DNA from: Lutibacter sp. HS1-25
GTDB lineage: Bacteria; Bacteroidota; Bacteroidia; Flavobacteriales; Flavobacteriaceae
Direction of reading: 5' to 3'
Length of the DNA stretch: 64,000 bases
Assembly: GCF_004121075.1 (NCBI RefSeq)
Contig: NZ_RHLN01000012.1
Span: 1 to 64,000 of the forward strand
Positions 1 through 64,000 of the stretch are shown here, piece by piece. The notes under the pieces are model-generated. The model had not been told where the DNA came from and did no database searches. It saw nothing but the letters and a program-made list of their open reading frames with translations. Position numbers and translations under genes: made by a program. Every line of letters begins with the position of its first letter. Position 1 is the first letter of the stretch.

Positions 1-1197
1 AAAATCATTCTTTTTTAAGGCGTGTGTATTTTTTAAGAAACCATCTGTTTTATCACTGTTTGATAAATCGGCTGAAGAAACAATCATATTCTCCACATTT
101 TGTGCTAAATAACCCAACACATTTGCTGAAGCTGCTCTGGTTGCCAATCCTGGTTTATTAACAATAGATTCAAAATTTAACGCTGGTAATTTTCCTGCTA
201 AAAAGCCATCTAACTTTTCTGCTAGTTCAGGATTGTCACTTCTCCATTTGCTTATTTCAGCTTTTTTTGCTGCTGCAGCTGCTTTTTTATTTTCTAAAAG
301 GGTTGCGTAAAACGCTTCAACATCGGCATATTTTGCAAAAGGATCGTTTACATCAGCACCTAAGTTTTTTAGGGTAGCATTAAAATCGGCTCCTGTATGT
401 CCAATTGGCTGTCCGTGTAGTTCACAATGTCCTTCCCAATTAGCACCTGTTTCAGTAACACAACCTTTACCCATAATGGTTTTACCAATTATTAAGGTTG
501 GTTTTTCTTGCTCATTATTAGCATCTTTTAAGGCTTTTCTAATCTCATCGTGGTTATGACCATCAATAGTTACTACTTTCCAACCCCAAGCTTCGTATTT
601 TTTTGCAGTGTCTTCTGATGTTACTTCATCAGTCATTGTAGATAATTGCACATCATTTGCATCATAGAACATAATAAAATTGTTCAATCCTAAATGTCCT
701 GCTATTCTTCCTGCTCCTTGTGAAATTTCTTCCTGAACGCCTCCATCTGAAATAAATCCGTAAATTTTATGATTCATCCAATAACCAAAACGTTCTGCTA
801 AAAATTTAGCTGCAATGGCTGCTCCAACACCCATTGTATGTCCTTGTCCTAATGGTCCTGATGTATTTTCAATTCCTCTTAAAACATCAACTTCTGGATG
901 ACCTGGAGTTACAGAACCCCATTGTCTGAAGTTTTTGATATCTTCTTTTTTATAATTACCCAATAAATAATATTGTGCATATAATAGGGTTGATAAATGT
1001 CCTGCATCCATAAAGAAACGGTCTCTAAATGGCCAAGACATATCACTTGGATCAAAGTTTAAAAATTCTGAATATAAAATATGCATAAAATCGGCGCCTC
1101 CCATTGGTCCTCCTGGATGTCCTGAATTTGCCTGCTCAACCATTGAAATGGCCAAAGCTCTTATATTGTCTGCTGATCTTAAATTTATGTTACTCAT
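1..1197 (-). CDS. tkt: Transketolase, N-terminal part (cut by window edge)
   Basis: An open frame runs without a stop from the ATG at 1195-1197 to the window edge, giving 399 residues of an enzyme usually about 660-690 long. Motifs of the thiamine-diphosphate domain are visible: GHPGGPMG near residue 26, a GHLSTLLY stretch, GPLGQG, and DGHNHDEI. Transketolase moves two-carbon units between sugar phosphates in the cytoplasmic pentose phosphate pathway. It starts 12 bases after the stop of the GH27 gene and so probably closes a glycosidase-symporter-GH27-transketolase operon. Its place there suggests that pentose, or sugar routed through xylulose-5-phosphate, comes from the substrate of this locus. 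The product is secure; the specialised role is inference. Confidence 0.95.
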   Translation of the reverse strand, partial: MSNINLRSADNIRALAISMVEQANSGHPGGPMGGADFMHILYSEFLNFDPSDMSWPFRDRFFMDAGHLSTLLYAQYYLLGNYKKEDIKNFRQWGSVTPGHPEVDVLRGIENTSGPLGQGHTMGVGAAIAAKFLAERFGYWMNHKIYGFISDGGVQEEISQGAGRIAGHLGLNNFIMFYDANDVQLSTMTDEVTSEDTAKKYEAWGWKVVTIDGHNHDEIRKALKDANNEQEKPTLIIGKTIMGKGCVTETGANWEGHCELHGQPIGHTGADFNATLKNLGADVNDPFAKYADVEAFYATLLENKKAAAAAKKAEISKWRSDNPELAEKLDGFLAGKLPALNFESIVNKPGLATRAASANVLGYLAQNVENMIVSSADLSNSDKTDGFLKNTHALKKNDF

Positions 1198-1209
1198 TTT
1201 AACGCTGTC

Positions 1210-2532
1210 TTATCTTTTTATTAAATACATTTTAGCTCCGTGTGGTGCTACTTTTGCTGAAAAACTATCAGAAATATTGAACAAGTCTTCTTTTTTCCAC
1301 ACATCTCTCAATGATTGAATTCCTGACAGTTGTACTTCTGAAAAATTGAAAGTAATTTCTCTTTCATCATCTGAAACATTAAACAAGGCTACATAAATTC
1401 CCTTTTCATTTTCAGCTACCCATATTTTTTCGTTAGAATCACCTCTTAACAATCTATTATTCCAGCTATGTTGATTTACTTCTAAAACCTCTTCATTACT
1501 AATTAAACCAATTGTAAACTCGCTTGTTTTAGGTAAATTTCCTCCAAACATTAATGGCGAACGGAACATAGACCACAAAGTCATTACTGTTATTTGCTCA
1601 TCATTTGTGAAGTTTGAAACACGATTTATTCCGCCTGATTCACCTCTTGGCAAATCGCCTAATGGTAACATATCTGCATCTGGCCAATGACCTTCTGTTA
1701 CAAAAGGTGCCCATATTTCACATCGATCCATTTGAGCCTTTAACGAACCCCATTCATCCCAAAAATCTGCAGAAATACGCCATAGATTAGCGTGATTTCT
1801 CAAATGATTGATAATTGTGGTTTCAGGACCTCCTGGAGAAATACTAAATACAATTTCTCTTCCTGAATTGTTAATAGCCTTCGCCATTCCTTCAATATCA
1901 TCAATTCTGTAAGGAGAACCTTCCCCTGTTGGAGAACCACTACTTCTATGAACTTCAGACCAAGCATTTACATCATCGGCTTTGATATAATCTACCCCCC
2001 ATTGCGCATATAATTCAAATATAGAATCGTAATAGTTTTGTGCTTCTGGCTTTGAAAAATCCAATGTTCTTAAACTATTAAACCAAGGACAACGCTCTCT
2101 GTTGTAAGCTATTTGATCTGCAGTGACATTTGTTCCTTTTACTTTGGTTTTTTGTTGAACTGCTTGTACAGGAATACCACGCATAATATGAATTCCTAGC
2201 TTTAACCCTAAACTATGAATATAATCGGCCAGAGGTTTAAACCCTGCTCCGTTTACCGATGAAGGGAAGCGAATTGGATCAGGTATTAACCTTCCGTATT
2301 CATCAATTAATTGAGGAATATTTTCTGTTTTATAATTATGATTGTCAATCTCTGGTCCGTACCATCCTAAATCAACTACTACATATTCCCACCCATATTG
2401 CTTTAAGTTTTTTGCAATAAATTCGGCATTATCTTTTACTTCTTGTTCTGTTACATTGGTACCAAAACAATCCCAACTATTCCACCCCATTGGTGGTTTT
2501 AAAGCTCTTTTTGAGATTTTATTATTATTCAT
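1210..2532 (-). CDS. Glycoside hydrolase family 27 (alpha-galactosidase or beta-L-arabinopyranosidase)
   Basis: The 440-residue protein has the GH27 (beta/alpha)8 layout: PPMGWNSWDCFG at 13-24, the predicted nucleophile D186 in KADD, the predicted acid/base D256 in WRISADFWD, and the subfamily signature GHWPDADMLPLG followed by LWSMFRSPLMFGG. A small beta domain follows. There is no signal peptide, so it is probably cytoplasmic and works on sugars brought in by the neighbouring symporter. At 54-55 the usual DD pair of alpha-galactosidases is D-L. In characterised beta-L-arabinopyranosidases of this family an Asp in this pocket is replaced and specificity shifts to arabinose. The specificity is therefore open; the family is clear. 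It lies 13 bases behind the symporter gene. Confidence 0.93.
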   Translation of the reverse strand: MNNNKISKRALKPPMGWNSWDCFGTNVTEQEVKDNAEFIAKNLKQYGWEYVVVDLGWYGPEIDNHNYKTENIPQLIDEYGRLIPDPIRFPSSVNGAGFKPLADYIHSLGLKLGIHIMRGIPVQAVQQKTKVKGTNVTADQIAYNRERCPWFNSLRTLDFSKPEAQNYYDSIFELYAQWGVDYIKADDVNAWSEVHRSSGSPTGEGSPYRIDDIEGMAKAINNSGREIVFSISPGGPETTIINHLRNHANLWRISADFWDEWGSLKAQMDRCEIWAPFVTEGHWPDADMLPLGDLPRGESGGINRVSNFTNDEQITVMTLWSMFRSPLMFGGNLPKTSEFTIGLISNEEVLEVNQHSWNNRLLRGDSNEKIWVAENEKGIYVALFNVSDDEREITFNFSEVQLSGIQSLRDVWKKEDLFNISDSFSAKVAPHGAKMYLIKR

Positions 2533-2545
2533 TTTATTTTACTTT

Positions 2546-4303
2546 TTATAATATCACTGAAAACGTAACTATAATTCCTACTAACATCAACACACATAAT
2601 AGCCACCACAAGAAAATACTGTTATACCACTTTGTTCCTAATCCTTCTTTAAGTGCTTCACCATTGATATTAAAAACCAAATCATCACTAACTTGGTAAC
2701 CCGTAGGTTTTTTAGTTATTAATGTTGAACCTATACAAAGTATCATTGAAAACACCCAAGTTATTAACCCTTGATTTGCAAATGGCTTAATTATATTGGC
2801 GATTGTTGAAGTTGAATCCTGCAATGGACCAAATTCTAAATACTTTAACAAACCGGCCATTGCAAAACCACCAATAATAGTAACTAAAGCATCCTTTCCT
2901 CCAACTCTTTTCCAAATCATACCTAATAAAAACAATGCAGAAAATGGTGGTGCTATAAATGTATACAGTGCTTGAATAAGTACAAATAGATTTACCTTTG
3001 TTACTGTTGATAATATAATAGCAAACAATACTGATGTGCCTAAAAATATGATTCCTGAAACTTTACCTACATTAATATAATGGCCTTCGCTTTCGCTCTT
3101 TTTATAAACATCTCTATACAAATCAATAGTAAACATTGTTGAAGTTGAGTTTAACACAGAACTAACGGTAGACTGTATGGCTCCAAAAAGAGCTGCCAAT
3201 AAAATACCTTTCATAAAAGTTGGCACTAAAATATTGACCATTACAATATATGTTTTGTTGGCTTGTTCACTTTGAAAACTCCAATCACTTGAACTTAAAA
3301 ACTCAGGTTTCATAGCAAAAAATATCAATCCTGGAATTACCACAATAACCGGTAATAACAACTTTAAAAAACTTGCAAACATCATCCCAGCACGTGCATG
3401 GTACATGTCTTTTGCTGCAAATATTTTCTGAACCATTGTTTGATTGATAACTGTATACCAAAGTCCTATATAAAAGAAACTAAACACCCAATGTGTCCAA
3501 GGGTTTGTATCGTGATTTAAAGGCTGAATAACCGATAATCTATTATAGTTATCTCCAACATTTGAACCTTTTAAAATATTTGTCACATTGATATCAATCC
3601 AATCTTTTGCCCAGGCAATACCTCCAGTATTTACATCAATCATTTTTGAAAATCCTGAAAAAATCCCTTCACCTTCACCTAAATAAACCAATCCTAAAAA
3701 CGTAACTGTTAAACCTCCAAACACCATTATTAAAATGGTTAACACATCCATAAATGCAACCGATTTTAATCCACCCCATACAGCCCAACCACCAGTAGTA
3801 ATACCTATAATAATACATGCGTTAATTGGAGAAAGGTTAAAAAACTCGATTAAGATTAAGCTACCTCCATAAATTACAGGTCCCATAAAAGCAAAAACAT
3901 TTGCTAAGATTGAAACCAACGCAAAAATTAATCTTGTTTTTTTATTGAATCTTTTTTCTAAATATTCTGGAGTAGTATAAACTTTAGAAGTTAATAAGTA
4001 TGGTATAAAAAGCCATATCAAAAACGTGAAGGCAATTACAGTACTCCACTCACCTGTGGCTACACTAATTCCGTAAATAACTGCAGCTCCAATTAATCCA
4101 ATAAAATGTTCTGTACTTATATTAGCAGCTATATATGAACTACCAACAACGTACCAAGGTAAGGTTCTACCTGCTAAAAAATAATCAGAAGAACTATCAT
4201 TCTTTTTACGACCAAACCACCAGCCTATAAAACTTAAGACAGCAAAATATCCGAAAAAAGCAAAATAATCCCAAAAACCAAGTACAAAAATGCTATTCTC
4301 CAT
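2546..4303 (-). CDS. Sodium/solute symporter, SSS (SLC5) family sugar transporter
   Basis: This is a 585-residue inner-membrane protein with about 14 hydrophobic segments. The family hallmark DYFLAGRTLPWYVVG lies near residues 40-54, followed by SSYIAANISTEHFIG. Members couple Na+ entry to uptake of sugars such as glucose, galactose or xylose, and the SGLT-like pattern here (TPEYLEKRFNKKTR, GGLKSVAFMDV) fits a sugar substrate. The gene starts 2 bases after the stop of the beta-helix glycosidase and ends 13 bases before GH27, so the three are almost certainly co-transcribed. No SusC/SusD pair is present in this cluster inside the window, so outer-membrane entry must use another route. Confidence 0.93.
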   Translation of the reverse strand: MENSIFVLGFWDYFAFFGYFAVLSFIGWWFGRKKNDSSSDYFLAGRTLPWYVVGSSYIAANISTEHFIGLIGAAVIYGISVATGEWSTVIAFTFLIWLFIPYLLTSKVYTTPEYLEKRFNKKTRLIFALVSILANVFAFMGPVIYGGSLILIEFFNLSPINACIIIGITTGGWAVWGGLKSVAFMDVLTILIMVFGGLTVTFLGLVYLGEGEGIFSGFSKMIDVNTGGIAWAKDWIDINVTNILKGSNVGDNYNRLSVIQPLNHDTNPWTHWVFSFFYIGLWYTVINQTMVQKIFAAKDMYHARAGMMFASFLKLLLPVIVVIPGLIFFAMKPEFLSSSDWSFQSEQANKTYIVMVNILVPTFMKGILLAALFGAIQSTVSSVLNSTSTMFTIDLYRDVYKKSESEGHYINVGKVSGIIFLGTSVLFAIILSTVTKVNLFVLIQALYTFIAPPFSALFLLGMIWKRVGGKDALVTIIGGFAMAGLLKYLEFGPLQDSTSTIANIIKPFANQGLITWVFSMILCIGSTLITKKPTGYQVSDDLVFNINGEALKEGLGTKWYNSIFLWWLLCVLMLVGIIVTFSVIL

Positions 4304-4305
4304 AA

Positions 4306-5838
4306 TTATTTAATAATTTCAATATTAGTAACGAAGGTATTTGTATCAACATTAAGCTGATCAAAATCTGTTACAACCCCTTCATTTGTTTGTATATTTT
4401 TTAATTTGATTCCATCAATATTACTAGCAGTACTTTCACCTATTAATTGTTTTCCTATTTCAGCAAAACTTGCATTTATAGTAATATTTTCTAATAATAC
4501 ATTTCTTAATTTTCCACCACCGGCTCCTTGATAATTAGATTCTCCAATTTCTACATCAAATAAGTTTCCGTGATTTAATTGTACGTTTTTGAAAGTTAAA
4601 TTGTAAATATCTGCGCTTCCTCCGTGGCGAGCAGCAATAAAAGCTTTGTTAGTTCCTGTTAAACTCACTACGTTCTCTACCCAAATATCTTTTGCAAAAC
4701 CAGCGCCATTCCAAGTAAGCATAATGTCTCCGCCATTATTATCTAAACCCCAAAAAACCATATTTTTGATTCTTATATTTGACACAGAAACTCCAGTTAA
4801 TTCATCACTTCCGTCCCATTGTATTTCATCACTACCATTTTCTTTATCATACAAACCGGTAATACATATGCGATCATCATTGCTAGCAATAAAAGTATCT
4901 TCAAGCAACACACCCGAACTGTATGTATGTACGCCATCATTATTATGTTCACCAAAACCGCAAAGTTTTAAATTTCGCATAACAATATCTTTACAGTTTG
5001 CAACCTCCACCTGGTAACTAGGACTACTTCCTATAGCAATACCGTCTATTACAACATCTTGAGAATCAATAAAAACAATACCTAACCAATCTGCATCCCA
5101 TTCTTGCTCTCTTGCATTTTCGTCTTCTGAAGATTCCTCAGCATGTGGAACAAAAGATTGAGAAATAAACCCTCTACCTATAAGTTTAACGTTTTTCTTA
5201 TTTTTAGCTTTAATTGTAGCTTCTAAAATGGCACCACCAGCAACATAAACTGTATGAATTCCATTTACATATGGGTCCCAAGCCTGACCATATTGATGAA
5301 TCCCTGGTTCGAGAAACAATACACCTTTATCGTCTTTTGAAGGAATTAACATTTCTGGCAATTCTACACTAATTATAAAAGAATGCTCTTTGCCATTAAT
5401 TGTAGCGCTAACAACAAATTTTTCAGGTTGATTAATTGTGAGTGTTAAAGTTTGGTTTTCTTCATTTACAACGACACCTTCTCTAAAAGGTAACACTTTC
5501 CAGTTTGAAGCATTTTCTAATAAACATTTTACCTCTAGGGTAACACTTTCATTTGTTGAAAAATTTACATACGAAACACCATCATACGAAACACTTTTTA
5601 ACTGTTTTACATGTTCATGTTCATCTTTTATTTCTCGGGTATGGTAAACAAAGGCATCTTTATTGTTTACTTTTAAATCAAATATTGTTGATTCAGACAT
5701 ACCATGAATTTTGTCTATGTCTTTTACTGGTGGATACAGTACAACTGTATCTTGAGAAACTACTTCTTTTGATGTATCATTTTTACATCCAACAACTAAC
5801 AATAGTCCTACCAATAATGTTATAATTATTTTTTTCAT
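4306..5838 (-). CDS. Right-handed beta-helix glycoside hydrolase, lipoprotein (GH28/GH49/GH110-like)
   Basis: The N-terminus is a lipoprotein signal with lipobox VVGC (Cys about 18), so the enzyme is probably membrane-anchored in the periplasm or at the surface. An N-terminal beta-sandwich-like part is followed by a parallel beta-helix with repeated short strands (VKLIGRG, VVIDGIAIG, IVMRNLKLCG). Three acidic residues fall where polygalacturonase-type enzymes have their catalytic triad: the Asp of NNDGVH near residue 300 and the DD of SNDDR near 321-322, about 21 apart; an RHGG follows near 403. This spacing is shared by GH28, GH49 and GH110, so the substrate cannot be fixed. It is first in the operon with symporter, GH27 and tkt. 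Upstream repeats suggest control by the adjacent hybrid regulator. Confidence 0.8.
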   Translation of the reverse strand: MKKIIITLLVGLLLVVGCKNDTSKEVVSQDTVVLYPPVKDIDKIHGMSESTIFDLKVNNKDAFVYHTREIKDEHEHVKQLKSVSYDGVSYVNFSTNESVTLEVKCLLENASNWKVLPFREGVVVNEENQTLTLTINQPEKFVVSATINGKEHSFIISVELPEMLIPSKDDKGVLFLEPGIHQYGQAWDPYVNGIHTVYVAGGAILEATIKAKNKKNVKLIGRGFISQSFVPHAEESSEDENAREQEWDADWLGIVFIDSQDVVIDGIAIGSSPSYQVEVANCKDIVMRNLKLCGFGEHNNDGVHTYSSGVLLEDTFIASNDDRICITGLYDKENGSDEIQWDGSDELTGVSVSNIRIKNMVFWGLDNNGGDIMLTWNGAGFAKDIWVENVVSLTGTNKAFIAARHGGSADIYNLTFKNVQLNHGNLFDVEIGESNYQGAGGGKLRNVLLENITINASFAEIGKQLIGESTASNIDGIKLKNIQTNEGVVTDFDQLNVDTNTFVTNIEIIK

Positions 5839-5910
5839 TTTACTATATTTAAAACCTTTAATTTCGATGCATTTACTTGCTCTATCATTCTTTTATTTTT
5901 AATAATAGTT

Positions 5911-5918
5911 CAAATTTA
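5911..5918 (-). promoter_or_regulatory. Predicted -7 box of the beta-helix glycosidase operon
   Basis: On the minus strand this reads TAAATTTG, an exact match to the Bacteroidetes TAnnTTTG -7 element. It would place the transcript start near 5905 and give a leader of about 65 bases before the ATG at 5838. No convincing -33 TTG is spaced correctly, as expected for an activator-dependent promoter. A perfect odd palindrome, AAACGGCGTTT, lies just upstream at 5926-5936. Confidence 0.5.
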
Positions 5919-5964
5919 TTGACATAAACGGCGTTTAACGTTGCTCAAATGAAAAGACATTTTG

Positions 5965-6011
5965 CTTTTTTGTGTAATTTTTAAAAATCTTTACTTTTTT
6001 GTGCAATTTTT
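5965..6011 (-). promoter_or_regulatory. Paired 18-bp direct repeats, candidate activator site
   Basis: Two copies of an 18-base sequence (cttttttgtgYaattttt on the plus strand) lie at 5965-5982 and 5994-6011. They match at 17 of 18 positions and are offset by 29 bases. They sit about 50 bases upstream of the predicted -7 box of the glycosidase operon. The core TTTTGTGYAATTTT is matched at 13 of 14 positions upstream of the hybrid regulator gene (10514-10527) at nearly the same distance from its -7 box. The binding protein is inferred, not shown. Confidence 0.5.
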
Positions 6012-6047
6012 CTCTTAACAAAATATTGGTACTTATTTATCATAAAA

Positions 6048-6077
6048 AAAGCCTGTTAATTTTAATTAACAGGCTTT
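6048..6077 (-). terminator. Rho-independent terminator of the hybrid regulator gene
   Basis: A 14-base inverted repeat (AAAGCCTGTTAATT / AATTAACAGGCTTT) lies 46 bases after the regulator stop codon. On the minus strand it is followed by a run of T residues (plus-strand A run at 6044-6050). Confidence 0.85.
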
Positions 6078-6123
6078 AGATATTTAATTTTAATTTACTA
6101 TAAGAAGGTACTTTCGCTATAAG

Positions 6124-9100
6124 TTAATCGTTATTTTTTAAATTTTTCACAAACTCTGAAGGGGTTACACCAAACTGTTTTTTAAAACTTTTTGTAAAAT
6201 GAGATTGGCTTTGAATTCCAACCTTATCCATTACCTGAATTATATTTAAATCTGAACTAGATAAAATTTGAGCTGCCTTTTTTAAACGAATCTCTCTTAT
6301 TAGGCCACCTACCGACTCTGAAGTTACTTCTTTAATTTTTGTATAAAGTTTGGTTTTGCTAATACCTAATAAACTACACAATTTAACAACATCAAAATCT
6401 ACATCTTCTATATTTTCATCTATACAATTTATTACATCTTTTAAAAATTCATCTTCAATATCTCCTTTTACATTTTTTCGAGCTTCTTCAAAAGTATTTT
6501 CTAATGTTGTTTCTTTGAGTTGTTTTCTTGTTCTTAAAATATTTAAAATTGTTAAATGCAATACTTCCATACTAAATGGCTTAGAAATATAGACATCTGC
6601 TCCAGATTGCGCACCTTCAATTTGACTTTCTACATTGTATTTTGCTGATAATAAAATAAATGGAATTCCACGATACTTGTAATTTTCTTTTACTTTTTTA
6701 CACAAAGTTACGCCGTCCATTTCAGGCATCATTATGTCGCTAATTATAACCTGAATTTTATGTTTCTCTAAAAGTTTAAGCGCTTCAACACCATTTTCTG
6801 CTTCAATTATATTAAATTCTTCGTCAAAATGATCTTTCACAAAACTTCTTAATTCTGAATTATCTTCAACCAACAGTACTTCTGGTTTTGTAAAAGTTTC
6901 AAACAACTTTAGTTTACTGTCTGTAATTATGCTTTGCTTATCTACAAAAGGACTTAATGCACTTTTAGAAAGCTGAACAGAATTTTCTAATTTTTGTTCA
7001 CCAAAAACCTCCTTAAAATCAATGTTAGGAATTGCTAAAATAAATTTTGTACCAATATTTTCTTGGCTAAAAACATGCAAATTTATATGATGAATACCTA
7101 CCAAACTTTTGACCAACGTTAACCCTATTCCAGATCCTTGTATGTCCGATGCATTGTCTCCTTGAAAGAATCTATCAAAAATAAATTCCATCGAACGCTC
7201 ATCAATACCTTTACCGGTATCTTCTATTGTTAAGTATACGTAATCTGGTGCGTTGTAATCAGATTTAATATGATTGGAATGTGCATATCTAAAATTACTT
7301 TTTTCAGGTTTATCATTTAATCTCACTGAAATTTTACCTCCATTTGGAGTAAATTTCAAAGCATTTCCTAAAATATTAAAAATAATTTTCTCTAGTACCG
7401 ATCTATCGAATTGCAACTCTTTAATTTGTAAATTATTTTCAAAATTTAATTCTATAGATTTATTTTCAGCTGTAGCTATAAATGACTCTTGTATTTCATT
7501 AAAAAATGGAGCAATTTCATGTAACCTAGCCTTTAACTTATAAGAGTCGGAATTTACTTTTCTGTAGTCTACCAATTCATTAATTAATCTTAAAAGTCTT
7601 TTGGCATTTTTGTACATTAATTGATAATACTTTTCCTTTTTATAATCGTTACTTTCATCATTACTCATTAACTTCTCCAAAGGATTTAAAATTAAAGTTA
7701 AAGGAGTTTTAAATTCATGAGAAATATTGGTAAAGAACTGGCTTGTTAACTGAAATAATTTATCTTTTTCTTGTTCATGAATCAAAGAAACTTCATAATC
7801 ATTTTTTAATTTAAACCATCTTACAATTGCCAAATAGCCAACAATAAGAATGAGGATAAAAAATAATATATAGAAAAAAATAGCTGTATTTGTTAACCAC
7901 CAAGGTGCTAATATGGTAATTTTTAAAGTTTTCATTTCATCTGACCAAACACCATCATTGTTAGTTGCTTTTACTTTAAAAATATATTCTCCGTATGGAA
8001 GGTTTGAATAACTAGCCTTTCTATCGTTAGATTCGGCATAAATCCATTCTTCGTTATATTTAGACAATTTATATTTAAATTGAGTTCTGCTAGGATTTGC
8101 AAAATGCAGTGAAGAAAACTGTATTTGAAAATTATTTTCTAAATAATTTAAGGTAATTTCTTCAACAGAATTTATTGAAGATTTTAATATTTGATTGTCA
8201 TCATCATCACTTTTAAAAACATTTACAATTTTATTATTAACATATAAATTAGTTAAAACAACTCGTGATTTATAATTGTTAACTAATATGTTTGAGGGTA
8301 AAAAGTAATTAAGACCAGCTGTACTACCAAAATAAAAATTTCCACTTTTACCATGATAAGACGCCCCAACCTTAAAACTATTACCAACCAAACCATCTTC
8401 TTTGTCAAAATTTGTAAATTCTTCTTTTTCAATATTAAACATTGACAACCCCTTACCGCCTAACCAAAGCTCATTATTTTTACTATCGTATAAAATACTT
8501 TCAATATCTGTTGAAGGCGCTCCTTCAGCAACAGAATATTTTTTTGCCTTATAGCCTAACTCATATTTAGGACTTATAATCAATTTATCTAAACCGCCTC
8601 CCAAAGTTCCAACCCATAAGGTTGAATCGTTTTCACGAACTATTGGCCAAATCCAATTTGAACTGATACTATTTTTATAATCTACATTTCCTATATAATG
8701 TAAAATTTCTTTAATGGTTCCATCTTCATTTAAAAAAATATGGTTTAAACCATTATCTGTTCCAACAAACACTTCAGGATAATAATCATCTGCATAAACA
8801 AATGTTATTACATTTGATGACAAACCATATTTATCTCCTTCTGTTTTTTTAAAAACATGTTCAATTTTGTAATTATTTATGTTGTCATATTCAATTCTAT
8901 TCAAACCCTTTAACCATGACCCAGCCCAAATGTTTCCAAATTTATCTTTTGCTAGTGAAAAAATAATATTGTTTGAAATTGAAGGTTTACTTTTTTCATC
9001 ATCAGATATCTTTAGAAATTTATCAGACTTGTTTTCTAAAATGTTCAAACCTTCAACAGTAGCAACCCATAACCTTTCCTTGTTATCTAGTACCAAGCTT

Positions 9101-10389
9101 CTAATTTTATTACTTGATATACTACTTGAATTTTCAGCATGATGTTTAAAAACCTTGACTTTATTTGTTTTTAAATCATAATAATTAAGCCCGGTCTTTT
9201 CAGTACCAATCCAAACATTACCATCATTATCTTCTAAAACAGCTCTAACATAATTTTCAGAAATAGTGTTTGTTGAATTTGCCTCGTGCTTAATAGAATT
9301 AAATTTTTTCTGATTTAAATCAACATAACTTACACCTCCATCGTAATTAGATATCCATAAAATTCCTGAGCTATCTTTTAACAAACCAATTATTGAGCTC
9401 GATGATAAATTAGAATTCTCCTCGTTAAAATAACTAAACTCATATGTGGTATTTACCAAATTTGCTTTTACTAAACCGTAACTTGTAGCTATCCAATAAT
9501 CATTATTTAATCCTTTTTCAAAAGAACTTATATAGAATTGATTATCAAAAATATTTTTATTACTGATGTATGGATTTTCAATTTTATAATAAGAAGCTGA
9601 TAAACTATTTTCATTTACTTTATCAAAAACTGCAGTATTTGCTTTTAAAAAACCTCCTTCGGTTCCCAATAACAAATAATTTGTTTCACTGGTATTTAAA
9701 CCCGTAAGCATATTGTAATTATTATTACCTGTAGAAACTTTTATTCGCCTTAAATTAACTTTATTATTTGATTTTTGAACGTAATACAACCCAACATTTG
9801 AAACAACCCACTCCAAGCCATTTTCATCAATTTTCATATCTAAAAAATTTGCTTGTTTAGGTACTTCTGGAAGAAAATTTTCGCTTAAAGTAATTTCATT
9901 TAAACCATTAAATTGAATTGAAAAAACTTTAAAATAATTATTTGCCAATACATAAATGGTATTCTCTTTTGAAACATAAACAGAATTTAATTTAATGTTG
10001 ACTAATGGTGAATTGTCATTTAATTTCCACTTTAACTTTAAAAATGATTCTGTATTTACATTAAAACATTCAATTCCACCTTGGGTAACCAACCACAGAT
10101 AATTATCCTTAGGAATAATTTTTGAAATTCTATTTTTATAAACACTTTCAAAAGGATTGTTTTGATTTGAAAATGTTTTTAAGTCGTACCCATCATATCT
10201 ATTTAAACCTCCAAGAGTACCAAACCATATAAAACCTGCTTCATCTTGAACAATTGAAGTTACGTCGGAATGCGCTAAACCGTCATCGACAGAAATTTTA
10301 TTAAATCTTAAATCTATCTCTTGAGAAAAAAGAGTTGGCAATGCAATTATAAATGCCAAGAAAAAGACAATAGTTTTATGTATTCTCAT
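6124..10389 (-). CDS. Hybrid two-component system sensor/regulator (HTCS)
   Basis: The 1421-residue single-chain regulator is typical of Bacteroidetes polysaccharide loci. A signal peptide ends at FSQ (about 23). About 750 residues of periplasmic propeller repeats follow (many DxxGxxWIGT-like units), then a Y_Y_Y domain (about 765-835), one membrane segment (about 845-868), a HisKA domain with NISHEFKTPL, a HATPase domain with DTGKGI and GSGIGL, a receiver with phospho-acceptor Asp in ISDIMMPEMDG, and a C-terminal AraC-type HTH. The sensor binds an oligosaccharide in the periplasm and the HTH activates nearby genes. It lies between the glycosidase operon and the mutarotase. Short repeats in front of both this gene and the glycosidase suggest control of both. 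Confidence 0.96.
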   Translation of the reverse strand: MRIHKTIVFFLAFIIALPTLFSQEIDLRFNKISVDDGLAHSDVTSIVQDEAGFIWFGTLGGLNRYDGYDLKTFSNQNNPFESVYKNRISKIIPKDNYLWLVTQGGIECFNVNTESFLKLKWKLNDNSPLVNIKLNSVYVSKENTIYVLANNYFKVFSIQFNGLNEITLSENFLPEVPKQANFLDMKIDENGLEWVVSNVGLYYVQKSNNKVNLRRIKVSTGNNNYNMLTGLNTSETNYLLLGTEGGFLKANTAVFDKVNENSLSASYYKIENPYISNKNIFDNQFYISSFEKGLNNDYWIATSYGLVKANLVNTTYEFSYFNEENSNLSSSSIIGLLKDSSGILWISNYDGGVSYVDLNQKKFNSIKHEANSTNTISENYVRAVLEDNDGNVWIGTEKTGLNYYDLKTNKVKVFKHHAENSSSISSNKIRSLVLDNKERLWVATVEGLNILENKSDKFLKISDDEKSKPSISNNIIFSLAKDKFGNIWAGSWLKGLNRIEYDNINNYKIEHVFKKTEGDKYGLSSNVITFVYADDYYPEVFVGTDNGLNHIFLNEDGTIKEILHYIGNVDYKNSISSNWIWPIVRENDSTLWVGTLGGGLDKLIISPKYELGYKAKKYSVAEGAPSTDIESILYDSKNNELWLGGKGLSMFNIEKEEFTNFDKEDGLVGNSFKVGASYHGKSGNFYFGSTAGLNYFLPSNILVNNYKSRVVLTNLYVNNKIVNVFKSDDDDNQILKSSINSVEEITLNYLENNFQIQFSSLHFANPSRTQFKYKLSKYNEEWIYAESNDRKASYSNLPYGEYIFKVKATNNDGVWSDEMKTLKITILAPWWLTNTAIFFYILFFILILIVGYLAIVRWFKLKNDYEVSLIHEQEKDKLFQLTSQFFTNISHEFKTPLTLILNPLEKLMSNDESNDYKKEKYYQLMYKNAKRLLRLINELVDYRKVNSDSYKLKARLHEIAPFFNEIQESFIATAENKSIELNFENNLQIKELQFDRSVLEKIIFNILGNALKFTPNGGKISVRLNDKPEKSNFRYAHSNHIKSDYNAPDYVYLTIEDTGKGIDERSMEFIFDRFFQGDNASDIQGSGIGLTLVKSLVGIHHINLHVFSQENIGTKFILAIPNIDFKEVFGEQKLENSVQLSKSALSPFVDKQSIITDSKLKLFETFTKPEVLLVEDNSELRSFVKDHFDEEFNIIEAENGVEALKLLEKHKIQVIISDIMMPEMDGVTLCKKVKENYKYRGIPFILLSAKYNVESQIEGAQSGADVYISKPFSMEVLHLTILNILRTRKQLKETTLENTFEEARKNVKGDIEDEFLKDVINCIDENIEDVDFDVVKLCSLLGISKTKLYTKIKEVTSESVGGLIREIRLKKAAQILSSSDLNIIQVMDKVGIQSQSHFTKSFKKQFGVTPSEFVKNLKNND

Positions 10390-10457
10390 ATAAAATAGTT
10401 TTCAAAATGTCCAAATTCGCTAAAAAGCATATTTCAGTTGCTCAATAAATAATGAAA

Positions 10458-10465
10458 CAAATGTA
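10458..10465 (-). promoter_or_regulatory. Predicted -7 box of the hybrid regulator gene
   Basis: On the minus strand this reads TACATTTG, an exact TAnnTTTG match. It implies a transcript start near 10452 and a leader of about 60 bases. The three tandem 10-mers at 10510-10539 lie 44-74 bases further upstream. Confidence 0.5.
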
Positions 10466-10509
10466 ACGTATCAACCAAATTAAATTTAGCGATTTCAGTT
10501 TAAACTATT

Positions 10510-10539
10510 GCTATTTTGTGCTATTTTATGCTATTTTAA
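10510..10539 (-). promoter_or_regulatory. Three tandem 10-bp repeats, candidate operator
   Basis: Three consecutive 10-base units (gctattttgt, gctattttat, gctattttaa on the plus strand) repeat exactly once per helical turn, upstream of the hybrid regulator gene. The stretch TTTTGTGCTATTTT at 10514-10527 matches the direct repeats upstream of the glycosidase operon. A role as binding site for the HTH domain is inferred. Confidence 0.5.
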
Positions 10540-10583
10540 TAAAAAAACAAGAAATTAAGGTGCAAAAAACTTTATACAAATTA

Positions 10584-11765
10584 TTATTCACCAATAATTC
10601 CAAATTTATAAATACAAACTGAGTTGTACTTTTCACCAGGTTTTAACAAAGTGCTTGGGAAATTTGTTTGATTTGGAGAATCTGGAAAATGTTGTGTTTC
10701 TAAACAAAAAGCTCCTCTATAGTTATAGGGCTTTCCACTTTTCCCAACTGTTTTTCCGTCTAAAAAATTTCCTCCATAAAATTGTAAACCAGGTTCATTT
10801 GTATAAATTTCCATAACCCTACCATGTTCAGGTTCCTCAACTCTGGCTGCAAAAATTAATCCAGCCTCGTTTTTTGGTTCTTCATTCAAAACAAAATTAT
10901 GATCATAACCAAAACCATTAGAAAGTTGTTCATTTTCAATTTCTAAATCCCTACCTATCGTTTTTGGTGAAGTAAAATCGAATGGAGTGCCCACAACACT
11001 CTCAATTTCCCCTGTCGGAATTAAGGTCTTATTTACAGGAGTATATGCATTCGCATTAATGGTTAAAATATGATTGTTAATACTTCCTTCACCGTCACCT
11101 TTTAAGTTAAAAAACGAATGATGCGTTAAATTTACAACTGTAGGTTTATCTGTGGTTGCCTCATACTTCATTACTAGCTCGTTTTCATTGGTTAAAGTAT
11201 AAGTTACTTTTACATTTAAATTTCCAGGATAACCTTCTTCCATATCAGGTGATAAACGGCTAAATTCTAATTTATTTTCAGCAAGCTGAACACCTTTCCA
11301 AATTTCATCATTAAATCCTTTAGCCCCTCCGTGCAAATGATTTTCACCATTATTTGTAGCCAAAGTATATGTTTCACCATCAATGCTAAATTTCCCTTTA
11401 GCAATTCTGTTTCCATAGCGTCCAACTGAACTTCCAAAATAATTTTCACTGGCATTTTTATATTCATCCAAAGTATAAAAACCTAAAACTATATCCGCCA
11501 AATTACCATCCTTATCTGGCACCATTAAAGTTACCAAACGCTGACCATAATTGGTGAAAGTTGCCGAAAGATTGTTCTTGTTTTTTATAGTAAATAATTT
11601 AATAGCGTCATCGTTCCCTTTAAATGTTTTCTCATTTAATTTTAACGTTGTCGACATATTTTGATCTAACAATCCTGCTTCATTTTTTTTATCGACATTG
11701 TTTTTACAGGCTACAAAAACCAACACAAAAATTACAGGAATTACAAATATTATTTTACGGAGCAT
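10584..11765 (-). CDS. galM: Aldose 1-epimerase (mutarotase), lipoprotein
   Basis: The chosen ATG at 11763-11765 gives a lipoprotein signal with lipobox FVAC; a start 17 codons upstream would spoil the signal. Mutarotase features follow in order: NRIAKGKF, ENHLHGG with the first His, NLTHHSFFNLKG with the second His, GLQFYGGNFLDG and ALCLETQHFPDSPN, whose Glu is the expected base. The enzyme interconverts alpha and beta anomers of aldoses such as galactose, glucose, xylose or arabinose. The lipobox places it at a membrane rather than in the cytoplasm, so it would equilibrate sugars released by the nearby glycosidases before uptake. It is divergent from the GH2 gene and 194 bases upstream of the regulator gene. 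Confidence 0.92.
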   Translation of the reverse strand: MLRKIIFVIPVIFVLVFVACKNNVDKKNEAGLLDQNMSTTLKLNEKTFKGNDDAIKLFTIKNKNNLSATFTNYGQRLVTLMVPDKDGNLADIVLGFYTLDEYKNASENYFGSSVGRYGNRIAKGKFSIDGETYTLATNNGENHLHGGAKGFNDEIWKGVQLAENKLEFSRLSPDMEEGYPGNLNVKVTYTLTNENELVMKYEATTDKPTVVNLTHHSFFNLKGDGEGSINNHILTINANAYTPVNKTLIPTGEIESVVGTPFDFTSPKTIGRDLEIENEQLSNGFGYDHNFVLNEEPKNEAGLIFAARVEEPEHGRVMEIYTNEPGLQFYGGNFLDGKTVGKSGKPYNYRGAFCLETQHFPDSPNQTNFPSTLLKPGEKYNSVCIYKFGIIGE

Positions 11766-11999
11766 TTTAAAATTTTTAAAAGTTATAATTGTAAAATTAA
11801 GCAACCTTAAAAACAACTAATATCATAATTGTTCCAAATAATAGTTAATTTGTTTTATTCAACACATTTATTTTAAATATTATGTTCTTTTTTATTGAAA
11901 CGTAAATATTTAGACAAAGCAGCAATTATCTAGTTCAATTAAACAAATCATAGCTATCACATACTCATAAATTTACAATAAAATTTAACTTAAATTATT
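11766..11999. other. Divergent intergenic region between mutarotase and GH2 genes
   Basis: This very AT-rich 234-base stretch must hold the promoters of both divergent genes. I find no exact TAnnTTTG box in usable position and no copy of the TTTTGTGYWATTTT motif found at the other promoters of this cluster. Confidence 0.4.
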
Positions 12000-14927
12000 A
12001 TGAGATATTTAGCTTTTACTTTCGCAATTTTCATTTCTTTCCACATACAAGCTCAAAAATTAGATTTTGTAGATCTTACATCTTCCAAATGGCGCCTTTG
12101 GTTAGACAAGGATGCTACTTGGGTTGATGATGAATTACATTTAAAACCAAACTTGCAAGACCTTCCAAACAATCCACCTACTACAGGATGGGAATCACTT
12201 CAAAAAAATGGTATTGAAATTAATATTCCGGCAACTGTTGAAGAATATTTTTGGGGTAAAAATGGAAACGATTTTGGGATAGCTGGTGATTATATTGGTG
12301 TTTCCTGGTTTTCAACTAAATTCAAAGCAAATGAAAATTGGAAAGGAAAACGCATCTTATTAAATTTTGAAAGTACACGTTTACGAGCTGAAATTTACAT
12401 CAATAATCAATTAGCTGGTTACGACATGTTTAACGGAACGCCTTTTACAGTTGAAATATCAAATTATATAGATTACACAAAAGAAAATGAACTTGCCGTA
12501 AGAATCACGGATCCCGACGGGAATTTTGCCTGGATTGACTTTTTAAATGATAAATGGGGTGGAAAAAAGCCATTAAGTGCCAGCCACGGCTTTGGCGGTA
12601 TAACTGGTGGTGTAAACATTACGGTAAAGGATCAAACTTATATTGAAGATGTTTTTGTTAAAAACACCCCCGAAATTACAAAAATTGATATTGAAACCAC
12701 TTTTAATAGCCTTAACAATTCGGTTTCAGGTGAATTGATTGCTGAACTTTTTAAAACTGAAAATAAGGTACTTTTATCTAAGAGTATCCAGGTCCTAAAC
12801 AACAATCAAACTAACTTTAGTTTTAATTTTCCAAAAGCAAAACTTTGGTCTATTGAAAATCCGAACCTTTACTATGTAAAATTAACCTGGAAAGGAAATG
12901 ATGGAAGTACAGATTCAATTACGAAGCGTTTTGGTTTTAGATGGTTTGATGTGGTTGATGTAAACGGCGATAAACAATTTCACTTAAATCATAAAAGAGT
13001 GATGTTACGCACATCTATTTCTTGGGGCTATTGGCCTGTTAACGGAATAATTCCAAACAAAGAATTGGCAAAAAAACAAATTCAGATTGCGAAAGATTTA
13101 GGACTAAATATGTTAAATTTCCATAGAGGCATTGGACAAGAAATGATTTTAGATTTAGCTGACGAAATGGGATTGCTGTATTATGCAGAACCTGGAGGGT
13201 ACAAAACTGGGATGAATTCAGAATTTTCTCAGGAAATGAATAGAGAACGTTTAAAAAGAATGATGGTACTTTTTAGAAGTCACCCTTCACTTGTACTATA
13301 CAACATGATTAACGAATCTACTCGTGATCCTGAACCTTTTGAAATTGAAGATATACAGTTAGCGCATACTTGGGATGAAACCAGAGCAATCACTTTTACG
13401 TCAACAAATTTTTCAAAAAGAATGAATTATGAAAATAATATGAATCCTGAAAAAATCGAAGCTCCTGTAAAATTGCACATGCTACCTTATAACCATAAGC
13501 CTCTTTACAAAGGTTGGTGGGATATGCATTATGCTGACGGACCAGGAGTTTACTTAGATAAATTTTATAACGACCCTACTAATTTTCATAAAAATTCAAC
13601 AAATAAAGAAGAAATTATTATGTGGGGAGAAGATGGTGCAATAGGAACTCCTCATAGATTGGAATTAATTAACAAAGAACTACAAGGAAAAAATTTAGGA
13701 TGGGACGGTCAAGCATACATCAATCAATTTAACGCTTTTGATCGTTTTTTAACCGATAAAGGTTTTAGAACAGCTTTTCCAACAGTTGACGACCTTACTC
13801 AAAGTTTAGGAGCTGTGGCAATGTATTATCAAGGTCGAATTATTGAAAATGTGCGAATTAGCAATGTTGTAGACTGCTATGTTGTAAATGGCTGGGAAGG
13901 TGAAAAAATAGAAAACCATTCTGGTATTGTTGATATTTTCAGAAACCCAAAAGCAGATCCGAAAATAATGGCACACTACAATCAACCGCTCTTTATAGCT
14001 GTAAAGGCTCAAGAATTGGTTTTAGAGAAAGGAAAAAATGCTTCAGTAGATTTTTATATTGTAAATGAAAAAAATATAAAAGGCAAGCATCTATTAGAAA
14101 TTTCTGTAACTGATAGTAGTGGTGAAATCTATAAAAAATCATTTACTGTAAACGTAACAGGAGGAACTACTTATGGTGAACTTTTAAAAAACGGAATCAA
14201 ATTCAACGTAAATAATAATGGGTATGTTACAGTAAATACCACCTTAAAAAAAGGAAATAAAACAATTGCCTTTGGTAGCGAGAAACTATTTGTAACATCA
14301 TTAAATAACAAATTACCAACTATTACTATTTCAGACACGACTAATTATTTGCCTGAAATTTTAAAAGAGATCGCTATTGTTAAAAACAATGTCACTGCTG
14401 TTAAAACGCAAGATATTGAAACACAGGTAATGGTTACAGACAACTTTACAGATTTGTTTGGAAAACAAAAATTCCCATTAAGACAAGACATTTTACAATG
14501 GCTAAATCACGGAAATAAATTGGTAATTATTGATGATGTTGAAAAATTTGCCGAGTGGCTTTCAGCTAAAGAAGTGATGGATTATAGAGGTAACAGGAAA
14601 ATAAAAACCAATTGGTATGGTGGTAATTATTTTGTAAAAGAAGATGGTATTTTCAATGAATTACCTGTTGATACCGCTTTCAATTGGGAGTATCAATGTT
14701 TGGCTGGTTATGAAAACAATCGTTTTGGTATTCGTTGTGAAAATGGAGAAACTATTGTTGGCATCTATGCTGATCATAAAGAAGAACTATTTTCGGCGAT
14801 TGTTAGAATTCCGGTTGGAAGAGGCGAAATTATCATTTCAACATTAGATTTAAAAAAAGCAATAAAATCAAATACTTCCGCAAGTATTGTAGCCAAAAAA
14901 ATATTACAGAATATGATTCTTTATTAA
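12000..14927 (+). CDS. Glycoside hydrolase family 2, secreted (beta-galactosidase type)
   Basis: The 975-residue protein has an N-terminal signal peptide ending in QAQ (about 19). A jelly-roll sugar-binding domain (about 40-205, with FESTRLRAEIYINNQLAGY), an immunoglobulin-like domain (about 210-315) and a TIM barrel (from about 320, RTSISWGYWP) follow. The predicted acid/base is E439 in NMINEST and the predicted nucleophile E544 in MWGEDGA; their separation of 105 fits the family. About 250 C-terminal residues are not typical of LacZ and may be an extra beta domain. GH2 covers beta-galactosidase, glucuronidase, mannosidase and others, so the substrate is open. It is followed after 13 bases by the ThuA-like gene and belongs to the sugar cluster. 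Confidence 0.88.
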   Translation: MRYLAFTFAIFISFHIQAQKLDFVDLTSSKWRLWLDKDATWVDDELHLKPNLQDLPNNPPTTGWESLQKNGIEINIPATVEEYFWGKNGNDFGIAGDYIGVSWFSTKFKANENWKGKRILLNFESTRLRAEIYINNQLAGYDMFNGTPFTVEISNYIDYTKENELAVRITDPDGNFAWIDFLNDKWGGKKPLSASHGFGGITGGVNITVKDQTYIEDVFVKNTPEITKIDIETTFNSLNNSVSGELIAELFKTENKVLLSKSIQVLNNNQTNFSFNFPKAKLWSIENPNLYYVKLTWKGNDGSTDSITKRFGFRWFDVVDVNGDKQFHLNHKRVMLRTSISWGYWPVNGIIPNKELAKKQIQIAKDLGLNMLNFHRGIGQEMILDLADEMGLLYYAEPGGYKTGMNSEFSQEMNRERLKRMMVLFRSHPSLVLYNMINESTRDPEPFEIEDIQLAHTWDETRAITFTSTNFSKRMNYENNMNPEKIEAPVKLHMLPYNHKPLYKGWWDMHYADGPGVYLDKFYNDPTNFHKNSTNKEEIIMWGEDGAIGTPHRLELINKELQGKNLGWDGQAYINQFNAFDRFLTDKGFRTAFPTVDDLTQSLGAVAMYYQGRIIENVRISNVVDCYVVNGWEGEKIENHSGIVDIFRNPKADPKIMAHYNQPLFIAVKAQELVLEKGKNASVDFYIVNEKNIKGKHLLEISVTDSSGEIYKKSFTVNVTGGTTYGELLKNGIKFNVNNNGYVTVNTTLKKGNKTIAFGSEKLFVTSLNNKLPTITISDTTNYLPEILKEIAIVKNNVTAVKTQDIETQVMVTDNFTDLFGKQKFPLRQDILQWLNHGNKLVIIDDVEKFAEWLSAKEVMDYRGNRKIKTNWYGGNYFVKEDGIFNELPVDTAFNWEYQCLAGYENNRFGIRCENGETIVGIYADHKEELFSAIVRIPVGRGEIIISTLDLKKAIKSNTSASIVAKKILQNMILY

Positions 14928-14940
14928 AACCAATTTGAAT

Positions 14941-15693
14941 ATGAAACATAAAGTCATTCATTTATCCGCTATTGCATTGCTATTATTCTTTACAACTTCT
15001 ATTTTTTCTCAGGAAAGCATGAAATTAGCTTCTTTAAAAAACAAAAGAGTATTGTTAGTGTATGGAGGCTGGGAAGGTCATCAACCAGAAGCTTTTGCAA
15101 AAAGAGTCAATGAATGGCTTCAAAAAGAAGGTGCTATTGTAACTTTAAGTGATTCATTAGGAGTTTATACACAAAAAGAAATCATGGAAAATACCGATAT
15201 TATTATTCAACATTGGACCATGGGGCAAATTTCAAAAGAACAAAGCAATGCGCTACAAAAAGCTGTGAAAAATGGTGTTGGATTAGCAGGTTGCCACGGT
15301 GGATTGGGTGATTCATTTAGAAACAATACTGGTTACCAATACATGATTGGCGGACAATTTGTAGCACACCCAGGAGGTTTAATAAATTATACTGTTAAAA
15401 TTTCTAATGAGAAAAGTCCAATCAGTAAAGGATTAAAAAGCTTTGACATAAAACATACTGAGCAGTATTATATGCATATAGACCCTAAAGTAAAAGTGCT
15501 AGCAACTACTACATTTTCTAATACTTATGACTATTGGATAGAAGGCGCTGTAATGCCCATTTGTTGGACAACAAAATTTGGAAAAGGAAATATCTTTTAC
15601 TTATCTATAGGACATGACCCACAGGATTTTGACAACTATGAATCTTGGCAATTGTTAACAAGGGGTATAAAATGGGTAAACACCAATCATTAA
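14941..15693 (+). CDS. ThuA-like domain protein, secreted
   Basis: The first ATG in frame (14941) gives a signal peptide ending in IFSQ and about 250 residues. The ThuA/glutamine-amidotransferase-like fold is indicated by VLLVYGGWEGHQPEAF at the start of the mature protein, the IIQHWTMG strand, GVGLAGCHGG in the nucleophile-elbow region and FVAHPGG. ThuA-domain proteins recur in Bacteroidetes sugar loci, often beside glycosidases, but the reaction is not settled. It follows the GH2 gene by 13 bases and is probably co-transcribed. The next gene is convergent. Confidence 0.88.
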   Translation: MKHKVIHLSAIALLLFFTTSIFSQESMKLASLKNKRVLLVYGGWEGHQPEAFAKRVNEWLQKEGAIVTLSDSLGVYTQKEIMENTDIIIQHWTMGQISKEQSNALQKAVKNGVGLAGCHGGLGDSFRNNTGYQYMIGGQFVAHPGGLINYTVKISNEKSPISKGLKSFDIKHTEQYYMHIDPKVKVLATTTFSNTYDYWIEGAVMPICWTTKFGKGNIFYLSIGHDPQDFDNYESWQLLTRGIKWVNTNH

Positions 15694-15856
15694 AATCTTA
15701 CTAATCTTTCGTTTAACATAACTATTATCTAAAAAAATATCTGATTAAACCATAAAATATACTATTGTCTTTTATCTTTTGAATCACGAACAAAGCTTAT
15801 CAAGTTAAACATTACTCATCCCTTTATTATTTGTTTTGGTATTCGTGAATGATGAA

Positions 15857-16609
15857 CTACAGCCTTTTATCTGTGGATTTTGAGTCAAATGCTATAACGT
15901 TCATCATTTGTCTTAGTCTGCTTCTTACACGATTTCCATATTTTTTCTCGATTTCGTCTACGTTGAGGTTGGTGGTGATGTGGGTTTTTGAATGACTATG
16001 ACCTTGACTAAAACTAAAACTAAGACTTTGACTAAAACTAAGACTTTGACTGGTTTGGGTAAATAGATCGTAACGTGATAAAAGTATTTCACCCATTACG
16101 TTGCATTCTTTGGCGTAATGAGAACCGGTTGGTTCTACACCTAAATCGTCAAAGCAGTAGTTTTTTGTTTGGTTGTATTTTTCTAAAACTTCGAATCCGG
16201 ATGTATTGAAATTAAACACAATATTTCGGGTTGGAACAAACACGTAGTTTGTTTTGTGTGGTGCCAGGTGCAAAAGTAACTTCATTAATGATGTTTTGCC
16301 ACATCCTACGGGTCCAGTAAGCAACAAACCTTTGCTGGTGTCGATTCCCATTTGAGCGCAGCTGTGGTGGTCTTGAATGAAGTATGAGCATAGTTTGAAG
16401 AACAAAGCTTCGTCTTCTTTGTAGATTCTGAAGTTTTTTCCGAATAACATATGGCCTTTGATGTTGAGGTAGGTTTTTATTTTTTCAAAATCGTAGTGAA
16501 TTGTGTTGTTTCGGATTTCACCGATTTGGAATTTTGAGGTGCCTTCTGTTTTGATGTGTGGTGTTGGGTTCATAGTTTTTTTTTGGATTTGATTAAACAT
16601 TCTATTCAT
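15857..16609 (-). CDS. DnaC/IstB-like AAA+ ATPase with internal SQSLSF repeats
   Basis: The protein is about 250 residues and starts at the ATG at 16607-16609 (or 16600); upstream in frame there is only a TTG. It has Walker A GPVGCGKTS, Walker B YCFDDLG, a sensor-like THITTNLN and an arginine-finger region GNRVRSRLRQMM, as in the helicase-loader class. Between Walker B and the sensor, an 18-base unit repeats in frame at 15996-16053, giving SQSLSF-type Ser-rich copies in a probable surface loop. No transposase, HTH partner or replication origin lies beside it. To the eye the gene and the stretch upstream are richer in G and C than the neighbours, which may mean acquisition. The ATPase family is clear; the cellular role is unknown. 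Confidence 0.82.
   Translation of the reverse strand: MNRMFNQIQKKTMNPTPHIKTEGTSKFQIGEIRNNTIHYDFEKIKTYLNIKGHMLFGKNFRIYKEDEALFFKLCSYFIQDHHSCAQMGIDTSKGLLLTGPVGCGKTSLMKLLLHLAPHKTNYVFVPTRNIVFNFNTSGFEVLEKYNQTKNYCFDDLGVEPTGSHYAKECNVMGEILLSRYDLFTQTSQSLSFSQSLSFSFSQGHSHSKTHITTNLNVDEIEKKYGNRVRSRLRQMMNVIAFDSKSTDKRL
15996..16053 (-). repeat. In-frame 18-bp tandem repeat within the ATPase gene
   Basis: Units of ctaagactttgactaaaa recur at 15996-16013 (variant), 16020-16037 and 16038-16053 (partial), with a 6-base partial unit between the first and second. All lengths are multiples of three, so copy-number change would keep the frame. This is the signature of replication slippage. Confidence 0.8.
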
Positions 16610-16636
16610 TTTTTGCTTGTCCAAAAAACGAATCAA

Positions 16637-16960
16637 AAAAGGACACTTTTTCGTAGGAATTTCTGCTGCGCAGAACCATCCTTAAAACTTCGCGTCACTG
16701 CGTTCCTGGTTTCGAAGCTTTTAAGGATATATTCTTTCGAAAAAGGGGTTTTTTAAAATTTTCATAGCGGGATATCATATCTTTTGTTTTGGTTGACCTG
16801 GAGGTTGTCTTGAAAATGGTCAAGTGGTAAAGCGTTTGGATCGTTTGCTCTCGACTGCGCTCGAGATGATAATTTCATTTCTTCCGCTTTTAGCATCCAA
16901 CTCCGTGCGGTGGCTTGCCAATCGACCATCTTGGTTTTTGGTTATAAATTGAGGCATTAA
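16637..16960. other. Gene-free stretch with nested inverted repeats
   Basis: No coding frame is convincing. An imperfect inverted repeat pairs 16678-16692 with 16713-16728 (atccttaaaacttcg / cgaagcttttaaggat). It is flanked by a second, weaker pair, ctttttcgtaggaa near 16646 and ttctttcgaaaaag near 16732. A second small palindrome, TCTCGA-N6-TCGAGA, lies at 16849-16866 within a motif seen in variant form at other gaps of this window. The stretch looks like decayed or repetitive intergenic DNA. Confidence 0.5.
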
Positions 16961-16993
16961 AAAACCCCATAAACATAGCGTTTATGGGGTTTT
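16961..16993 (-). terminator. Terminator of the rpsP-rimM-tRNA-Ser unit
   Basis: A perfect 14-base stem (AAAACCCCATAAAC / GTTTATGGGGTTTT) with a 5-base loop lies 23 bases beyond the 3' end of the tRNA. On the minus strand it ends in a T run. The plus-strand side is also T-rich, so it may work in both directions. Confidence 0.9.
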
Positions 16994-17016
16994 GTTGTTT
17001 TTTGGTTATTTACTTG

Positions 17017-17104
17017 CAGAGGAGAAGGGATTCGAACCCTCGATACCCTTTTGGAGTATACACACTTTCCAGGCGTGCGCCTTCGACCACTCGGCCACCC
17101 CTCT
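17017..17104 (-). tRNA. tRNA-Ser (anticodon GGA)
   Basis: The 88-base minus-strand sequence folds as a class II tRNA. The acceptor arms are AGAGGGG and CUCCUCU with discriminator G. The D-arm contains GGCCGAGUGG, the anticodon loop reads CUGGAAA with GGA in the anticodon position, a long variable arm follows, and the T-arm has GGUUCGAAUCC. The 3' CCA is not encoded. It sits just after rimM and before a strong terminator, so it is probably processed from the rpsP-rimM transcript. Confidence 0.95.
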
Positions 17105-17107
17105 AAT

Positions 17108-17641
17108 TTATTGGTTATCTAGGTATAAATCAATTAAACCCTCTGGAGCTTCAACAATGATTTTTTTATGATCACGATCAACTTTTTTGATAAAATTGTC
17201 AATCATTGGAATAAAAACATCTGTTCCGTTTGAATCGATTTCGAATAATGGTTGTGCTGAAGTATCATTTACACCTGTAATTACACCAAGGTAACCGTAA
17301 TGAATATCTTCAATATCAAAACCAATAATTTCGTGAAAGTAAAATTTGTTTCCTGTTAATTTTGGAAGAAATTCAAGTGGCAAATACAAGCCAGCACCTA
17401 AAATAGCATCAGCTTCTTCTTCAGTTGTAATATCTTCAAACTGAATACGCAATTGATTTCCTTTTTGAAGTATACTTTCTTCAATAAAAAAAGGAACCAG
17501 ATTATTGCTTAAAGCAACAAATACTGATTCCAAATTTTCGTAAAGTTCTGGTTCGTCTGTATCTAACTTAGCTACAACTTCCCCTTTAAAACTATGTTTT
17601 CTAACGATTTTGCCTAAATAAAAACAATCTTCTTTACGCAT
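17108..17641 (-). CDS. rimM: Ribosome maturation factor RimM
   Basis: The 177-residue protein matches RimM in length and pattern. The N-terminal beta-barrel begins with YLGKIVRKHSFKGEVVAKLDTD, typical of the family, and the second PRC-barrel-like half has FYFHEIIGFDIED and FIPMIDNFIKKVD. RimM assists late maturation of the head of the 30S subunit and binds ribosomal protein S19. It follows rpsP by 15 bases, the classic bacterial order, and precedes a tRNA-Ser gene in the same orientation. Confidence 0.97.
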   Translation of the reverse strand: MRKEDCFYLGKIVRKHSFKGEVVAKLDTDEPELYENLESVFVALSNNLVPFFIEESILQKGNQLRIQFEDITTEEEADAILGAGLYLPLEFLPKLTGNKFYFHEIIGFDIEDIHYGYLGVITGVNDTSAQPLFEIDSNGTDVFIPMIDNFIKKVDRDHKKIIVEAPEGLIDLYLDNQ

Positions 17642-17656
17642 TATCGCAACATTAAT

Positions 17657-18226
17657 TTACTCAGTTTTTCCTTCTTGAGCAGCAGCTTGTTCATCATCAA
17701 TAGATGGAGCAGCTTCTTCTTCTACAACTGCATTTGCAGCTTCTGCAGCAGCTTTTGCATCAGCCTCAGCTTTAATAGCAGCATTTGCAGCAGCTAAACG
17801 CTCTGCATTAATTTTTACTTCATTTGCTAAAATTGCAGCTTTTGCATCAGCTTTAGACTTAGCTAAACCATCAACTTTTGCAGTAATTTTACCAGCTTTT
17901 TCATCTAACCAAGCTTGGAATTTTTCTTCAGCTTGCTCTTGAGTTAAAGCACCTTTTCTAACACCACCTGCTAAATGATTTTTTAGCAAAACACCTTTAT
18001 AAGATAAAATTGCTTTTGCAGTATCAGTTGGTTGTGCACCATTTTGCAACCATTTTACGGCTCCATCAACATCTAAATCAATAATTGCTGGGTTGCTGTT
18101 AGGATTGTATGTTCCTAATTTTTCTAAGTACTTTCCGTCTCTTGTAGCACGTGCATCTGCAGCAACTACCCAATAAAATGGTTTTCCTTTTTTACCGTGT
18201 CTTTGTAATCTAATTTTTACTGGCAT
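17657..18226 (-). CDS. rpsP: 30S ribosomal protein S16 with long C-terminal extension
   Basis: Residues 1-80 are a standard S16 (MPVKIRLQRHGKKGKPFYWVV, then RDGKYLEKLGTYNPN). S16 is usually 80-90 residues; here another 100 or so follow. They are rich in Ala, Glu and Lys and end in an acidic stretch, and look helical. Such tails occur in Bacteroidetes S16. The gene heads the rpsP-rimM-tRNA-Ser unit behind a good promoter at 18276-18305. Confidence 0.97.
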   Translation of the reverse strand: MPVKIRLQRHGKKGKPFYWVVAADARATRDGKYLEKLGTYNPNSNPAIIDLDVDGAVKWLQNGAQPTDTAKAILSYKGVLLKNHLAGGVRKGALTQEQAEEKFQAWLDEKAGKITAKVDGLAKSKADAKAAILANEVKINAERLAAANAAIKAEADAKAAAEAANAVVEEEAAPSIDDEQAAAQEGKTE

Positions 18227-18275
18227 TCTTTTTTAATTTTAAAGGTTCTCGACCTTGGTTATAAATTTGAGTTTG

Positions 18276-18305
18276 CAAATATAATGTGTTTTTTTGAAAT
18301 AACAA
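18276..18305 (-). promoter_or_regulatory. Promoter of rpsP-rimM
   Basis: The minus strand has TTG (18303-18305), a 19-base spacer and TATATTTG (18276-18283), matching the Bacteroidetes -33/-7 consensus. The start of transcription would be near 18270. A short hairpin, AAGGT-TCTCG-ACCTT, lies at 18242-18256 in the resulting leader of about 45 bases. Confidence 0.7.
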
Positions 18306-18551
18306 TCTGTATTTTAGGTTATTTCGAATTGAAATGTGATTTTAAAAATTCTTCAACTTAGAAAAAGAACAAAGAGAAAAGAATATAGATTGCTATTTTA
18401 CGATATTCCATTTAAAGTGCTCAATATTAAATTGTTGACAGCTTTTCAGATCCGAATTGATAATTAACAAAGTTCAATTACAAATTTTCATAACTTTTAA
18501 CCTTTGCTCCTATATACCAATAAACCTTTACACCCTTAAACCATTCAACAT
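18306..18551. other. Gap between rnfA end and rpsP promoter
   Basis: AT-rich, no coding frame, no clear hairpin or repeat. Together with the rpsP leader and promoter it makes a 325-base gap. A terminator for the rnf operon would be expected here but I cannot identify one. Confidence 0.4.
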
Positions 18552-19127
18552 TTAAACCAATCCGGTAAATCCTAAAAATGCCAACGAAAGTAAACCTGCA
18601 ACCAATAAGTTAATAGGTACTCCTTTCATTCCTTTTGGAATATTTGCCAATTCTAAATGCTCACGAATACTTGCAAAAACAATCAATGCCAAAGCAAAAC
18701 CCAACGAGTTTGAAACTGCAAAAAATACGGCTTTCAACAAACTTCCGCCTTCTAAACCTAAAGCTAAAATAGCAACCCCAAGTACAGCACAGTTTGTTGT
18801 AATTAATGGCAAGAAAACCCCTAATGCCTGATACAATGGCGGACTCACTTTTTTCAACATAATTTCAACCATTTGAACCAATGCGGCAATTACCAAAATA
18901 AAAGTAATGGTTCTTAAATAATCTAAACCTGCAGGAACCAATATATATTGGTGTAATAAATAAGTTGCCATAGTTGCAATGGTCATTACAAACAATACAG
19001 CTCCTGACATACCAACCGAAGTTGATACTTTGCTTGACACCCCTAAAAAAGGGCAAATTCCTAAAAATTGAGCTAGTACAATGTTGTTAACAAAAACCGC
19101 AGCAATAAGTATAATAATATAATCCAT
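18552..19127 (-). CDS. rnfA: Rnf complex subunit RnfA (membrane)
   Basis: The 191-residue protein has six hydrophobic segments and the RnfA/NqrE signature VNNIVLAQFLGICPFLGVS near residues 12-30, with the mirrored GVFLPLITTNCAVLG near 104-118; each half contains a Cys associated with the membrane Fe-S centre between RnfA and RnfE. The complex moves electrons from reduced ferredoxin to NAD+ while pumping Na+ or H+. It is the last gene of the rseC-rnfBCDGEA operon, 2 bases after rnfE. Confidence 0.93.
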   Translation of the reverse strand: MDYIIILIAAVFVNNIVLAQFLGICPFLGVSSKVSTSVGMSGAVLFVMTIATMATYLLHQYILVPAGLDYLRTITFILVIAALVQMVEIMLKKVSPPLYQALGVFLPLITTNCAVLGVAILALGLEGGSLLKAVFFAVSNSLGFALALIVFASIREHLELANIPKGMKGVPINLLVAGLLSLAFLGFTGLV

Positions 19128-19129
19128 TT

Positions 19130-19735
19130 TTAAGTTGTTTTAGTGGTTGATTTGTTAAATAAAACAGTTAAATAAGCGAGTGCAATAAATGCTCCCGGAG
19201 GTAAAATAAATAGGATAAATGTGTTTGCATCTGCAGGAACAAATTTAAATCCAAAAACACTTCCGTTTCCTAAAATCTCACGTGTTGCTCCTAAAATTGT
19301 TAATGCCAACGTAAAACCCAATCCCATTCCTAAACCATCTATTAATGATGAAAGTGCGTTGTTTTTAGAAGCAAAAGATTCTGCTCTTCCTAAAATAATA
19401 CAGTTAACAACAATTAACGGAATAAAAATTCCTAATTGCTCATATAAAAAAGGTACAAATGCTTCTAAAATCATTTCAACAATGGTAACAAACGATGCGA
19501 TGATAATAATAAATGCAGGTATACGAACCTTGCTTGGTATTTGAGATTTTACTAAAGAAACAACAATATTACTCATTATCAATACAAACATAGTTGCTAC
19601 GCCCATTCCCAATCCGTTAAATGCTGATGAGGTGACTCCTAAAGTAGGACACATCCCTAATAACATTACAAAAATTGGATTTTCTTTTACAATCCCTTTT
19701 AAAAAATTCTGGGTTTGATTTACAGATTCTGCCAT
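19130..19735 (-). CDS. rnfE: Rnf complex subunit RnfE (membrane)
   Basis: The 201-residue membrane protein is homologous to RnfA in layout. It shows FVMLLGMCPTLGVTSSAFNG near residues 22-41 and GIFIPLIVVNCIILGRAESF near 105-124, the RnfE/NqrD pattern, with one Cys in each half. It pairs with RnfA in the inner membrane. It lies 5 bases after rnfG and 2 before rnfA, in the usual B-C-D-G-E-A order. Confidence 0.93.
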   Translation of the reverse strand: MAESVNQTQNFLKGIVKENPIFVMLLGMCPTLGVTSSAFNGLGMGVATMFVLIMSNIVVSLVKSQIPSKVRIPAFIIIIASFVTIVEMILEAFVPFLYEQLGIFIPLIVVNCIILGRAESFASKNNALSSLIDGLGMGLGFTLALTILGATREILGNGSVFGFKFVPADANTFILFILPPGAFIALAYLTVLFNKSTTKTT

Positions 19736-19740
19736 TCTTT

Positions 19741-20337
19741 TTAATTTTTAAGTGCTATAATTGAACTATTATTTAACATAAACTCATCATAAGCCATTTG
19801 CACAGCATCTCCAAAAGCTCTTGTTGAAATAGTTGCGCCTGTTAAAGCGTCTACATTACCTTGATCTTTGGTTGGTTTAACATTAAATGTTGAAGGATTT
19901 TTATCTCTAAATTGAGCAATAAATGATTCATCCTTCATTTTTGTTCCTAAACCTGGTGTTTCTTTTTGTTCTAATACTTCAATATTTTGAATGGTTCCAT
20001 CTGGTTTAAAACCAACCATAATTTTAACCAATCCACTAAATCCTTTTTCAGTAGAACCAATTACAGCTGCACCAACAAACTCACCGTTTTTAAAAGCTGG
20101 ATAGACTTCAACTGAATCTTTAGCAGAAGCAGATTTTAACATAATAACTTCTTCAACTGGATTGTTATCAAACTCAGGTAATACCATTTTTAAGGCAACT
20201 ACTTTACGTTCAATTTTACCTTTGGCAATTGGCCCAACGGTTAATTCGTTTACATAACCCAATGAAAAACCTGAAATAATAGTGATTACAAATAGCGAAA
20301 CCACCATATTAATAAATGTATCTTTATTTTTACTCAT
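19741..20337 (-). CDS. rnfG: Rnf complex subunit RnfG (covalent FMN)
   Basis: One N-terminal membrane segment (about 10-28) is followed by a periplasmic FMN-binding domain. The flavinylation motif is DALTGATISTRAF, with the attachment Thr expected in TGAT near residue 169. KETPGLGTKM, typical of RnfG/NqrC, lies before it. The subunit relays electrons across the complex. The gene starts 2 bases after the stop of rnfD. A flavin transferase (ApbE) would be needed and is not in this window. Confidence 0.92.
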   Translation of the reverse strand: MSKNKDTFINMVVSLFVITIISGFSLGYVNELTVGPIAKGKIERKVVALKMVLPEFDNNPVEEVIMLKSASAKDSVEVYPAFKNGEFVGAAVIGSTEKGFSGLVKIMVGFKPDGTIQNIEVLEQKETPGLGTKMKDESFIAQFRDKNPSTFNVKPTKDQGNVDALTGATISTRAFGDAVQMAYDEFMLNNSSIIALKN

Positions 20338-20339
20338 GA

Positions 20340-21323
20340 TTATACAATTTTAGATTTGATTTTTGCACCAAATCGGCGAGGTTTAAAATATTTATTAATA
20401 AGTGGCACAAAGGCATTCATAATGATTATTGCAAACGAAACCCCTTCTGGATAAGCTCCAAACAAACGAATAACTACAGTAATTACAGCAATACCAATTG
20501 CAAAAATAATCATCCCTTTTCTGGTCATTGGGCTGGTTACCATATCTGTTGCCATAAAAAATGCACCCAAAATAGCTCCACCCGATAAAATATGAATTAA
20601 CGGACTTGCATAACTCTCTGGGTTAACTACCCAAAAAACACCTGTCATAACAGCCATTGTAGCTAAAATAGTAACAGGAATATGCCAAGTAATTACTTTT
20701 CTAATTAACAAATAAACACCACCAAGTAACAATGCCAAAGCAGACATTTCACCAATAGAACCTGCTGTTATTCCTAAAAACATATCCATATTAGATGGCA
20801 GTTGAGCGCTAATGTCTGTCATTGTATTTCCAAACATCAAACCTTCTTTAATAATTCCTAAAGTAGTAGCTCCGGTAATCCCATCAGGTAATGGCCACAT
20901 TGTCATTTGTACAGGAAATGAAACCAGTAAAAACACACGCCCTACCAAAGCAGGATTAAAAATGTTAAATCCTAGTCCGCCAAACGACATTTTAGCAACA
21001 CCAATTGCTACCAAACTACCAACAACAATCATCCAAATTGGCAATCCTGCAGGCAAGTTAAAAGCCAACAAAATACCCGTAATTAATGCAGAACCATCTG
21101 CAACTGTTACTTCGGTTTTTAATAAATACTTTTGAATTAAAAATTCAAATAAAATACAAGAAATTACTGCAACTGCAGTTAATAACAATGCGCTAAATCC
21201 AAATACATATAGTGAAACTAAAAATGCTGGAACTAAAGCGATAACCACATCGTACATTACTTTTTTTGATGTTTTACTGGAATGTACGTGCGGTGAGGCC
21301 GATATAATAATAGGTTGACTCAT
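20340..21323 (-). CDS. rnfD: Rnf complex subunit RnfD (membrane, covalent FMN)
   Basis: The 327-residue protein has about ten membrane segments. It starts with ISASPHVHSSKTSKKVMYDV, the RnfD/NqrB opening, and has VTVADGSALITGILLAFNLP. The motif FFMATDMVTSPMT near residue 260 carries the Thr that would hold FMN. It forms the core ion-translocating membrane part with RnfA, E and G. The spacing to rnfC is 1 base and to rnfG 2 bases. Confidence 0.94.
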   Translation of the reverse strand: MSQPIIISASPHVHSSKTSKKVMYDVVIALVPAFLVSLYVFGFSALLLTAVAVISCILFEFLIQKYLLKTEVTVADGSALITGILLAFNLPAGLPIWMIVVGSLVAIGVAKMSFGGLGFNIFNPALVGRVFLLVSFPVQMTMWPLPDGITGATTLGIIKEGLMFGNTMTDISAQLPSNMDMFLGITAGSIGEMSALALLLGGVYLLIRKVITWHIPVTILATMAVMTGVFWVVNPESYASPLIHILSGGAILGAFFMATDMVTSPMTRKGMIIFAIGIAVITVVIRLFGAYPEGVSFAIIIMNAFVPLINKYFKPRRFGAKIKSKIV

Positions 21324-21324
21324 T

Positions 21325-22653
21325 TTAATTTTTAGAGGTTTCTAATTTTTTAACAATATTTTTTCCGAAGCGGATATAATCTAATAAAGGACGGCTAGAT
21401 GGACAAACATAACTACATGAACCACATTCAATACAAGTCATAATATCTTCACCTGAAGCTTTTTCATAAAATCCTTTTTCTGATAAATTCATCAATAAAT
21501 GAGGTTCTAATCCCATTGGACAAACAAAAACACATTCGCCACAACGAATACAATTTTCTGCCTTTCCTCTACTCGCCTCTTCTTCAGAAATCATCAAAAT
21601 ACCCGAAGTTCCTTTGGTTACTGGCACATCGGTATTTTTAATTGCTTTCCCCATCATTGGACCTCCATTTACTAATTTTCTAGTTCCTTCTGGCAAACCA
21701 CCAACTTCAGCAACTAAATCCTTAATAGAAGTTCCTATTTTCACCCAAAAATTTGAAGGGTTTTCTAATTTTTTACCTGTTACCGTAACAACACGCTCAG
21801 TTAAAGGTTTATTGTACTGAATGGCTTCATAAATAGCGTAAATAGTACCCACATTGTGCACAATTACACCTACATCTAAAGGCAATCCGTTTTTTGGAAC
21901 TTCACGACCTAAAATAGCTTTAACCAACTGCTTTTCACCACCTTGCGGATATTTTACTTGTAAAGCAGCAACTTGAATACCATCTTCTTTTTTGATGACA
22001 CTTTTAAAAAGACCAATGGCATCTTTTTTATTGTTTTCAATTCCAATAACAGCCTTTTGTAAATTTAAAGCCTTCATTAAAATTTTAATACCAACCACAA
22101 TTTCTTCAGCTTTTTCAAGCATTAAGCGGTGATCAGCTGTTAAATATGGTTCACACTCTACACCATTTATAATAAGGTAGTCTAGTTTTGAACCTTCTCT
22201 AACATTTAATTTTACCTGTGAAGGAAACGTAGCACCACCCAAACCAACAATACCACAATCGGTAATTTTTTGTAAAATTTCTTTTGGCTCAAGCTCAATA
22301 TCTGTTTTTAAAGGCAACTCAATTTCCTCAAAATTTGAAGGATCTTTTGGGTCTGTTCTAATTACAATACATTGTTTTTTATATCCACTTGTATCAATAA
22401 TTAAGTCTAATTTGGTAACTGTACCTGCAACAGGCGAATGAATATTTGAAGAAACAAACCCACCAGATTTTGCAATTACCTGACCTTTTGCAACTTTTTC
22501 TTTTGCCTGAACCACAATTTCAGCAGGAATTCCAATATGCTGAGCAATAGGAACACTAACAGCTGTTGGCACCTTCATTCTTTTAATTTCTTTTGAAGAC
22601 GTGATTTTATTTTCTGGAGGATGAATCCCTCCTTTTGGAAATGTTTTAAGCAT
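21325..22653 (-). CDS. rnfC: Rnf complex subunit RnfC (NADH-binding, Fe-S)
   Basis: The ATG at 22651-22653 is chosen because the protein then begins MLKTFPKGGIHPPENK, the normal RnfC start; the upstream in-frame codon is only TTG. This start overlaps the end of rnfB by 8 bases. The 442-residue subunit has a biotin-like domain (VAKGQVIAKSGG), an NADH/FMN-binding region (GLGGATFPSQVKLN, NGVECEPYLTAD) and two 4Fe-4S motifs, CIRCGECVFVCP and CIECGSCSYVCP, near the C-terminus. It is the cytoplasmic NAD+-reducing end of the complex. It lacks the long Ala-rich tail of E. coli RsxC. Confidence 0.95.
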   Translation of the reverse strand: MLKTFPKGGIHPPENKITSSKEIKRMKVPTAVSVPIAQHIGIPAEIVVQAKEKVAKGQVIAKSGGFVSSNIHSPVAGTVTKLDLIIDTSGYKKQCIVIRTDPKDPSNFEEIELPLKTDIELEPKEILQKITDCGIVGLGGATFPSQVKLNVREGSKLDYLIINGVECEPYLTADHRLMLEKAEEIVVGIKILMKALNLQKAVIGIENNKKDAIGLFKSVIKKEDGIQVAALQVKYPQGGEKQLVKAILGREVPKNGLPLDVGVIVHNVGTIYAIYEAIQYNKPLTERVVTVTGKKLENPSNFWVKIGTSIKDLVAEVGGLPEGTRKLVNGGPMMGKAIKNTDVPVTKGTSGILMISEEEASRGKAENCIRCGECVFVCPMGLEPHLLMNLSEKGFYEKASGEDIMTCIECGSCSYVCPSSRPLLDYIRFGKNIVKKLETSKN

Positions 22654-23584
22654 CCGTTTTTGTATTATTTGATTCAACAGTAACTGTTTCTTTTACAACT
22701 GCAACTTTTTCAATTTCTGGTGTTTTCTCTTCAACCTTTTTCTCTACTACTTTTTTCTCTTTTTTAGGAGGAAAATTAGTTTCTATAATTGAATGTGTTG
22801 GACAAACCTCTACACATTTTCTACAAAGTGTACACAATGCAGGGTCTATATATGCCAAATTATTTTCCATTAAAACGGCATCTTTAGGGCAAATATCTTC
22901 ACACTTAGAACAACCAATACATGCTACAGCACATGCTTTTTTGGCAATACCACCTTTGTCTTCATTTAAACATCCAACAAATATTTTTAAATCCTTTTTA
23001 TTTTTTGGACGCATTTCAATAATATCACGCGGACAAGCTTTTACACAAGCACCACACGAAGTACATTTGTCGGTAATAATTACCGGTAAACCTGTAGCTT
23101 CATCCATATACATGGCATCAAAATCACACACATTTACACAATCTCCATCACCCAAACAACCAAACTGACAATCGGTTTCTCCACTATAAATCATTGCAGA
23201 AATAGCACAGGTTCTTGGCCCTTGATATTCTGAAGTTTTAGGACGCACATCACAACCTCCCTGACAACGTAAAACTGCTACCGTTGGGTCTTTTTCAGTT
23301 ACCTCTTTTCCTAATTTAGCTGCTACTAATTTCATAACATCATTTCCTCCTACTGGACAAAATAAATCTGAAATATCTTCAGTATTCACCAATTTTTCAG
23401 CAAAAGATTTACAACCCGGCGAACCACAACCAGCACAATTTGCACCTGGTAAAATTTCGTCAACCTCCCCAATTAAAGGATTTTCGTACACATAAAACTT
23501 TTTAGAAACAATATACAGCACAACTGCGGCAACTACTCCTAAAGAAGCTAATAGCAAAACACTATATAACACGGAATCTGTCAT
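22646..23584 (-). CDS. rnfB: Rnf complex subunit RnfB (ferredoxin-like)
   Basis: One N-terminal membrane helix (about 5-27) is followed by the 4Fe-4S domain CAGCGSPGCKSFAEKL and then several ferredoxin-type motifs: CTSCGACVKACP, CIGCSKCEDICP and CTLCRKCVEVCP, plus a CLGDGDCVNVC group. The 312-residue protein ends in a charged Lys/Glu/Val tail. RnfB is the likely entry point for electrons from reduced ferredoxin. It follows rseC by 11 bases and overlaps rnfC. Confidence 0.95.
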   Translation of the reverse strand: MTDSVLYSVLLLASLGVVAAVVLYIVSKKFYVYENPLIGEVDEILPGANCAGCGSPGCKSFAEKLVNTEDISDLFCPVGGNDVMKLVAAKLGKEVTEKDPTVAVLRCQGGCDVRPKTSEYQGPRTCAISAMIYSGETDCQFGCLGDGDCVNVCDFDAMYMDEATGLPVIITDKCTSCGACVKACPRDIIEMRPKNKKDLKIFVGCLNEDKGGIAKKACAVACIGCSKCEDICPKDAVLMENNLAYIDPALCTLCRKCVEVCPTHSIIETNFPPKKEKKVVEKKVEEKTPEIEKVAVVKETVTVESNNTKTDA

Positions 23585-23595
23585 TTTTAATTTTT

Positions 23596-24045
23596 TTAGT
23601 TAAATTTTAAAATTGAAACTTGAAATACTTTTTGAAATGCATCTTTCATAAAATAAATCACTAAATAATAAGGTACTAGAATAGCTATTGACACCAACCC
23701 GGCAATCCATTCTTTTAAAAATAAAGAAGTGATAATTAAAACTACAAACAAAAGGATAAAAGGAAAAACATATGCCCAAAACACCGCTTTTAAACCCAAT
23801 TCTTTTTTCAAAACCACATCAACTGATTCATTTAACTGAAAAGATTGGTCGTTACTAAAAATTTCAATTTCTTTATCGTTTGAATCTGAAACTCCACATG
23901 CAGACTGCGCCTTACACCCTTCACAACTTACGTTTCCTTTTAAAGAAACCGTATAACCCACATCAGAGATTTTTGAGATAACTCCTTCATGTTTTATTAA
24001 GTTAACTTGTGGTGTTTTATAACTGTCTAAATCCAGTTTTGTCAT
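23596..24045 (-). CDS. rseC: RseC/MucC-family membrane protein
   Basis: The 149-residue protein has the family's N-terminal Cys cluster (SCEGCKAQSACGV, residues about 38-50) and two membrane helices (about 88-132). RseC-like proteins are linked with Rnf/Rsx complexes and with SoxR reduction in E. coli. It leads the rnf operon here, and the gap to rnfB is 11 bases. The exact role in Bacteroidetes is not known. A redox or assembly role for Rnf is the natural inference from context. Confidence 0.9.
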   Translation of the reverse strand: MTKLDLDSYKTPQVNLIKHEGVISKISDVGYTVSLKGNVSCEGCKAQSACGVSDSNDKEIEIFSNDQSFQLNESVDVVLKKELGLKAVFWAYVFPFILLFVVLIITSLFLKEWIAGLVSIAILVPYYLVIYFMKDAFQKVFQVSILKFN

Positions 24046-24328
24046 AATTAAATTGATACAATATGCTATTAATGCGGTAAAATTATACTTAAATTAAAAA
24101 ATAAAATATGACGAATATTAGGTTTTAGCTTAATTTAACTTTTATATACAGATTTAACACATTTATGTATTTTGTTGAATCGCTAAATTGGTTAACCAGC
24201 TTACTGAATATGAGATAAATAACCTTCAAATTTAATTGTTAATAAATAACACAATTAATTCAATCTTCAAAATATTAAAATTCATAATTTTAAAAATTCT
24301 ATTTTCTTATCAAAAAAATACACCATAA
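24046..24328. other. Divergent gap between rseC-rnf and dnaE
   Basis: This 283-base AT-rich gap holds the promoters of both divergent units, but no exact TAnnTTTG box is in place. An 8-base inverted repeat (TTAATTGT at 24232-24239 / ACAATTAA at 24251-24258) and a GGTTAACC palindrome (24190-24197) are the only structures seen. Confidence 0.4.
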
Positions 24329-27300
24329 ATGTTTTTAATATTTGACACTGAGACCACTGGTTTACCAAAAAAATGGAATGCTCCAATTTCCGATACCGAC
24401 AATTGGCCTAGGTGTATTCAAATAGCTTGGCAATTACACAATGAATATGGTGAAGTAATAGAACATCAGGATTATTTAATTAAACCTGAAAATTTCAACA
24501 TTCCTTTTGATGCTGAAAAAATTCATGGTATTTCAACCCAATTAGCCGAGGAAAAAGGAGAAAGTCTTGAAAAAGTATTGCAACTTTTTAATGAAGCCCT
24601 TTCAAAATCAAAATTTGTAGTAGGTCAAAATGTAAATTTTGATTTAAATATTATGGGTTGTGAATTTGTTAGAAAAAACATTCAAACAGATTTAAACAGC
24701 TTACCTGTTTTAGACACCTGTACAGAAACAACAGCAACATTGTGTCAAATTCCTGGTGGTAGAGGTGGTAAATTTAAATTACCAACATTAACCGAGCTTC
24801 ACCAGTATTTATTTCAAAAGCCTTTTTCTGAAGCGCACAATGCAACTGCCGATGTAGAGGCAACAACGCGTTGCTTTTTTGAGTTGATAAGACAACGTGT
24901 TTTTACAAAAGAGGAATTGGATGTTACTGCTGATTATTTTCAGCATTTTGACGCAAAAAATCCTTCAACAATTAATGTTATAGGGTTAAATCATGTTAAC
25001 TTAAAAAAAGAGAGTCGTAAATTAAGTTTAAAAACCGCTAATAATTCTGAAGAAGATATTGTTCATTCCAAAGAAATTATAAGCGATTTTAAAAGTGCTC
25101 AATTTGCACATTTACATTGCCATTCTCAATTCTCTATTTTACAATCTACATCTAGCGTTGGCAATCTTATCAATGCCGCTATAAAAAACAATATGCCAGC
25201 CGTTGCCTTAACAGACAGCGGTAATATGATGGGCGCTTTTTACTTTGTTAGAGATGCTCTTGCATACAATGGAACTGTTGAAAAACACAACAGTAATTTA
25301 GCCGAAGGCCAACAACCTAAAAGCATTTTAAAACCAATTTTAGGATGTGAATTTAATGTTTGCGAAGACCATACTGACAAAAGCAATAAAGACAATGGTT
25401 ACCAAATTGTAATATTAGCCAAAAACAAAAATGGCTATCACAACTTGGCTAAAATGTCGTCACTTTCACATACTGATGGTTTTTACTACGTTCCAAGAAT
25501 TGATAAAAAAATTATTGAAGCGCACAAAGAAGATTTAATTGTACTTTCAGGAAATTTATATGGTGAAATACCAAGTAAAATATTAAACGTAGGTGAAAGT
25601 CAGGCCGAAGAAGCTTTGATTTGGTGGAAAGAACAATTTGGAGACGACTTTTACCTAGAGTTAATGCGTCACAATCAAGAAAATGAAAACCATGTAAACG
25701 ATGTTTTAATAGCGTTTTCAAAAAAACACCAAATAAAATTAATAGCTACTAACAACACATTTTATACTACCGAAGAAGAGGCTGAAGCGCACGATATTTT
25801 ATTGTGTGTAAAAGATGGTGAAAAACAGGCAACACCAAAAGGACGTGGTCGAGGTTATCGTTATGGTTTGCCAAATAACGAGTACTACTTTAAGTCTCAG
25901 GAACAAATGAAAGATTTGTTTAAAGACATTCCGGAAGCCATTTCAAACATACAAGAAATAGTAGATAAAATAGAAGTTTATACTTTAGCTAGAAATGTTT
26001 TATTACCTAAATTCGACATTCCAAAAGAATTTATTAATCCCGAAGATCTTACAGATGGTGGCGTAAGAGGTGAAAATGCTTATTTAAAACACTTAACTTA
26101 CGAAGGTGCAAAAAAACGTTATGGCGAAAATTTTAGCGACGATATAAAGGAACGCTTGGATTTTGAACTTGCAGTTATTGAAAAAACCGGATATCCTGGT
26201 TACTTTTTAATTGTTTGGGATTTTATTTTAGAGGCACGTAAAATGGATGTATCGGTTGGTCCCGGACGTGGTTCTGCAGCAGGATCTGCAGTTGCCTATT
26301 GTTTGTGGATTACAAACATTGACCCCATTAAATACGATTTACTTTTTGAGCGTTTCTTAAATCCCGATCGTGTATCATTACCCGATATTGATATTGATTT
26401 TGATGATGAAGGCCGCCAAAGAGTTATTGATTTTGTAATTGAAAAGTACGGCGCAAGTCAGGTAGCTCAAATTATTACCTACGGTACTATGGCAGCAAAA
26501 TCTTCAATTAGAGATACTGCACGTGTACTTGATTTACCTTTAATGGATGCCGACAGGATTGCCAAATTAATTCCGGGCGTTAAACTGCAAAATATTTTTG
26601 GCGAAGATCAAAAAAGCAAAGACAAAATAAAAGGGCTAAAATCTGAAGAATTTGAAAATGTAATAGAACTTAGAAAAATAGCTGAAAGCAACAATTTAGA
26701 TGCGCTAACTATTAAACAAGCCTGTGCTTTAGAGGGCTCTGTGCGTAATACGGGCACACATGCTTGTGGCGTAATTATTACACCAGAACCTATTACAAAC
26801 TTGGTTCCTGTAGCAACCGCTAAAGATTCTGCAATGTATGTAACCCAGTTCGACAACAATGTTGTGGAAACTGCGGGTTTATTAAAAATGGACTTCTTGG
26901 GTCTTAAAACACTGACCTTAATTAAAGATACCGTTAAAATTGTAAAAGCAAAACATGGAATAGATTTAATTCCAGACGATTTTCCGTTAGACGATCCAAA
27001 AACATACGAGCTTTTTCAAAAAGGTGAAACCATTGGCGTTTTTCAATACGAATCGCCCGGAATGCAAAAGCACATGAAATCGTTAAGACCAACAGAGTTT
27101 GCCGATTTAATTGCCATGAACGCATTGTACAGACCAGGTCCAATGGAATATATTCCATCTTTTATTGATCGAAAACACGGACGTGAAGATATTACCTACG
27201 ATTTAGATGGTATGGAAGAATACCTAAAAGAAACGTATGGAATTACCGTTTATCAAGAGCAAGTGATGTTACTTTCGCAAAAAATAGCGGGTTTTACCAA

Positions 27301-28687
27301 AGGTGAAGCCGATATGTTGCGAAAAGCAATGGGTAAAAAAATATTTGCCTTACTTGAAAAATTGAAACCTAAATTTATTGAAGGAGGAAAAAACAACAAC
27401 CACCCAGAAGATAAATTAGAAAAAGTTTGGAAAGATTGGGAGGCTTTTGCAGCCTATGCTTTTAACAAATCACACTCAACATGTTACGCTTATATTGCCT
27501 ACCAAACAGCCTATTTAAAAGCACATTACCCTGCTGAATATATGGCGTCTGTATTGTCTAATAATATGAATGACATTAAGCAGGTTACCTTTTTTATGGA
27601 AGAATGCAAACGTGCTGAAATTCCTGTTTTAGGACCAGATGTAAATGAATCTTATTATAAATTTGCTGTAAATAAAGATGGAGCCATTCGTTTTGGAATG
27701 GGTGCTATTAAAGGAGTTGGAGCTGCTGCTGTTGATGCTATTGTTGAAGAACGCTCAAAAAATGGCAATTTCACTTCAATTTTCGACCTTACAAAACGTG
27801 TTGATTTGAGAGCTGCAAACAAAAAAGCATTTGACGGTTTGGCAATGGCTGGCGGATTAGATTCTTTCACAAATGTTCACCGCGCTCAATACTACCAATT
27901 AGACGAAAAAGGTGTGACTTTTATTGAAAGAGCCATTAGATACGGTAATAAATATCAGGAAAATAAAAATTCTGCACAAATATCTATGTTTGGTGAAGCT
28001 TCTGAAATTCAATTTCCTGAACCTGAAATTCCACACGCGCAAAAATGGGGTATGATGGAAGCACTTTCAAAAGAAAAAGAATTGGTTGGTATTTATATTT
28101 CTGGGCATCCTTTAGACGATTTTAAAACTGAAATACGTTATTATTGCAATACACCATTGGCTGTTTTTCAAAATCAGGCCGAATTGATAAATAAAGATTT
28201 AGCTGTTGGCGGTATTATTACCAATGTTGAACACCGTGTTTCAAAAAACGGAAAAGGCTGGGCATCTTTTAACTTAGAAGATTATAGCGGCTCTCACGAA
28301 TTTAGACTTTTTGGTGAAGAATATTTAAAATTCAGACATTTTTTAGTGCCAAATGCCTTTATTTATGCCAAAATTTTCTGCAGAAAAGGCTGGAATAACG
28401 ATGTTAGAATTACTTTTGGAACCATACAAATGTTACAAGATATTTTAGAAGAATTTTCAAAAAAAATAACCTTAAATATTTCATTAAACGATATTAACGA
28501 AGGCAATATTCAAAAATTAAATACCATTTTCAATAAATTTAAAGGTACAAAAAACCTGAGTTTTGTTGTGTTCGACTCTGAAGAAAACATAACGCTTAAT
28601 TTACCTAGTAGAAGTTTTAAAGTTGATATTTCAAATGAATTTATTGAAGTACTTAACAAAGAACAAATAAACTTTAAACTTAATTAA
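24329..28687 (+). CDS. dnaE: DNA polymerase III alpha subunit with fused N-terminal DEDDh exonuclease
   Basis: The replicative polymerase is 1452 residues, about 290 longer than E. coli DnaE. Residues 1-195 are a DnaQ-like 3'-5' exonuclease: FDTETTGL with D6 and E8, GQNVNFDLN, and HNATADVEAT. The PHP domain starts near 258 (HLHCHSQFS, 261-269). The palm has GRGSAAGS and the catalytic PDIDIDF near 685-691; NTGTHACGVI and YNKSH-like motifs follow, then helix-hairpin-helix and OB-fold regions. In the PHP domain several positions that hold metal ligands in exonuclease-active DnaE are changed: TDSGN for TDHGN (S297), LSGN for LSGC, and ATNNTF for ATNDVH. Proofreading is thus probably done by the fused domain. 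The pagL-like gene follows after 13 bases. Confidence 0.97.
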   Translation: MFLIFDTETTGLPKKWNAPISDTDNWPRCIQIAWQLHNEYGEVIEHQDYLIKPENFNIPFDAEKIHGISTQLAEEKGESLEKVLQLFNEALSKSKFVVGQNVNFDLNIMGCEFVRKNIQTDLNSLPVLDTCTETTATLCQIPGGRGGKFKLPTLTELHQYLFQKPFSEAHNATADVEATTRCFFELIRQRVFTKEELDVTADYFQHFDAKNPSTINVIGLNHVNLKKESRKLSLKTANNSEEDIVHSKEIISDFKSAQFAHLHCHSQFSILQSTSSVGNLINAAIKNNMPAVALTDSGNMMGAFYFVRDALAYNGTVEKHNSNLAEGQQPKSILKPILGCEFNVCEDHTDKSNKDNGYQIVILAKNKNGYHNLAKMSSLSHTDGFYYVPRIDKKIIEAHKEDLIVLSGNLYGEIPSKILNVGESQAEEALIWWKEQFGDDFYLELMRHNQENENHVNDVLIAFSKKHQIKLIATNNTFYTTEEEAEAHDILLCVKDGEKQATPKGRGRGYRYGLPNNEYYFKSQEQMKDLFKDIPEAISNIQEIVDKIEVYTLARNVLLPKFDIPKEFINPEDLTDGGVRGENAYLKHLTYEGAKKRYGENFSDDIKERLDFELAVIEKTGYPGYFLIVWDFILEARKMDVSVGPGRGSAAGSAVAYCLWITNIDPIKYDLLFERFLNPDRVSLPDIDIDFDDEGRQRVIDFVIEKYGASQVAQIITYGTMAAKSSIRDTARVLDLPLMDADRIAKLIPGVKLQNIFGEDQKSKDKIKGLKSEEFENVIELRKIAESNNLDALTIKQACALEGSVRNTGTHACGVIITPEPITNLVPVATAKDSAMYVTQFDNNVVETAGLLKMDFLGLKTLTLIKDTVKIVKAKHGIDLIPDDFPLDDPKTYELFQKGETIGVFQYESPGMQKHMKSLRPTEFADLIAMNALYRPGPMEYIPSFIDRKHGREDITYDLDGMEEYLKETYGITVYQEQVMLLSQKIAGFTKGEADMLRKAMGKKIFALLEKLKPKFIEGGKNNNHPEDKLEKVWKDWEAFAAYAFNKSHSTCYAYIAYQTAYLKAHYPAEYMASVLSNNMNDIKQVTFFMEECKRAEIPVLGPDVNESYYKFAVNKDGAIRFGMGAIKGVGAAAVDAIVEERSKNGNFTSIFDLTKRVDLRAANKKAFDGLAMAGGLDSFTNVHRAQYYQLDEKGVTFIERAIRYGNKYQENKNSAQISMFGEASEIQFPEPEIPHAQKWGMMEALSKEKELVGIYISGHPLDDFKTEIRYYCNTPLAVFQNQAELINKDLAVGGIITNVEHRVSKNGKGWASFNLEDYSGSHEFRLFGEEYLKFRHFLVPNAFIYAKIFCRKGWNNDVRITFGTIQMLQDILEEFSKKITLNISLNDINEGNIQKLNTIFNKFKGTKNLSFVVFDSEENITLNLPSRSFKVDISNEFIEVLNKEQINFKLN

Positions 28688-28700
28688 GATTGAATTGTTC

Positions 28701-29804
28701 ATGAGAAAAACAATTATTGCGTTGTTACTATTGTATTGGCAAATGAGTTTTGGTCAAACCAAACCTTCCTATTTTCAAGCAGATTATTTTTATGGCAACA
28801 TACTAAACACCAATCCAGATGCAACAATATTTTTACAAGGTCATCCAACAGGTGTTTTTGCCAGTTACAACATAAAAACTTATGGTTTAAAAAACTGGCA
28901 AGGCCTGTACAAATATCCTGATGTTGGTATTTCATTTGGATATCAAGATTATAAATCAAAGGTACTTGGCGAACTTTATTCGCTTTATAGTCATTATAAT
29001 TTTTACTTAACTAACAGAACTTCGCCCAATCAGTTAGTAGTTCGTGCAGGAATTGGTTTGGCGTACAACACAAAACCATACGATAAAGATAATAACAACA
29101 AAAATACTGCTTTTGGAACCGCTATTAACTCTAGCACTTATTTTAAATTGTATTACCAACGCAATTATTTATTAGATAATTTAGGTGTTACAGCAGGATT
29201 GACCTTTGTTCACGCATCAAATGCCAATTTAAAATCACCCAACTCAGGCGTTAATACTTGGGCAATTACTGCAGGTTTAAACTACAATTTAACACCAAAA
29301 GAACCTGCTATTACATTTATTCCACCTTCTAATACTGAAAAATTTACAGAGCCAATAAAACTAAATTTGGCAATTAGAGGTGGCGCTAACGAGTCGTCAA
29401 TTATCAATAGTGGTATAAAACCGTTTTTTGTAGCTTCAGCATATTTAGACAAACGCATTAGTAGAAAATCTGCATTTCAAATTGGATCTGATTTGTATAT
29501 TTCACCTATGTTAAAAAATTATTACGACATTAATTTAACAATTCCAATATCTGATTTAGGCGAAGTTGATTCGTTTTCAAGAATTAGCCTTTTTGCAGGT
29601 TACGAATTGTTTATCAACAAATTATCTATAGTTGGATCTGTTGGTTATTATGTAAAATATCCTTTTCCTTATGATGGAAGAGTGTATGAAACTTTGGGCT
29701 TAAAAAGATACATTATCAACAACAAATGGTTTTTATCAATACGCTTAAAAGCCCATGCTGCCAATGCTGAAACTGCTGAATTTGGAATAGGAATTAGAAT
29801 TTAA
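28701..29804 (+). CDS. PagL-like acyloxyacyl hydrolase / lipid A deacylase family, outer membrane
   Basis: From the ATG at 28701 (a TTG two codons earlier is less likely) a signal peptide ends at SFGQ. The mature protein of about 350 residues is rich in amphipathic beta strands and ends in an aromatic-poor GIGIRI. The sequence FVHASNANLKSPNSGVN with H171 and S173 resembles the His-x-Ser-Asn centre of PagL, which removes a 3-O-acyl chain from lipid A. At the position of the PagL catalytic Glu there is an Asn, so activity is uncertain. About 120 C-terminal residues beyond the PagL core are unexplained. It lies between dnaE and the GIN-domain gene, in the same direction. Confidence 0.75.
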   Translation: MRKTIIALLLLYWQMSFGQTKPSYFQADYFYGNILNTNPDATIFLQGHPTGVFASYNIKTYGLKNWQGLYKYPDVGISFGYQDYKSKVLGELYSLYSHYNFYLTNRTSPNQLVVRAGIGLAYNTKPYDKDNNNKNTAFGTAINSSTYFKLYYQRNYLLDNLGVTAGLTFVHASNANLKSPNSGVNTWAITAGLNYNLTPKEPAITFIPPSNTEKFTEPIKLNLAIRGGANESSIINSGIKPFFVASAYLDKRISRKSAFQIGSDLYISPMLKNYYDINLTIPISDLGEVDSFSRISLFAGYELFINKLSIVGSVGYYVKYPFPYDGRVYETLGLKRYIINNKWFLSIRLKAHAANAETAEFGIGIRI

Positions 29805-29808
29805 AATC

Positions 29809-30558
29809 ATGTTGAAAAAAATAATTTACATAATTACACTAATACTTATTGGAAGCTGCAACAGTGAAAATGCCAACAATTGTTTTCAAACTGCAGGAAA
29901 AACAACTCAAAAAGAAGTTGATGTTCCGTTTTTTGACAAAGTAGTAGTACACGAACACATATCATTAATTATTACCCAAGGCGATACGCAAAAAGTAATT
30001 GTAGAAACAGGTGAAAATTTACAAAACGATATTAGTGTTGAAATTATTAACAACGAATTGATATTGAAAAATCACAATACTTGTAATTTTATAAGAGAAT
30101 ACGATTTAACCAAAATATACATTACAGTTCCAAACTTAACACGTATTAGAAATGCTTCCGAATTTAATGTTACCTCAAATGGTGTGCTAACCTACCCTAC
30201 ACTATACCTTATGTCTGTTGGTGATAAAAGCCGATTTTTATCTGTTGGAGATTGGTATTTAAACATTAAAAACCAAAGTGTTTCTATTTGGGGAAATGGT
30301 ATTGCTGTTTTTAATTTAGAAGGCACTACCAACAAATTAGATATCAATTTTTCAGATGGAGATACGCGTTTTGAAGGTAAAAATTTTAAAGCCCAAAACA
30401 TCAATGTAAAACAGGTTAGCTCTAATGATATGGTTGTTTATCCTATTCAAAGTTTAACAGGCACAATTCATTCTACCGGAAACGTAATTTCTTACAACCA
30501 GCCACCTACAGTAACTTTGGAAGCTTTGGGTAATTACGGCAAACTTATTTTTAAGTAG
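29809..30558 (+). CDS. GIN-domain (DUF2807) lipoprotein
   Basis: A lipoprotein signal with lipobox IGSC starts the 249-residue protein. The body is a repetitive beta structure of the head-GIN type: VPFFDKVVVHEHISLIITQGD, then VEIINNELILKN and ITVPNLTRIRNASEFNV. Such proteins are frequent in Bacteroidetes; the domain is thought to form a beta-helix, and the role is unknown. It starts 4 bases after the PagL-like gene. Its last 8 bases overlap the end of the convergent gldA. Confidence 0.85.
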   Translation: MLKKIIYIITLILIGSCNSENANNCFQTAGKTTQKEVDVPFFDKVVVHEHISLIITQGDTQKVIVETGENLQNDISVEIINNELILKNHNTCNFIREYDLTKIYITVPNLTRIRNASEFNVTSNGVLTYPTLYLMSVGDKSRFLSVGDWYLNIKNQSVSIWGNGIAVFNLEGTTNKLDINFSDGDTRFEGKNFKAQNINVKQVSSNDMVVYPIQSLTGTIHSTGNVISYNQPPTVTLEALGNYGKLIFK

Positions 30559-31444
30559 TTAACGCTCTAAATAAACTTTCTAAATTTTTATTTTTAGTGT
30601 TTAATTGCAATATTTTTAAGCCATTATCGTGTGCAAAATCAAATACTTTTGAACGCATATCAATAGTAGTTGAAAATGTTAAAACCCAAGAAGTGTCATG
30701 AAAATTATCGGCAGATTTTAAATACGGAATGCTTTCAAAAAAACGTTTTTCAATTTTAAAATCAAATTCAACTTCAATTATTTGTTCTTCATTTTCTTTA
30801 AAATCACTTAACTTTTTATCTACAATCAATTGCCCCTTGTTAATTACAATTACACGATTGCAAATGGCCTCAACTTCTTGCATTATATGTGTCGAAAAAA
30901 GTACCGTTTTATCTTTCCCAACTTCCTTAATTAAATTTCTTACTTCCAAAAGTTGGTTAGGATCTAAACCTGTAGTTGGTTCATCTAAAATCAACACTTC
31001 TGGATTGTGTAACAAAGCAGCAGCCAAGCCAACACGCTGACGATAGCCTTTTGAAAGCTGATTTATTTTTTTATGTGCTTCAGGAGTTAAACCTACTTTT
31101 TGAATGCAATTTTCGACTTCAACTTTTGCAATTTTGTGAATTTCAGCATTAAATTGTAAATACTCGCGTACATACATATCTAAATACAACGGATTGTGTT
31201 CTGGCAAATAGCCAATACTTTTTTGAGCAGCAATTTTATCAATAAAAATATCAAAATTATTAACTATTACAGCACCTTCAGAGGCATCAATATAACCTGT
31301 AATAATTTTCATCATAGTAGATTTCCCAGCACCATTTGGCCCTAAAAAACCAACAATTTCACCCTTATTAATTGTAAAACTTACATTATTTAAGGCTTGC
31401 TGTTCTCCGTATAATTTGGTAATATTTTTAACTTCAATACTCAT
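30551..31444 (-). CDS. gldA: Gliding-motility ABC transporter ATPase GldA
   Basis: The 297-residue ABC ATPase has Walker A GPNGAGKST, signature LSKGYRQRVGLA, Walker B VLILDEPTTGLDP and the H-loop STHIMQEVEAI. The order and the C-terminal domain of about 80 residues match GldA of Flavobacterium, which works with GldF and GldG in gliding. Partner genes are not adjacent here, as in other flavobacteria. The ATG is only 4 bases downstream of a TATTTTTG -7 box (31449-31456), so the mRNA may have almost no leader. Confidence 0.88.
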   Translation of the reverse strand: MSIEVKNITKLYGEQQALNNVSFTINKGEIVGFLGPNGAGKSTMMKIITGYIDASEGAVIVNNFDIFIDKIAAQKSIGYLPEHNPLYLDMYVREYLQFNAEIHKIAKVEVENCIQKVGLTPEAHKKINQLSKGYRQRVGLAAALLHNPEVLILDEPTTGLDPNQLLEVRNLIKEVGKDKTVLFSTHIMQEVEAICNRVIVINKGQLIVDKKLSDFKENEEQIIEVEFDFKIEKRFFESIPYLKSADNFHDTSWVLTFSTTIDMRSKVFDFAHDNGLKILQLNTKNKNLESLFRALTT

Positions 31445-31448
31445 TCAA

Positions 31449-31456
31449 CAAAAATA
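31449..31456 (-). promoter_or_regulatory. Predicted -7 box of gldA
   Basis: On the minus strand this reads TATTTTTG, ending 4 bases before the gldA ATG (31444). The implied transcript would start at or near the start codon. A TTG at 31481-31483 is a possible -33 element with a rather long spacer of 24. Confidence 0.45.
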
Positions 31457-31490
31457 CATTTTAATTGTAATTATTTGTAACAATTTAACG

Positions 31491-31521
31491 TTGCATAGTA
31501 CATATAATTATGTGACCTTTG
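31491..31521 (+). promoter_or_regulatory. Predicted promoter of the YqaE-lipB pair
   Basis: TTG (31491-31493), a 20-base spacer and GACCTTTG (31514-31521; 7 of 8 to TAnnTTTG, with G for the first T) precede the small gene at 31534. Confidence 0.45.
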
Positions 31522-31533
31522 AAAAAACATTAA

Positions 31534-31692
31534 ATGGGCTGTTTTAGAGTTATACTTTGTATTATTTTTCCACCTTTGGCTGTTGTAGATAAAGGCTGTG
31601 GTTCTTTAATAATTGTATTTATTTTAACTTGCCTGGGCTGGGTTCCTGGTGTAATTGCAGCTTTAATTATTAATAACAATCCAAACAACTAA
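31534..31692 (+). CDS. YqaE/Pmp3-family small membrane protein
   Basis: A 52-residue frame starts MGCFRVILCIIFPPLAVVDKGCG and ends in NNNPNN. It has two hydrophobic segments (about 5-19 and 24-46) joined by a short loop with DKGCG and followed by LGWVPGVIAA, the pattern of the Pmp3/YqaE proteins (UPF0057) that are linked with membrane potential and salt stress in other organisms. Its stop TAA shares its last A with the ATG of lipB (31690-31694), so the two are probably translationally coupled. It was found by reading the gap between gldA and lipB. Confidence 0.88.
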   Translation: MGCFRVILCIIFPPLAVVDKGCGSLIIVFILTCLGWVPGVIAALIINNNPNN

Positions 31693-32387
31693 TGCAAAAA
31701 GTTACATTAATTGACTTAGGTTTAAAAGATTACAAAGAAACTTGGGAATATCAAGAAACATTATTTCAAAAAATTATTGACGTAAAAGTTGATAACAGAC
31801 GTAATAATTTAACAAACCCAACTAACAACTATTTTATTTTTGTTGAACACCCTCATGTTTACACTTTAGGTAAAAGTGGAGATATGAGTAATTTGTTGTT
31901 AAATGAAGAACAATTGGTTGAAAAAGGTGCTACATTTTACAAAATCAATCGCGGTGGTGACATTACCTATCACGGTCCTGGGCAATTGGTTGGTTACCCT
32001 ATTATTGACTTAGATAATTTTTTTACTGATATTCATAAATACCTACGTTTTTTAGAAGAAATTATTATCAAAACCCTTGAAGAATACGGTATTAAATCTG
32101 AAAGAAGTGAAGGCGAAACAGGTGTTTGGCTAGATGTTGGTACGCCATTTGCCCGTAAAATTTGTGCTTTGGGTGTTCGTACCAGTCGTTGGGTTACTAT
32201 GCACGGTTTTGCGTTAAATGTAAATGCCAACTTAGGTTATTTTGACAATATTATTCCCTGCGGAATAAAAGGAAAAGCAGTAACATCTATGGAAGCCGAA
32301 CTAGGTAAACAAATCCCTATGGAAGAAGTAAAAGCTAAAATTTTAAAACATTTTACTGAACTTTTTGAAGTTGAATTTGTTGGTTAA
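31692..32387 (+). CDS. lipB: Lipoyl(octanoyl) transferase LipB
   Basis: The 231-residue protein carries the family motif RGGDITYHGPGQLVGYPI near residues 93-110. The catalytic Cys lies in NIIPCGI and the catalytic Lys in GKAVTSM near the C-terminal third. It moves octanoyl from acyl carrier protein to lipoyl domains of 2-oxoacid dehydrogenases and GcvH. The start codon overlaps the stop of the YqaE-like gene by one base. The following gene is convergent. Confidence 0.97.
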   Translation: MQKVTLIDLGLKDYKETWEYQETLFQKIIDVKVDNRRNNLTNPTNNYFIFVEHPHVYTLGKSGDMSNLLLNEEQLVEKGATFYKINRGGDITYHGPGQLVGYPIIDLDNFFTDIHKYLRFLEEIIIKTLEEYGIKSERSEGETGVWLDVGTPFARKICALGVRTSRWVTMHGFALNVNANLGYFDNIIPCGIKGKAVTSMEAELGKQIPMEEVKAKILKHFTELFEVEFVG

Positions 32388-32684
32388 AAAGTTGATAGCT
32401 TTAAGTTTACCGTTTCAATCAACCTTACCACAAAATACATAAAAAACTTACAGAGTTCACTAAAAAATATAATGCGCTGAGCGCTTTGTATTAAACTTAG
32501 TGAACTTTGAAGTTTTATTGAGGTTTTAGCTTCGTTTTGAAGTGAACCTGAGGTTTTCCAACCACACTTCAACTACGCTTAGTGAGCAAAACTTTTAAAC
32601 TTTTGACTTTAAAAACATACCACCTAACCCCTCTCAAGAGGGCATTTCACTTAACTTTCGACATTCAAACTTTCAGACTAAGTT
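32388..32684. other. Convergent gap with a long imperfect hairpin and repeat-like DNA
   Basis: There is no coding frame. AGTTCACTAA (32454-32463) pairs with TTAGTGAACT (32497-32506), with an inner GCGC-TGA-GCGC at the tip and partly paired flanks, giving a hairpin of 53 bases. Further on, cttcaactacgcttagtgagc at 32567-32587 resembles a motif found in the gaps near 16850 and 46270-46390. The hairpin could end transcription of lipB or of the opposite gene, but lacks a strong T run. Confidence 0.45.
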
Positions 32685-33737
32685 TTACTCCTCGTCGTTA
32701 AAAAATACTTTGTAATATTTCATTTTACGCTCTTCGTCGTAGCCTTTTTCTAAATACTCAGCTGAAGCATCGGGTGAGTCGATATCCAATTTTATTTGAA
32801 TGTTGGTATCTAGCTTAATTTCCGTTTTTAGTTTTTGCTTTTGCTTTTTTACTACAGCATCTGAAATTGCAAACTGATTGCGAACAAACACATCATTTAA
32901 TTCTTCATATTGCTTTTTATAGTCATCAAACATTGATTTATAATCGTTGTTTTCTTCAAAAACTTCTTCTTTAAAACTTTCAATATTTACATCTTCATTT
33001 TCTTTAAAAAAATCGACAGTTTTTGCTAAAAATTTAGATTTTTCCTGCATTCCAAAATCTTCTTTGATAATTTCATCAGAAAAATCTTTACACATTTCTA
33101 AATAATTTTGGGTATGCTGGTTGCTATCATCGGCCAACTTAACACTTAAAAAGTTTTTAATCCAATATTGCGCATCGTAATTGTTGGTATCAATACTTAA
33201 AACCGCTCTACCTTCAGCGTCAGAAGAATTGATAATTAAACAACCTTTGTCTAGTTTTCGGGTACTAATACCACTTTGAACAAAAATATCCAAACTGTTA
33301 TTTTCTGTATAAGTTTGAAAGAAATTCAACTTATTTTCAATTTTAAAAATACCTACAGCTTGGGTAACTACTTCTTTAAACTCAATATCTTCAAACAAAG
33401 CAATAATTACGTCACCTGTTTTAATTTGTGCCGAATTTGATTGTTCAAACAAATGTTTTACAATGTTTTTTGAAACTTCAACAAACGATTCGTTGTCTTG
33501 AAAAATTTGAGAAGTATAGTTGTTAATCTCATTTAATTCAACATTTGAATGGTGATTAAAACGGTAACTTTCGGTTAAATTTCCAAACGATTTTAATAAA
33601 AAAGGTTTCATTAACTCGTAACTTTCTTCATCAAAAGTAATCACGTTTTCTGAAAATATATTTGTGGCGCTGTTAAATTTATTACCAACTTTATGAATAA
33701 TAAATTTTGAAATGGCTGCTCTGGTTCTTTTAATCAT
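32685..33737 (-). CDS. Nucleoid-associated protein, NdpA/YejK family
   Basis: The 350-residue protein matches the 37-kDa nucleoid-associated family along its length: an opening of ISKFIIHKVGNKFNSA, the central FMKPFL-like region, HLFEQSNSAQIKTGDVI in the first third and a conserved core including YWIKNFLSV. Relatives bind DNA in the nucleoid; the function in Bacteroidetes is not defined. The C-terminus is charged (YDEERKMKYYKVFFNDEE). It is read from a well-formed promoter at 33758-33789 and is 52 bases downstream of rnhB. Confidence 0.85.
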   Translation of the reverse strand: MIKRTRAAISKFIIHKVGNKFNSATNIFSENVITFDEESYELMKPFLLKSFGNLTESYRFNHHSNVELNEINNYTSQIFQDNESFVEVSKNIVKHLFEQSNSAQIKTGDVIIALFEDIEFKEVVTQAVGIFKIENKLNFFQTYTENNSLDIFVQSGISTRKLDKGCLIINSSDAEGRAVLSIDTNNYDAQYWIKNFLSVKLADDSNQHTQNYLEMCKDFSDEIIKEDFGMQEKSKFLAKTVDFFKENEDVNIESFKEEVFEENNDYKSMFDDYKKQYEELNDVFVRNQFAISDAVVKKQKQKLKTEIKLDTNIQIKLDIDSPDASAEYLEKGYDEERKMKYYKVFFNDEE

Positions 33738-33757
33738 TGGTTTATTTTTAAGGATAG

Positions 33758-33789
33758 CAAATGTATCATTTTATAGCTACATTTTACAA
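33758..33789 (-). promoter_or_regulatory. Promoter of the nucleoid-associated protein gene
   Basis: The minus strand has TTG (33787-33789), a 21-base spacer and TACATTTG (33758-33765). This gives a predicted start near 33751 and a 14-base leader. Confidence 0.6.
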
Positions 33790-34392
33790 CTACAATTTTA
33801 ATTTTAACTGTTCTGGTAACAATTTAAATGTTTTACGGTGATAGCAGGTTGGACCACATTCTCTTATAACATCTCGGTGCTTTTTAGTGGGATATCCTTT
33901 GTTTTGTTTCCATAAATACATAGGAAATTCAGCATCAATTTTCTCCATAAATTCATCTCTATAGGTTTTTGCCAAAACTGAAGCTGCGGCAATACTCATA
34001 AATTTTGAATCTCCTTTTACAATAGTTGTGTGCGGAATATTTTTATATGGCTTAAATTTATTACCATCAACAATAATATGCTCGGGTATAATAGCTAGCT
34101 TTTTTATGGCTTTGTGCATTCCCAAAATTGAAGCTTGTAAAATGTTGATTTCGTCTATTTTTTCTTCTGAAATAAACGACACTCCAAAAGCAAGAGCTTC
34201 TTTTTCAATAATTGGTCTTAAAATTTGACGTTGGTTTTCGGTTAATTGTTTAGAATCGTTTAACAGTGGATGTTCAAAATTGGCAGGCAAAATAACGGCA
34301 GCAGCCACAACAGGTCCCGCCAAACAACCTCTTCCAGCCTCGTCTGTACCTGCTTCTACACAGTTTTTTAAATAAAATTTTTGAAGTGCCAT
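33790..34392 (-). CDS. rnhB: Ribonuclease HII
   Basis: The 200-residue enzyme has the RNase HII opening [19 protein letters not shown] (catalytic Asp and Glu), [12 protein letters not shown], the IIVDGN strand with the next acidic residue, [21 protein letters not shown] and the C-terminal [11 protein letters not shown]. It removes RNA from RNA-DNA hybrids, including single ribonucleotides left by the polymerase. It is divergent from the porin gene, with 87 bases between the two starts. Confidence 0.97.
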
Positions 34393-34465
34393 TTCTTAAA
34401 ATTAAGCTGTAAAATTAGACTAATTTATCAAATAATTTATTGTCGCTCATTTCAATCAAATATTT

Positions 34466-34473
34466 TACCTTTG
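34466..34473 (+). promoter_or_regulatory. Predicted -7 box of the porin gene
   Basis: TACCTTTG lies 6 bases before the ATG at 34480. The transcript would start at about the start codon, so the mRNA may be leaderless. TTG at 34440-34442 is a possible -33 element, with a long spacer of 23. Confidence 0.5.
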
Positions 34474-34479
34474 CCTCTT

Positions 34480-36630
34480 ATGAGAAACATGTTTTTAATC
34501 GCAATTTTTGGACTGTTTTGTTTAAATGGTTTTGGTCAAATAACCAACAATGGTTATAATGATACAAATACCAATTATCAAAGTGATAGTTTGCTATACC
34601 GTAAAGAACGTAAAGTTACTATTGACGGAAAAACAAGTTATAAAGACTATAAATTAATAGCTCTTAACAACGATACAACAATTGTTGATACCATACTTAC
34701 AATTCAAAAAAAATACAAATTTAACTTTTTAAGAAAAGATAATTTTGAGTTGATAGAATTTGCCAACCAAGGTGAGACTTTTAATAATTTGGGGTATAAT
34801 TTTTACAACAGTGCTGTGCTACCAAGTATTGGTTTTAATGCCAAGCAATTTAATTATTACACTTTAAACGATATTTATTATTATCGTGTTCCTACGCCAA
34901 CTTCAGAATTGATGTACCGAAAAGGGATTCAACAAGGGCAAGTGGCTGATGTATTTTTAACTGCAAACACCTCAAAGGAGTTTAATATATATATTGCGTA
35001 TAAAGGCGTAAAATCTGAAGGTCGCTATCAAAATTCAAAATCAGATCAAAGAAATTTTAGAACTTCATTTAATTACCACACAAAAAATAAGCGTTACTAT
35101 TTACGTGGACATATGTATGGTTATAATTTAAACAATGAACAAAATGGTGGATTGACACCACAGTCTGTCATTTATTTTGAAAACAACAATCCAAATTACA
35201 ACGACCGTTCTAGACTTGAAGTAAATTACAACAATGCCGATAATACGTTGGAGGGAAAACGTTATTATATTGATCAAATTGTTACTTTGTTTTCAAATAG
35301 AAGCTTTGAAAAAAACAATGTGAAAAGTCAGATTAAAACACCAAAACCACTTGACTCGCTGCATAAAAACTTTCGAATAAAACCAAATGATTCTATTCAA
35401 AAATCAATTAAATTAGCACAAAAAGATGCTGTAAAACCTATAGATAGCTTGTCTTTAGATGCTGTTGCATTGACTTCATTAGAGTTAAAAAAAGACACAC
35501 TTTCTGTAATTGATAAAATTGAAAAGCAATTGTTTAACCTTCAACTAGGAAACTCGTTATTATACGAAACAGAACATTATCGTTTCAATCAAACGAGTGC
35601 AAGTTCTATTTACGGAAATGCTTTTGAAAGTGTTATTAAAGATCATACTTCTTACCAAACTTTTAATGGTGAATTGTTTTTAAAACTATATTCTGTTTAC
35701 ACTGGAAGCGTAAAATTTAAAGTCGATTATTTTACTTACAACTACCATTACAACAGTGTTTTATTTTACAATGACAAAACCATTGGAGACAAAATAAAAG
35801 GAAACGCTTTTTCAATTGGAGCAGAGTGGGTAAAAACTTTTGGAGATTTACAATTAACTGCTGATGCTTCAACAATTGCTATAGGAAATTTAAACGGAAA
35901 CACCATAAAAACAGGTATTACCTACAAAATGGATGACCTTTTTAATTTTAAGGGATATGCCGAATTTACATCAAAAGTACCCGAATTTAACAAGCAATTA
36001 TACCAAAGTGATTATATAAAATACAATTGGCAAAACAATTTTGGAAACGAAAAAATAACCACTTTTGGAGGTGCTTTTAATTCAGAAAAATGGGCAACTG
36101 TAGAAGCCAGTTACAATATAATTGACAATTATACTTACTTTAATCAAGAGTCACTTCCTGAGCAAGCAAGCGAAACACTGAACTATTTTAAAATTAAATT
36201 GTTAAAAGAATTTACTGTTGGTAAATTTTCACTTGACAATACAGTAATGTATCAAAATGTGGTTACTGGCCAATCGTTTTTTAGAGTTCCAACATGGGTA
36301 ACACGTAACACTTTGTACTATGCTACAGATGTATTTAAAGGCAAACCGCTTTACTTACAAACTGGTGTTACTTTTAACTATTTTAGCAATTATTTAATGA
36401 ATGCTTACAACCCTTTAATAAGTGAATTTTACTTACAAGATGCTACTAATATTGGAAACTTTCCGTTGTTAGAGTTCTTTTTAAATTTTAGAATTCAACG
36501 AACTCGATTTTATTTACAGTTGGAAAATTTTAGTGGTGGATTTACAGGGCGAAACTACTATTCAGCACCTTCTTATCCTTACCGAGATTTGACCTTTAGA
36601 ATAGGTATGGTTTGGAATTTCTTTATTTAA
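34480..36630 (+). CDS. Putative outer-membrane porin-like beta-barrel protein
   Basis: The ATG at 34480 starts a signal peptide ending in NGFGQ; a frame open 99 bases further upstream would put 33 residues before the signal and overlap rnhB. The mature part is about 700 residues. An early domain with a tandem of short strands is followed by a linker (about 310-380, rich in Lys, Asp and Ser), then many amphipathic strands with frequent Tyr and Asn, ending in DLTFRIGMVWNFFI, a typical outer-membrane end with terminal aromatic residues. It resembles the widespread Bacteroidetes 'putative porin' proteins. The substrate is unknown. It stands alone in its transcription unit. Confidence 0.75.
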   Translation: MRNMFLIAIFGLFCLNGFGQITNNGYNDTNTNYQSDSLLYRKERKVTIDGKTSYKDYKLIALNNDTTIVDTILTIQKKYKFNFLRKDNFELIEFANQGETFNNLGYNFYNSAVLPSIGFNAKQFNYYTLNDIYYYRVPTPTSELMYRKGIQQGQVADVFLTANTSKEFNIYIAYKGVKSEGRYQNSKSDQRNFRTSFNYHTKNKRYYLRGHMYGYNLNNEQNGGLTPQSVIYFENNNPNYNDRSRLEVNYNNADNTLEGKRYYIDQIVTLFSNRSFEKNNVKSQIKTPKPLDSLHKNFRIKPNDSIQKSIKLAQKDAVKPIDSLSLDAVALTSLELKKDTLSVIDKIEKQLFNLQLGNSLLYETEHYRFNQTSASSIYGNAFESVIKDHTSYQTFNGELFLKLYSVYTGSVKFKVDYFTYNYHYNSVLFYNDKTIGDKIKGNAFSIGAEWVKTFGDLQLTADASTIAIGNLNGNTIKTGITYKMDDLFNFKGYAEFTSKVPEFNKQLYQSDYIKYNWQNNFGNEKITTFGGAFNSEKWATVEASYNIIDNYTYFNQESLPEQASETLNYFKIKLLKEFTVGKFSLDNTVMYQNVVTGQSFFRVPTWVTRNTLYYATDVFKGKPLYLQTGVTFNYFSNYLMNAYNPLISEFYLQDATNIGNFPLLEFFLNFRIQRTRFYLQLENFSGGFTGRNYYSAPSYPYRDLTFRIGMVWNFFI

Positions 36631-36679
36631 TTTTTTTTTTGAAGCCTTTTTCTTTAATGATAAAAAAACATTTATAATT

Positions 36680-37060
36680 TTATTTTAACACCCATTCTAT
36701 GGCTGCTTCTAGCGTACTAAATGGTTGAGATTCGCATCCAAGATTTTTAGATCCAACCAAAATTGGTATTACTATGTCTTTAGGATTTAAAGTAATAACA
36801 GCAATTTTACATTTATCAAATTCTTCAATATGGTCTCTGTAAAAATCGGCTATTAAGTTATGCTGTTGAACTTCCATAGCAAAACTAGCATTGGTATAAT
36901 CAATTACAAAACCCTTGGTTTCTTTTGGAATTAAATTATTGTCAAAAGCATATTTCCAAGAAGATGAAATATCTGTCACACTAATTTCACCATAATAATA
37001 CTTAAATAAAACCCCCAAAGAAGCATCAAAATGATACTTATAATTTTGTGTTAACTCCAT
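36680..37060 (-). CDS. Hypothetical protein, STAS/SpoIIAA-like fold possible
   Basis: The product is a 126-residue cytoplasmic protein with no signal or membrane segment. Alternating strands and helices (GVLFKYYYGEIS, KGFVIDYTNASF, KCKIAVITLNPKD, STLEAAIEWVLK) recall the SpoIIAA-like or STAS class seen in many flavobacterial hypothetical proteins. I do not recognise a catalytic motif. It is alone: a 155-base gap with a composite hairpin lies upstream, and the porin gene is convergent. Confidence 0.65.
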   Translation of the reverse strand: MELTQNYKYHFDASLGVLFKYYYGEISVTDISSSWKYAFDNNLIPKETKGFVIDYTNASFAMEVQQHNLIADFYRDHIEEFDKCKIAVITLNPKDIVIPILVGSKNLGCESQPFSTLEAAIEWVLK

Positions 37061-37215
37061 CTCATTGTATTAAAAATTAAACTATCAACGCTTGATATTG
37101 ACAGTTTTGCAAAATTAAACAATTACAATGAATCCTAAAATTTCAAACACCTCATAACGTGTTATTTAGGATAAGTTTAACAGCATTACTTATATAACTT
37201 AAAACACTTTACAAA

Positions 37216-37593
37216 TTACATTACTTTATCTGCCAAATATTTTTGCACCTCGTAAACATCTATACTTTTGTTAAATTTTTTACTAACTGTTGGTGTATCT
37301 TCACTTGAAATCCAAATTTTCAATTCGGCATCCAAATCAAATGTTCCTGCAGTTTCTAGTGAAAATCTTGAAATATTTTTATAGGGCATCGATTTGTATT
37401 CGACTTTACTTCCTGTAATTCCCTGTATATCAATTAAAATTAACCTTCTGTTTGTAAACATAAAAACATCTCTCAAAAGTTTAAACCCAAGTTCAACTTG
37501 TTCGCCATTTACAAGCAATCTTTTGTATTTTTCATTTAATTTTTCCGAAGAAACTTCACTTGCATTTCCAAGTAATTTATTAAATAAGCCCAT
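37216..37593 (-). CDS. Bacterial PH-domain protein
   Basis: The 125-residue protein matches the bacterial pleckstrin-homology type (bPH_1). After a short N-terminal helix come VNGEQVELGFKLLRD, FMFTNRRLILIDIQG, KVEYKSMPYKNISRFSLETAG and FDLDAELKIWIS, the run of strands typical of the fold, and a C-terminal helix. There is no signal peptide, so it is cytoplasmic. The function of these proteins is not known. Upstream is the nhaC gene in the same direction, with a gap of 47 bases. Confidence 0.85.
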   Translation of the reverse strand: MGLFNKLLGNASEVSSEKLNEKYKRLLVNGEQVELGFKLLRDVFMFTNRRLILIDIQGITGSKVEYKSMPYKNISRFSLETAGTFDLDAELKIWISSEDTPTVSKKFNKSIDVYEVQKYLADKVM

Positions 37594-37640
37594 TTTTTAA
37601 TATTATTTTTTAGTATTAATCAATCTAAAACATCAATAAT

Positions 37641-39107
37641 TTATTTCTTAACCAGTTGTCTAATTTTAATATTAAATGCAGCAAAAGTTAAAGTCATTAT
37701 TGGACTCAACCAGTTAAAAATTGCATATATAAAATACTCGCTAACGCCCACACCCAAAACACCCGATTGGTAAGCTCCACAGGTATTCCAAGGAATTAAA
37801 ACCGAAGTTACAGTACCCGAATCTTCTAAGGTTCTACTTAAATTTTCAGGCGCCAAATTTTTATCTTGATACGCTTTTTTAAACATTTTTCCTGGTATAA
37901 CAATTGCCAAATACTGGTCTGATGCAATTGCATTTAAACCAACACAACTTATTACCGTACTTGCAAAAAGACCAAAAACCGAACTTGCTATTTTTAACAA
38001 TGCATTGGTAATTCTTGCCAAAGCACCAATGGCATCCATAATACCACCAAAAACCATAGCACAACAAATAAGATAAATAGTCCACAACATTCCTTTCATA
38101 CCTCCAGCACTAAAAAGTTCGTTTAATTTTTCGTTATCTGTTACAATTTCTGTATCACTAAAAACCGCATTTATAATAGCACTTATTTTTGAAGAAGAAA
38201 GTGAATTTAAAATTTCAGGCTGAAAAATAAAAGCGAATATTGCTGCTAAAATAACACCAATTCCCAATGCAATTAACGGTCTTGTTTTTAAAACAATTAA
38301 AACAATAACAACCAAAGGAACAATAAACAGGTAAAGCGAAATATTAAAAGTACTGTTTATAGAATGCAACAAACTACTTAGATCTGTACTTCCTGTGGTT
38401 TCTATGGTAAAACTTAAAATAGAAAATACAATTAACGTTATAATGTAAGATGGTACAGTTGTATAAGTCATATACCCAATATGGGTAAACAAATCGGTTC
38501 CTGCCATTGCTGGAGCTAAGTTTGTAGTATCGCTTAAAGGCGACATTTTATCTCCAAAATAAGCACCCGAAATTACAGCACCCGCGATCATTCCGGTTGG
38601 AATACCCAGTGCAGTTCCAATTCCAACCAATGCAATACCAACCGTTGCTGATGTTGTCCAAGAGCTACCTGTTGCTATTGAAATTATTGAAGCAATAATA
38701 ACGGATGCCGGTAAAAAAATTGCAGGGCTTAACACCTGTAAACCGTAATAAACCATTGCCGGAATAATACCACTTACCAGCCAAGTACCAGCCAAAGCAC
38801 CAACCAAAAATAAAATGATAATTGGCACAAATACGCTTTTCATATTTTCCTTAATTTCAACAAACATACCTTTTATGCGCACTTTATTAAAAAAACCAAC
38901 TATTGCGGCAATAACTCCACCTGCCAGTAAAATAAACTGGTTAGAATATTCGCCCAACAATTCGCCATTTGCATAAAAAATATTATAAGCCAGCATACAC
39001 ATCAACAAAACCACAGGTATCATGGCTTCCCAAATATTCAACTCCTTATTTTTAATTATTTTTTGTTCGTTAATCTCAATTTCCGATAAATTATCGTTAC
39101 TATCCAT
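37641..39107 (-). CDS. nhaC: Na+/H+ antiporter NhaC family
   Basis: The 488-residue membrane protein has about 12 segments. NhaC-type features include IATGSSWTTSATVGIALVGIG near 145-165, ISGAYFGDKMSPLSDTTNLAPA near 185-206 and CVGLNAIASDQYLAIVIPG toward the end, followed by LEDSGTVTSVLIPWNTCG. It exchanges Na+ for H+ across the inner membrane and would help with Na+ and pH balance. This agrees with the sodium-coupled transport seen elsewhere in the window (SSS symporter, Rnf). Confidence 0.92.
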   Translation of the reverse strand: MDSNDNLSEIEINEQKIIKNKELNIWEAMIPVVLLMCMLAYNIFYANGELLGEYSNQFILLAGGVIAAIVGFFNKVRIKGMFVEIKENMKSVFVPIIILFLVGALAGTWLVSGIIPAMVYYGLQVLSPAIFLPASVIIASIISIATGSSWTTSATVGIALVGIGTALGIPTGMIAGAVISGAYFGDKMSPLSDTTNLAPAMAGTDLFTHIGYMTYTTVPSYIITLIVFSILSFTIETTGSTDLSSLLHSINSTFNISLYLFIVPLVVIVLIVLKTRPLIALGIGVILAAIFAFIFQPEILNSLSSSKISAIINAVFSDTEIVTDNEKLNELFSAGGMKGMLWTIYLICCAMVFGGIMDAIGALARITNALLKIASSVFGLFASTVISCVGLNAIASDQYLAIVIPGKMFKKAYQDKNLAPENLSRTLEDSGTVTSVLIPWNTCGAYQSGVLGVGVSEYFIYAIFNWLSPIMTLTFAAFNIKIRQLVKK

Positions 39108-39165
39108 CTACTATTTTTTAAGAAATGTAATAGTACGGAAAATTGATTTTTTTTGCAACAAAAAA

Positions 39166-39188
39166 CCCCACTCAGAATGTGAGCGGGG
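39166..39188 (-). terminator. Terminator of the PLP sulfur-enzyme gene
   Basis: A 9-base stem (CCCCGCTCA / TGAGTGGGG read on the minus strand, with one G-T pair) and a 5-base loop lie 27 bases after the stop codon, followed by a T run on the minus strand. Confidence 0.85.
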
Positions 39189-39214
39189 CATCAACGTGTA
39201 AAAAGAAAGAATAA

Positions 39215-40414
39215 TTACAACACTCCAACTTGTTTCATACAATCCTTCATAGATTTATAAGTTCTTTCAATATCGTTGTCTAAACCTATTGAAAAACGTA
39301 TAATTCCGTTTGAAAGTCCCATAGCTGCTTGTTCTTCAACAGGTATTTCAGAAGATGTACTGGTACCTGGAGCGCTAAAAAGGGTTTTATAAAATCCTAA
39401 ACTTACAGCTAAATAGCCTAAATTTTCGTTTTGCATTAATTCCATTAATTCATTGGCTTTTTCTAAATTGCCAACATCAATAGTTAAAATACCTCCAAAT
39501 CCATATTCAACATTAAACATAGATTTAAAAAGTTTATGGTCTTTATGACTTTCCAAGCCTGGATACACCACTTTTAAACCATCATTTTCAAAATGCCGAG
39601 CTAAATACAAGGCATTTTCGCTGTGCTTTTTCATACGAATATGCAAAGTACGCAGGTTTTTTAAAATACTTGCTGCCCTAAAACTATCCATTACAGGTCC
39701 TAAAAGCATAGCGGCACCATCATTTACATTGCGTAAACTATCTATAAATTTTTGAGAACCACAAACCACACCACCAACAGTATCATTGGTACCGTTTATA
39801 AATTTTGTTAAACTATGAATGGTAATATTGGCGCCTAATTTTTGAGGCGAAATTATCATGGGCGAAAAAGTATTGTCTACCACCAAAAGAATATCGTATT
39901 TTTTGGCAATTTTAGACAATGCAGAAAGATTGGCAATTTCTAATAATGGGTTACTTATAGCCTCACAATAAATCATTTTTGTTGAAGGATTTATGGCTGC
40001 TTCTACTTTTTCTAATGAAGTAATATCTACAAATGAAGTATTGATGTTTAGTTTGGGTGCAAAGTTTTTTAAGAAAGCATAAGTACCTCCATAAATTGTT
40101 CGTGCTGAAATTATGTGATCACCAGCGCCACAAACCTGCAAAATTACCGATGTTATAGCGCCCATACCTGAAGCAGCTACATTTGCTGTTTCAGTAAATT
40201 CCATCGCAGCCAATGCTTTGCTTAAATACAAATTACTTGGACTTGTATGTCGTGAGTACAAATAGCAACCTTCTGCATGACCTTCAAATGTATCGAGCAT
40301 TGTTTTGGCATGTAAGAAAGTATACGTTGCCGAGTCTGATATTGAAGGATTTACACCTCCAAATTCGCCAAAATACTGTAAATCCTGAATGTTATTTGCC
40401 GGTTTATTTGTCAT
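39215..40414 (-). CDS. PLP-dependent Cys/Met-metabolism enzyme (methionine gamma-lyase or related)
   Basis: The 399-residue protein belongs to the cystathionine gamma-lyase/synthase fold. Seen are YLYSRHTSPSN, SGMGAITSVILQVCGAGDH, IYCEAISNPLLE, LLVVDNTFSP, and the PLP lysine in IHSLTKFING. The active-site Cys of some methionine gamma-lyases is not evident at the start of the domain, so cystathionine or O-acyl-homoserine enzymes remain possible. The divergent neighbour is an Lrp/AsnC regulator, a pairing common for amino-acid degrading enzymes, which suggests amino-acid-responsive control. A TAAATTTG -7 box lies at 40433-40440. Confidence 0.88.
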   Translation of the reverse strand: MTNKPANNIQDLQYFGEFGGVNPSISDSATYTFLHAKTMLDTFEGHAEGCYLYSRHTSPSNLYLSKALAAMEFTETANVAASGMGAITSVILQVCGAGDHIISARTIYGGTYAFLKNFAPKLNINTSFVDITSLEKVEAAINPSTKMIYCEAISNPLLEIANLSALSKIAKKYDILLVVDNTFSPMIISPQKLGANITIHSLTKFINGTNDTVGGVVCGSQKFIDSLRNVNDGAAMLLGPVMDSFRAASILKNLRTLHIRMKKHSENALYLARHFENDGLKVVYPGLESHKDHKLFKSMFNVEYGFGGILTIDVGNLEKANELMELMQNENLGYLAVSLGFYKTLFSAPGTSTSSEIPVEEQAAMGLSNGIIRFSIGLDNDIERTYKSMKDCMKQVGVL

Positions 40415-40432
40415 AATAAATTACATTTATCT

Positions 40433-40440
40433 CAAATTTA
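40433..40440 (-). promoter_or_regulatory. Predicted -7 box of the PLP enzyme gene
   Basis: The minus strand reads TAAATTTG, 18 bases before the ATG at 40414. No -33 TTG is well spaced, which would fit a regulator-dependent promoter in the 154-base divergent gap shared with the lrp-type gene. Confidence 0.45.
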
Positions 40441-40568
40441 CCAATTAACAAGTTTATATTCTGTATTATTTTACATATTCAGTATTTTAAACTTTCATAA
40501 ACAAATACAACAATATATATTACTGTTTTTATTGAAATTTTTTACTAATTTTAGGAAAATTTACTAAA

Positions 40569-41030
40569 ATGAATTTAGACACAACCGACAAACAGATTTT
40601 AACACTTTTACAAGAAAACTCAAAAATCAACATTAAGGAAATTGCTTTAAAAGTAAATTTGACTGTTTCGCCTACTTACGATCGTATAAAAAGATTGGAA
40701 AAATCGGGGATTATTAAAAGGTATGTTGCAGAATTGGATCAGGAAAAAGTGGGGTTGGATTTGGTTGTTTTTTGTCAGGTAACTTTACAAGTACACTCAA
40801 AAACACTGATTACACAGTTTGAAAACGCAACTTCAAAAATGCCCGAAATTATTGGTTGTTACCACATTGCTGGTAATTTTGATTATTTGTTAAAAATTGT
40901 AACTCCCAATATAAAATCGTATCAGTTATTTTTAAAAAATAAATTATCGGTTTTACCATCGGTTGCAAATGTGCAAAGTAATTTTGTAATGAGTACGGTA
41001 AAAGAACATTCGAAACTGGAATTACTTTAA
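40569..41030 (+). CDS. Lrp/AsnC-family transcriptional regulator
   Basis: The 153-residue protein has an N-terminal winged HTH (LDTTDKQILTLLQENSKIN, then YDRIKRLEKSGIIKRY) and a C-terminal RAM ligand-binding domain (LVVFCQVTLQV, IIGCYHIAGNFDYLLKI). Members sense amino acids and form octamers. It is divergent from the PLP enzyme gene and probably controls it and itself from the shared gap. A bidirectional terminator follows directly. Confidence 0.95.
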   Translation: MNLDTTDKQILTLLQENSKINIKEIALKVNLTVSPTYDRIKRLEKSGIIKRYVAELDQEKVGLDLVVFCQVTLQVHSKTLITQFENATSKMPEIIGCYHIAGNFDYLLKIVTPNIKSYQLFLKNKLSVLPSVANVQSNFVMSTVKEHSKLELL

Positions 41031-41033
41031 TAA

Positions 41034-41075
41034 AAAAGGCTGTTTTAAAAAATTGAATTTTTAAAACAGCCTTTT
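41034..41075. terminator. Bidirectional terminator between the lrp-type gene and yceI
   Basis: A perfect 18-base inverted repeat (AAAAGGCTGTTTTAAAAA / TTTTTAAAACAGCCTTTT) with a 6-base loop lies between two convergent genes. T runs are present on both strands. Confidence 0.93.
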
Positions 41076-41093
41076 AACTTGCGTAAACCTTGT

Positions 41094-41666
41094 TTATTTT
41101 TTAGCAACAATGGTCACTTGAAGGTCAAATTCATCATTGATAAATTTATCTTTTAAATCGTCAAAAAACGATTTTGACTTGTATTTAACATTGTAATCAG
41201 CTCTGTTAACCTGAAAAGTTTCACTTGTTAAAGTAACCGTATTTCCTTTTGCAACTACTGCAGCTTCAAAAGTAATTTCTTTGGTAATGCCTTTAATTGT
41301 TAAATTTCCAGTTATATGCATTTTACCAGCCTTATGGTGTGTTTTTGTAACTTCAAATTTTGAAGTTTCGAAAGCTTCAACGTCAAAAAAATCAGCAGAT
41401 TTTAAATGACCTTCTAACTTTGCACTGCCATCATTATCTTTTATTGAAGACATATCAGCTACAAACAATCCAGATTTTAATTTACCAGCACTCATTTTAA
41501 TAGTACCAGATTTTAACATAATAGTTCCCGAATGGTCACCTGTTGGTTTGTATCCTTTCCATGTGATTTTTGAACTTGCAGTATCAACTGTATAATTTTC
41601 TTCAACCAATGTAAAAGACATTGCAATAAATGCAATGGCAAATATTAAGATTCCTATTTTTTTCAT
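41094..41666 (-). CDS. YceI-family periplasmic lipid-binding protein
   Basis: The 190-residue protein has a signal peptide (cleavage near residue 20, after AMSFTLVE-like residues). The YceI lipocalin-like barrel shows as YTVDTASSKITWKGYK, HLKSADFFDVEAFETSKFEVT, GNLTIKGITKEITFEA and VNRADYNVKYKS. Family members bind isoprenoid-type lipids in the periplasm. The gene has its own unit: 100 bases from the DUF3857 genes and a terminator at its 3' end. Confidence 0.93.
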   Translation of the reverse strand: MKKIGILIFAIAFIAMSFTLVEENYTVDTASSKITWKGYKPTGDHSGTIMLKSGTIKMSAGKLKSGLFVADMSSIKDNDGSAKLEGHLKSADFFDVEAFETSKFEVTKTHHKAGKMHITGNLTIKGITKEITFEAAVVAKGNTVTLTSETFQVNRADYNVKYKSKSFFDDLKDKFINDEFDLQVTIVAKK

Positions 41667-41766
41667 TTTTTAAAATTTTATCAATTAGTAGTTATTACAA
41701 TAGTACAGTTTTAGATTAAAAACTTACATAAGAATAGCCTTTTTTAATAAAATTTTATGAATCATA

Positions 41767-43785
41767 TTACAATGTTGCCTTCTCTAAAACAATGCTTTCT
41801 AGATTTTTACTAACTATGTCTTTAAAAAAAACTTTAAGCGTATCATAATCTAACGCTGGATATATTGCAGTATTAATTTTTAAATACGACTTAACATTTA
41901 TTGAATTTCCTGAAGTTAAAACATCAAATAAATACATACCATAATTATTTGGCAGACCAATGGCTATTTTTTCAGGAATAGAGGCTACTTTGTAACCCTC
42001 AGGTATTGCAATTGAAACTGTAACATTGTCAATCAGTGGAGTTCCAAAATCAATTGGGTATTCTCTTTTTTCTAATTTAAAAGGATTTTCAGTTTCTGAT
42101 TTAAATAACAATGGCTTTATATAAATTTTATCTCCTACACGATCAACAAGATTTTCACTATTGAATCTATACATTTCAACAACAGACTTATAAAGATCTT
42201 TTTTATTGTCAACCCTTAATTCTTCAATTTCTATTTTATTCTTATCTTCAATTTTAGTAATAATATCTTCATCTTTAAGTTTACAATAAGTATCTCTGTA
42301 ATTTATAGCTCTTAAATTAGTGTAACTATTTCTTACCATTCCTGATACTTCTCCAAGTTCATCAACTTTAATAATTATTTTTGAATTTACTTCAGATGGT
42401 TCAGTAGGAATTAAATCTATTGAAATTGAAGATTTATCATCTCTAATTAATCTTCCTTGCCAATTTAAATCCCTTAGCGGTAAATTATTTGGAGTACTAT
42501 TTTGGTCGGTAGCATCTAACAATATAATTTTATCATCTAATTCTACCCCTGCAATTACAAAATTAAAACCTTCAATAGTTGGGTATAAGGGTATACCATG
42601 AGATCTAGTACTAATTAAGACAGGATTTGCTTTAAAACCAGCTGTATTTAACATTGAAACCAAATTTAAATTGATATCAGCTGCATTACCTACACCCTCT
42701 TTGTAGGCTTGTCTAGTACCATTTTCTGTTGTAAAACCGTTGAAATTATTCCATTTAATTTTTCGTTTCACCAATTCAAGAATTCCATTAATTTTATCCG
42801 AATTTGTTTTAGCCGAATCTAAAACCACGGCTAAATCTTCATTATAATGATTTGATTTATAAATTTGATTGCTAAAATCTGAATCGTTATAAATAGATTT
42901 AGTTACATCTTCCCAACTATTTGCATAGTACTTAACTGGTTCGTTTGGCCAATGCAATTCTGAATATTCATATTCTACTGTAGCCCTATAATTGTCAATA
43001 TTATTAATATAAGGCTCTTCAATTAATGCAGGAACATCGTTAACATCATAGATCTCTTTAGTTATTATATAATCAATATTAGTTTGTGAAAAATTAGTAG
43101 TTCCTGAAGGTGTCCACCCAGTTCCTTCAGCTCTAGATTTAGTATTAAATATAATATTTCCTCTTTTCTTTTCAACTTTTGGAGACACAAGATAATAACC
43201 CTTTGAACTTTTATTGTACACAAAATACTCAGGAATCTCTATCTCAATATGCATCTTTTTCACAGGAATACCATATTGAAATTGAAGATTATCAATAGAT
43301 TTAAATGGCGAAGAAATTTTGTATTTCCACTCTACAATACATCCTGGACTTAAATTAGGCATTGTGAATTTTTGCTGAGACCAATATTTATTTATCTCTT
43401 CATCAAAAACATCTTTATTACTTAAATCTGTCTCAACAATTTTACCATTATTAATACTAAAAGTTGTTGCTTTTAAAGACGATACTTTCTCATTTGCAGA
43501 AGAAGATTTATAATATTTTATACTTTTTGTAGCCCAATCAAAACCTTCAGTATTGTATATTTTTATTCGAACATGAACATCTGTAACAACCTCAAAACCC
43601 ACCCCTTGAATGTATTCAAAATGGGTATATCTTTTTTTATATAAAATAGCTGCATTTGCTGAAGAATCTAGCGGATAATAGGTTTCCTCAAGCTCTTCTT
43701 TTGAAACTTTTCCAAATTTATAATCTTGCGCTATTAGTTGTGCCATGTTAAAAACAATGACTAGAGTAATTAAAATCTTTTTCAT
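41767..43785 (-). CDS. DUF3857 protein with degenerate transglutaminase-like domain
   Basis: The 672-residue secreted protein (signal peptide to LIAQ) has an N-terminal DUF3857 beta domain, a transglutaminase-like middle part and a C-terminal beta domain. In the middle part the Cys of the catalytic pattern is replaced: GVGNAADIN (Ala at about 368) stands where the upstream neighbour has GYGDCKGLS, and the His position reads NFVI in place of NHII. It is therefore probably a non-catalytic paralogue. Its ATG overlaps the stop of the upstream paralogue by one base, so the two are likely made together. Confidence 0.85.
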   Translation of the reverse strand: MKKILITLVIVFNMAQLIAQDYKFGKVSKEELEETYYPLDSSANAAILYKKRYTHFEYIQGVGFEVVTDVHVRIKIYNTEGFDWATKSIKYYKSSSANEKVSSLKATTFSINNGKIVETDLSNKDVFDEEINKYWSQQKFTMPNLSPGCIVEWKYKISSPFKSIDNLQFQYGIPVKKMHIEIEIPEYFVYNKSSKGYYLVSPKVEKKRGNIIFNTKSRAEGTGWTPSGTTNFSQTNIDYIITKEIYDVNDVPALIEEPYINNIDNYRATVEYEYSELHWPNEPVKYYANSWEDVTKSIYNDSDFSNQIYKSNHYNEDLAVVLDSAKTNSDKINGILELVKRKIKWNNFNGFTTENGTRQAYKEGVGNAADINLNLVSMLNTAGFKANPVLISTRSHGIPLYPTIEGFNFVIAGVELDDKIILLDATDQNSTPNNLPLRDLNWQGRLIRDDKSSISIDLIPTEPSEVNSKIIIKVDELGEVSGMVRNSYTNLRAINYRDTYCKLKDEDIITKIEDKNKIEIEELRVDNKKDLYKSVVEMYRFNSENLVDRVGDKIYIKPLLFKSETENPFKLEKREYPIDFGTPLIDNVTVSIAIPEGYKVASIPEKIAIGLPNNYGMYLFDVLTSGNSINVKSYLKINTAIYPALDYDTLKVFFKDIVSKNLESIVLEKATL

Positions 43786-45692
43786 TAGGATTTACTTTTT
43801 AAAATTATTTTTGAATTATCATATTTACTAATTTCTTTTCTAAAATTTCTATATAGCTCATACTCTTCTTTTGGGTATTCACCTTCGTTAATTTGTATGG
43901 TTCTTTTGTACAAATAGGTATGTTCATCAACTTTAGAAACCTCAACTATATACTTACCAAATTTAGATTCAATTGTTTTATTTTCAGGAACATACTCAAT
44001 ATCAAAACTTACAGGCAATTTAATATCAACTTCATCAACATCTAAATAACCTTGCGAAATTTGGAATGATAATTTTCGTTCTCTTACTCTTTTAGGAATG
44101 ACAAAATTTCTATTAAAAGCATTTATTGGCACTAACATTTCGTTACCATTAAGAATGGCATAATTAGATGCTTCAAACGCGATTTCTTCTTCAAATGCCA
44201 TTTCTTTTTTATTATTAATAACTTGTAACTCTGAAAATTTTATATTGTTGATATGAGAAAAATAATCTTTAAACAATACGTCAAGCTCCTTATCACTTGC
44301 ACCATCACTTTTTAGATTGTCAAAATATTGTGTTCCTTTTGAAATAATTTTAACTTCAGCTTGAATGCTTCCATTTCCTCTAACCTCATAACTTCCAATA
44401 GATTTTTGTAAATTTTCTGAAGCTTCATAAATTTTAGTACGTTTTATAATTCCACCATCTGGTTTTATTACTAAAACATTTCTGTCATCTGTAAAATCTC
44501 CTAAATACCCAAATGGCACTTTTTGATTTGTGCACTCTAGCCAAATATCACCATCATTTGTTGGTAAGTTTAGAATGATGTGGTTGCCTTGCATAGAGAA
44601 AAAATCTTCTTCAACATCTCTGTTTTCATCACCAGCCCAAATAATAGTATAATATGCTTCAACACCAACGGCATTAAGTAACGCCTTAGTATAATTCGAT
44701 AGCCCCTTGCAGTCTCCATAGCCCAATCTATGAACATCATTGGCTTTTATAGGCATCCAACCTCCTATTCCTTCCTGAACACTGATATATCTGGTTCTGT
44801 CCTGAACATATTTGTAAATAATTTTAGCTTTTTCTATCGGATCTAAAATTCCATCTACCAGATTTAGAACTTCAGATTTCGCACTATCATTAATTTCATC
44901 GTTTCCATTTAACAAATAGTCATATCTCCATTTTCCAAATTCCGCCCAATTATTAGCTTCACCATCAATACCTTCTAAACTAAATTTATTTAGACCTACC
45001 AATAAATAAGGTGTAAAATCTTTAAATATTGGACAATAGGGTTCTCTTTTAATAGCTTCAACATTAACTACTTTATACTTTAGATTATTTGTAGCAACTT
45101 CTTTTTCAATGGTGTAATTTTCAAAATTTTTCTCTTTAAATCTAATAGCTAAACCTTCACTTGATTTAATTTGATAACTACTGCTTAAAACTGAAGTTGA
45201 ATAACTATCTACAGGCTGCCAACTAGGTACAAATCCAGTATTTATAGTTTCAATAACATATTTTTTTTGAATAGTGTATGGATAAGAAATTGGTGTATAT
45301 TTATAATATAACATTCTACTATCTCCATAAAGTGTACCTCCATCTACAGCACTTACATCTTCATATTCTTTACTTTTAACTTTATTAATTTCTTTACCAG
45401 AAGCATTGTAAATATAAGTTTCAATACTTTTAATTTTTTGATTTTTATCAAAATGGACGTATACATGGCTATTGTAGTCTCCCAGTTTATTTAGTACTGT
45501 TACAGCTGTATTAACCTCAATCGTCATTTGATTTTGAGATTTAACATTTACAAAAGTGTCTTCAAAAAGCACAACAGAATTTGCATTATTAAGCAGATTT
45601 ATTGGAATTTTTGAAATTTCAAAACTATAATCTTGTGAGAATAAGCTTGTTGAAAAAATGCAAAAGAGCAGTGGGGTTAATATGTTTTTCAT
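43785..45692 (-). CDS. DUF3857 / transglutaminase-like secreted protein, catalytic residues present
   Basis: The 635-residue protein has a signal peptide ending SLFSQ, a DUF3857 domain (about 50-240), a transglutaminase-like core (about 275-400) and a C-terminal beta domain. The core has YVQDRTRYISVQEGIGGW, the catalytic-type C328 in GYGDCKGLS and GNHIIL with the likely His. The substrate is unknown; such pairs are common and functionally undefined in Bacteroidetes. It is followed directly by its paralogue with lost catalytic residues. The two together suggest a hetero-complex at the cell envelope. Confidence 0.87.
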   Translation of the reverse strand: MKNILTPLLFCIFSTSLFSQDYSFEISKIPINLLNNANSVVLFEDTFVNVKSQNQMTIEVNTAVTVLNKLGDYNSHVYVHFDKNQKIKSIETYIYNASGKEINKVKSKEYEDVSAVDGGTLYGDSRMLYYKYTPISYPYTIQKKYVIETINTGFVPSWQPVDSYSTSVLSSSYQIKSSEGLAIRFKEKNFENYTIEKEVATNNLKYKVVNVEAIKREPYCPIFKDFTPYLLVGLNKFSLEGIDGEANNWAEFGKWRYDYLLNGNDEINDSAKSEVLNLVDGILDPIEKAKIIYKYVQDRTRYISVQEGIGGWMPIKANDVHRLGYGDCKGLSNYTKALLNAVGVEAYYTIIWAGDENRDVEEDFFSMQGNHIILNLPTNDGDIWLECTNQKVPFGYLGDFTDDRNVLVIKPDGGIIKRTKIYEASENLQKSIGSYEVRGNGSIQAEVKIISKGTQYFDNLKSDGASDKELDVLFKDYFSHINNIKFSELQVINNKKEMAFEEEIAFEASNYAILNGNEMLVPINAFNRNFVIPKRVRERKLSFQISQGYLDVDEVDIKLPVSFDIEYVPENKTIESKFGKYIVEVSKVDEHTYLYKRTIQINEGEYPKEEYELYRNFRKEISKYDNSKIILKSKS

Positions 45693-45743
45693 TAGAATTT
45701 TTTATTCCAATAAAAATAAAAAAAAATACTAAATAACCCTCAA

Positions 45744-46196
45744 TTAAATTTTATTTTTTGAATCAATAATAATGGTTACAGGGCCGTCATTTAACAAATC
45801 AACTTTCATATCTGCACCAAATTCGCCAGTTCCTACTTTTTTATTGATTTGATTTTCAAAGCTGCTGATAAATTGTTTGTATAACGGAATGGCAATTTCA
45901 GGTTTTGCAGCGTTTAAATAAGACGGTCGGTTGCCCTTTTTGGTACTAGCGTGTAAGGTAAACTGACTAACAATAATGGCATCGCCATTAACTTCAATCA
46001 ACGATTTATTCATTACTTGGTTTTCATCATTAAAAATGCGAAGATTTGCAATTTTTTTTGAAAGCCATTCTATATCGTTTTCATCATCTAAAGGTTCAAT
46101 ACCTAATAAAATAAGTAAGCCATTTTTTATTTCGCTTACAACTTTTCCCTCAATAGTTACAGCTGCTTTTGTGACTCTTTGTATTACAGATTTCAT
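45744..46196 (-). CDS. dtd: D-aminoacyl-tRNA deacylase
   Basis: The 150-residue enzyme starts MKSVIQRVTKAAVTIEGK, contains SQFTLHASTKKGNRPSY (the conserved SQFTL active-site region) and ends with the NDGPVT motif whose Gly-cisPro screens out L-amino acids. It removes D-amino acids wrongly attached to tRNA. The length is normal. A palindrome resembling a CRP site lies 33 bases upstream of the start. Confidence 0.97.
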   Translation of the reverse strand: MKSVIQRVTKAAVTIEGKVVSEIKNGLLILLGIEPLDDENDIEWLSKKIANLRIFNDENQVMNKSLIEVNGDAIIVSQFTLHASTKKGNRPSYLNAAKPEIAIPLYKQFISSFENQINKKVGTGEFGADMKVDLLNDGPVTIIIDSKNKI

Positions 46197-46228
46197 GTGT
46201 TTTTTTGTGGTTGATGGTTTCTATTGAC

Positions 46229-46244
46229 TGTGATCAAGATCACA
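46229..46244. promoter_or_regulatory. CRP/FNR-like palindrome upstream of dtd
   Basis: TGTGATCAAGATCACA is TGTGA-N6-TCACA, a perfect match to the half-sites of the CRP consensus, placed 33 bases before the dtd ATG. Bacteroidetes have Crp/Fnr-family regulators, but whether any of them uses this sequence is not known to me. Confidence 0.35.
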
Positions 46245-46259
46245 ACTTGGGTCTTATAA

Positions 46260-46400
46260 CTATATTATTATCGCTTTGACTGCGCACAACGACCAAAAGA
46301 CTTCTGACTTTAGGCTTTTTAACTTTCAATTTCTGACTCCATTATTATAGCTTCGACTTCGCTTAGCAACCAAAAGACTTCTGACTTTTCAACTTAATTA
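46260..46400. repeat. Degenerate direct repeat between dtd and rsgA
   Basis: Two copies of accaaaagacttctgacttt (46292-46311 and 46369-46388) each follow a variant of the motif ttYgactNcgc (near 46276 and 46353). No coding frame is present. Confidence 0.6.
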
Positions 46401-47339
46401 CTAACTATAAATATCTACCCTATAATGTTCTTCATCGCCTTCAACCATTTGCACATAACTATTGTAACGTGATGCGGCAATTTCGCCAGATTCTACTGCT
46501 TCTTTAATGGCGCATTTTGGCTCGTTTATATGCAAACAATTGTTGAATTTACATTTTGATTTCAGCTTAAAAAACTCAGGAAAATAATCAGTAATTTGGC
46601 TTGGTTCAAAATCAACCACACCAAAACCTTTAATTCCTGGTGTATCAATAATAAAACCTCCAAAACCAAGTTCAAACATCTCAGCAAAAGTTGTAGTGTG
46701 CATACCTTGCTTGTGTTGTTTAGATACTTCTTTGGTTTTTAAATTTAATGTTGGTTCAATGGCATTTATAAGTGTTGATTTCCCAACTCCTGAATGTCCT
46801 GAAAACATGGTAGTTTTATCTTTCATCAAAGCTTCAACCTCATCTACACCAATATTTTTTGTTGCCGAAATAGCGATACATTGATAGCCTATGTTGGTAT
46901 AAATATCGTCTAACATGGCCAACTTGTCTAGCTGCTCATCGCTATAACTGTCTAATTTATTAAAAAGAATGACTGTTTTAATTGAGTAAGCTTCGGCAGT
47001 AGCCAAAAAACGATCGATAAAACCCGTAAAAGTTGGCGGATTGTCTATAGTCACCACCAAAAAAGCAATGTCTATATTAGAAGCTATAATATGTGTTAGT
47101 TTTGAAAGATTTACAGATTTTCGAATGATGTAATTTTTACGATCAAAAATTTTATTGATAACACCAGTTTCTTTTCCATCTTCAAATTCAAAATTTACCT
47201 GATCACCAACTGCAACCGGATTGGTACTTTTAATGCCCTGCATTCTAAATTTACCCTTTAAACGGCAATCTAAACGCTCTCCATTGTTATAATAAACAGT
47301 GTACCAACTTCCTGTAGACTTAGTTACAATTCCTTTCAA
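46401..47339 (-). CDS. rsgA: Ribosome small subunit-dependent GTPase RsgA
   Basis: The 312-residue protein is a circularly permuted GTPase: OB-fold (GDQVNFEFEDG), then the G4-like LFNKLDSY, then the P-loop GHSGVGKSTL, the G3-like DTPGIKGFG, and a zinc domain with C-x5-C-x-H-x5-C (CKFNNCLHINEPKC). It helps late 30S assembly. The start is TTG at 47337-47339: the expected N-terminus KGIVTKSTGSWY follows directly and an in-frame stop lies two codons upstream, leaving no ATG. A TATATTTG -7 box lies at 47375-47382. Confidence 0.95.
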   Translation of the reverse strand: MKGIVTKSTGSWYTVYYNNGERLDCRLKGKFRMQGIKSTNPVAVGDQVNFEFEDGKETGVINKIFDRKNYIIRKSVNLSKLTHIIASNIDIAFLVVTIDNPPTFTGFIDRFLATAEAYSIKTVILFNKLDSYSDEQLDKLAMLDDIYTNIGYQCIAISATKNIGVDEVEALMKDKTTMFSGHSGVGKSTLINAIEPTLNLKTKEVSKQHKQGMHTTTFAEMFELGFGGFIIDTPGIKGFGVVDFEPSQITDYFPEFFKLKSKCKFNNCLHINEPKCAIKEAVESGEIAASRYNSYVQMVEGDEEHYRVDIYS

Positions 47340-47374
47340 ATTTTAGTTTTGGGTTTTTATTAAAAACATATGCA

Positions 47375-47382
47375 CAAATATA
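47375..47382 (-). promoter_or_regulatory. Predicted -7 box of rsgA
   Basis: The minus strand reads TATATTTG, 35 bases before the TTG start of rsgA. No well-spaced -33 TTG is visible. Confidence 0.45.
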
Positions 47383-47415
47383 GTAAGTTCTATTGAATTA
47401 CGAATTTAGAGATTT

Positions 47416-47582
47416 ACAATATTAGAAGTTTGATATTTGATATTTGATATTAGAAGTTTGATACTTGATATTAGATATTAGATATTAGATATTAGAAGTT
47501 TGATATTCGTAATTCATAATTTGTAATTCGTAGTTCATAATTCGTAATTCGTAATTCGTAATTCGTAATTCGTAATTCGTAG
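47416..47582. repeat. Tandem heptamer and octamer repeats upstream of rsgA
   Basis: A first block (about 47419-47508) is built from gatatta/agaagttt units. A second block (about 47505-47582) holds at least seven exact or near-exact copies of aattcgta in a row, five of them consecutive near the end. This is simple-sequence DNA without a coding frame, in the 310-base gap between rsgA and the DUF4249 gene. Confidence 0.85.
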
Positions 47583-47649
47583 GAATAAAAATTTAATCCT
47601 TTGAACCTTTTGCAATGATTCTTTTAACCTCTAAAATACTTTAAAAAAA

Positions 47650-48468
47650 CTACTTAAAAACATAGGGTACTTTAGATACTTGCGTTAATCTAAAATAGCC
47701 AAAAGCATTTGCAGCCGGATTTGTAGTATTGATACAATTTCCTTTTAATTGTGCTGGAATGGTACTAAAAGGACCGCCTTCACTACTTTGCTCTATCAAT
47801 AAACGAATGTAATTATAGTATTGTTTTGAAATTCCGTACAACGCAATATTCACGGCATCTCCCACTTCAAAATCTTCACTTTCATAAAAAACATTCATTT
47901 GATTACCATCGGTAAATTCATCAGAAATATCAAACAATGCAGGTAACAAAATTCTTTCAGAAGTAAATTTAATTAAATAAAAATTTTCTATTTGAGCAGG
48001 ATCTGTAAAAAGTACATTCACTTCTAGGGCGTCTTTATTAAAACCCTGATTTTTTGATTGACTCACAAAATCAATAGGTACCACTGGCATCAATGTTTCG
48101 GTTGCTGTATAAATATCGTTATTGTAAATAATTTCTAATGAATAAGATTGATTGACAACTGGTCTAAAACTATTTGTTGTGTAAGCGCCATTATTTTGAT
48201 CTTCAAAAACAAAAACTTGATTGGTGGAATTGTTTGTTATTTTTACAGAAGCTCCTGTAACTATGTTTTGCTTGTTGTTTTCAAAATAAGAAGTTGACAA
48301 ACTTAGATAAATTGTTTGTCTATTTCCCATAGTTCCCAATTCCCAATCAATAGAAGCTTCAACAACCAATTTTGGTGTTGCCATTGGCACATCAACATCA
48401 ACAACATCGGTACAAGAAGTTAACAATACATAAAAAAGTAACAGGCTATATTTTAACAATTTGCTCAT
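47650..48468 (-). CDS. DUF4249 lipoprotein
   Basis: The lipobox LLTSC near residue 19 marks a lipoprotein of 272 residues. The domain shows PKLVVEASIDWELG, ASVKITNNSTNQ, AYTTNSFRPVVNQSYSLEI and a C-terminal GNCINTTNPAANAFGYFRL, as in the Bacteroidetes DUF4249 family. These genes nearly always follow a TonB-dependent receptor gene. Here it follows after 4 bases. It probably partners that receptor at the outer membrane; the ligand is unknown. Confidence 0.87.
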   Translation of the reverse strand: MSKLLKYSLLLFYVLLTSCTDVVDVDVPMATPKLVVEASIDWELGTMGNRQTIYLSLSTSYFENNKQNIVTGASVKITNNSTNQVFVFEDQNNGAYTTNSFRPVVNQSYSLEIIYNNDIYTATETLMPVVPIDFVSQSKNQGFNKDALEVNVLFTDPAQIENFYLIKFTSERILLPALFDISDEFTDGNQMNVFYESEDFEVGDAVNIALYGISKQYYNYIRLLIEQSSEGGPFSTIPAQLKGNCINTTNPAANAFGYFRLTQVSKVPYVFK

Positions 48469-48472
48469 TTTC

Positions 48473-50875
48473 TTAAAAATTAAAATTATAGGTTACAGAT
48501 GGTACAATACCAAAAATAGCGGTTCTTGTTGCTTCATTTACACTAGACTCCAAATTTTGACCAAAGGAAATAGCTGCTGCATTTTTGCGATTGTAAACAT
48601 TGTAAATTCCAAAAACCCATTCGCCTTTCCACCTATTATCTGGTTTTTTATTGGGCACATAAGTTGCTGAAATATCTAACCTATTATAAACCGGTAAACG
48701 GTTTGAATTTCTTGGTGTATAACTTGCTATAGACAAACCTTCGTACACATATTGTGCGTTGGGATAAGTAACAGGTCTACCCGTTTGAAAAACAAAATTT
48801 GTTCCAAACGACCATTTTTCATTTAAATTAAAAGAACCTGTTATTGACAAATCATGTACCCTATCATAAGATGAATTATACCAATTACCATCGTTAATTC
48901 CCAAACCACCTGCTTTTCCGCCTAAAGTTTTTTGTTCGGTTTTAGACAAAGTATATGCAAACCAACCCGTAAATTTTCCAACTGTTTTACGCAGCAAAAA
49001 TTCCAATCCATAAGCCCTAGATTGACCATTTAATATTTCACCTTCAATATAATTGTTACCAATTAAATCGGCTCCATCAATATAATCAATTCTATTTGCA
49101 ACATCTTTATAATAAGCTTCAACTTCTAAAGAAAATAATTCACCTTTAAAATTTTTATAATACCCAACCGAATATTGGTTTGAAAGTTGGGGTTTGATAA
49201 ATTTACCACTAGGAGTCCAAACATCTAAAGGTGTTACGTTGGTTGTATTTGACAATAAATGAAGGTATTGTGCAGTACGCGAATATCCAGCTTTTACAGA
49301 AGACGAATTATTTAACTCGTAAGCAACAGCCAAACGTGGTTCAAAATTGTTATAATTTGCAATGCTTTCATCTTTGGCATAATCGGTTTCACTTTCAATT
49401 TCACCCGTTTCATAAATCCCTAATTTCTCATTATAAACAACAGGCATACCGTTTACATAATTTGCCACAGACTGACCTCCTTGACGGTTAAAATAACTCC
49501 AACGCAAACCATATTCAACAGAAAAATTTTGACTTATTTTTTGTTCAACACTGGCATAAACACCCGATTCAAAAGCTCTTTTTTGATCTAATTTAAAATA
49601 ATTTACTGAAGAAGTTCCTGACGTTGGAAAAATTTCACCAGGATTGAAATTGTAAGAAATAGAACTGGCTCCAAAATTTAATTTAACGGCATCATTTATA
49701 TAGTACCTAAAATCGTATTTTACGTTGAAATTTTCTATGGAAGAAATCCAATCAAATTCAAAAATATCAATCCCTAATTCGTAATCGTATTTGCTATAAA
49801 TCAACGATAAATTTGAAAATAATTTATCGTTAAAAATGTGATTCCATCTTAAATTTCCAGATAAATTTCCGTAAGAATTATTAAAACTATCCGAAAAAAC
49901 CATATTATCTCTTCCAAAATAACCCGAAAGAAACAGCTTATTATTATCGTTTAAACTATAATTGCCCTTTAAATTTAAATCGTAAAATCCAACACCATAA
50001 TCTTTGTTAAAAGCATCTAAAAACAAATTAACATAAGACGCTCTACCCGCAACAATAAAAGATCCCTGACCATTAAAAAGTGGCGCTTCAATAGCCAAAC
50101 GACTAGAAATTGTACCAATTCCACCAGACATTTTAAATTGTTTGCTGTTTCCATCTTTTTGACGCACATCCAACACCGATGAAACCCGACCACCAAATCT
50201 TGCCGGAATACCACCTTTGTACAATTTTAAATCTTTAATTGCATCAGAATTAAAAACCGAGAAAAAACCAAAAACATGCGACGTATTGTAAATAATAGCT
50301 TCGTCTAATAACACCAAATTTTGGTCAACAGCACCACCTCTAACATTAAAACCCGTAGAGCCTTCGCCATTGTTAGTAACACCAGGAAGCAACAATATGG
50401 TTTTTAAAATATCAACTTCACCCATTACCGACGAAACTTGTTTTAAGGTTGCTGCACTTAATTTTAAAACACTCATTTGCGGTTTTGAAATACTCATTTC
50501 TTCAGAATCTGAAGATGTAATAAGCACTTCGTTTAATTGGGTTGAATTTTCTTTTAACTCAATAGCCAATTTTTTATCAGTATTTAAGTCAAATTGCTGA
50601 ACCACATTGGCATAACCTAAATAGGAAACCACCAAAGTACAAGTACCTTTTGGCGCAGAAATAGAGTAAAAACCGTATTCGTTTGTCAAAACGCCAATGG
50701 TTGTATTTTCTATAAAAACTGAAGCTCCGTATAAGGTTTCTCCACTACTTGCATCGGTTACAATGCCACTAATTGTGTAACGTTGCTGCGCAACTATTGA
50801 GGTGGAAATGAATATAATTAGAAGAAATATCTTTTTCAAATTGATGTGTTTTACTATGAAAACTTTTGAATTCAC
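48473..50875 (-). CDS. TonB-dependent outer-membrane receptor (with DUF4249 partner)
   Basis: The protein is about 790-800 residues. A carboxypeptidase-regulatory-like domain (ISGIVTDASSGETLYGASVF) lies after the signal peptide, then a plug (GGAVDQNLVLLDEAIIYN) and a beta-barrel ending in VPSVTYNFNF. The start is unsettled: the longest frame begins with GTG at 50875, whereas a TTG at 50839 gives LKKIFLLIIFISTSIVAQ, a more typical signal peptide. A TATTTTTG -7 box at 50881-50888 would fit the second start. It is read with the DUF4249 gene 4 bases further on. The substrate is unknown. Confidence 0.9.
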   Translation of the reverse strand: MNSKVFIVKHINLKKIFLLIIFISTSIVAQQRYTISGIVTDASSGETLYGASVFIENTTIGVLTNEYGFYSISAPKGTCTLVVSYLGYANVVQQFDLNTDKKLAIELKENSTQLNEVLITSSDSEEMSISKPQMSVLKLSAATLKQVSSVMGEVDILKTILLLPGVTNNGEGSTGFNVRGGAVDQNLVLLDEAIIYNTSHVFGFFSVFNSDAIKDLKLYKGGIPARFGGRVSSVLDVRQKDGNSKQFKMSGGIGTISSRLAIEAPLFNGQGSFIVAGRASYVNLFLDAFNKDYGVGFYDLNLKGNYSLNDNNKLFLSGYFGRDNMVFSDSFNNSYGNLSGNLRWNHIFNDKLFSNLSLIYSKYDYELGIDIFEFDWISSIENFNVKYDFRYYINDAVKLNFGASSISYNFNPGEIFPTSGTSSVNYFKLDQKRAFESGVYASVEQKISQNFSVEYGLRWSYFNRQGGQSVANYVNGMPVVYNEKLGIYETGEIESETDYAKDESIANYNNFEPRLAVAYELNNSSSVKAGYSRTAQYLHLLSNTTNVTPLDVWTPSGKFIKPQLSNQYSVGYYKNFKGELFSLEVEAYYKDVANRIDYIDGADLIGNNYIEGEILNGQSRAYGLEFLLRKTVGKFTGWFAYTLSKTEQKTLGGKAGGLGINDGNWYNSSYDRVHDLSITGSFNLNEKWSFGTNFVFQTGRPVTYPNAQYVYEGLSIASYTPRNSNRLPVYNRLDISATYVPNKKPDNRWKGEWVFGIYNVYNRKNAAAISFGQNLESSVNEATRTAIFGIVPSVTYNFNF

Positions 50876-50920
50876 AGTTACAAAAATAGGTAAGATAAAT
50901 TTAAAACCGGTAAGCGTTGA

Positions 50921-53900
50921 TTATTTTATTTTCAATACTTTAAGTGCATTGTTTTTATTTAAAATAACCAAGTGAGGTTGATTTTTAATCACAATTTTTG
51001 AAATAACTTTTGCTTCGTTGTTGTTAAAATAACTGGTATCATTTAAAAAATCAAAGCCGCCATTTTTATTTCCAAGCAAAACATATCCTTTTGAAGCGTC
51101 GTAACGAATGGTTTCAACCTCAGCTTCATACACATTTCCAACACCAAAAATATCCAAATAGCCATCGTTGTTAAAATCAAAAGTAACTGCACTTAATGTT
51201 GGACTAAATTGTGCCTGAACTGGTAATTGTTCAATTTCAAATTGTTTGTTTTTGCTGAATTTTAAAATAAAAGAATTAAAATTGTGTGCGGTATAATGTG
51301 TTGCATTGTTTAAGGCTTGTTCTCCGTAAATATCAGGCAATGTTAACGATGCAAACTCTTTAAAAGATTTTACTTTTTCATTTAATACTGGCACTTGTTG
51401 CGACGAACATTCTTTACCGCGAACCGGTAACAACGCACCTGTTTTTGAAACTTTGCTCAACACAACATCAAAAGTGGTATTGCTATCTAAATAATCTGCA
51501 TAAATGTGTAATGGTTTTTCTTGGGATGGGTGAAACTTGTTATTTGCACCCCAATTACCAATAATATATTCTTTAAAACCATCGCTATTCGCATCGGTTT
51601 CTGTAATACTTTGTGCCCAATTATTTGAATTTTTAAGCACCGAAACTTCTTTTTTAATGAATTTTTTGCCAACATTTTCAAATATCACAACAGGCATCCA
51701 TTCGCCAACAACCATTAAATCAAAATCTCCATCGTTGTCATAATCGGTAAAAATAGCATCGTTTACCATTTTTAAATCAGACAAATCATTTATTTTTTCT
51801 GAAGTTACATCTACAAATTTTCCATTGTTATTTTCTAACAAGTACGAATTATTAGACAAAGGATATTTTCCGTGAATGACCCTTCCGCCAACAAAAATAT
51901 CAACATCGCCATCATTGTCGTAATCAGAAGCCGCAATACCTTTAGAATTTGTAGTAATTTTTGGTAAATTAGTTGCTTTGCTAAAATTGCCATTTCCATC
52001 GTTTACATACAATCTATCCTGCAACAATTCACTATTTTCTTTTATTTCATAACCTCCAGAAGTTACATACAAATCCAAATCTTTGTCGTTATCTGCATCA
52101 AAAAATACAGCATCCGTATCTTCAAACAACTTATCCATTTCAAACAAATTAATATTTGAACTTTTAAACGTTCCGTTGCTATTTTGAATGTACAATGCCG
52201 CTGCAGCACCTGTTGCATTTCCAACAAAAAAATCATCCAAACCATCGCTGTTTACATCGGCAACTGCCAAAGGCGAACTCACTTCAGATTGTTTTTGAGG
52301 CAACAACAATTGCAAGTCAAAATCGTTGAAATTGTTTTCTTTTTGCTGAAAATTGATTCCCAAATCTTCAGGAAGCACGTTAACAAACAAACCACTTTTT
52401 TCTTCAAAAGTTGAAGTTTTTACAGCTGCATTTTTATAAGCCAATAAATGATTTTGATTGATTGAAATGGCTGTTAATTTTTGCTGAAATCCATCAACCC
52501 AAACTACTTTAACACTATCAATTTTTGCTTGTTTTGCCAATCCAAAATTCAACTTATTTGAAACTGACGATTGAAAACCTCGACTAACATACAATGTTTT
52601 AGACTGCTGCAATTTACCTGCAAAAACAGTGACTTTGGCTCCAATACCTTTTTTATTATTTTCTGGACCTTCAAAAGAAAATGAAACAAAATTATTGTTG
52701 GCATTGTTTTGATAAATTGAAGCCACTTGAGCCATATTATTTACAACCAAATCCAAATCACCATCATTGTCCAAATCGGCATAAACAGCGCCGTTCGAAT
52801 TTATTTCAGCATCTAAACCCCAATTTTTGGTGGTATTTGAAAAGGTTAAATCCTGATTATTTTGAAAAATATAATTGCTTAATTTACTAGATGGCATCAT
52901 ATTTATGGCTTCATCTAACGAAACTTTTTTGCGATTTTGAATATTTGTTTTCATCTGATTTCTAAAATCCTGATTCGACAAATCGTGTGCAATTCCATTG
53001 GTTACAAACAAATCGTTAAAACCATCGTTGTTAAAATCGGCCATTAAAGGCGCCCAACTCCAATCGGTTTTAGAGATTCCTGCCAGTTGCCCAATTTCAC
53101 TAAAAGTACCGTTGCCATTGTTTAGCTGCAACATATTAGACATATATTGATAATGATAACCTGCATTTACCAACGCCCAAAAGTTTTGAGTACTCATAGT
53201 TGCCATATTTTCTTTTCCGCGAATATGGTCTTCTGCCATCATATCCAACACCAGCAAATCTGGTTTTAAATCGTTGTTAATATCGGCAAAATCAGACCCC
53301 ATACTGTTGTATGAAATATGCTTAAAATAAGTTAAAACCTCATCTTTAAAAGTTCCGTTTCCTTGATTGATGTATAAAAAATCGGGTTCTAAAAAATCAT
53401 TTGCTACGTAAATATCAGGTAAATTATCGTTGTTAAAATCGCCTATTGAAGCACTTAAACCCCAAGCTTTATTGGCAACACCAGCTTGTTTGGTTATATT
53501 TTCAAATTTTTCACCGTTATTTCTAAACAACTGATCTGAGTTGTAATCTTGAATATTCTGTTGAATTTCAGCATTGATAAATGTGTTATTTTGAAAATCT
53601 TCTCTGTGATTTACCAAATACAAATCCAAGTCGTTGTCTAAATCAAAATCAAAAAAATAAGCTTGTACAGAAAACCCAATATGATCAAGTCCATATTGCG
53701 CAGCACTTTCTTTAAAAGTATTGTTTTGCTGATTGATGTAAAGCTTGTTTTTTCGAAGTTCAGGATTTTTTAACGAACCCGATTTACAAACATAGATATC
53801 TAAAAAACCATCGTTGTTAATGTCGACCATAGTAACCCCTGCTGACCAACCTTCTGCATCGGTTACAGCTGCTTTTTCAGTAATATCTTCAAACTGAAAA

Positions 53901-54205
53901 TTGCCTTTGTTTAGATATAATTTATTTGAACCTTGGTTGGCGGTAAAATATAAATCTTCCAAACCATCGTTGTTAATATCGCCAACAGCAACACCTCCAC
54001 CATTGTAAATATAAGGGTAGTTTATAAAATTAAAATAAAGTGTTTCGGTAATTTTATTGTTGAAATTAACTTTAGTTGTTTGGTTATCAACCAATGTAAA
54101 CAGTGTATTGCTATTTGAAGTCTCAATTGTTTCCGTTGATTTTTTACAAGAAACAACTAAAACTAACAATATTACGAAGCTATATTTTAAGATTTTTTGC
54201 ACCAT
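50921..54205 (-). CDS. FG-GAP/VCBS repeat lipoprotein, CRTAC1 (ASPIC/UnbV) type
   Basis: From the ATG at 54203-54205 (a TTG two codons earlier is in frame) a lipoprotein signal with lipobox LVVSC begins a protein of about 1094 residues. Repeated calcium-binding-like units fill it, for example VGDINNDGLEDLYF, VDINNDGFLDIYV, GDFNNDNLPDIYV, ADLDNDGDLDLVV and DYDNDGDVDIFVGG, consistent with a seven-bladed propeller. An ASPIC/UnbV stretch (GIGAKVTVFAG, SRGFQSSVSNKLNFGL) lies in the middle. Such surface lipoproteins go with SusCD or glycan loci, but the function is undefined. It is 37 bases downstream of the GlcNAc kinase gene and may belong to that operon. Confidence 0.87.
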   Translation of the reverse strand: MVQKILKYSFVILLVLVVSCKKSTETIETSNSNTLFTLVDNQTTKVNFNNKITETLYFNFINYPYIYNGGGVAVGDINNDGLEDLYFTANQGSNKLYLNKGNFQFEDITEKAAVTDAEGWSAGVTMVDINNDGFLDIYVCKSGSLKNPELRKNKLYINQQNNTFKESAAQYGLDHIGFSVQAYFFDFDLDNDLDLYLVNHREDFQNNTFINAEIQQNIQDYNSDQLFRNNGEKFENITKQAGVANKAWGLSASIGDFNNDNLPDIYVANDFLEPDFLYINQGNGTFKDEVLTYFKHISYNSMGSDFADINNDLKPDLLVLDMMAEDHIRGKENMATMSTQNFWALVNAGYHYQYMSNMLQLNNGNGTFSEIGQLAGISKTDWSWAPLMADFNNDGFNDLFVTNGIAHDLSNQDFRNQMKTNIQNRKKVSLDEAINMMPSSKLSNYIFQNNQDLTFSNTTKNWGLDAEINSNGAVYADLDNDGDLDLVVNNMAQVASIYQNNANNNFVSFSFEGPENNKKGIGAKVTVFAGKLQQSKTLYVSRGFQSSVSNKLNFGLAKQAKIDSVKVVWVDGFQQKLTAISINQNHLLAYKNAAVKTSTFEEKSGLFVNVLPEDLGINFQQKENNFNDFDLQLLLPQKQSEVSSPLAVADVNSDGLDDFFVGNATGAAAALYIQNSNGTFKSSNINLFEMDKLFEDTDAVFFDADNDKDLDLYVTSGGYEIKENSELLQDRLYVNDGNGNFSKATNLPKITTNSKGIAASDYDNDGDVDIFVGGRVIHGKYPLSNNSYLLENNNGKFVDVTSEKINDLSDLKMVNDAIFTDYDNDGDFDLMVVGEWMPVVIFENVGKKFIKKEVSVLKNSNNWAQSITETDANSDGFKEYIIGNWGANNKFHPSQEKPLHIYADYLDSNTTFDVVLSKVSKTGALLPVRGKECSSQQVPVLNEKVKSFKEFASLTLPDIYGEQALNNATHYTAHNFNSFILKFSKNKQFEIEQLPVQAQFSPTLSAVTFDFNNDGYLDIFGVGNVYEAEVETIRYDASKGYVLLGNKNGGFDFLNDTSYFNNNEAKVISKIVIKNQPHLVILNKNNALKVLKIK

Positions 54206-54248
54206 AAACAATTAATTTTCAACCATTAAAAACAACAATTTAAGCCAA

Positions 54249-55106
54249 TTAATCTAAAAAGTTGGTTTCTTTTATTTTTAAAATCACACTTTCAATTGGT
54301 CGTTTTACAAAACGAGATGTTTTTAAACCTCTTTCTTTTAAAGCATCCATAATATAATCTTGGGCATAAAAAGCTATTGAACCCACAAAATACAATGGCA
54401 CTGTTTTTAATTCTTCTTTAAATTGTAAAATATTATTGTCTATAAATTTAGCAATGCCTTCTCTAATAATTTTATCAATTAAAGCATTGTTTTTATGTTG
54501 AAATAAAAACTTTGCAAACTCTGCTAAATATTGATTTGGCGTATTTGACTGGTATAAATTTTGAATCACAATATTCTCATCTAAAGTATATTCTTTTTCA
54601 AAAGCTGCTTTCAAATCTGGCGACATCTGATTGTAATAATAACTTTTAAGCAACTCTTTTCCAAAGTAATTTCCACTGGCTTCATCCATTAACAAATAAC
54701 CCATTGCAGGTACTTTTAACTGAATATTTGCACCATCGTAATAACAACAATTAGAACCTGTACCTAAAATACAAACCACCGCTGGGTCAAAAGTTGTTGC
54801 CCAAACAGCCGCCATAGTATCTTCTTTAACTATGGCTCTTGAATTAGGAAAAAGCTTGGAAAATAAAGATGTTATAACCTCAATTGTTTTTGATGTATTG
54901 CAACCTGCACCAAAAAAATAAATACATTTTATTTCATTTTTATATTGAAGCAATTCTTTGCTATTGGCTAAGATTTCTTCTAAATGCTCCTTTTTTAAAA
55001 TTGAAGGATTTAAACCTTTTGTTCTAAATTTAATAGGCGCCTGCTTTTTATCTTCAAACAAAACCCAGTCGCATTTTGTTGAACCACTATCTGCAATTAA
55101 TAACAT
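54249..55106 (-). CDS. N-acetylglucosamine kinase-like ATPase (BadF/BadG family)
   Basis: The 285-residue cytoplasmic protein has the hexokinase-like ATPase fold: phosphate-1 LLIADSGSTKCDWVLF, a central Asp in KEDTMAAVWAT, phosphate-2 VVCILGTGSNCCYYDG and MDEASGNYFGKELL. Eukaryotic-type GlcNAc kinases and their Bacteroidetes relatives share this layout. Next to GH20 and NagB genes, phosphorylation of GlcNAc to GlcNAc-6-phosphate is the likely reaction. The gap to GH20 is 46 bases. Confidence 0.87.
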   Translation of the reverse strand: MLLIADSGSTKCDWVLFEDKKQAPIKFRTKGLNPSILKKEHLEEILANSKELLQYKNEIKCIYFFGAGCNTSKTIEVITSLFSKLFPNSRAIVKEDTMAAVWATTFDPAVVCILGTGSNCCYYDGANIQLKVPAMGYLLMDEASGNYFGKELLKSYYYNQMSPDLKAAFEKEYTLDENIVIQNLYQSNTPNQYLAEFAKFLFQHKNNALIDKIIREGIAKFIDNNILQFKEELKTVPLYFVGSIAFYAQDYIMDALKERGLKTSRFVKRPIESVILKIKETNFLD

Positions 55107-55152
55107 AATTGTAATTTTTTAAAATTTATAAAAACAAGTATTTATAAGAATG

Positions 55153-57231
55153 CTACTGTTTTATTTTTTTACTTTTCGGAGTGATTTTACGGCTATTTTT
55201 ATCGACTAAAAAAGCATGTAATTTTTGCAAATCATGATAAACTGCCAAATCAACATCAACAACTGGTTCTTTTAAAACCTGTAATAAGCCCCCTATTTTT
55301 TGAAGTTGCTCTTTGCTTAAATTTTCATTTTGAAAAGCATTTTTAAATGCTGTTGAAATTGAAGCTAAGTTGCGATACAAAGGATCAATTGTATTTAAAA
55401 TCGGATTCTTTTTTAAATTTTTAAAAGCCTCATAATTAACAATCCAAGTATCAAAAAAGTGGGTTATTGCTTCAGTATTTGAAGCATTTTGTTCGGTTAA
55501 AAAGTTATTAACTGCTTTTTTAAATGTAAAACTATCAGCCGCATCAACAGTACAAGCGTCGGCAAAAAGCGTAAATGGCGAAAATGTTTTGTATTCTGTT
55601 CCACCTGCATTACGCGAATAAATTTTCACAGGTTCACAAACTTTTGTCAAAACTTCCAAAGATTCTGTAGGCTGATTGTTGGTGATATTTCTTAAAATAA
55701 CATCACGGTTTCTAATTTGAGTAATTCCCAATTCCTCTAACCTAAAGTTAACATACGCTAAACGTTTGTACATATTTTCAACATCATTTACAGATGCATC
55801 AGACCAAAATCGCTCTGCAATGGCTGCGGTTCTTGGCCACAATCTAGAATCTATATTTAAAGGCGTAACCAACTCGCTCCACATAGTTGCTTCACCACCT
55901 AAAATTCTTGCTTTTTCTTCGGCAGTTAAATTATTGGTATTAGGTAAAGGATCTACCAAATAATGCTCGCTAACCGGTTGCATTAAATCTATATAAAAAC
56001 CATTTGAAAGAATGGTATAATAACCTTTTTTAGCTGCAGCAATTAACGAACTTCCCAACTCCACACCTTCATTTACACCTTTCCAAGAATGAATTAAAGC
56101 TGAAGTAGGCATTTTATCGGTCATAATTTCTTCCCAACCCATCAACGATTTTCCGTTTTTTGCCAAAATTTCTTCCAATTTAATATTGAAATAAGTTTGC
56201 AAATCGTGGTTGGTTTCCAAACCATGCTGCTTCATAAAAGCCTGAATTTCTTCATTTTCATCCCAATGCTTACCTTCATTTTCATCGCCACCAATATGTA
56301 CATATTGATCTGGAAACAAAGTTGCCATTTCACCAAACAAATCACCTAAAATTTCATAGGTTTTTGGGTTGATAGGATTTAAAGTTGGATCAAAAATACC
56401 CGAAAACCTTTCGATTGTATAAACAGTATCTTTACTTGCAATTTCAGGATATGCAGTTAAAATTGCCGTTGCATGACCTGGCACATCAACTTCTGGCACT
56501 ACACGAATCCCTCTGTCTGAAGCATATTTTACCACTTCTTTAATTTGATTTTGCGTGTAATACAAACCATCTGAACCCAACTGATGCAATTTTGGATGCG
56601 TTTTAGACTCAATTCTAAAGCCTTGATCATCGGTCAAATGCCAATGAAAAACATTCATTTTAACTGCAGACATTGCATCTAAATTTCTTTTTAACACCTC
56701 AACAGGCTGAAAATGTCTTGCAACATCAATCATCAATCCACGCCAAGTAAATCTTGGAAAATCCTGAATTGATACTGCTGGAAAATAATAAGATGAATCG
56801 TTGTTATTTAACAATTGCAACAAGGTTTCTAATGCGTGAATTGCACCAATATCTGTTGTAGCTTCAATACTTATTTTTGAATTTGAAACTTTTAAAACAT
56901 ACGATTCATCTTCATTAACTGCTAATTTTCCAATACGTTGATACGCAATTTCTAAAGAAGGGTTTTCAACTTCAGAAGCAGAAAAAGCAAAACCATTGTC
57001 TATAAAAACACCTGTTCTACCACTCAATCTTCTTAAAAAATTGGTCGTTGCCAAATCAATTCTTTCCGAATTTGAATTATTAACCCCAATTGTAAAATCT
57101 GGTTTAACAATAAACTCGCCAGTTTCCAAAGTAATTTTTTGAGGCCAAGGCATTAAATTCAGGCTTTTTGATTGCCCAAAACAAGTTATTGTAAATACAC
57201 TAAAAAAGAGAAATAGAATTTTTTTCATCAT
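55153..57231 (-). CDS. Beta-N-acetylhexosaminidase, GH20, secreted
   Basis: The 692-residue protein has a signal peptide ending CFGQ. An N-terminal GH20b domain (about 20-155) precedes the catalytic barrel (from about 160), which has RGLMIDVARHFQPVEVLKR, FHWHLTDDQGFRIESK, VPEVDVPGHATAIL and the catalytic Asp-Glu pair in HIGGDENEG at about 316-317. The enzyme releases terminal GlcNAc (or GalNAc) from oligosaccharides through the substrate N-acetyl group. About 180 C-terminal residues form a helical tail. It starts 7 bases after the NagB-fusion gene. Confidence 0.95.
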   Translation of the reverse strand: MMKKILFLFFSVFTITCFGQSKSLNLMPWPQKITLETGEFIVKPDFTIGVNNSNSERIDLATTNFLRRLSGRTGVFIDNGFAFSASEVENPSLEIAYQRIGKLAVNEDESYVLKVSNSKISIEATTDIGAIHALETLLQLLNNNDSSYYFPAVSIQDFPRFTWRGLMIDVARHFQPVEVLKRNLDAMSAVKMNVFHWHLTDDQGFRIESKTHPKLHQLGSDGLYYTQNQIKEVVKYASDRGIRVVPEVDVPGHATAILTAYPEIASKDTVYTIERFSGIFDPTLNPINPKTYEILGDLFGEMATLFPDQYVHIGGDENEGKHWDENEEIQAFMKQHGLETNHDLQTYFNIKLEEILAKNGKSLMGWEEIMTDKMPTSALIHSWKGVNEGVELGSSLIAAAKKGYYTILSNGFYIDLMQPVSEHYLVDPLPNTNNLTAEEKARILGGEATMWSELVTPLNIDSRLWPRTAAIAERFWSDASVNDVENMYKRLAYVNFRLEELGITQIRNRDVILRNITNNQPTESLEVLTKVCEPVKIYSRNAGGTEYKTFSPFTLFADACTVDAADSFTFKKAVNNFLTEQNASNTEAITHFFDTWIVNYEAFKNLKKNPILNTIDPLYRNLASISTAFKNAFQNENLSKEQLQKIGGLLQVLKEPVVDVDLAVYHDLQKLHAFLVDKNSRKITPKSKKIKQ

Positions 57232-57238
57232 ATTTTTA

Positions 57239-59152
57239 TTAATAGTAATATCTTTTGAAAGCTTCTAAAGCAGCATAATCTGCCAAACCTAGTTTGTGAT
57301 ATTTTACAGCAGTTTCATTATTTCTTTCTTCAGCTCTTACCCAAAATTCGCGTGTATCATTTCCTTGAAACATTACACCATCTTTTTGTGATTGGTGAAA
57401 AAATATGGCTTTTCTTTTTTTCAAAACCTGATCTGGACTCATTGGAACAGCCATATCAATTTGATGAATACTCCACTCGTGCCAAGCACCACGGTATAAC
57501 CAAACCCAACAATCGTTCATATAATCGTTGTGTTTTAATTGTTTTAGTGCTGCAAAAATGGCATCTAAACAAACTTTATGCGTACCGTGTGGATCGGCTA
57601 AATCTCCTGCTGCATACACCTGGTGTGGCTTAATAGTCGCTATTAAATCGGCTACAATTTCAACATCAACAATGCTTAGTGGATTTTTTTTAACACGTCC
57701 GGTTTCATAAAAAGGAAGATTTAAAAAATGTATATTTTCATCTGGAACACCTATAAAACGGGTTGCAGCCAACGACTCTCTTTTTCGTATAATTCCTTTT
57801 AAATTTCTAACTTCAATTTCATCTTCAATATCACCAACTTTGGTGTTAATTTTTCTAATAATATCATCAACTTTAGGATAAGTAGGATTGATATCTTTGA
57901 TAACTTCGGCATATTTTAATGCTTCAGAATCTGATACTGCAATATTTCCTGAAGTTTGATAAGCAACATGAACTTCGTGACCTTGTTCAACCAAACGATC
58001 AAAAGTACCTCCCATTGAAATTACATCATCATCGGGATGCGGACTAAAAATAAGCACTCTTTTTTTAGCAGGATTTGCTCTTTCTGGTCTTGAAGAATCA
58101 TCTGCATTTGGCTTACCTCCTGGCCAACCTGTAATGGTATGTTGCAATTTGTTAAACATAACAATATTGATATCGTAAGCCGAACCTTCCTGTACCAAAA
58201 GACTTGACATTCCGTACTCATTGTAATCTTTGTCTGTTAATTTCAGAATAGATTTTCCTGTTAAATTACACAACCAAACAATGGCTTTACTGGTTAATTC
58301 TTCAGACCAAATACAAGGACCTACTAACCAAGGCGTGTTTAAACGTGTTAAATCCTGTGCAGCTTCATCGTCTAAAATAAAAGTTGTATTTGGGTGATCT
58401 TGCAAATAGGTTGCAGGAACTTCTGAAGTAATTTCGCCCTCAATAGTTTCCTTAATAATAGATGCTTTGTTGTGTCCCCAGGCCAATAACACAATTCTTT
58501 TTGCTTTTTTAACAGTACCAATTCCCATAGTAATGGCTTTTTTTGGTACATTGTTAATTCCTAAAAACGAAGGAGCAGCATCTTCTCTGGTCATATGATC
58601 TAAGGTAATACTACGAGTTCCAGAATTGTAGTGAGAACCCGGCTCGTTAAAACCAATATGTCCGGTTCTACCAATACCCAACAATTGAAAATCTAAACCA
58701 CCATATTCTTTAATTTTTAAATCGTAATCAATACAATATTGGTGTAGTTCTTCTAATGAAACAGTTCCTGAAGGAATGTGAATATTTTTAGGGTTGATAT
58801 CTACGTGGTTGAATAAATGCTGATGCATAAAGTAATAATAACTATGCACACTACTTTTATCCATTGGATAATATTCATCTAAGTTGAAGGTAATTACATT
58901 TGAAAAACTCAAACCTTCTTCATTGTGCATTCTAACCAATTCTTCGTACACTTTTATTGGCGAAGAACCCGTTGCCAAACCTAAAATACAAGGTTTGTTT
59001 TTATCTTGTTTGCTTCTAATTAATGAAGCTATTTCTTGTGCTACACAAACAGAACCTTCTTCTGAATTAGCAAATACTACGTTGTGTATTTTTTCAAATC
59101 TGGTATCTTCAAATTGACCAGCAGGTTTGTGTGCAATGTCTGTAGTTGTCAT
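57239..59152 (-). CDS. nagB: Glucosamine-6-phosphate deaminase fused to a LmbE/PIG-L domain
   Basis: The 637-residue protein joins two enzymes. Residues about 20-270 are NagB-like: GLATGSSPIKVYEELV, ITFNLDEYYPM, and the active-site GIGRTGHIGFNEPGS. Residues from about 365 are LmbE/PIG-L-like: VLIFSPHPDDDVISMGG with the metal-binding PHPDD, then DPHGTHKVCLDAI with another metal His. NagB turns glucosamine-6-phosphate into fructose-6-phosphate and ammonia; PIG-L-type enzymes remove N-acetyl groups. This fusion recurs in Bacteroidetes. No nagA is present in the locus, so the second domain might deacetylate GlcNAc-6-phosphate; that is inference. Confidence 0.92.
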   Translation of the reverse strand: MTTTDIAHKPAGQFEDTRFEKIHNVVFANSEEGSVCVAQEIASLIRSKQDKNKPCILGLATGSSPIKVYEELVRMHNEEGLSFSNVITFNLDEYYPMDKSSVHSYYYFMHQHLFNHVDINPKNIHIPSGTVSLEELHQYCIDYDLKIKEYGGLDFQLLGIGRTGHIGFNEPGSHYNSGTRSITLDHMTREDAAPSFLGINNVPKKAITMGIGTVKKAKRIVLLAWGHNKASIIKETIEGEITSEVPATYLQDHPNTTFILDDEAAQDLTRLNTPWLVGPCIWSEELTSKAIVWLCNLTGKSILKLTDKDYNEYGMSSLLVQEGSAYDINIVMFNKLQHTITGWPGGKPNADDSSRPERANPAKKRVLIFSPHPDDDVISMGGTFDRLVEQGHEVHVAYQTSGNIAVSDSEALKYAEVIKDINPTYPKVDDIIRKINTKVGDIEDEIEVRNLKGIIRKRESLAATRFIGVPDENIHFLNLPFYETGRVKKNPLSIVDVEIVADLIATIKPHQVYAAGDLADPHGTHKVCLDAIFAALKQLKHNDYMNDCWVWLYRGAWHEWSIHQIDMAVPMSPDQVLKKRKAIFFHQSQKDGVMFQGNDTREFWVRAEERNNETAVKYHKLGLADYAALEAFKRYYY

Positions 59153-59256
59153 AGTTGGATTTTTTATACTAAAATTGTAATACAGTAAATTTAATAATTA
59201 GATATGCTAAAAGTTTTATTTTTTCGACCAAAAGCTGCTAATGAGCGACAAAAAAC

Positions 59257-59281
59257 AAACGGGAATGATTAATTCCCGTTT
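59257..59281 (-). terminator. Terminator between susD and nagB
   Basis: A perfect 10-base stem (AAACGGGAAT / ATTCCCGTTT) with a 5-base loop lies 44 bases after the susD stop, followed by a short T-rich tail on the minus strand. It probably lowers read-through from susCD into the catabolic genes. Confidence 0.8.
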
Positions 59282-59324
59282 GAAAACATTTAATTAATCC
59301 ATTTTAAATTTCGTTTTTAGAAAT

Positions 59325-60902
59325 TTAAAAATTACTTCCAGCGATATCCCACCAAAGTCTTGTACCACCTGTATCTGGTCCGTTTAAATACCCTTTTGCA
59401 ATTTCTACATTAGCTCCGTTGGTATTTATTTCATTTTGAACAAAATTGATTCTTCTAATTTGAATATTTGTATCAATTTTACCTCCACTATTATTAATAA
59501 CTACTGGGAAAACTCTAGGATAACCTGTACGTCTAAATTCGCTCCAAGCTTCTTGACCATCAGGGAACATTGCTATCCATTTTTGAGTAATAATTTGCTC
59601 TAATTGTTCTTCGTTAGTACCAGCATTGTTGTAAGCAATTTTAACTTCACTAGGATATGTAAAATTATTTGCTGGATTTATAGCATCCACAAAATCTTTA
59701 GGCGTGCTTGTATTATCAGCCAAATAAGCATCTGCACCACTTACTCCATGTTGTGCAAAAGAAGCTTTTACACCATTTTCGTAATTTGCTTTTGCAGTAC
59801 CTGCTCCAGACCAACCACGCAATGCAGCTTCAGCTCTTAAAAAATAAACTTCAGCAGCAGTCATCCATTGCATAGTTTCAGTTTCTATAGCACTACCAAT
59901 AGCTGAATGCGCACCGTATTGACCTTTAGCTTCAATTTCAATTCCCATTCTAATACCTTTGTAAGCACCATTTAAAGTTGGGTCTTCGGCTGGTTTAAAA
60001 TAAACTTCTTTTCTACCATCATCAAAACCTTCTAAAATAGATTCCATTTCAGCACCCATTCTAATATCTCCCCAAGAACCACTTATTACTGTTAATGGAT
60101 GTGCATAACCAGTATTGATATACATATCTGTAGATTCTAATAAACCAGCATCACTTGACAATGATTTTTCACCTTCAGTTTTTGCTAAAGTTGCATCAAC
60201 TTTAACAACTCGCATTGCTAAACGCAATCTTAAAGAGTTTGCATATTTACGCCACATTGCAATATCACCACCTAATGATGACATATCAAAAGGCACAAAT
60301 TGTGTATCACCTTCAAAACTTTTTAACCCATCAATTGCAGCATCTAATTCAGCAAAAAATGCATTATATGCTTCACTTTGAGAATCGTAAATCCCAGTTG
60401 TAGCAAAATCGTCAAATTTTGTATAACGAATTGGCCCGTAAATATCTGAAACTCTGTGCATAGCACTTACTCTAATAATATTAGACAAATGCACAAACTT
60501 TTCTCCTGAAGGATCTCCACTTAACGCAACTGCATTTTTAATATCAAGTGCAAATGGCATTACGCTTCCGTAAGCATCGCCCCAAGGAAAACCATTCCAA
60601 CCATCAACCAACGAATAAGTCATGTTGTTTACATTACCTGCAAATGGTGTTGGAGGTGTCATATATCCTGAATACACATCGCCAATTAAATTTTGTTGTA
60701 ATTGGAAATTCCAAGCAGGAGTTACATTAAATACATTTAAAAACATTGGGGTAAAAGAACCACCAATATGATTGTTCATTTGTGTTAAACTTTCGTTTGA
60801 AATACCGTTTGGATCAGTATTTATATCTTCAAAGTCACCTGTACAGTTTACTAAACTGATAGCCATAACCGAAGCAAGTGTATATTTTATTATTTTATTC
60901 AT
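59325..60902 (-). CDS. SusD/RagB-family nutrient-binding lipoprotein
   Basis: The 525-residue protein has a lipoprotein signal with lipobox LVNC near residue 20. The mature start GDFEDINTDPNGIS is typical of SusD-like-2 proteins. The helical TPR-like body includes WNFQLQQNLIGDVYSGYM and AAEVYFLRAEAALRGW, with the conserved ending region GQEAWSEFRRTGYPRVFP. It binds glycan at the cell surface and forms the lid over the SusC channel. It starts 4 bases after the SusC gene. Its place before NagB, GH20 and GlcNAc kinase suggests GlcNAc-containing oligosaccharides. Confidence 0.95.
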   Translation of the reverse strand: MNKIIKYTLASVMAISLVNCTGDFEDINTDPNGISNESLTQMNNHIGGSFTPMFLNVFNVTPAWNFQLQQNLIGDVYSGYMTPPTPFAGNVNNMTYSLVDGWNGFPWGDAYGSVMPFALDIKNAVALSGDPSGEKFVHLSNIIRVSAMHRVSDIYGPIRYTKFDDFATTGIYDSQSEAYNAFFAELDAAIDGLKSFEGDTQFVPFDMSSLGGDIAMWRKYANSLRLRLAMRVVKVDATLAKTEGEKSLSSDAGLLESTDMYINTGYAHPLTVISGSWGDIRMGAEMESILEGFDDGRKEVYFKPAEDPTLNGAYKGIRMGIEIEAKGQYGAHSAIGSAIETETMQWMTAAEVYFLRAEAALRGWSGAGTAKANYENGVKASFAQHGVSGADAYLADNTSTPKDFVDAINPANNFTYPSEVKIAYNNAGTNEEQLEQIITQKWIAMFPDGQEAWSEFRRTGYPRVFPVVINNSGGKIDTNIQIRRINFVQNEINTNGANVEIAKGYLNGPDTGGTRLWWDIAGSNF

Positions 60903-60906
60903 TGTC

Positions 60907-63900
60907 TTAGAAATTTACGTTAATATTTAGTCCAATACTTCTTGTTGATGGTTGACCATAAATATCAACTCCTTGTAATCCCATTCCTGTACTTGAAGCA
61001 ATATTTGGATCAAATGGCGCTTTTTTATAGAAAAAGAAAAGGTTATTACCAATTACAGAAAATCGGATATTATTTACTCGGCTATCAGGGAATATTAAGT
61101 TATACCCTACTGATAGTTCTCTTAAACTTACGTTGGTAGCATCGTATACATATTCTCCAATAAGACCTGCTCTACCACCAGTTTTAGTATAGTAATCTTG
61201 TGCTGTCATTTGTTGTGCATTTCCACTTCCATCAACAACATCAATCATTCCACCATTTCTATTTCTAGCATCAGCAGAAGCTTGAGATACACCATAAAAA
61301 TCGTTTACAGCTTCAGTAATACTTACTACATCACCTCCAAATTTAGCATCAACTAAAAAGCTAACTTGGAAATTATCAAAGCTAAATGAGTTATTCCATC
61401 CTAATGTAAAGTCTGGTTGCGCGTGAGCAATTGTTTCCCAATCTGTAGCTTCAATACTAAATCCGCCAGCACCATCGTCACTTACAACAGGCAAACCGTT
61501 TTCGTTTCTTACTACTGAACGACCTCTGATACTTCCAAAATCTTCACCTTCAATTAATGAATAACCATAACCGTTTACACCTGGTGCAGTTATAATTGCT
61601 TCACCATTTTGTAATGAAGGGTGAACTGATACAACTTTATTTTTATTAGTAGCAAAGTTTAAAGCAGTTTCCCAAGTAAAGTTATCTTTTACAACAGGTT
61701 TTGCATCAACAGTTAATTCTACACCACTGTTTTTAATTTCACCTGCGTTTACAATATTTTGAACATAACCTTCTAAATTAGGCTCTGCAGCAATATAAAA
61801 TATTTGGTTTGTTGTTTTGGTATTGTAATAAGTTAAGTCTAAACCTAATCTGTTACCTACAAATCTCCATTGCGTACCAATTTCAAATGAATTTTGTTTT
61901 TCTGGCTCTAAAGTTTCACCTTCAATTACACCAAATGTTGGCTTGGCAAAGTTACCTTGACCGTTAGGAATTGTATTTAAAGGAATGGTTGCATACGCAG
62001 GAATATCTTTACCTACAATTGCATATGATGCTCTTAATTTTGCAAAAGTAACTGACTTAGGCAATTCAAAAATTTCACTTAAAACACCTGTTAAACCAAA
62101 TGATGGGTAAAAGAAAGATTTTGAAGCAGTATTTACCAATGTAGACGACCAGTCATTTCTTCCTGTAACATCTAAATACACCATACTTTTGTATCCAAAA
62201 TTAACCGATGCAAAAACCGATTGTACTTCTCTGTTATAAACAGATTGTAACAAATCTTTAGTTTCAGCAAAGTTTCCAATAGTAAATACATTTGGATATG
62301 TTAAACCTTTTCCTATACCTGAATCTAAATGTAACTGATCTCCTGTTGAATATTTAGTTAAACTTGTTCCTAAAATTGCTGAAAAGTTAAAATCTTCAGT
62401 AATATCTGTATTGTAATTTGCAATTAAATCGATATACTGTTGTGTGTTTTCTGTTTTTTCTAAAATATATCTACCTGTTGCAGGTACAAAAGTAGGATCA
62501 CTTCCTGCATACATTCTTTTATCAAAAGTAAAAAATGATTTATCGTAACTCGCTCTAGACTGAACAGATAAGTTGTCTAAAATTTGGTATTTAGCCGAAA
62601 CGTTAGCAACTACTCTTTGCGCAACATCTTTACTTTGGTTGCGGTTTACTAACCAATATGGATTTTGTTGAATATTTTCATCAAAAGAAGTCGCATATTG
62701 ATCCATCATATTTAAATCTGCATTAAAATACTCAAAGTTTTTATAATCGTTTAAGTCAATTCCAACTGGATTTAAATACAAGCCAGTTAAAGGATTTGAA
62801 TACAAACCGTTTGTTGGTCTGTTCCAAATACGTTGGTCAGATAAATTTATACTTGCACCAACTGTAATTTTATCATCTAAAAAATTAGCAGTTTCTTTAA
62901 CATTAAAGTTATTTCTTACCATTCGGTTATTTGGCATTACACCATTTACAGAAGTATTTGCATAAGAAACATAAGTTTGTGCCATTTTGTTACCCGCTAA
63001 TAACGATAACGATTGGATAGCAGTAATTCCTGTTTCAAAAAAATCATCCACAGTATTTGATAAACCACTTGCTTTTGAACCCCAAGATTTAGGATCAGTA
63101 ACATTTCCGTTTTCAGCAATTGCTTGTCCTACTGAATTTGATTGGTATTCAGTTTGTAATTTAGGTAATGAAGTTACATTGTCTACTGTTAAACTGGTAT
63201 TGAAGTTTACACTTAACTTACCATCTTTACCAGATTTAGTCGTAATTAAAATTACACCATTGGCACCTTGACTACCGTATAATGCTGAAGCCGAAGCACC
63301 TTTTAAAACTGTTAAACTTTCAATATCATCAGGATTGATTAATGATAAAGCATCACCACCATCTCTGTTACCTGTTTGATCACCAAAAATATTAGTTCCT
63401 GGAGTTTCTCCATTACTACCATTTCCGCTATTTAACATTGGTACACCGTCTACTACATATAATGGATCGTTGTTTGTTGTTGAAGAGTTACCCCTTAATA
63501 CTACTTTTGAAGATCCACCAGCTCCTGAAGAACTTTTAGTAATAGTGATACCTGCAGATTTTCCAGACAAACTATTAATTGGGTTTGTTTGTTTTACAGT
63601 AGTTAACTCATCACCTTTTACTTCTTGTGCAGAATAGGTTAAAGCTTTTTTCTCTTTTTTAATACCCAAAGCAGTAACAATCACCTCGTCTAAACTTAGT
63701 GCATCTTCTTGTAATTTTGCATTTACAATATAAGTTTCGTTAACAGGAATCAATTGCGTTGTCATCCCTATAAATGAAAACTCTAAAACGTCTCCTTTTG
63801 AAGCTTCAATGCTAAAATTACCGTCATAATCGGTTTGAGTTCCTTTTGTTGTTCCTTTAATCACAACATTTACTCCTGGAAGCGGAGCTTGATCTGATGC

Positions 63901-63999
63901 AGCTGTTACTGTACCAGATACTGTTTTCACTTGCGCAGCCACTTGTTGTGTAATTGCGAGTGAAAAAATCAGCATAAATAATGGTATTAATTTTTTCAT
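60907..63999 (-). CDS. SusC/RagA-family TonB-linked outer-membrane transporter
   Basis: The complete 1030-residue protein has its ATG at 63997-63999, one base from the window edge, and a signal peptide ending VAAQ. A carboxypeptidase-like domain (VSGTVTAASDQAPLPGVNVVIKG) is followed by a plug with the SusC hallmark SLSGKSAGITI, LRGNSSTTNNDPLYVVDGVP and LKGASASALYGSQGANGVIL. A 22-strand barrel ends in RSIGLNINVNF. It takes up oligosaccharides driven by TonB together with the SusD lipoprotein 4 bases downstream. The promoter lies outside the window. Confidence 0.97.
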   Translation of the reverse strand: MKKLIPLFMLIFSLAITQQVAAQVKTVSGTVTAASDQAPLPGVNVVIKGTTKGTQTDYDGNFSIEASKGDVLEFSFIGMTTQLIPVNETYIVNAKLQEDALSLDEVIVTALGIKKEKKALTYSAQEVKGDELTTVKQTNPINSLSGKSAGITITKSSSGAGGSSKVVLRGNSSTTNNDPLYVVDGVPMLNSGNGSNGETPGTNIFGDQTGNRDGGDALSLINPDDIESLTVLKGASASALYGSQGANGVILITTKSGKDGKLSVNFNTSLTVDNVTSLPKLQTEYQSNSVGQAIAENGNVTDPKSWGSKASGLSNTVDDFFETGITAIQSLSLLAGNKMAQTYVSYANTSVNGVMPNNRMVRNNFNVKETANFLDDKITVGASINLSDQRIWNRPTNGLYSNPLTGLYLNPVGIDLNDYKNFEYFNADLNMMDQYATSFDENIQQNPYWLVNRNQSKDVAQRVVANVSAKYQILDNLSVQSRASYDKSFFTFDKRMYAGSDPTFVPATGRYILEKTENTQQYIDLIANYNTDITEDFNFSAILGTSLTKYSTGDQLHLDSGIGKGLTYPNVFTIGNFAETKDLLQSVYNREVQSVFASVNFGYKSMVYLDVTGRNDWSSTLVNTASKSFFYPSFGLTGVLSEIFELPKSVTFAKLRASYAIVGKDIPAYATIPLNTIPNGQGNFAKPTFGVIEGETLEPEKQNSFEIGTQWRFVGNRLGLDLTYYNTKTTNQIFYIAAEPNLEGYVQNIVNAGEIKNSGVELTVDAKPVVKDNFTWETALNFATNKNKVVSVHPSLQNGEAIITAPGVNGYGYSLIEGEDFGSIRGRSVVRNENGLPVVSDDGAGGFSIEATDWETIAHAQPDFTLGWNNSFSFDNFQVSFLVDAKFGGDVVSITEAVNDFYGVSQASADARNRNGGMIDVVDGSGNAQQMTAQDYYTKTGGRAGLIGEYVYDATNVSLRELSVGYNLIFPDSRVNNIRFSVIGNNLFFFYKKAPFDPNIASSTGMGLQGVDIYGQPSTRSIGLNINVNF

Positions 64000-64000
64000 A

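Follow-up and report, generated by a model that had tools for sequence, protein, structure and literature searches.

The window, the whole stretch of 64,000 nucleotides of Lutibacter sp. HS1-25 that was analysed, belongs to contig C12, and a run of minus-strand genes around a GH27 gene lies at its left end. The host is probably marine, as judged from its relatives and its sulfatases. The features of the locus are as follows:

1..1197, minus strand: transketolase, N-terminal 399 residues, cut by the left contig end
1210..2532, minus strand: GH27 protein of the Abp (Group VI) side, predicted cytoplasmic beta-L-arabinopyranosidase (sequence and structure matches, alignment)
2546..4303, minus strand: sodium:solute symporter (SSS), named by Pfam
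4306..5838, minus strand: GH49-like beta-helix protein, predicted lipoprotein (leader by eye), named by profile match to 6nzs
6048..6077, minus strand: terminator-like hairpin, 13 pairs and a T tail, between the HTCS gene and the GH49-like gene (hairpin search)
6124..10389, minus strand: hybrid two-component system regulator (HTCS), named by Pfam
10584..11816, minus strand: aldose 1-epimerase (GalM-like), possibly part of the locus

The gaps on the minus strand are 12 bp between the GH27 gene and the transketolase start, 13 bp between the GH27 and symporter genes, and 2 bp between the symporter gene and the GH49-like gene. The hairpin suggests that the operon starts with the GH49-like gene, and weakly so, since the region holds two terminator-like sites against 1.9 expected by chance. 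Past the epimerase gene a 975-aa GH2 protein (12000-14927) with distant named matches only, the best PDB match being a beta-glucuronidase (E 7.7e-21), precedes a ThuA-domain protein; they are encoded divergently with respect to GalM and the HTCS. Further along the window are two neighbouring DUF3857 proteins (41767-45692), one with a transglutaminase core, and a separate SusC/SusD locus (54249-63999) with GH20, a fused glucosamine-6-phosphate isomerase/PIG-L protein, and a BadF-type ATPase, which looks like a locus for amino-sugar use.

The GH27 gene is an intact ORF of 440 aa, and frame 1 of the plus strand over the same positions is stop-rich and closed. Its product matches Melibiase_2 and Melibiase_C in Pfam. 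The initial annotation had placed an Asp-Leu pair at residues 54-55 and catalytic aspartates at D186 and D256, and both are borne out in this translation: D54-L55-G56-W57 lies within the segment YVVVDLGWYG, and a 114-row alignment pairs L55, D186, and D256 with I67, D197, and D255 of Geobacillus stearothermophilus Abp (GsAbp), and D54 with D66. The family and the catalytic residues are established by sequence, with Asp186 as the predicted nucleophile and Asp256 as the predicted acid/base, and a retaining enzyme is expected from family knowledge. The barrel motif PPMGWNSW is reached already by residue 13 and no hydrophobic leader was seen by eye. Because there is no export signal, and because the neighbours are a symporter and genes of pentose catabolism, the protein is most likely cytoplasmic.

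The best PDB match of the window GH27 is GsAbp (4nx0, E 7.8e-125), and BH1870 of Bacillus (Halalkalibacterium) halodurans (3cc1) matches at 3.1e-124; the best alpha-galactosidase in the same search reached 2.7e-35. With 48% identity over 409 columns, GsAbp is the nearest characterised enzyme. An AlphaFold model built from 30 sequences had a pLDDT of 90.4, but residues 193-203 were below 50 and the clade-specific loop described below is therefore uninterpretable in it. This model confirmed the GH27 fold and had GsAbp as its best structural match: the GsAbp entries (4nx0/4nxk/4nzf) gave Z scores of 55.4-55.8, with an rmsd of 1.6 over 425 residues at Z 55.8, as compared to 46.8 for BH1870 and 42.6 for the best alpha-galactosidase.

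Group VI of GH27 was defined by McKee and Brumer in 2015 by an Ile at the specificity position and by the inserted loops L6, L7, and L8 (PMC4598101). The window GH27 has the GH27 fold with two catalytic aspartates and, as judged by position in the alignment, the three inserted loops; its segment lengths are about those of GsAbp and greater than those of three Asp-type rows (30 vs 7, 34 vs 22, and 30 vs 17-26). It also clusters with GsAbp and BH1870 and not with the alpha-galactosidases. The branch parting these three from eight Asp-Asp rows had a support of 100 in the 114-row tree and 100/100 in a 70-row tree, and the alpha-galactosidase chains 6f4c and 1uas have Asp-Asp at the specificity pair. 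Thus, as to the phylogeny, the window GH27 is not grouped with alpha-galactosidases carrying Asp-Leu, and no characterised GH27 with this pair is present among the 114 rows, in which only GsAbp has been assayed and BH1870 is represented by a structure only. To our knowledge, no GH27 enzyme that has Leu in the specificity position has been characterised. The Ile of Group VI is absent, and because Leu55 is in its place the protein would be a variant of Group VI and not a plain member. It shares with GsAbp the fold, the catalytic pair, the long segments, and an aliphatic specificity residue, and differs from it in having Leu for Ile67 and Gly for Gln68 and in being encoded near a symporter and sulfatases.

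The initial annotation had taken the non-Asp pocket residue as a mark of arabinopyranosidases. This holds in so far as Leu55 stands opposite Ile67 of GsAbp, but the position alone is not decisive. In Chitinophaga pinensis CpArap27 (Cpin_5740) the I56D mutant gained a weak galactosidase activity and still preferred the arabinoside, and I56A and I56C cleaved both sugars, because of which the residue at this position cannot by itself set the specificity (PMC4598101). In GsAbp, I67D raised galactoside hydrolysis and lowered arabinoside hydrolysis about threefold each (PMC4598101), and in the beta-L-arabinopyranosidase APSE of Arabidopsis the residue is a bulky Tyr (PMC5853685). CpArap27 is like the window GH27 in being on the Group VI side, in its aliphatic residue (Ile56), and in its link to arabinogalactan, and is unlike it in being secreted, in having Ile, and in being the sole GH27 of its genome (PMC4598101), whereas the window genome has three.

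The Pfam names, the galactose-type aldose 1-epimerase close by, and the C6-sized space that the I56A and I56C mutants regain are all compatible with the window GH27 being an alpha-D-galactosidase or alpha-N-acetylgalactosaminidase with an odd pocket residue that acts on galacto-oligosaccharides. It counts for this identity as well that most characterised GH27 enzymes are alpha-galactosidases. However, the Asp by which the C6 hydroxyl is held is replaced by Leu, the arabinoside is the preferred substrate of the nearest characterised enzyme, the tree sets the window GH27 apart from the eight Asp-Asp rows, and araA, araB, and araD accompany its closest relatives, as shown below. On pocket, tree, context, and structural match (Z 42.6 vs 55.8) we have set the alpha-galactosidase identity aside as improbable. 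The initial annotation had raised the possibility of a beta-L-arabinopyranosidase, and GsAbp as nearest characterised enzyme, the side taken in the tree, and the araA/araB/araD context support it; hydrolysis of beta-L-arabinopyranosides (EC 3.2.1.88) is therefore the predicted activity.

Relatives of the window GH27 were scanned in 84,980 species genomes, and the best 80 of the 567 confirmed relatives, which are not all Group VI, were taken for comparison. Among these 80, the five best-ranked named relatives (52-66% identity), which come from three phyla, have D-L-(G/A)-W at the specificity position. Their loci are:

L026, Allomuricauda MAG
L027, Draconibacterium sediminis
L028, Marinagarivorans MAG
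L029, Alteromonas sp. KUL49
L030, Puniceicoccaceae MAG

One further locus, L053, is 52% identical to the window GH27 over a shorter stretch and has Ile. The 114-row alignment comprises the window GH27, the named loci from the best 80 of 567, a class sample, paralogues, genus relatives, and two PDB chains, and its specificity position is Ile in 85 rows, Phe in nine, Asp in eight, Leu in six with the window GH27 included, Tyr in four, and Gln and Ala in one each; the other 100 non-Asp rows thus hold 85 Ile, 15 Phe, Tyr, Gln, or Ala, and no Leu. The class sample of 395 genomes contributed 18 more loci, in 16 genomes besides the host's, and none of these has Leu at this position. Trees computed without the pocket and active-site columns place the six Leu rows in one clade, with SH-aLRT 93 for all 114 rows and UFBoot 99 / SH-aLRT 99 for 70 rows, a set from which five rows with long branches and half the Ile rows were omitted. 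A split with the Ile rows together on one side had a support of 48 in the larger tree and was not recovered in the smaller, and neither tree firmly supports an order of branching between the Leu clade and the rows with Ile or with Phe/Tyr. Near home the protein is rare: among 40 genomes, that is the host's own, 24 of the genus, and 15 of the order, G024 had the best match outside the host (E 1.9e-54, with Ala at the position), which is the only strong match among the 24 same-genus genomes, and the rest were at E 1e-25 or weaker.

The Leu clade is invariant for eight residues, each of which no more than 5% of the Ile rows share, namely L55, K68, A185, N189, W191, G203, N242, and A255; Ala185, Asn189, Trp191, and Ala255 are among the differences from GsAbp. 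Between landmarks 184 and 228, past the nucleophile strand, the window GH27 has 44 residues and GsAbp has 32, a difference of 12. The motif of this longer loop, KADDxN.W ... GSPTGxGSPYR, is common to L026-L029 and the window GH27, and in L030 the loop is short and the Trp is kept. The Leu-clade enzymes perhaps have their own +1 site, as judged from these residues.

The flanks of the five Leu loci were compared by tblastn at 1e-20 with those of the remaining 75 named loci among the best 80 of 567. All five Leu loci have, immediately upstream of the GH27 gene, a homologue of the symporter of the window (truncated in L029), and none of the 75 does (p 4e-8). An araA gene is near GH27 in three of five against four of 75 (p 0.004) and a sulfatase gene in four of five against one of 75 (p 2e-5); full 10-kb flanks were available for 44 of the 75, and among those 44 there were three with araA and none with a sulfatase. 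These p values, and the genome p value given below, ignore descent, the loci and genomes being non-independent and the queries coming from the window genome. In three of the five named relatives araA, araB, and araD lie within about 7 kb of GH27, and no ara genes were found in the stretches of L027, which has full flanks, and L029, which has only 1.4 kb upstream. NCBIfam cut-offs were passed, by at least one model each, for AraA, AraB, and AraD of host contig C4, AraB of L026, AraB and AraD of L028, and AraA, AraB, and AraD of L030. The order in L026 is GH49-like gene, symporter, GH27, araB, araD, symporter, araA, sulfatase, GH27, and GH43. Every one of the five genomes has at least one more GH27 (Group VI profile, E 3.1e-151 or better), and a GH49-like gene, a sulfatase gene, and a GH27 gene come together within about 8 kb on another contig of Alteromonas KUL49 and within about 9 kb in the Allomuricauda genome. 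As for the other window genes, a 34%-identical HTCS adjoins GH27 in L027, and the HTCS at 6124..10389 is a possible sensor for the locus, while a gene 50% identical to that of the epimerase is within the L030 locus. The presence of araA, araB, and araD near three and of the symporter beside all five Leu-clade loci points independently to L-arabinose, and the symporter is predicted to import the arabinoside or L-arabinose.

This context bears also on BH1870, which is titled alpha-N-acetylgalactosaminidase. Like the window GH27 it is on the Group VI side, and its counterpart in strain DSM 497 (L083) is near araA, araB, and araD; it differs in having Ile, and the L083 stretch has no sulfatase match. 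The L083 context and the Ile argue that 3cc1 may be a beta-L-arabinopyranosidase.

The eight clade-fixed residues that differ from the Ile rows, several of them just past the nucleophile (A185, N189, W191), and the longer loop in five of the six clade members might be taken to mean that these enzymes acquired a new +1 subsite and turned to a different axial glycoside that lacks C6 or is 6-deoxy, such as an alpha-D-fucoside. The ara genes found close to three of the five loci indicate L-arabinose instead, the scanned proteins included none recognised as specific to D-fucose, and we regard such a drift as very improbable.

The initial annotation had also argued that the transketolase gene in the same operon fits pentose release. 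The layout is as claimed, on one strand and 12 bp apart, but the argument is weak alone because a near-identical second copy adjoins xylose genes; the araA/araB/araD context is the stronger form of it. C12 begins within transketolase, and two other contigs of the host, C4 (from about residue 494) and C139 (from residue 314), also begin inside transketolase and have transaldolase next, while C27, a xylose operon with xylulokinase, xylose isomerase, and permease (named by eye), ends inside transketolase. In the relative G011 the homologues are in the order xylB-xylA-permease-transketolase-transaldolase, and its 11-kb stretch has no match to the C139 or C4 genes beyond the transketolase-transaldolase pair; the G009 and G013 stretches have no transketolase match. 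The copies differ at two of 1197 positions between C12 and C27 (N parts) and at none of 560 between C139 and C4, none of 258 between C139 and C12, and none of 325 between C139 and C27. The pair thus exists as two near-identical copies, from a recent duplication or gene conversion, and this probably broke the assembly. Since the copy differences are uninformative, the join was proposed from gene order: after transketolase, C4 has transaldolase, araB, araD, a symporter, araA, and a GH27 lipoprotein, which matches the L026 order without the transketolase-transaldolase pair, and then sulfatases, GH43, GH49-like genes, and two SusD. By this synteny the C12 transketolase most likely continues on C4, with about 94 residues missing between them; C12-C139 is the other possible join.

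C4 (138 kb) carries the only araA match of the window genome, 13 of its 38 Pfam sulfatase matches, 12 GH43 proteins among 40 scanned C4 proteins, GH2, and two SusD genes. Each SusD gene is preceded by a large gene whose N-terminal domains are of the SusC type, and a TonB plug is seen only in the first of these. The PUL features, namely SusC/SusD, CAZymes, and sulfatases, are therefore on C4, to which the window part would be linked through the proposed join. The three related GH27 proteins of the genome have Leu (window), Phe, and Tyr at the specificity position, and the two on C4 are:

C4:7000-8334, GH27 with lipoprotein-type leader (by eye), Phe at the specificity position, close counterpart in L026
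C4:89567-90871, GH27 with lipoprotein-type leader (by eye), Tyr at the specificity position, close counterpart in L030

The 4306-5838 protein has no Pfam match. A profile (A1) of four sequences, two of the window genome (4306-5838 and C4:86469), one of G024, and one of L026, matched the GH49 dextranase 6nzs (E 2.6e-32) and an isopullulanase (1wmr, 1.8e-24), and GH28-type and related chains much more weakly (5.8e-6 and up). The match of the 4306-5838 protein runs across the beta-helix domain, and its D301, D321, and D322, which we take to be the catalytic aspartates of the clan, are invariant in the four sequences. A single-sequence AlphaFold model had a pLDDT of 36.6 and was unusable, and so the GH49 assignment rests on the profile search. 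On C4 the profile has strong matches to C4:86469, itself a profile member, to C4:76102, which carries CBM6 and a type IX secretion tail, and to C4:71780, and weak ones to three smaller proteins. The latter (C4:8359-9375, C4:16530-17537, and C4:17557-18624) have no Pfam match and are 52-54% identical to the first of them, and a profile of the three had dextranase 6nzs as its sole PDB match (1.5e-12); they are possibly a distant GH49-like family. Known GH49 enzymes act on alpha-glucans. Unlike the GH49 dextranase and isopullulanase, the GH49-like genes of the window genome sit with GH27, ara genes, and sulfatases, and from this context their proteins would act on an axial linkage other than that of an alpha-glucan; the 4306-5838 protein is a candidate backbone-cleaving or trimming hydrolase.

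All five Leu-clade genomes, which are not all of the sampled class, have GH49-like genes (E 1e-10), the one of L026 being a profile member, as do 12 of the 394 other genomes of the class sample. With the own genome excluded, four of 16 genomes with GH27 (E 1e-60) have GH49-like genes against eight of 378 genomes without (Fisher p 7e-4). These results speak to the proposal that the exchange of Ile for Leu is neutral, the enzyme being otherwise an ordinary GsAbp-like one, and that the neighbourhood is unrelated. Leu is similar to Ile in size, and relatives of the window GH27 are common, with at least 567 confirmed, not all of them Group VI. Nevertheless, the GH49-like co-occurrence and the clade-specific loop speak for a distinct role, as does the symporter pairing in five of five loci against none of 75, though five related loci are few. 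A neutral swap thus seems unlikely to us.

Taken together, the likely explanation is that the window GH27 is a cytoplasmic beta-L-arabinopyranosidase of the Group VI side in a pathway, spread over C12 and C4, for a sulfated L-arabinose-rich polysaccharide; here we infer the activity, the cytoplasmic site, the transport, the polymer, and the C12-C4 join from the family, the Leu clade, and the gene context observed. Leu55 would fill the space that in alpha-galactosidases is held by the Asp for the C6 hydroxymethyl group, and the -1 pocket would admit the C6-less beta-L-arabinopyranose and disfavour alpha-D-galactose. Outside the inner membrane the sulfatases, GH43s, GH49-like proteins, and the two GH27 lipoproteins would dismantle the polymer, the symporter would import a small arabinoside or arabinose, and in the cytoplasm the window GH27 would split the small beta-L-arabinopyranosides that have been taken up. 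AraA, AraB, and AraD would then channel the L-arabinose to transketolase and transaldolase.

The polymer is plausibly a sulfated pyranosic beta-L-arabinan of Bryopsidales or Cladophorales green seaweeds. Pyranosic beta-L-arabinans are cell-wall polymers of several green seaweeds, the sulfated ones being 3-linked in Codium and 4-linked in Cladophora, and beta-L-Arap has the C1-C4 configuration of alpha-D-Galp (PMC7550628). This shared configuration fits GH27 and would also fit an axial-linkage enzyme such as GH49. The GH43s and GH2 of C4 fit arabinofuranose, xylose, or galactose units equally well.

A credible alternative, to which we give less than even weight, is that the enzyme is a beta-L-arabinopyranosidase that removes terminal beta-L-Arap from arabinogalactan proteins (AGPs) of plants or algae and does not act on a pyranosic arabinan. 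GsAbp and CpArap27 attack larch arabinogalactan (PMC4598101), the GH43 and GH2 genes of C4 fit AGP side chains, and Bacteroides plebeius grows on sulfated AGP of Codium with candidate loci that hold GH2, GH27, GH43, and GH145 (PMC8406133). These loci resemble C4 in combining sulfatase with GH2, GH27, and GH43 and in their tie to a Codium polysaccharide; B. plebeius, unlike the window host, is a gut bacterium, and the part of that report drawn on here mentions neither ara genes nor GH49 for its loci (PMC8406133). Against an AGP substrate, the marine arabinogalactan user Maribacter was reported to have no GH27 in such a role (PMC11036162), and the window GH27 seems cytoplasmic while the two other GH27s, on C4, start like lipoproteins. 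It also counts against this substrate that no AGP locus known to us equals C4 in its number of sulfatases and GH49-like genes.

Returning to the arabinan, a search of the open-access full-text literature found no bacterial locus or enzyme set for a pyranosic sulfated arabinan. We propose, tentatively and as a possibility short of an even chance, that the locus belongs to an undescribed pathway for the sulfated pyranosic beta-L-arabinans of Codium, Cladophora, and Caulerpa, in which the window GH27 would be the last, cytoplasmic step, the GH49-like proteins would be the missing endo- or exo-beta-L-arabinopyranases, acting with the three GH27s with Leu, Tyr, and Phe pockets and the sulfatases, and the core of which would have moved between Bacteroidota, Gammaproteobacteria, and Verrucomicrobiota. 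If this is the case, the locus names sets of enzymes that can be cloned and assayed, among them a GH27 of the Leu type and GH49-like proteins whose role would be new, and these would provide tools for sequencing anticoagulant arabinans and a marker of the turnover of these polymers in the sea.
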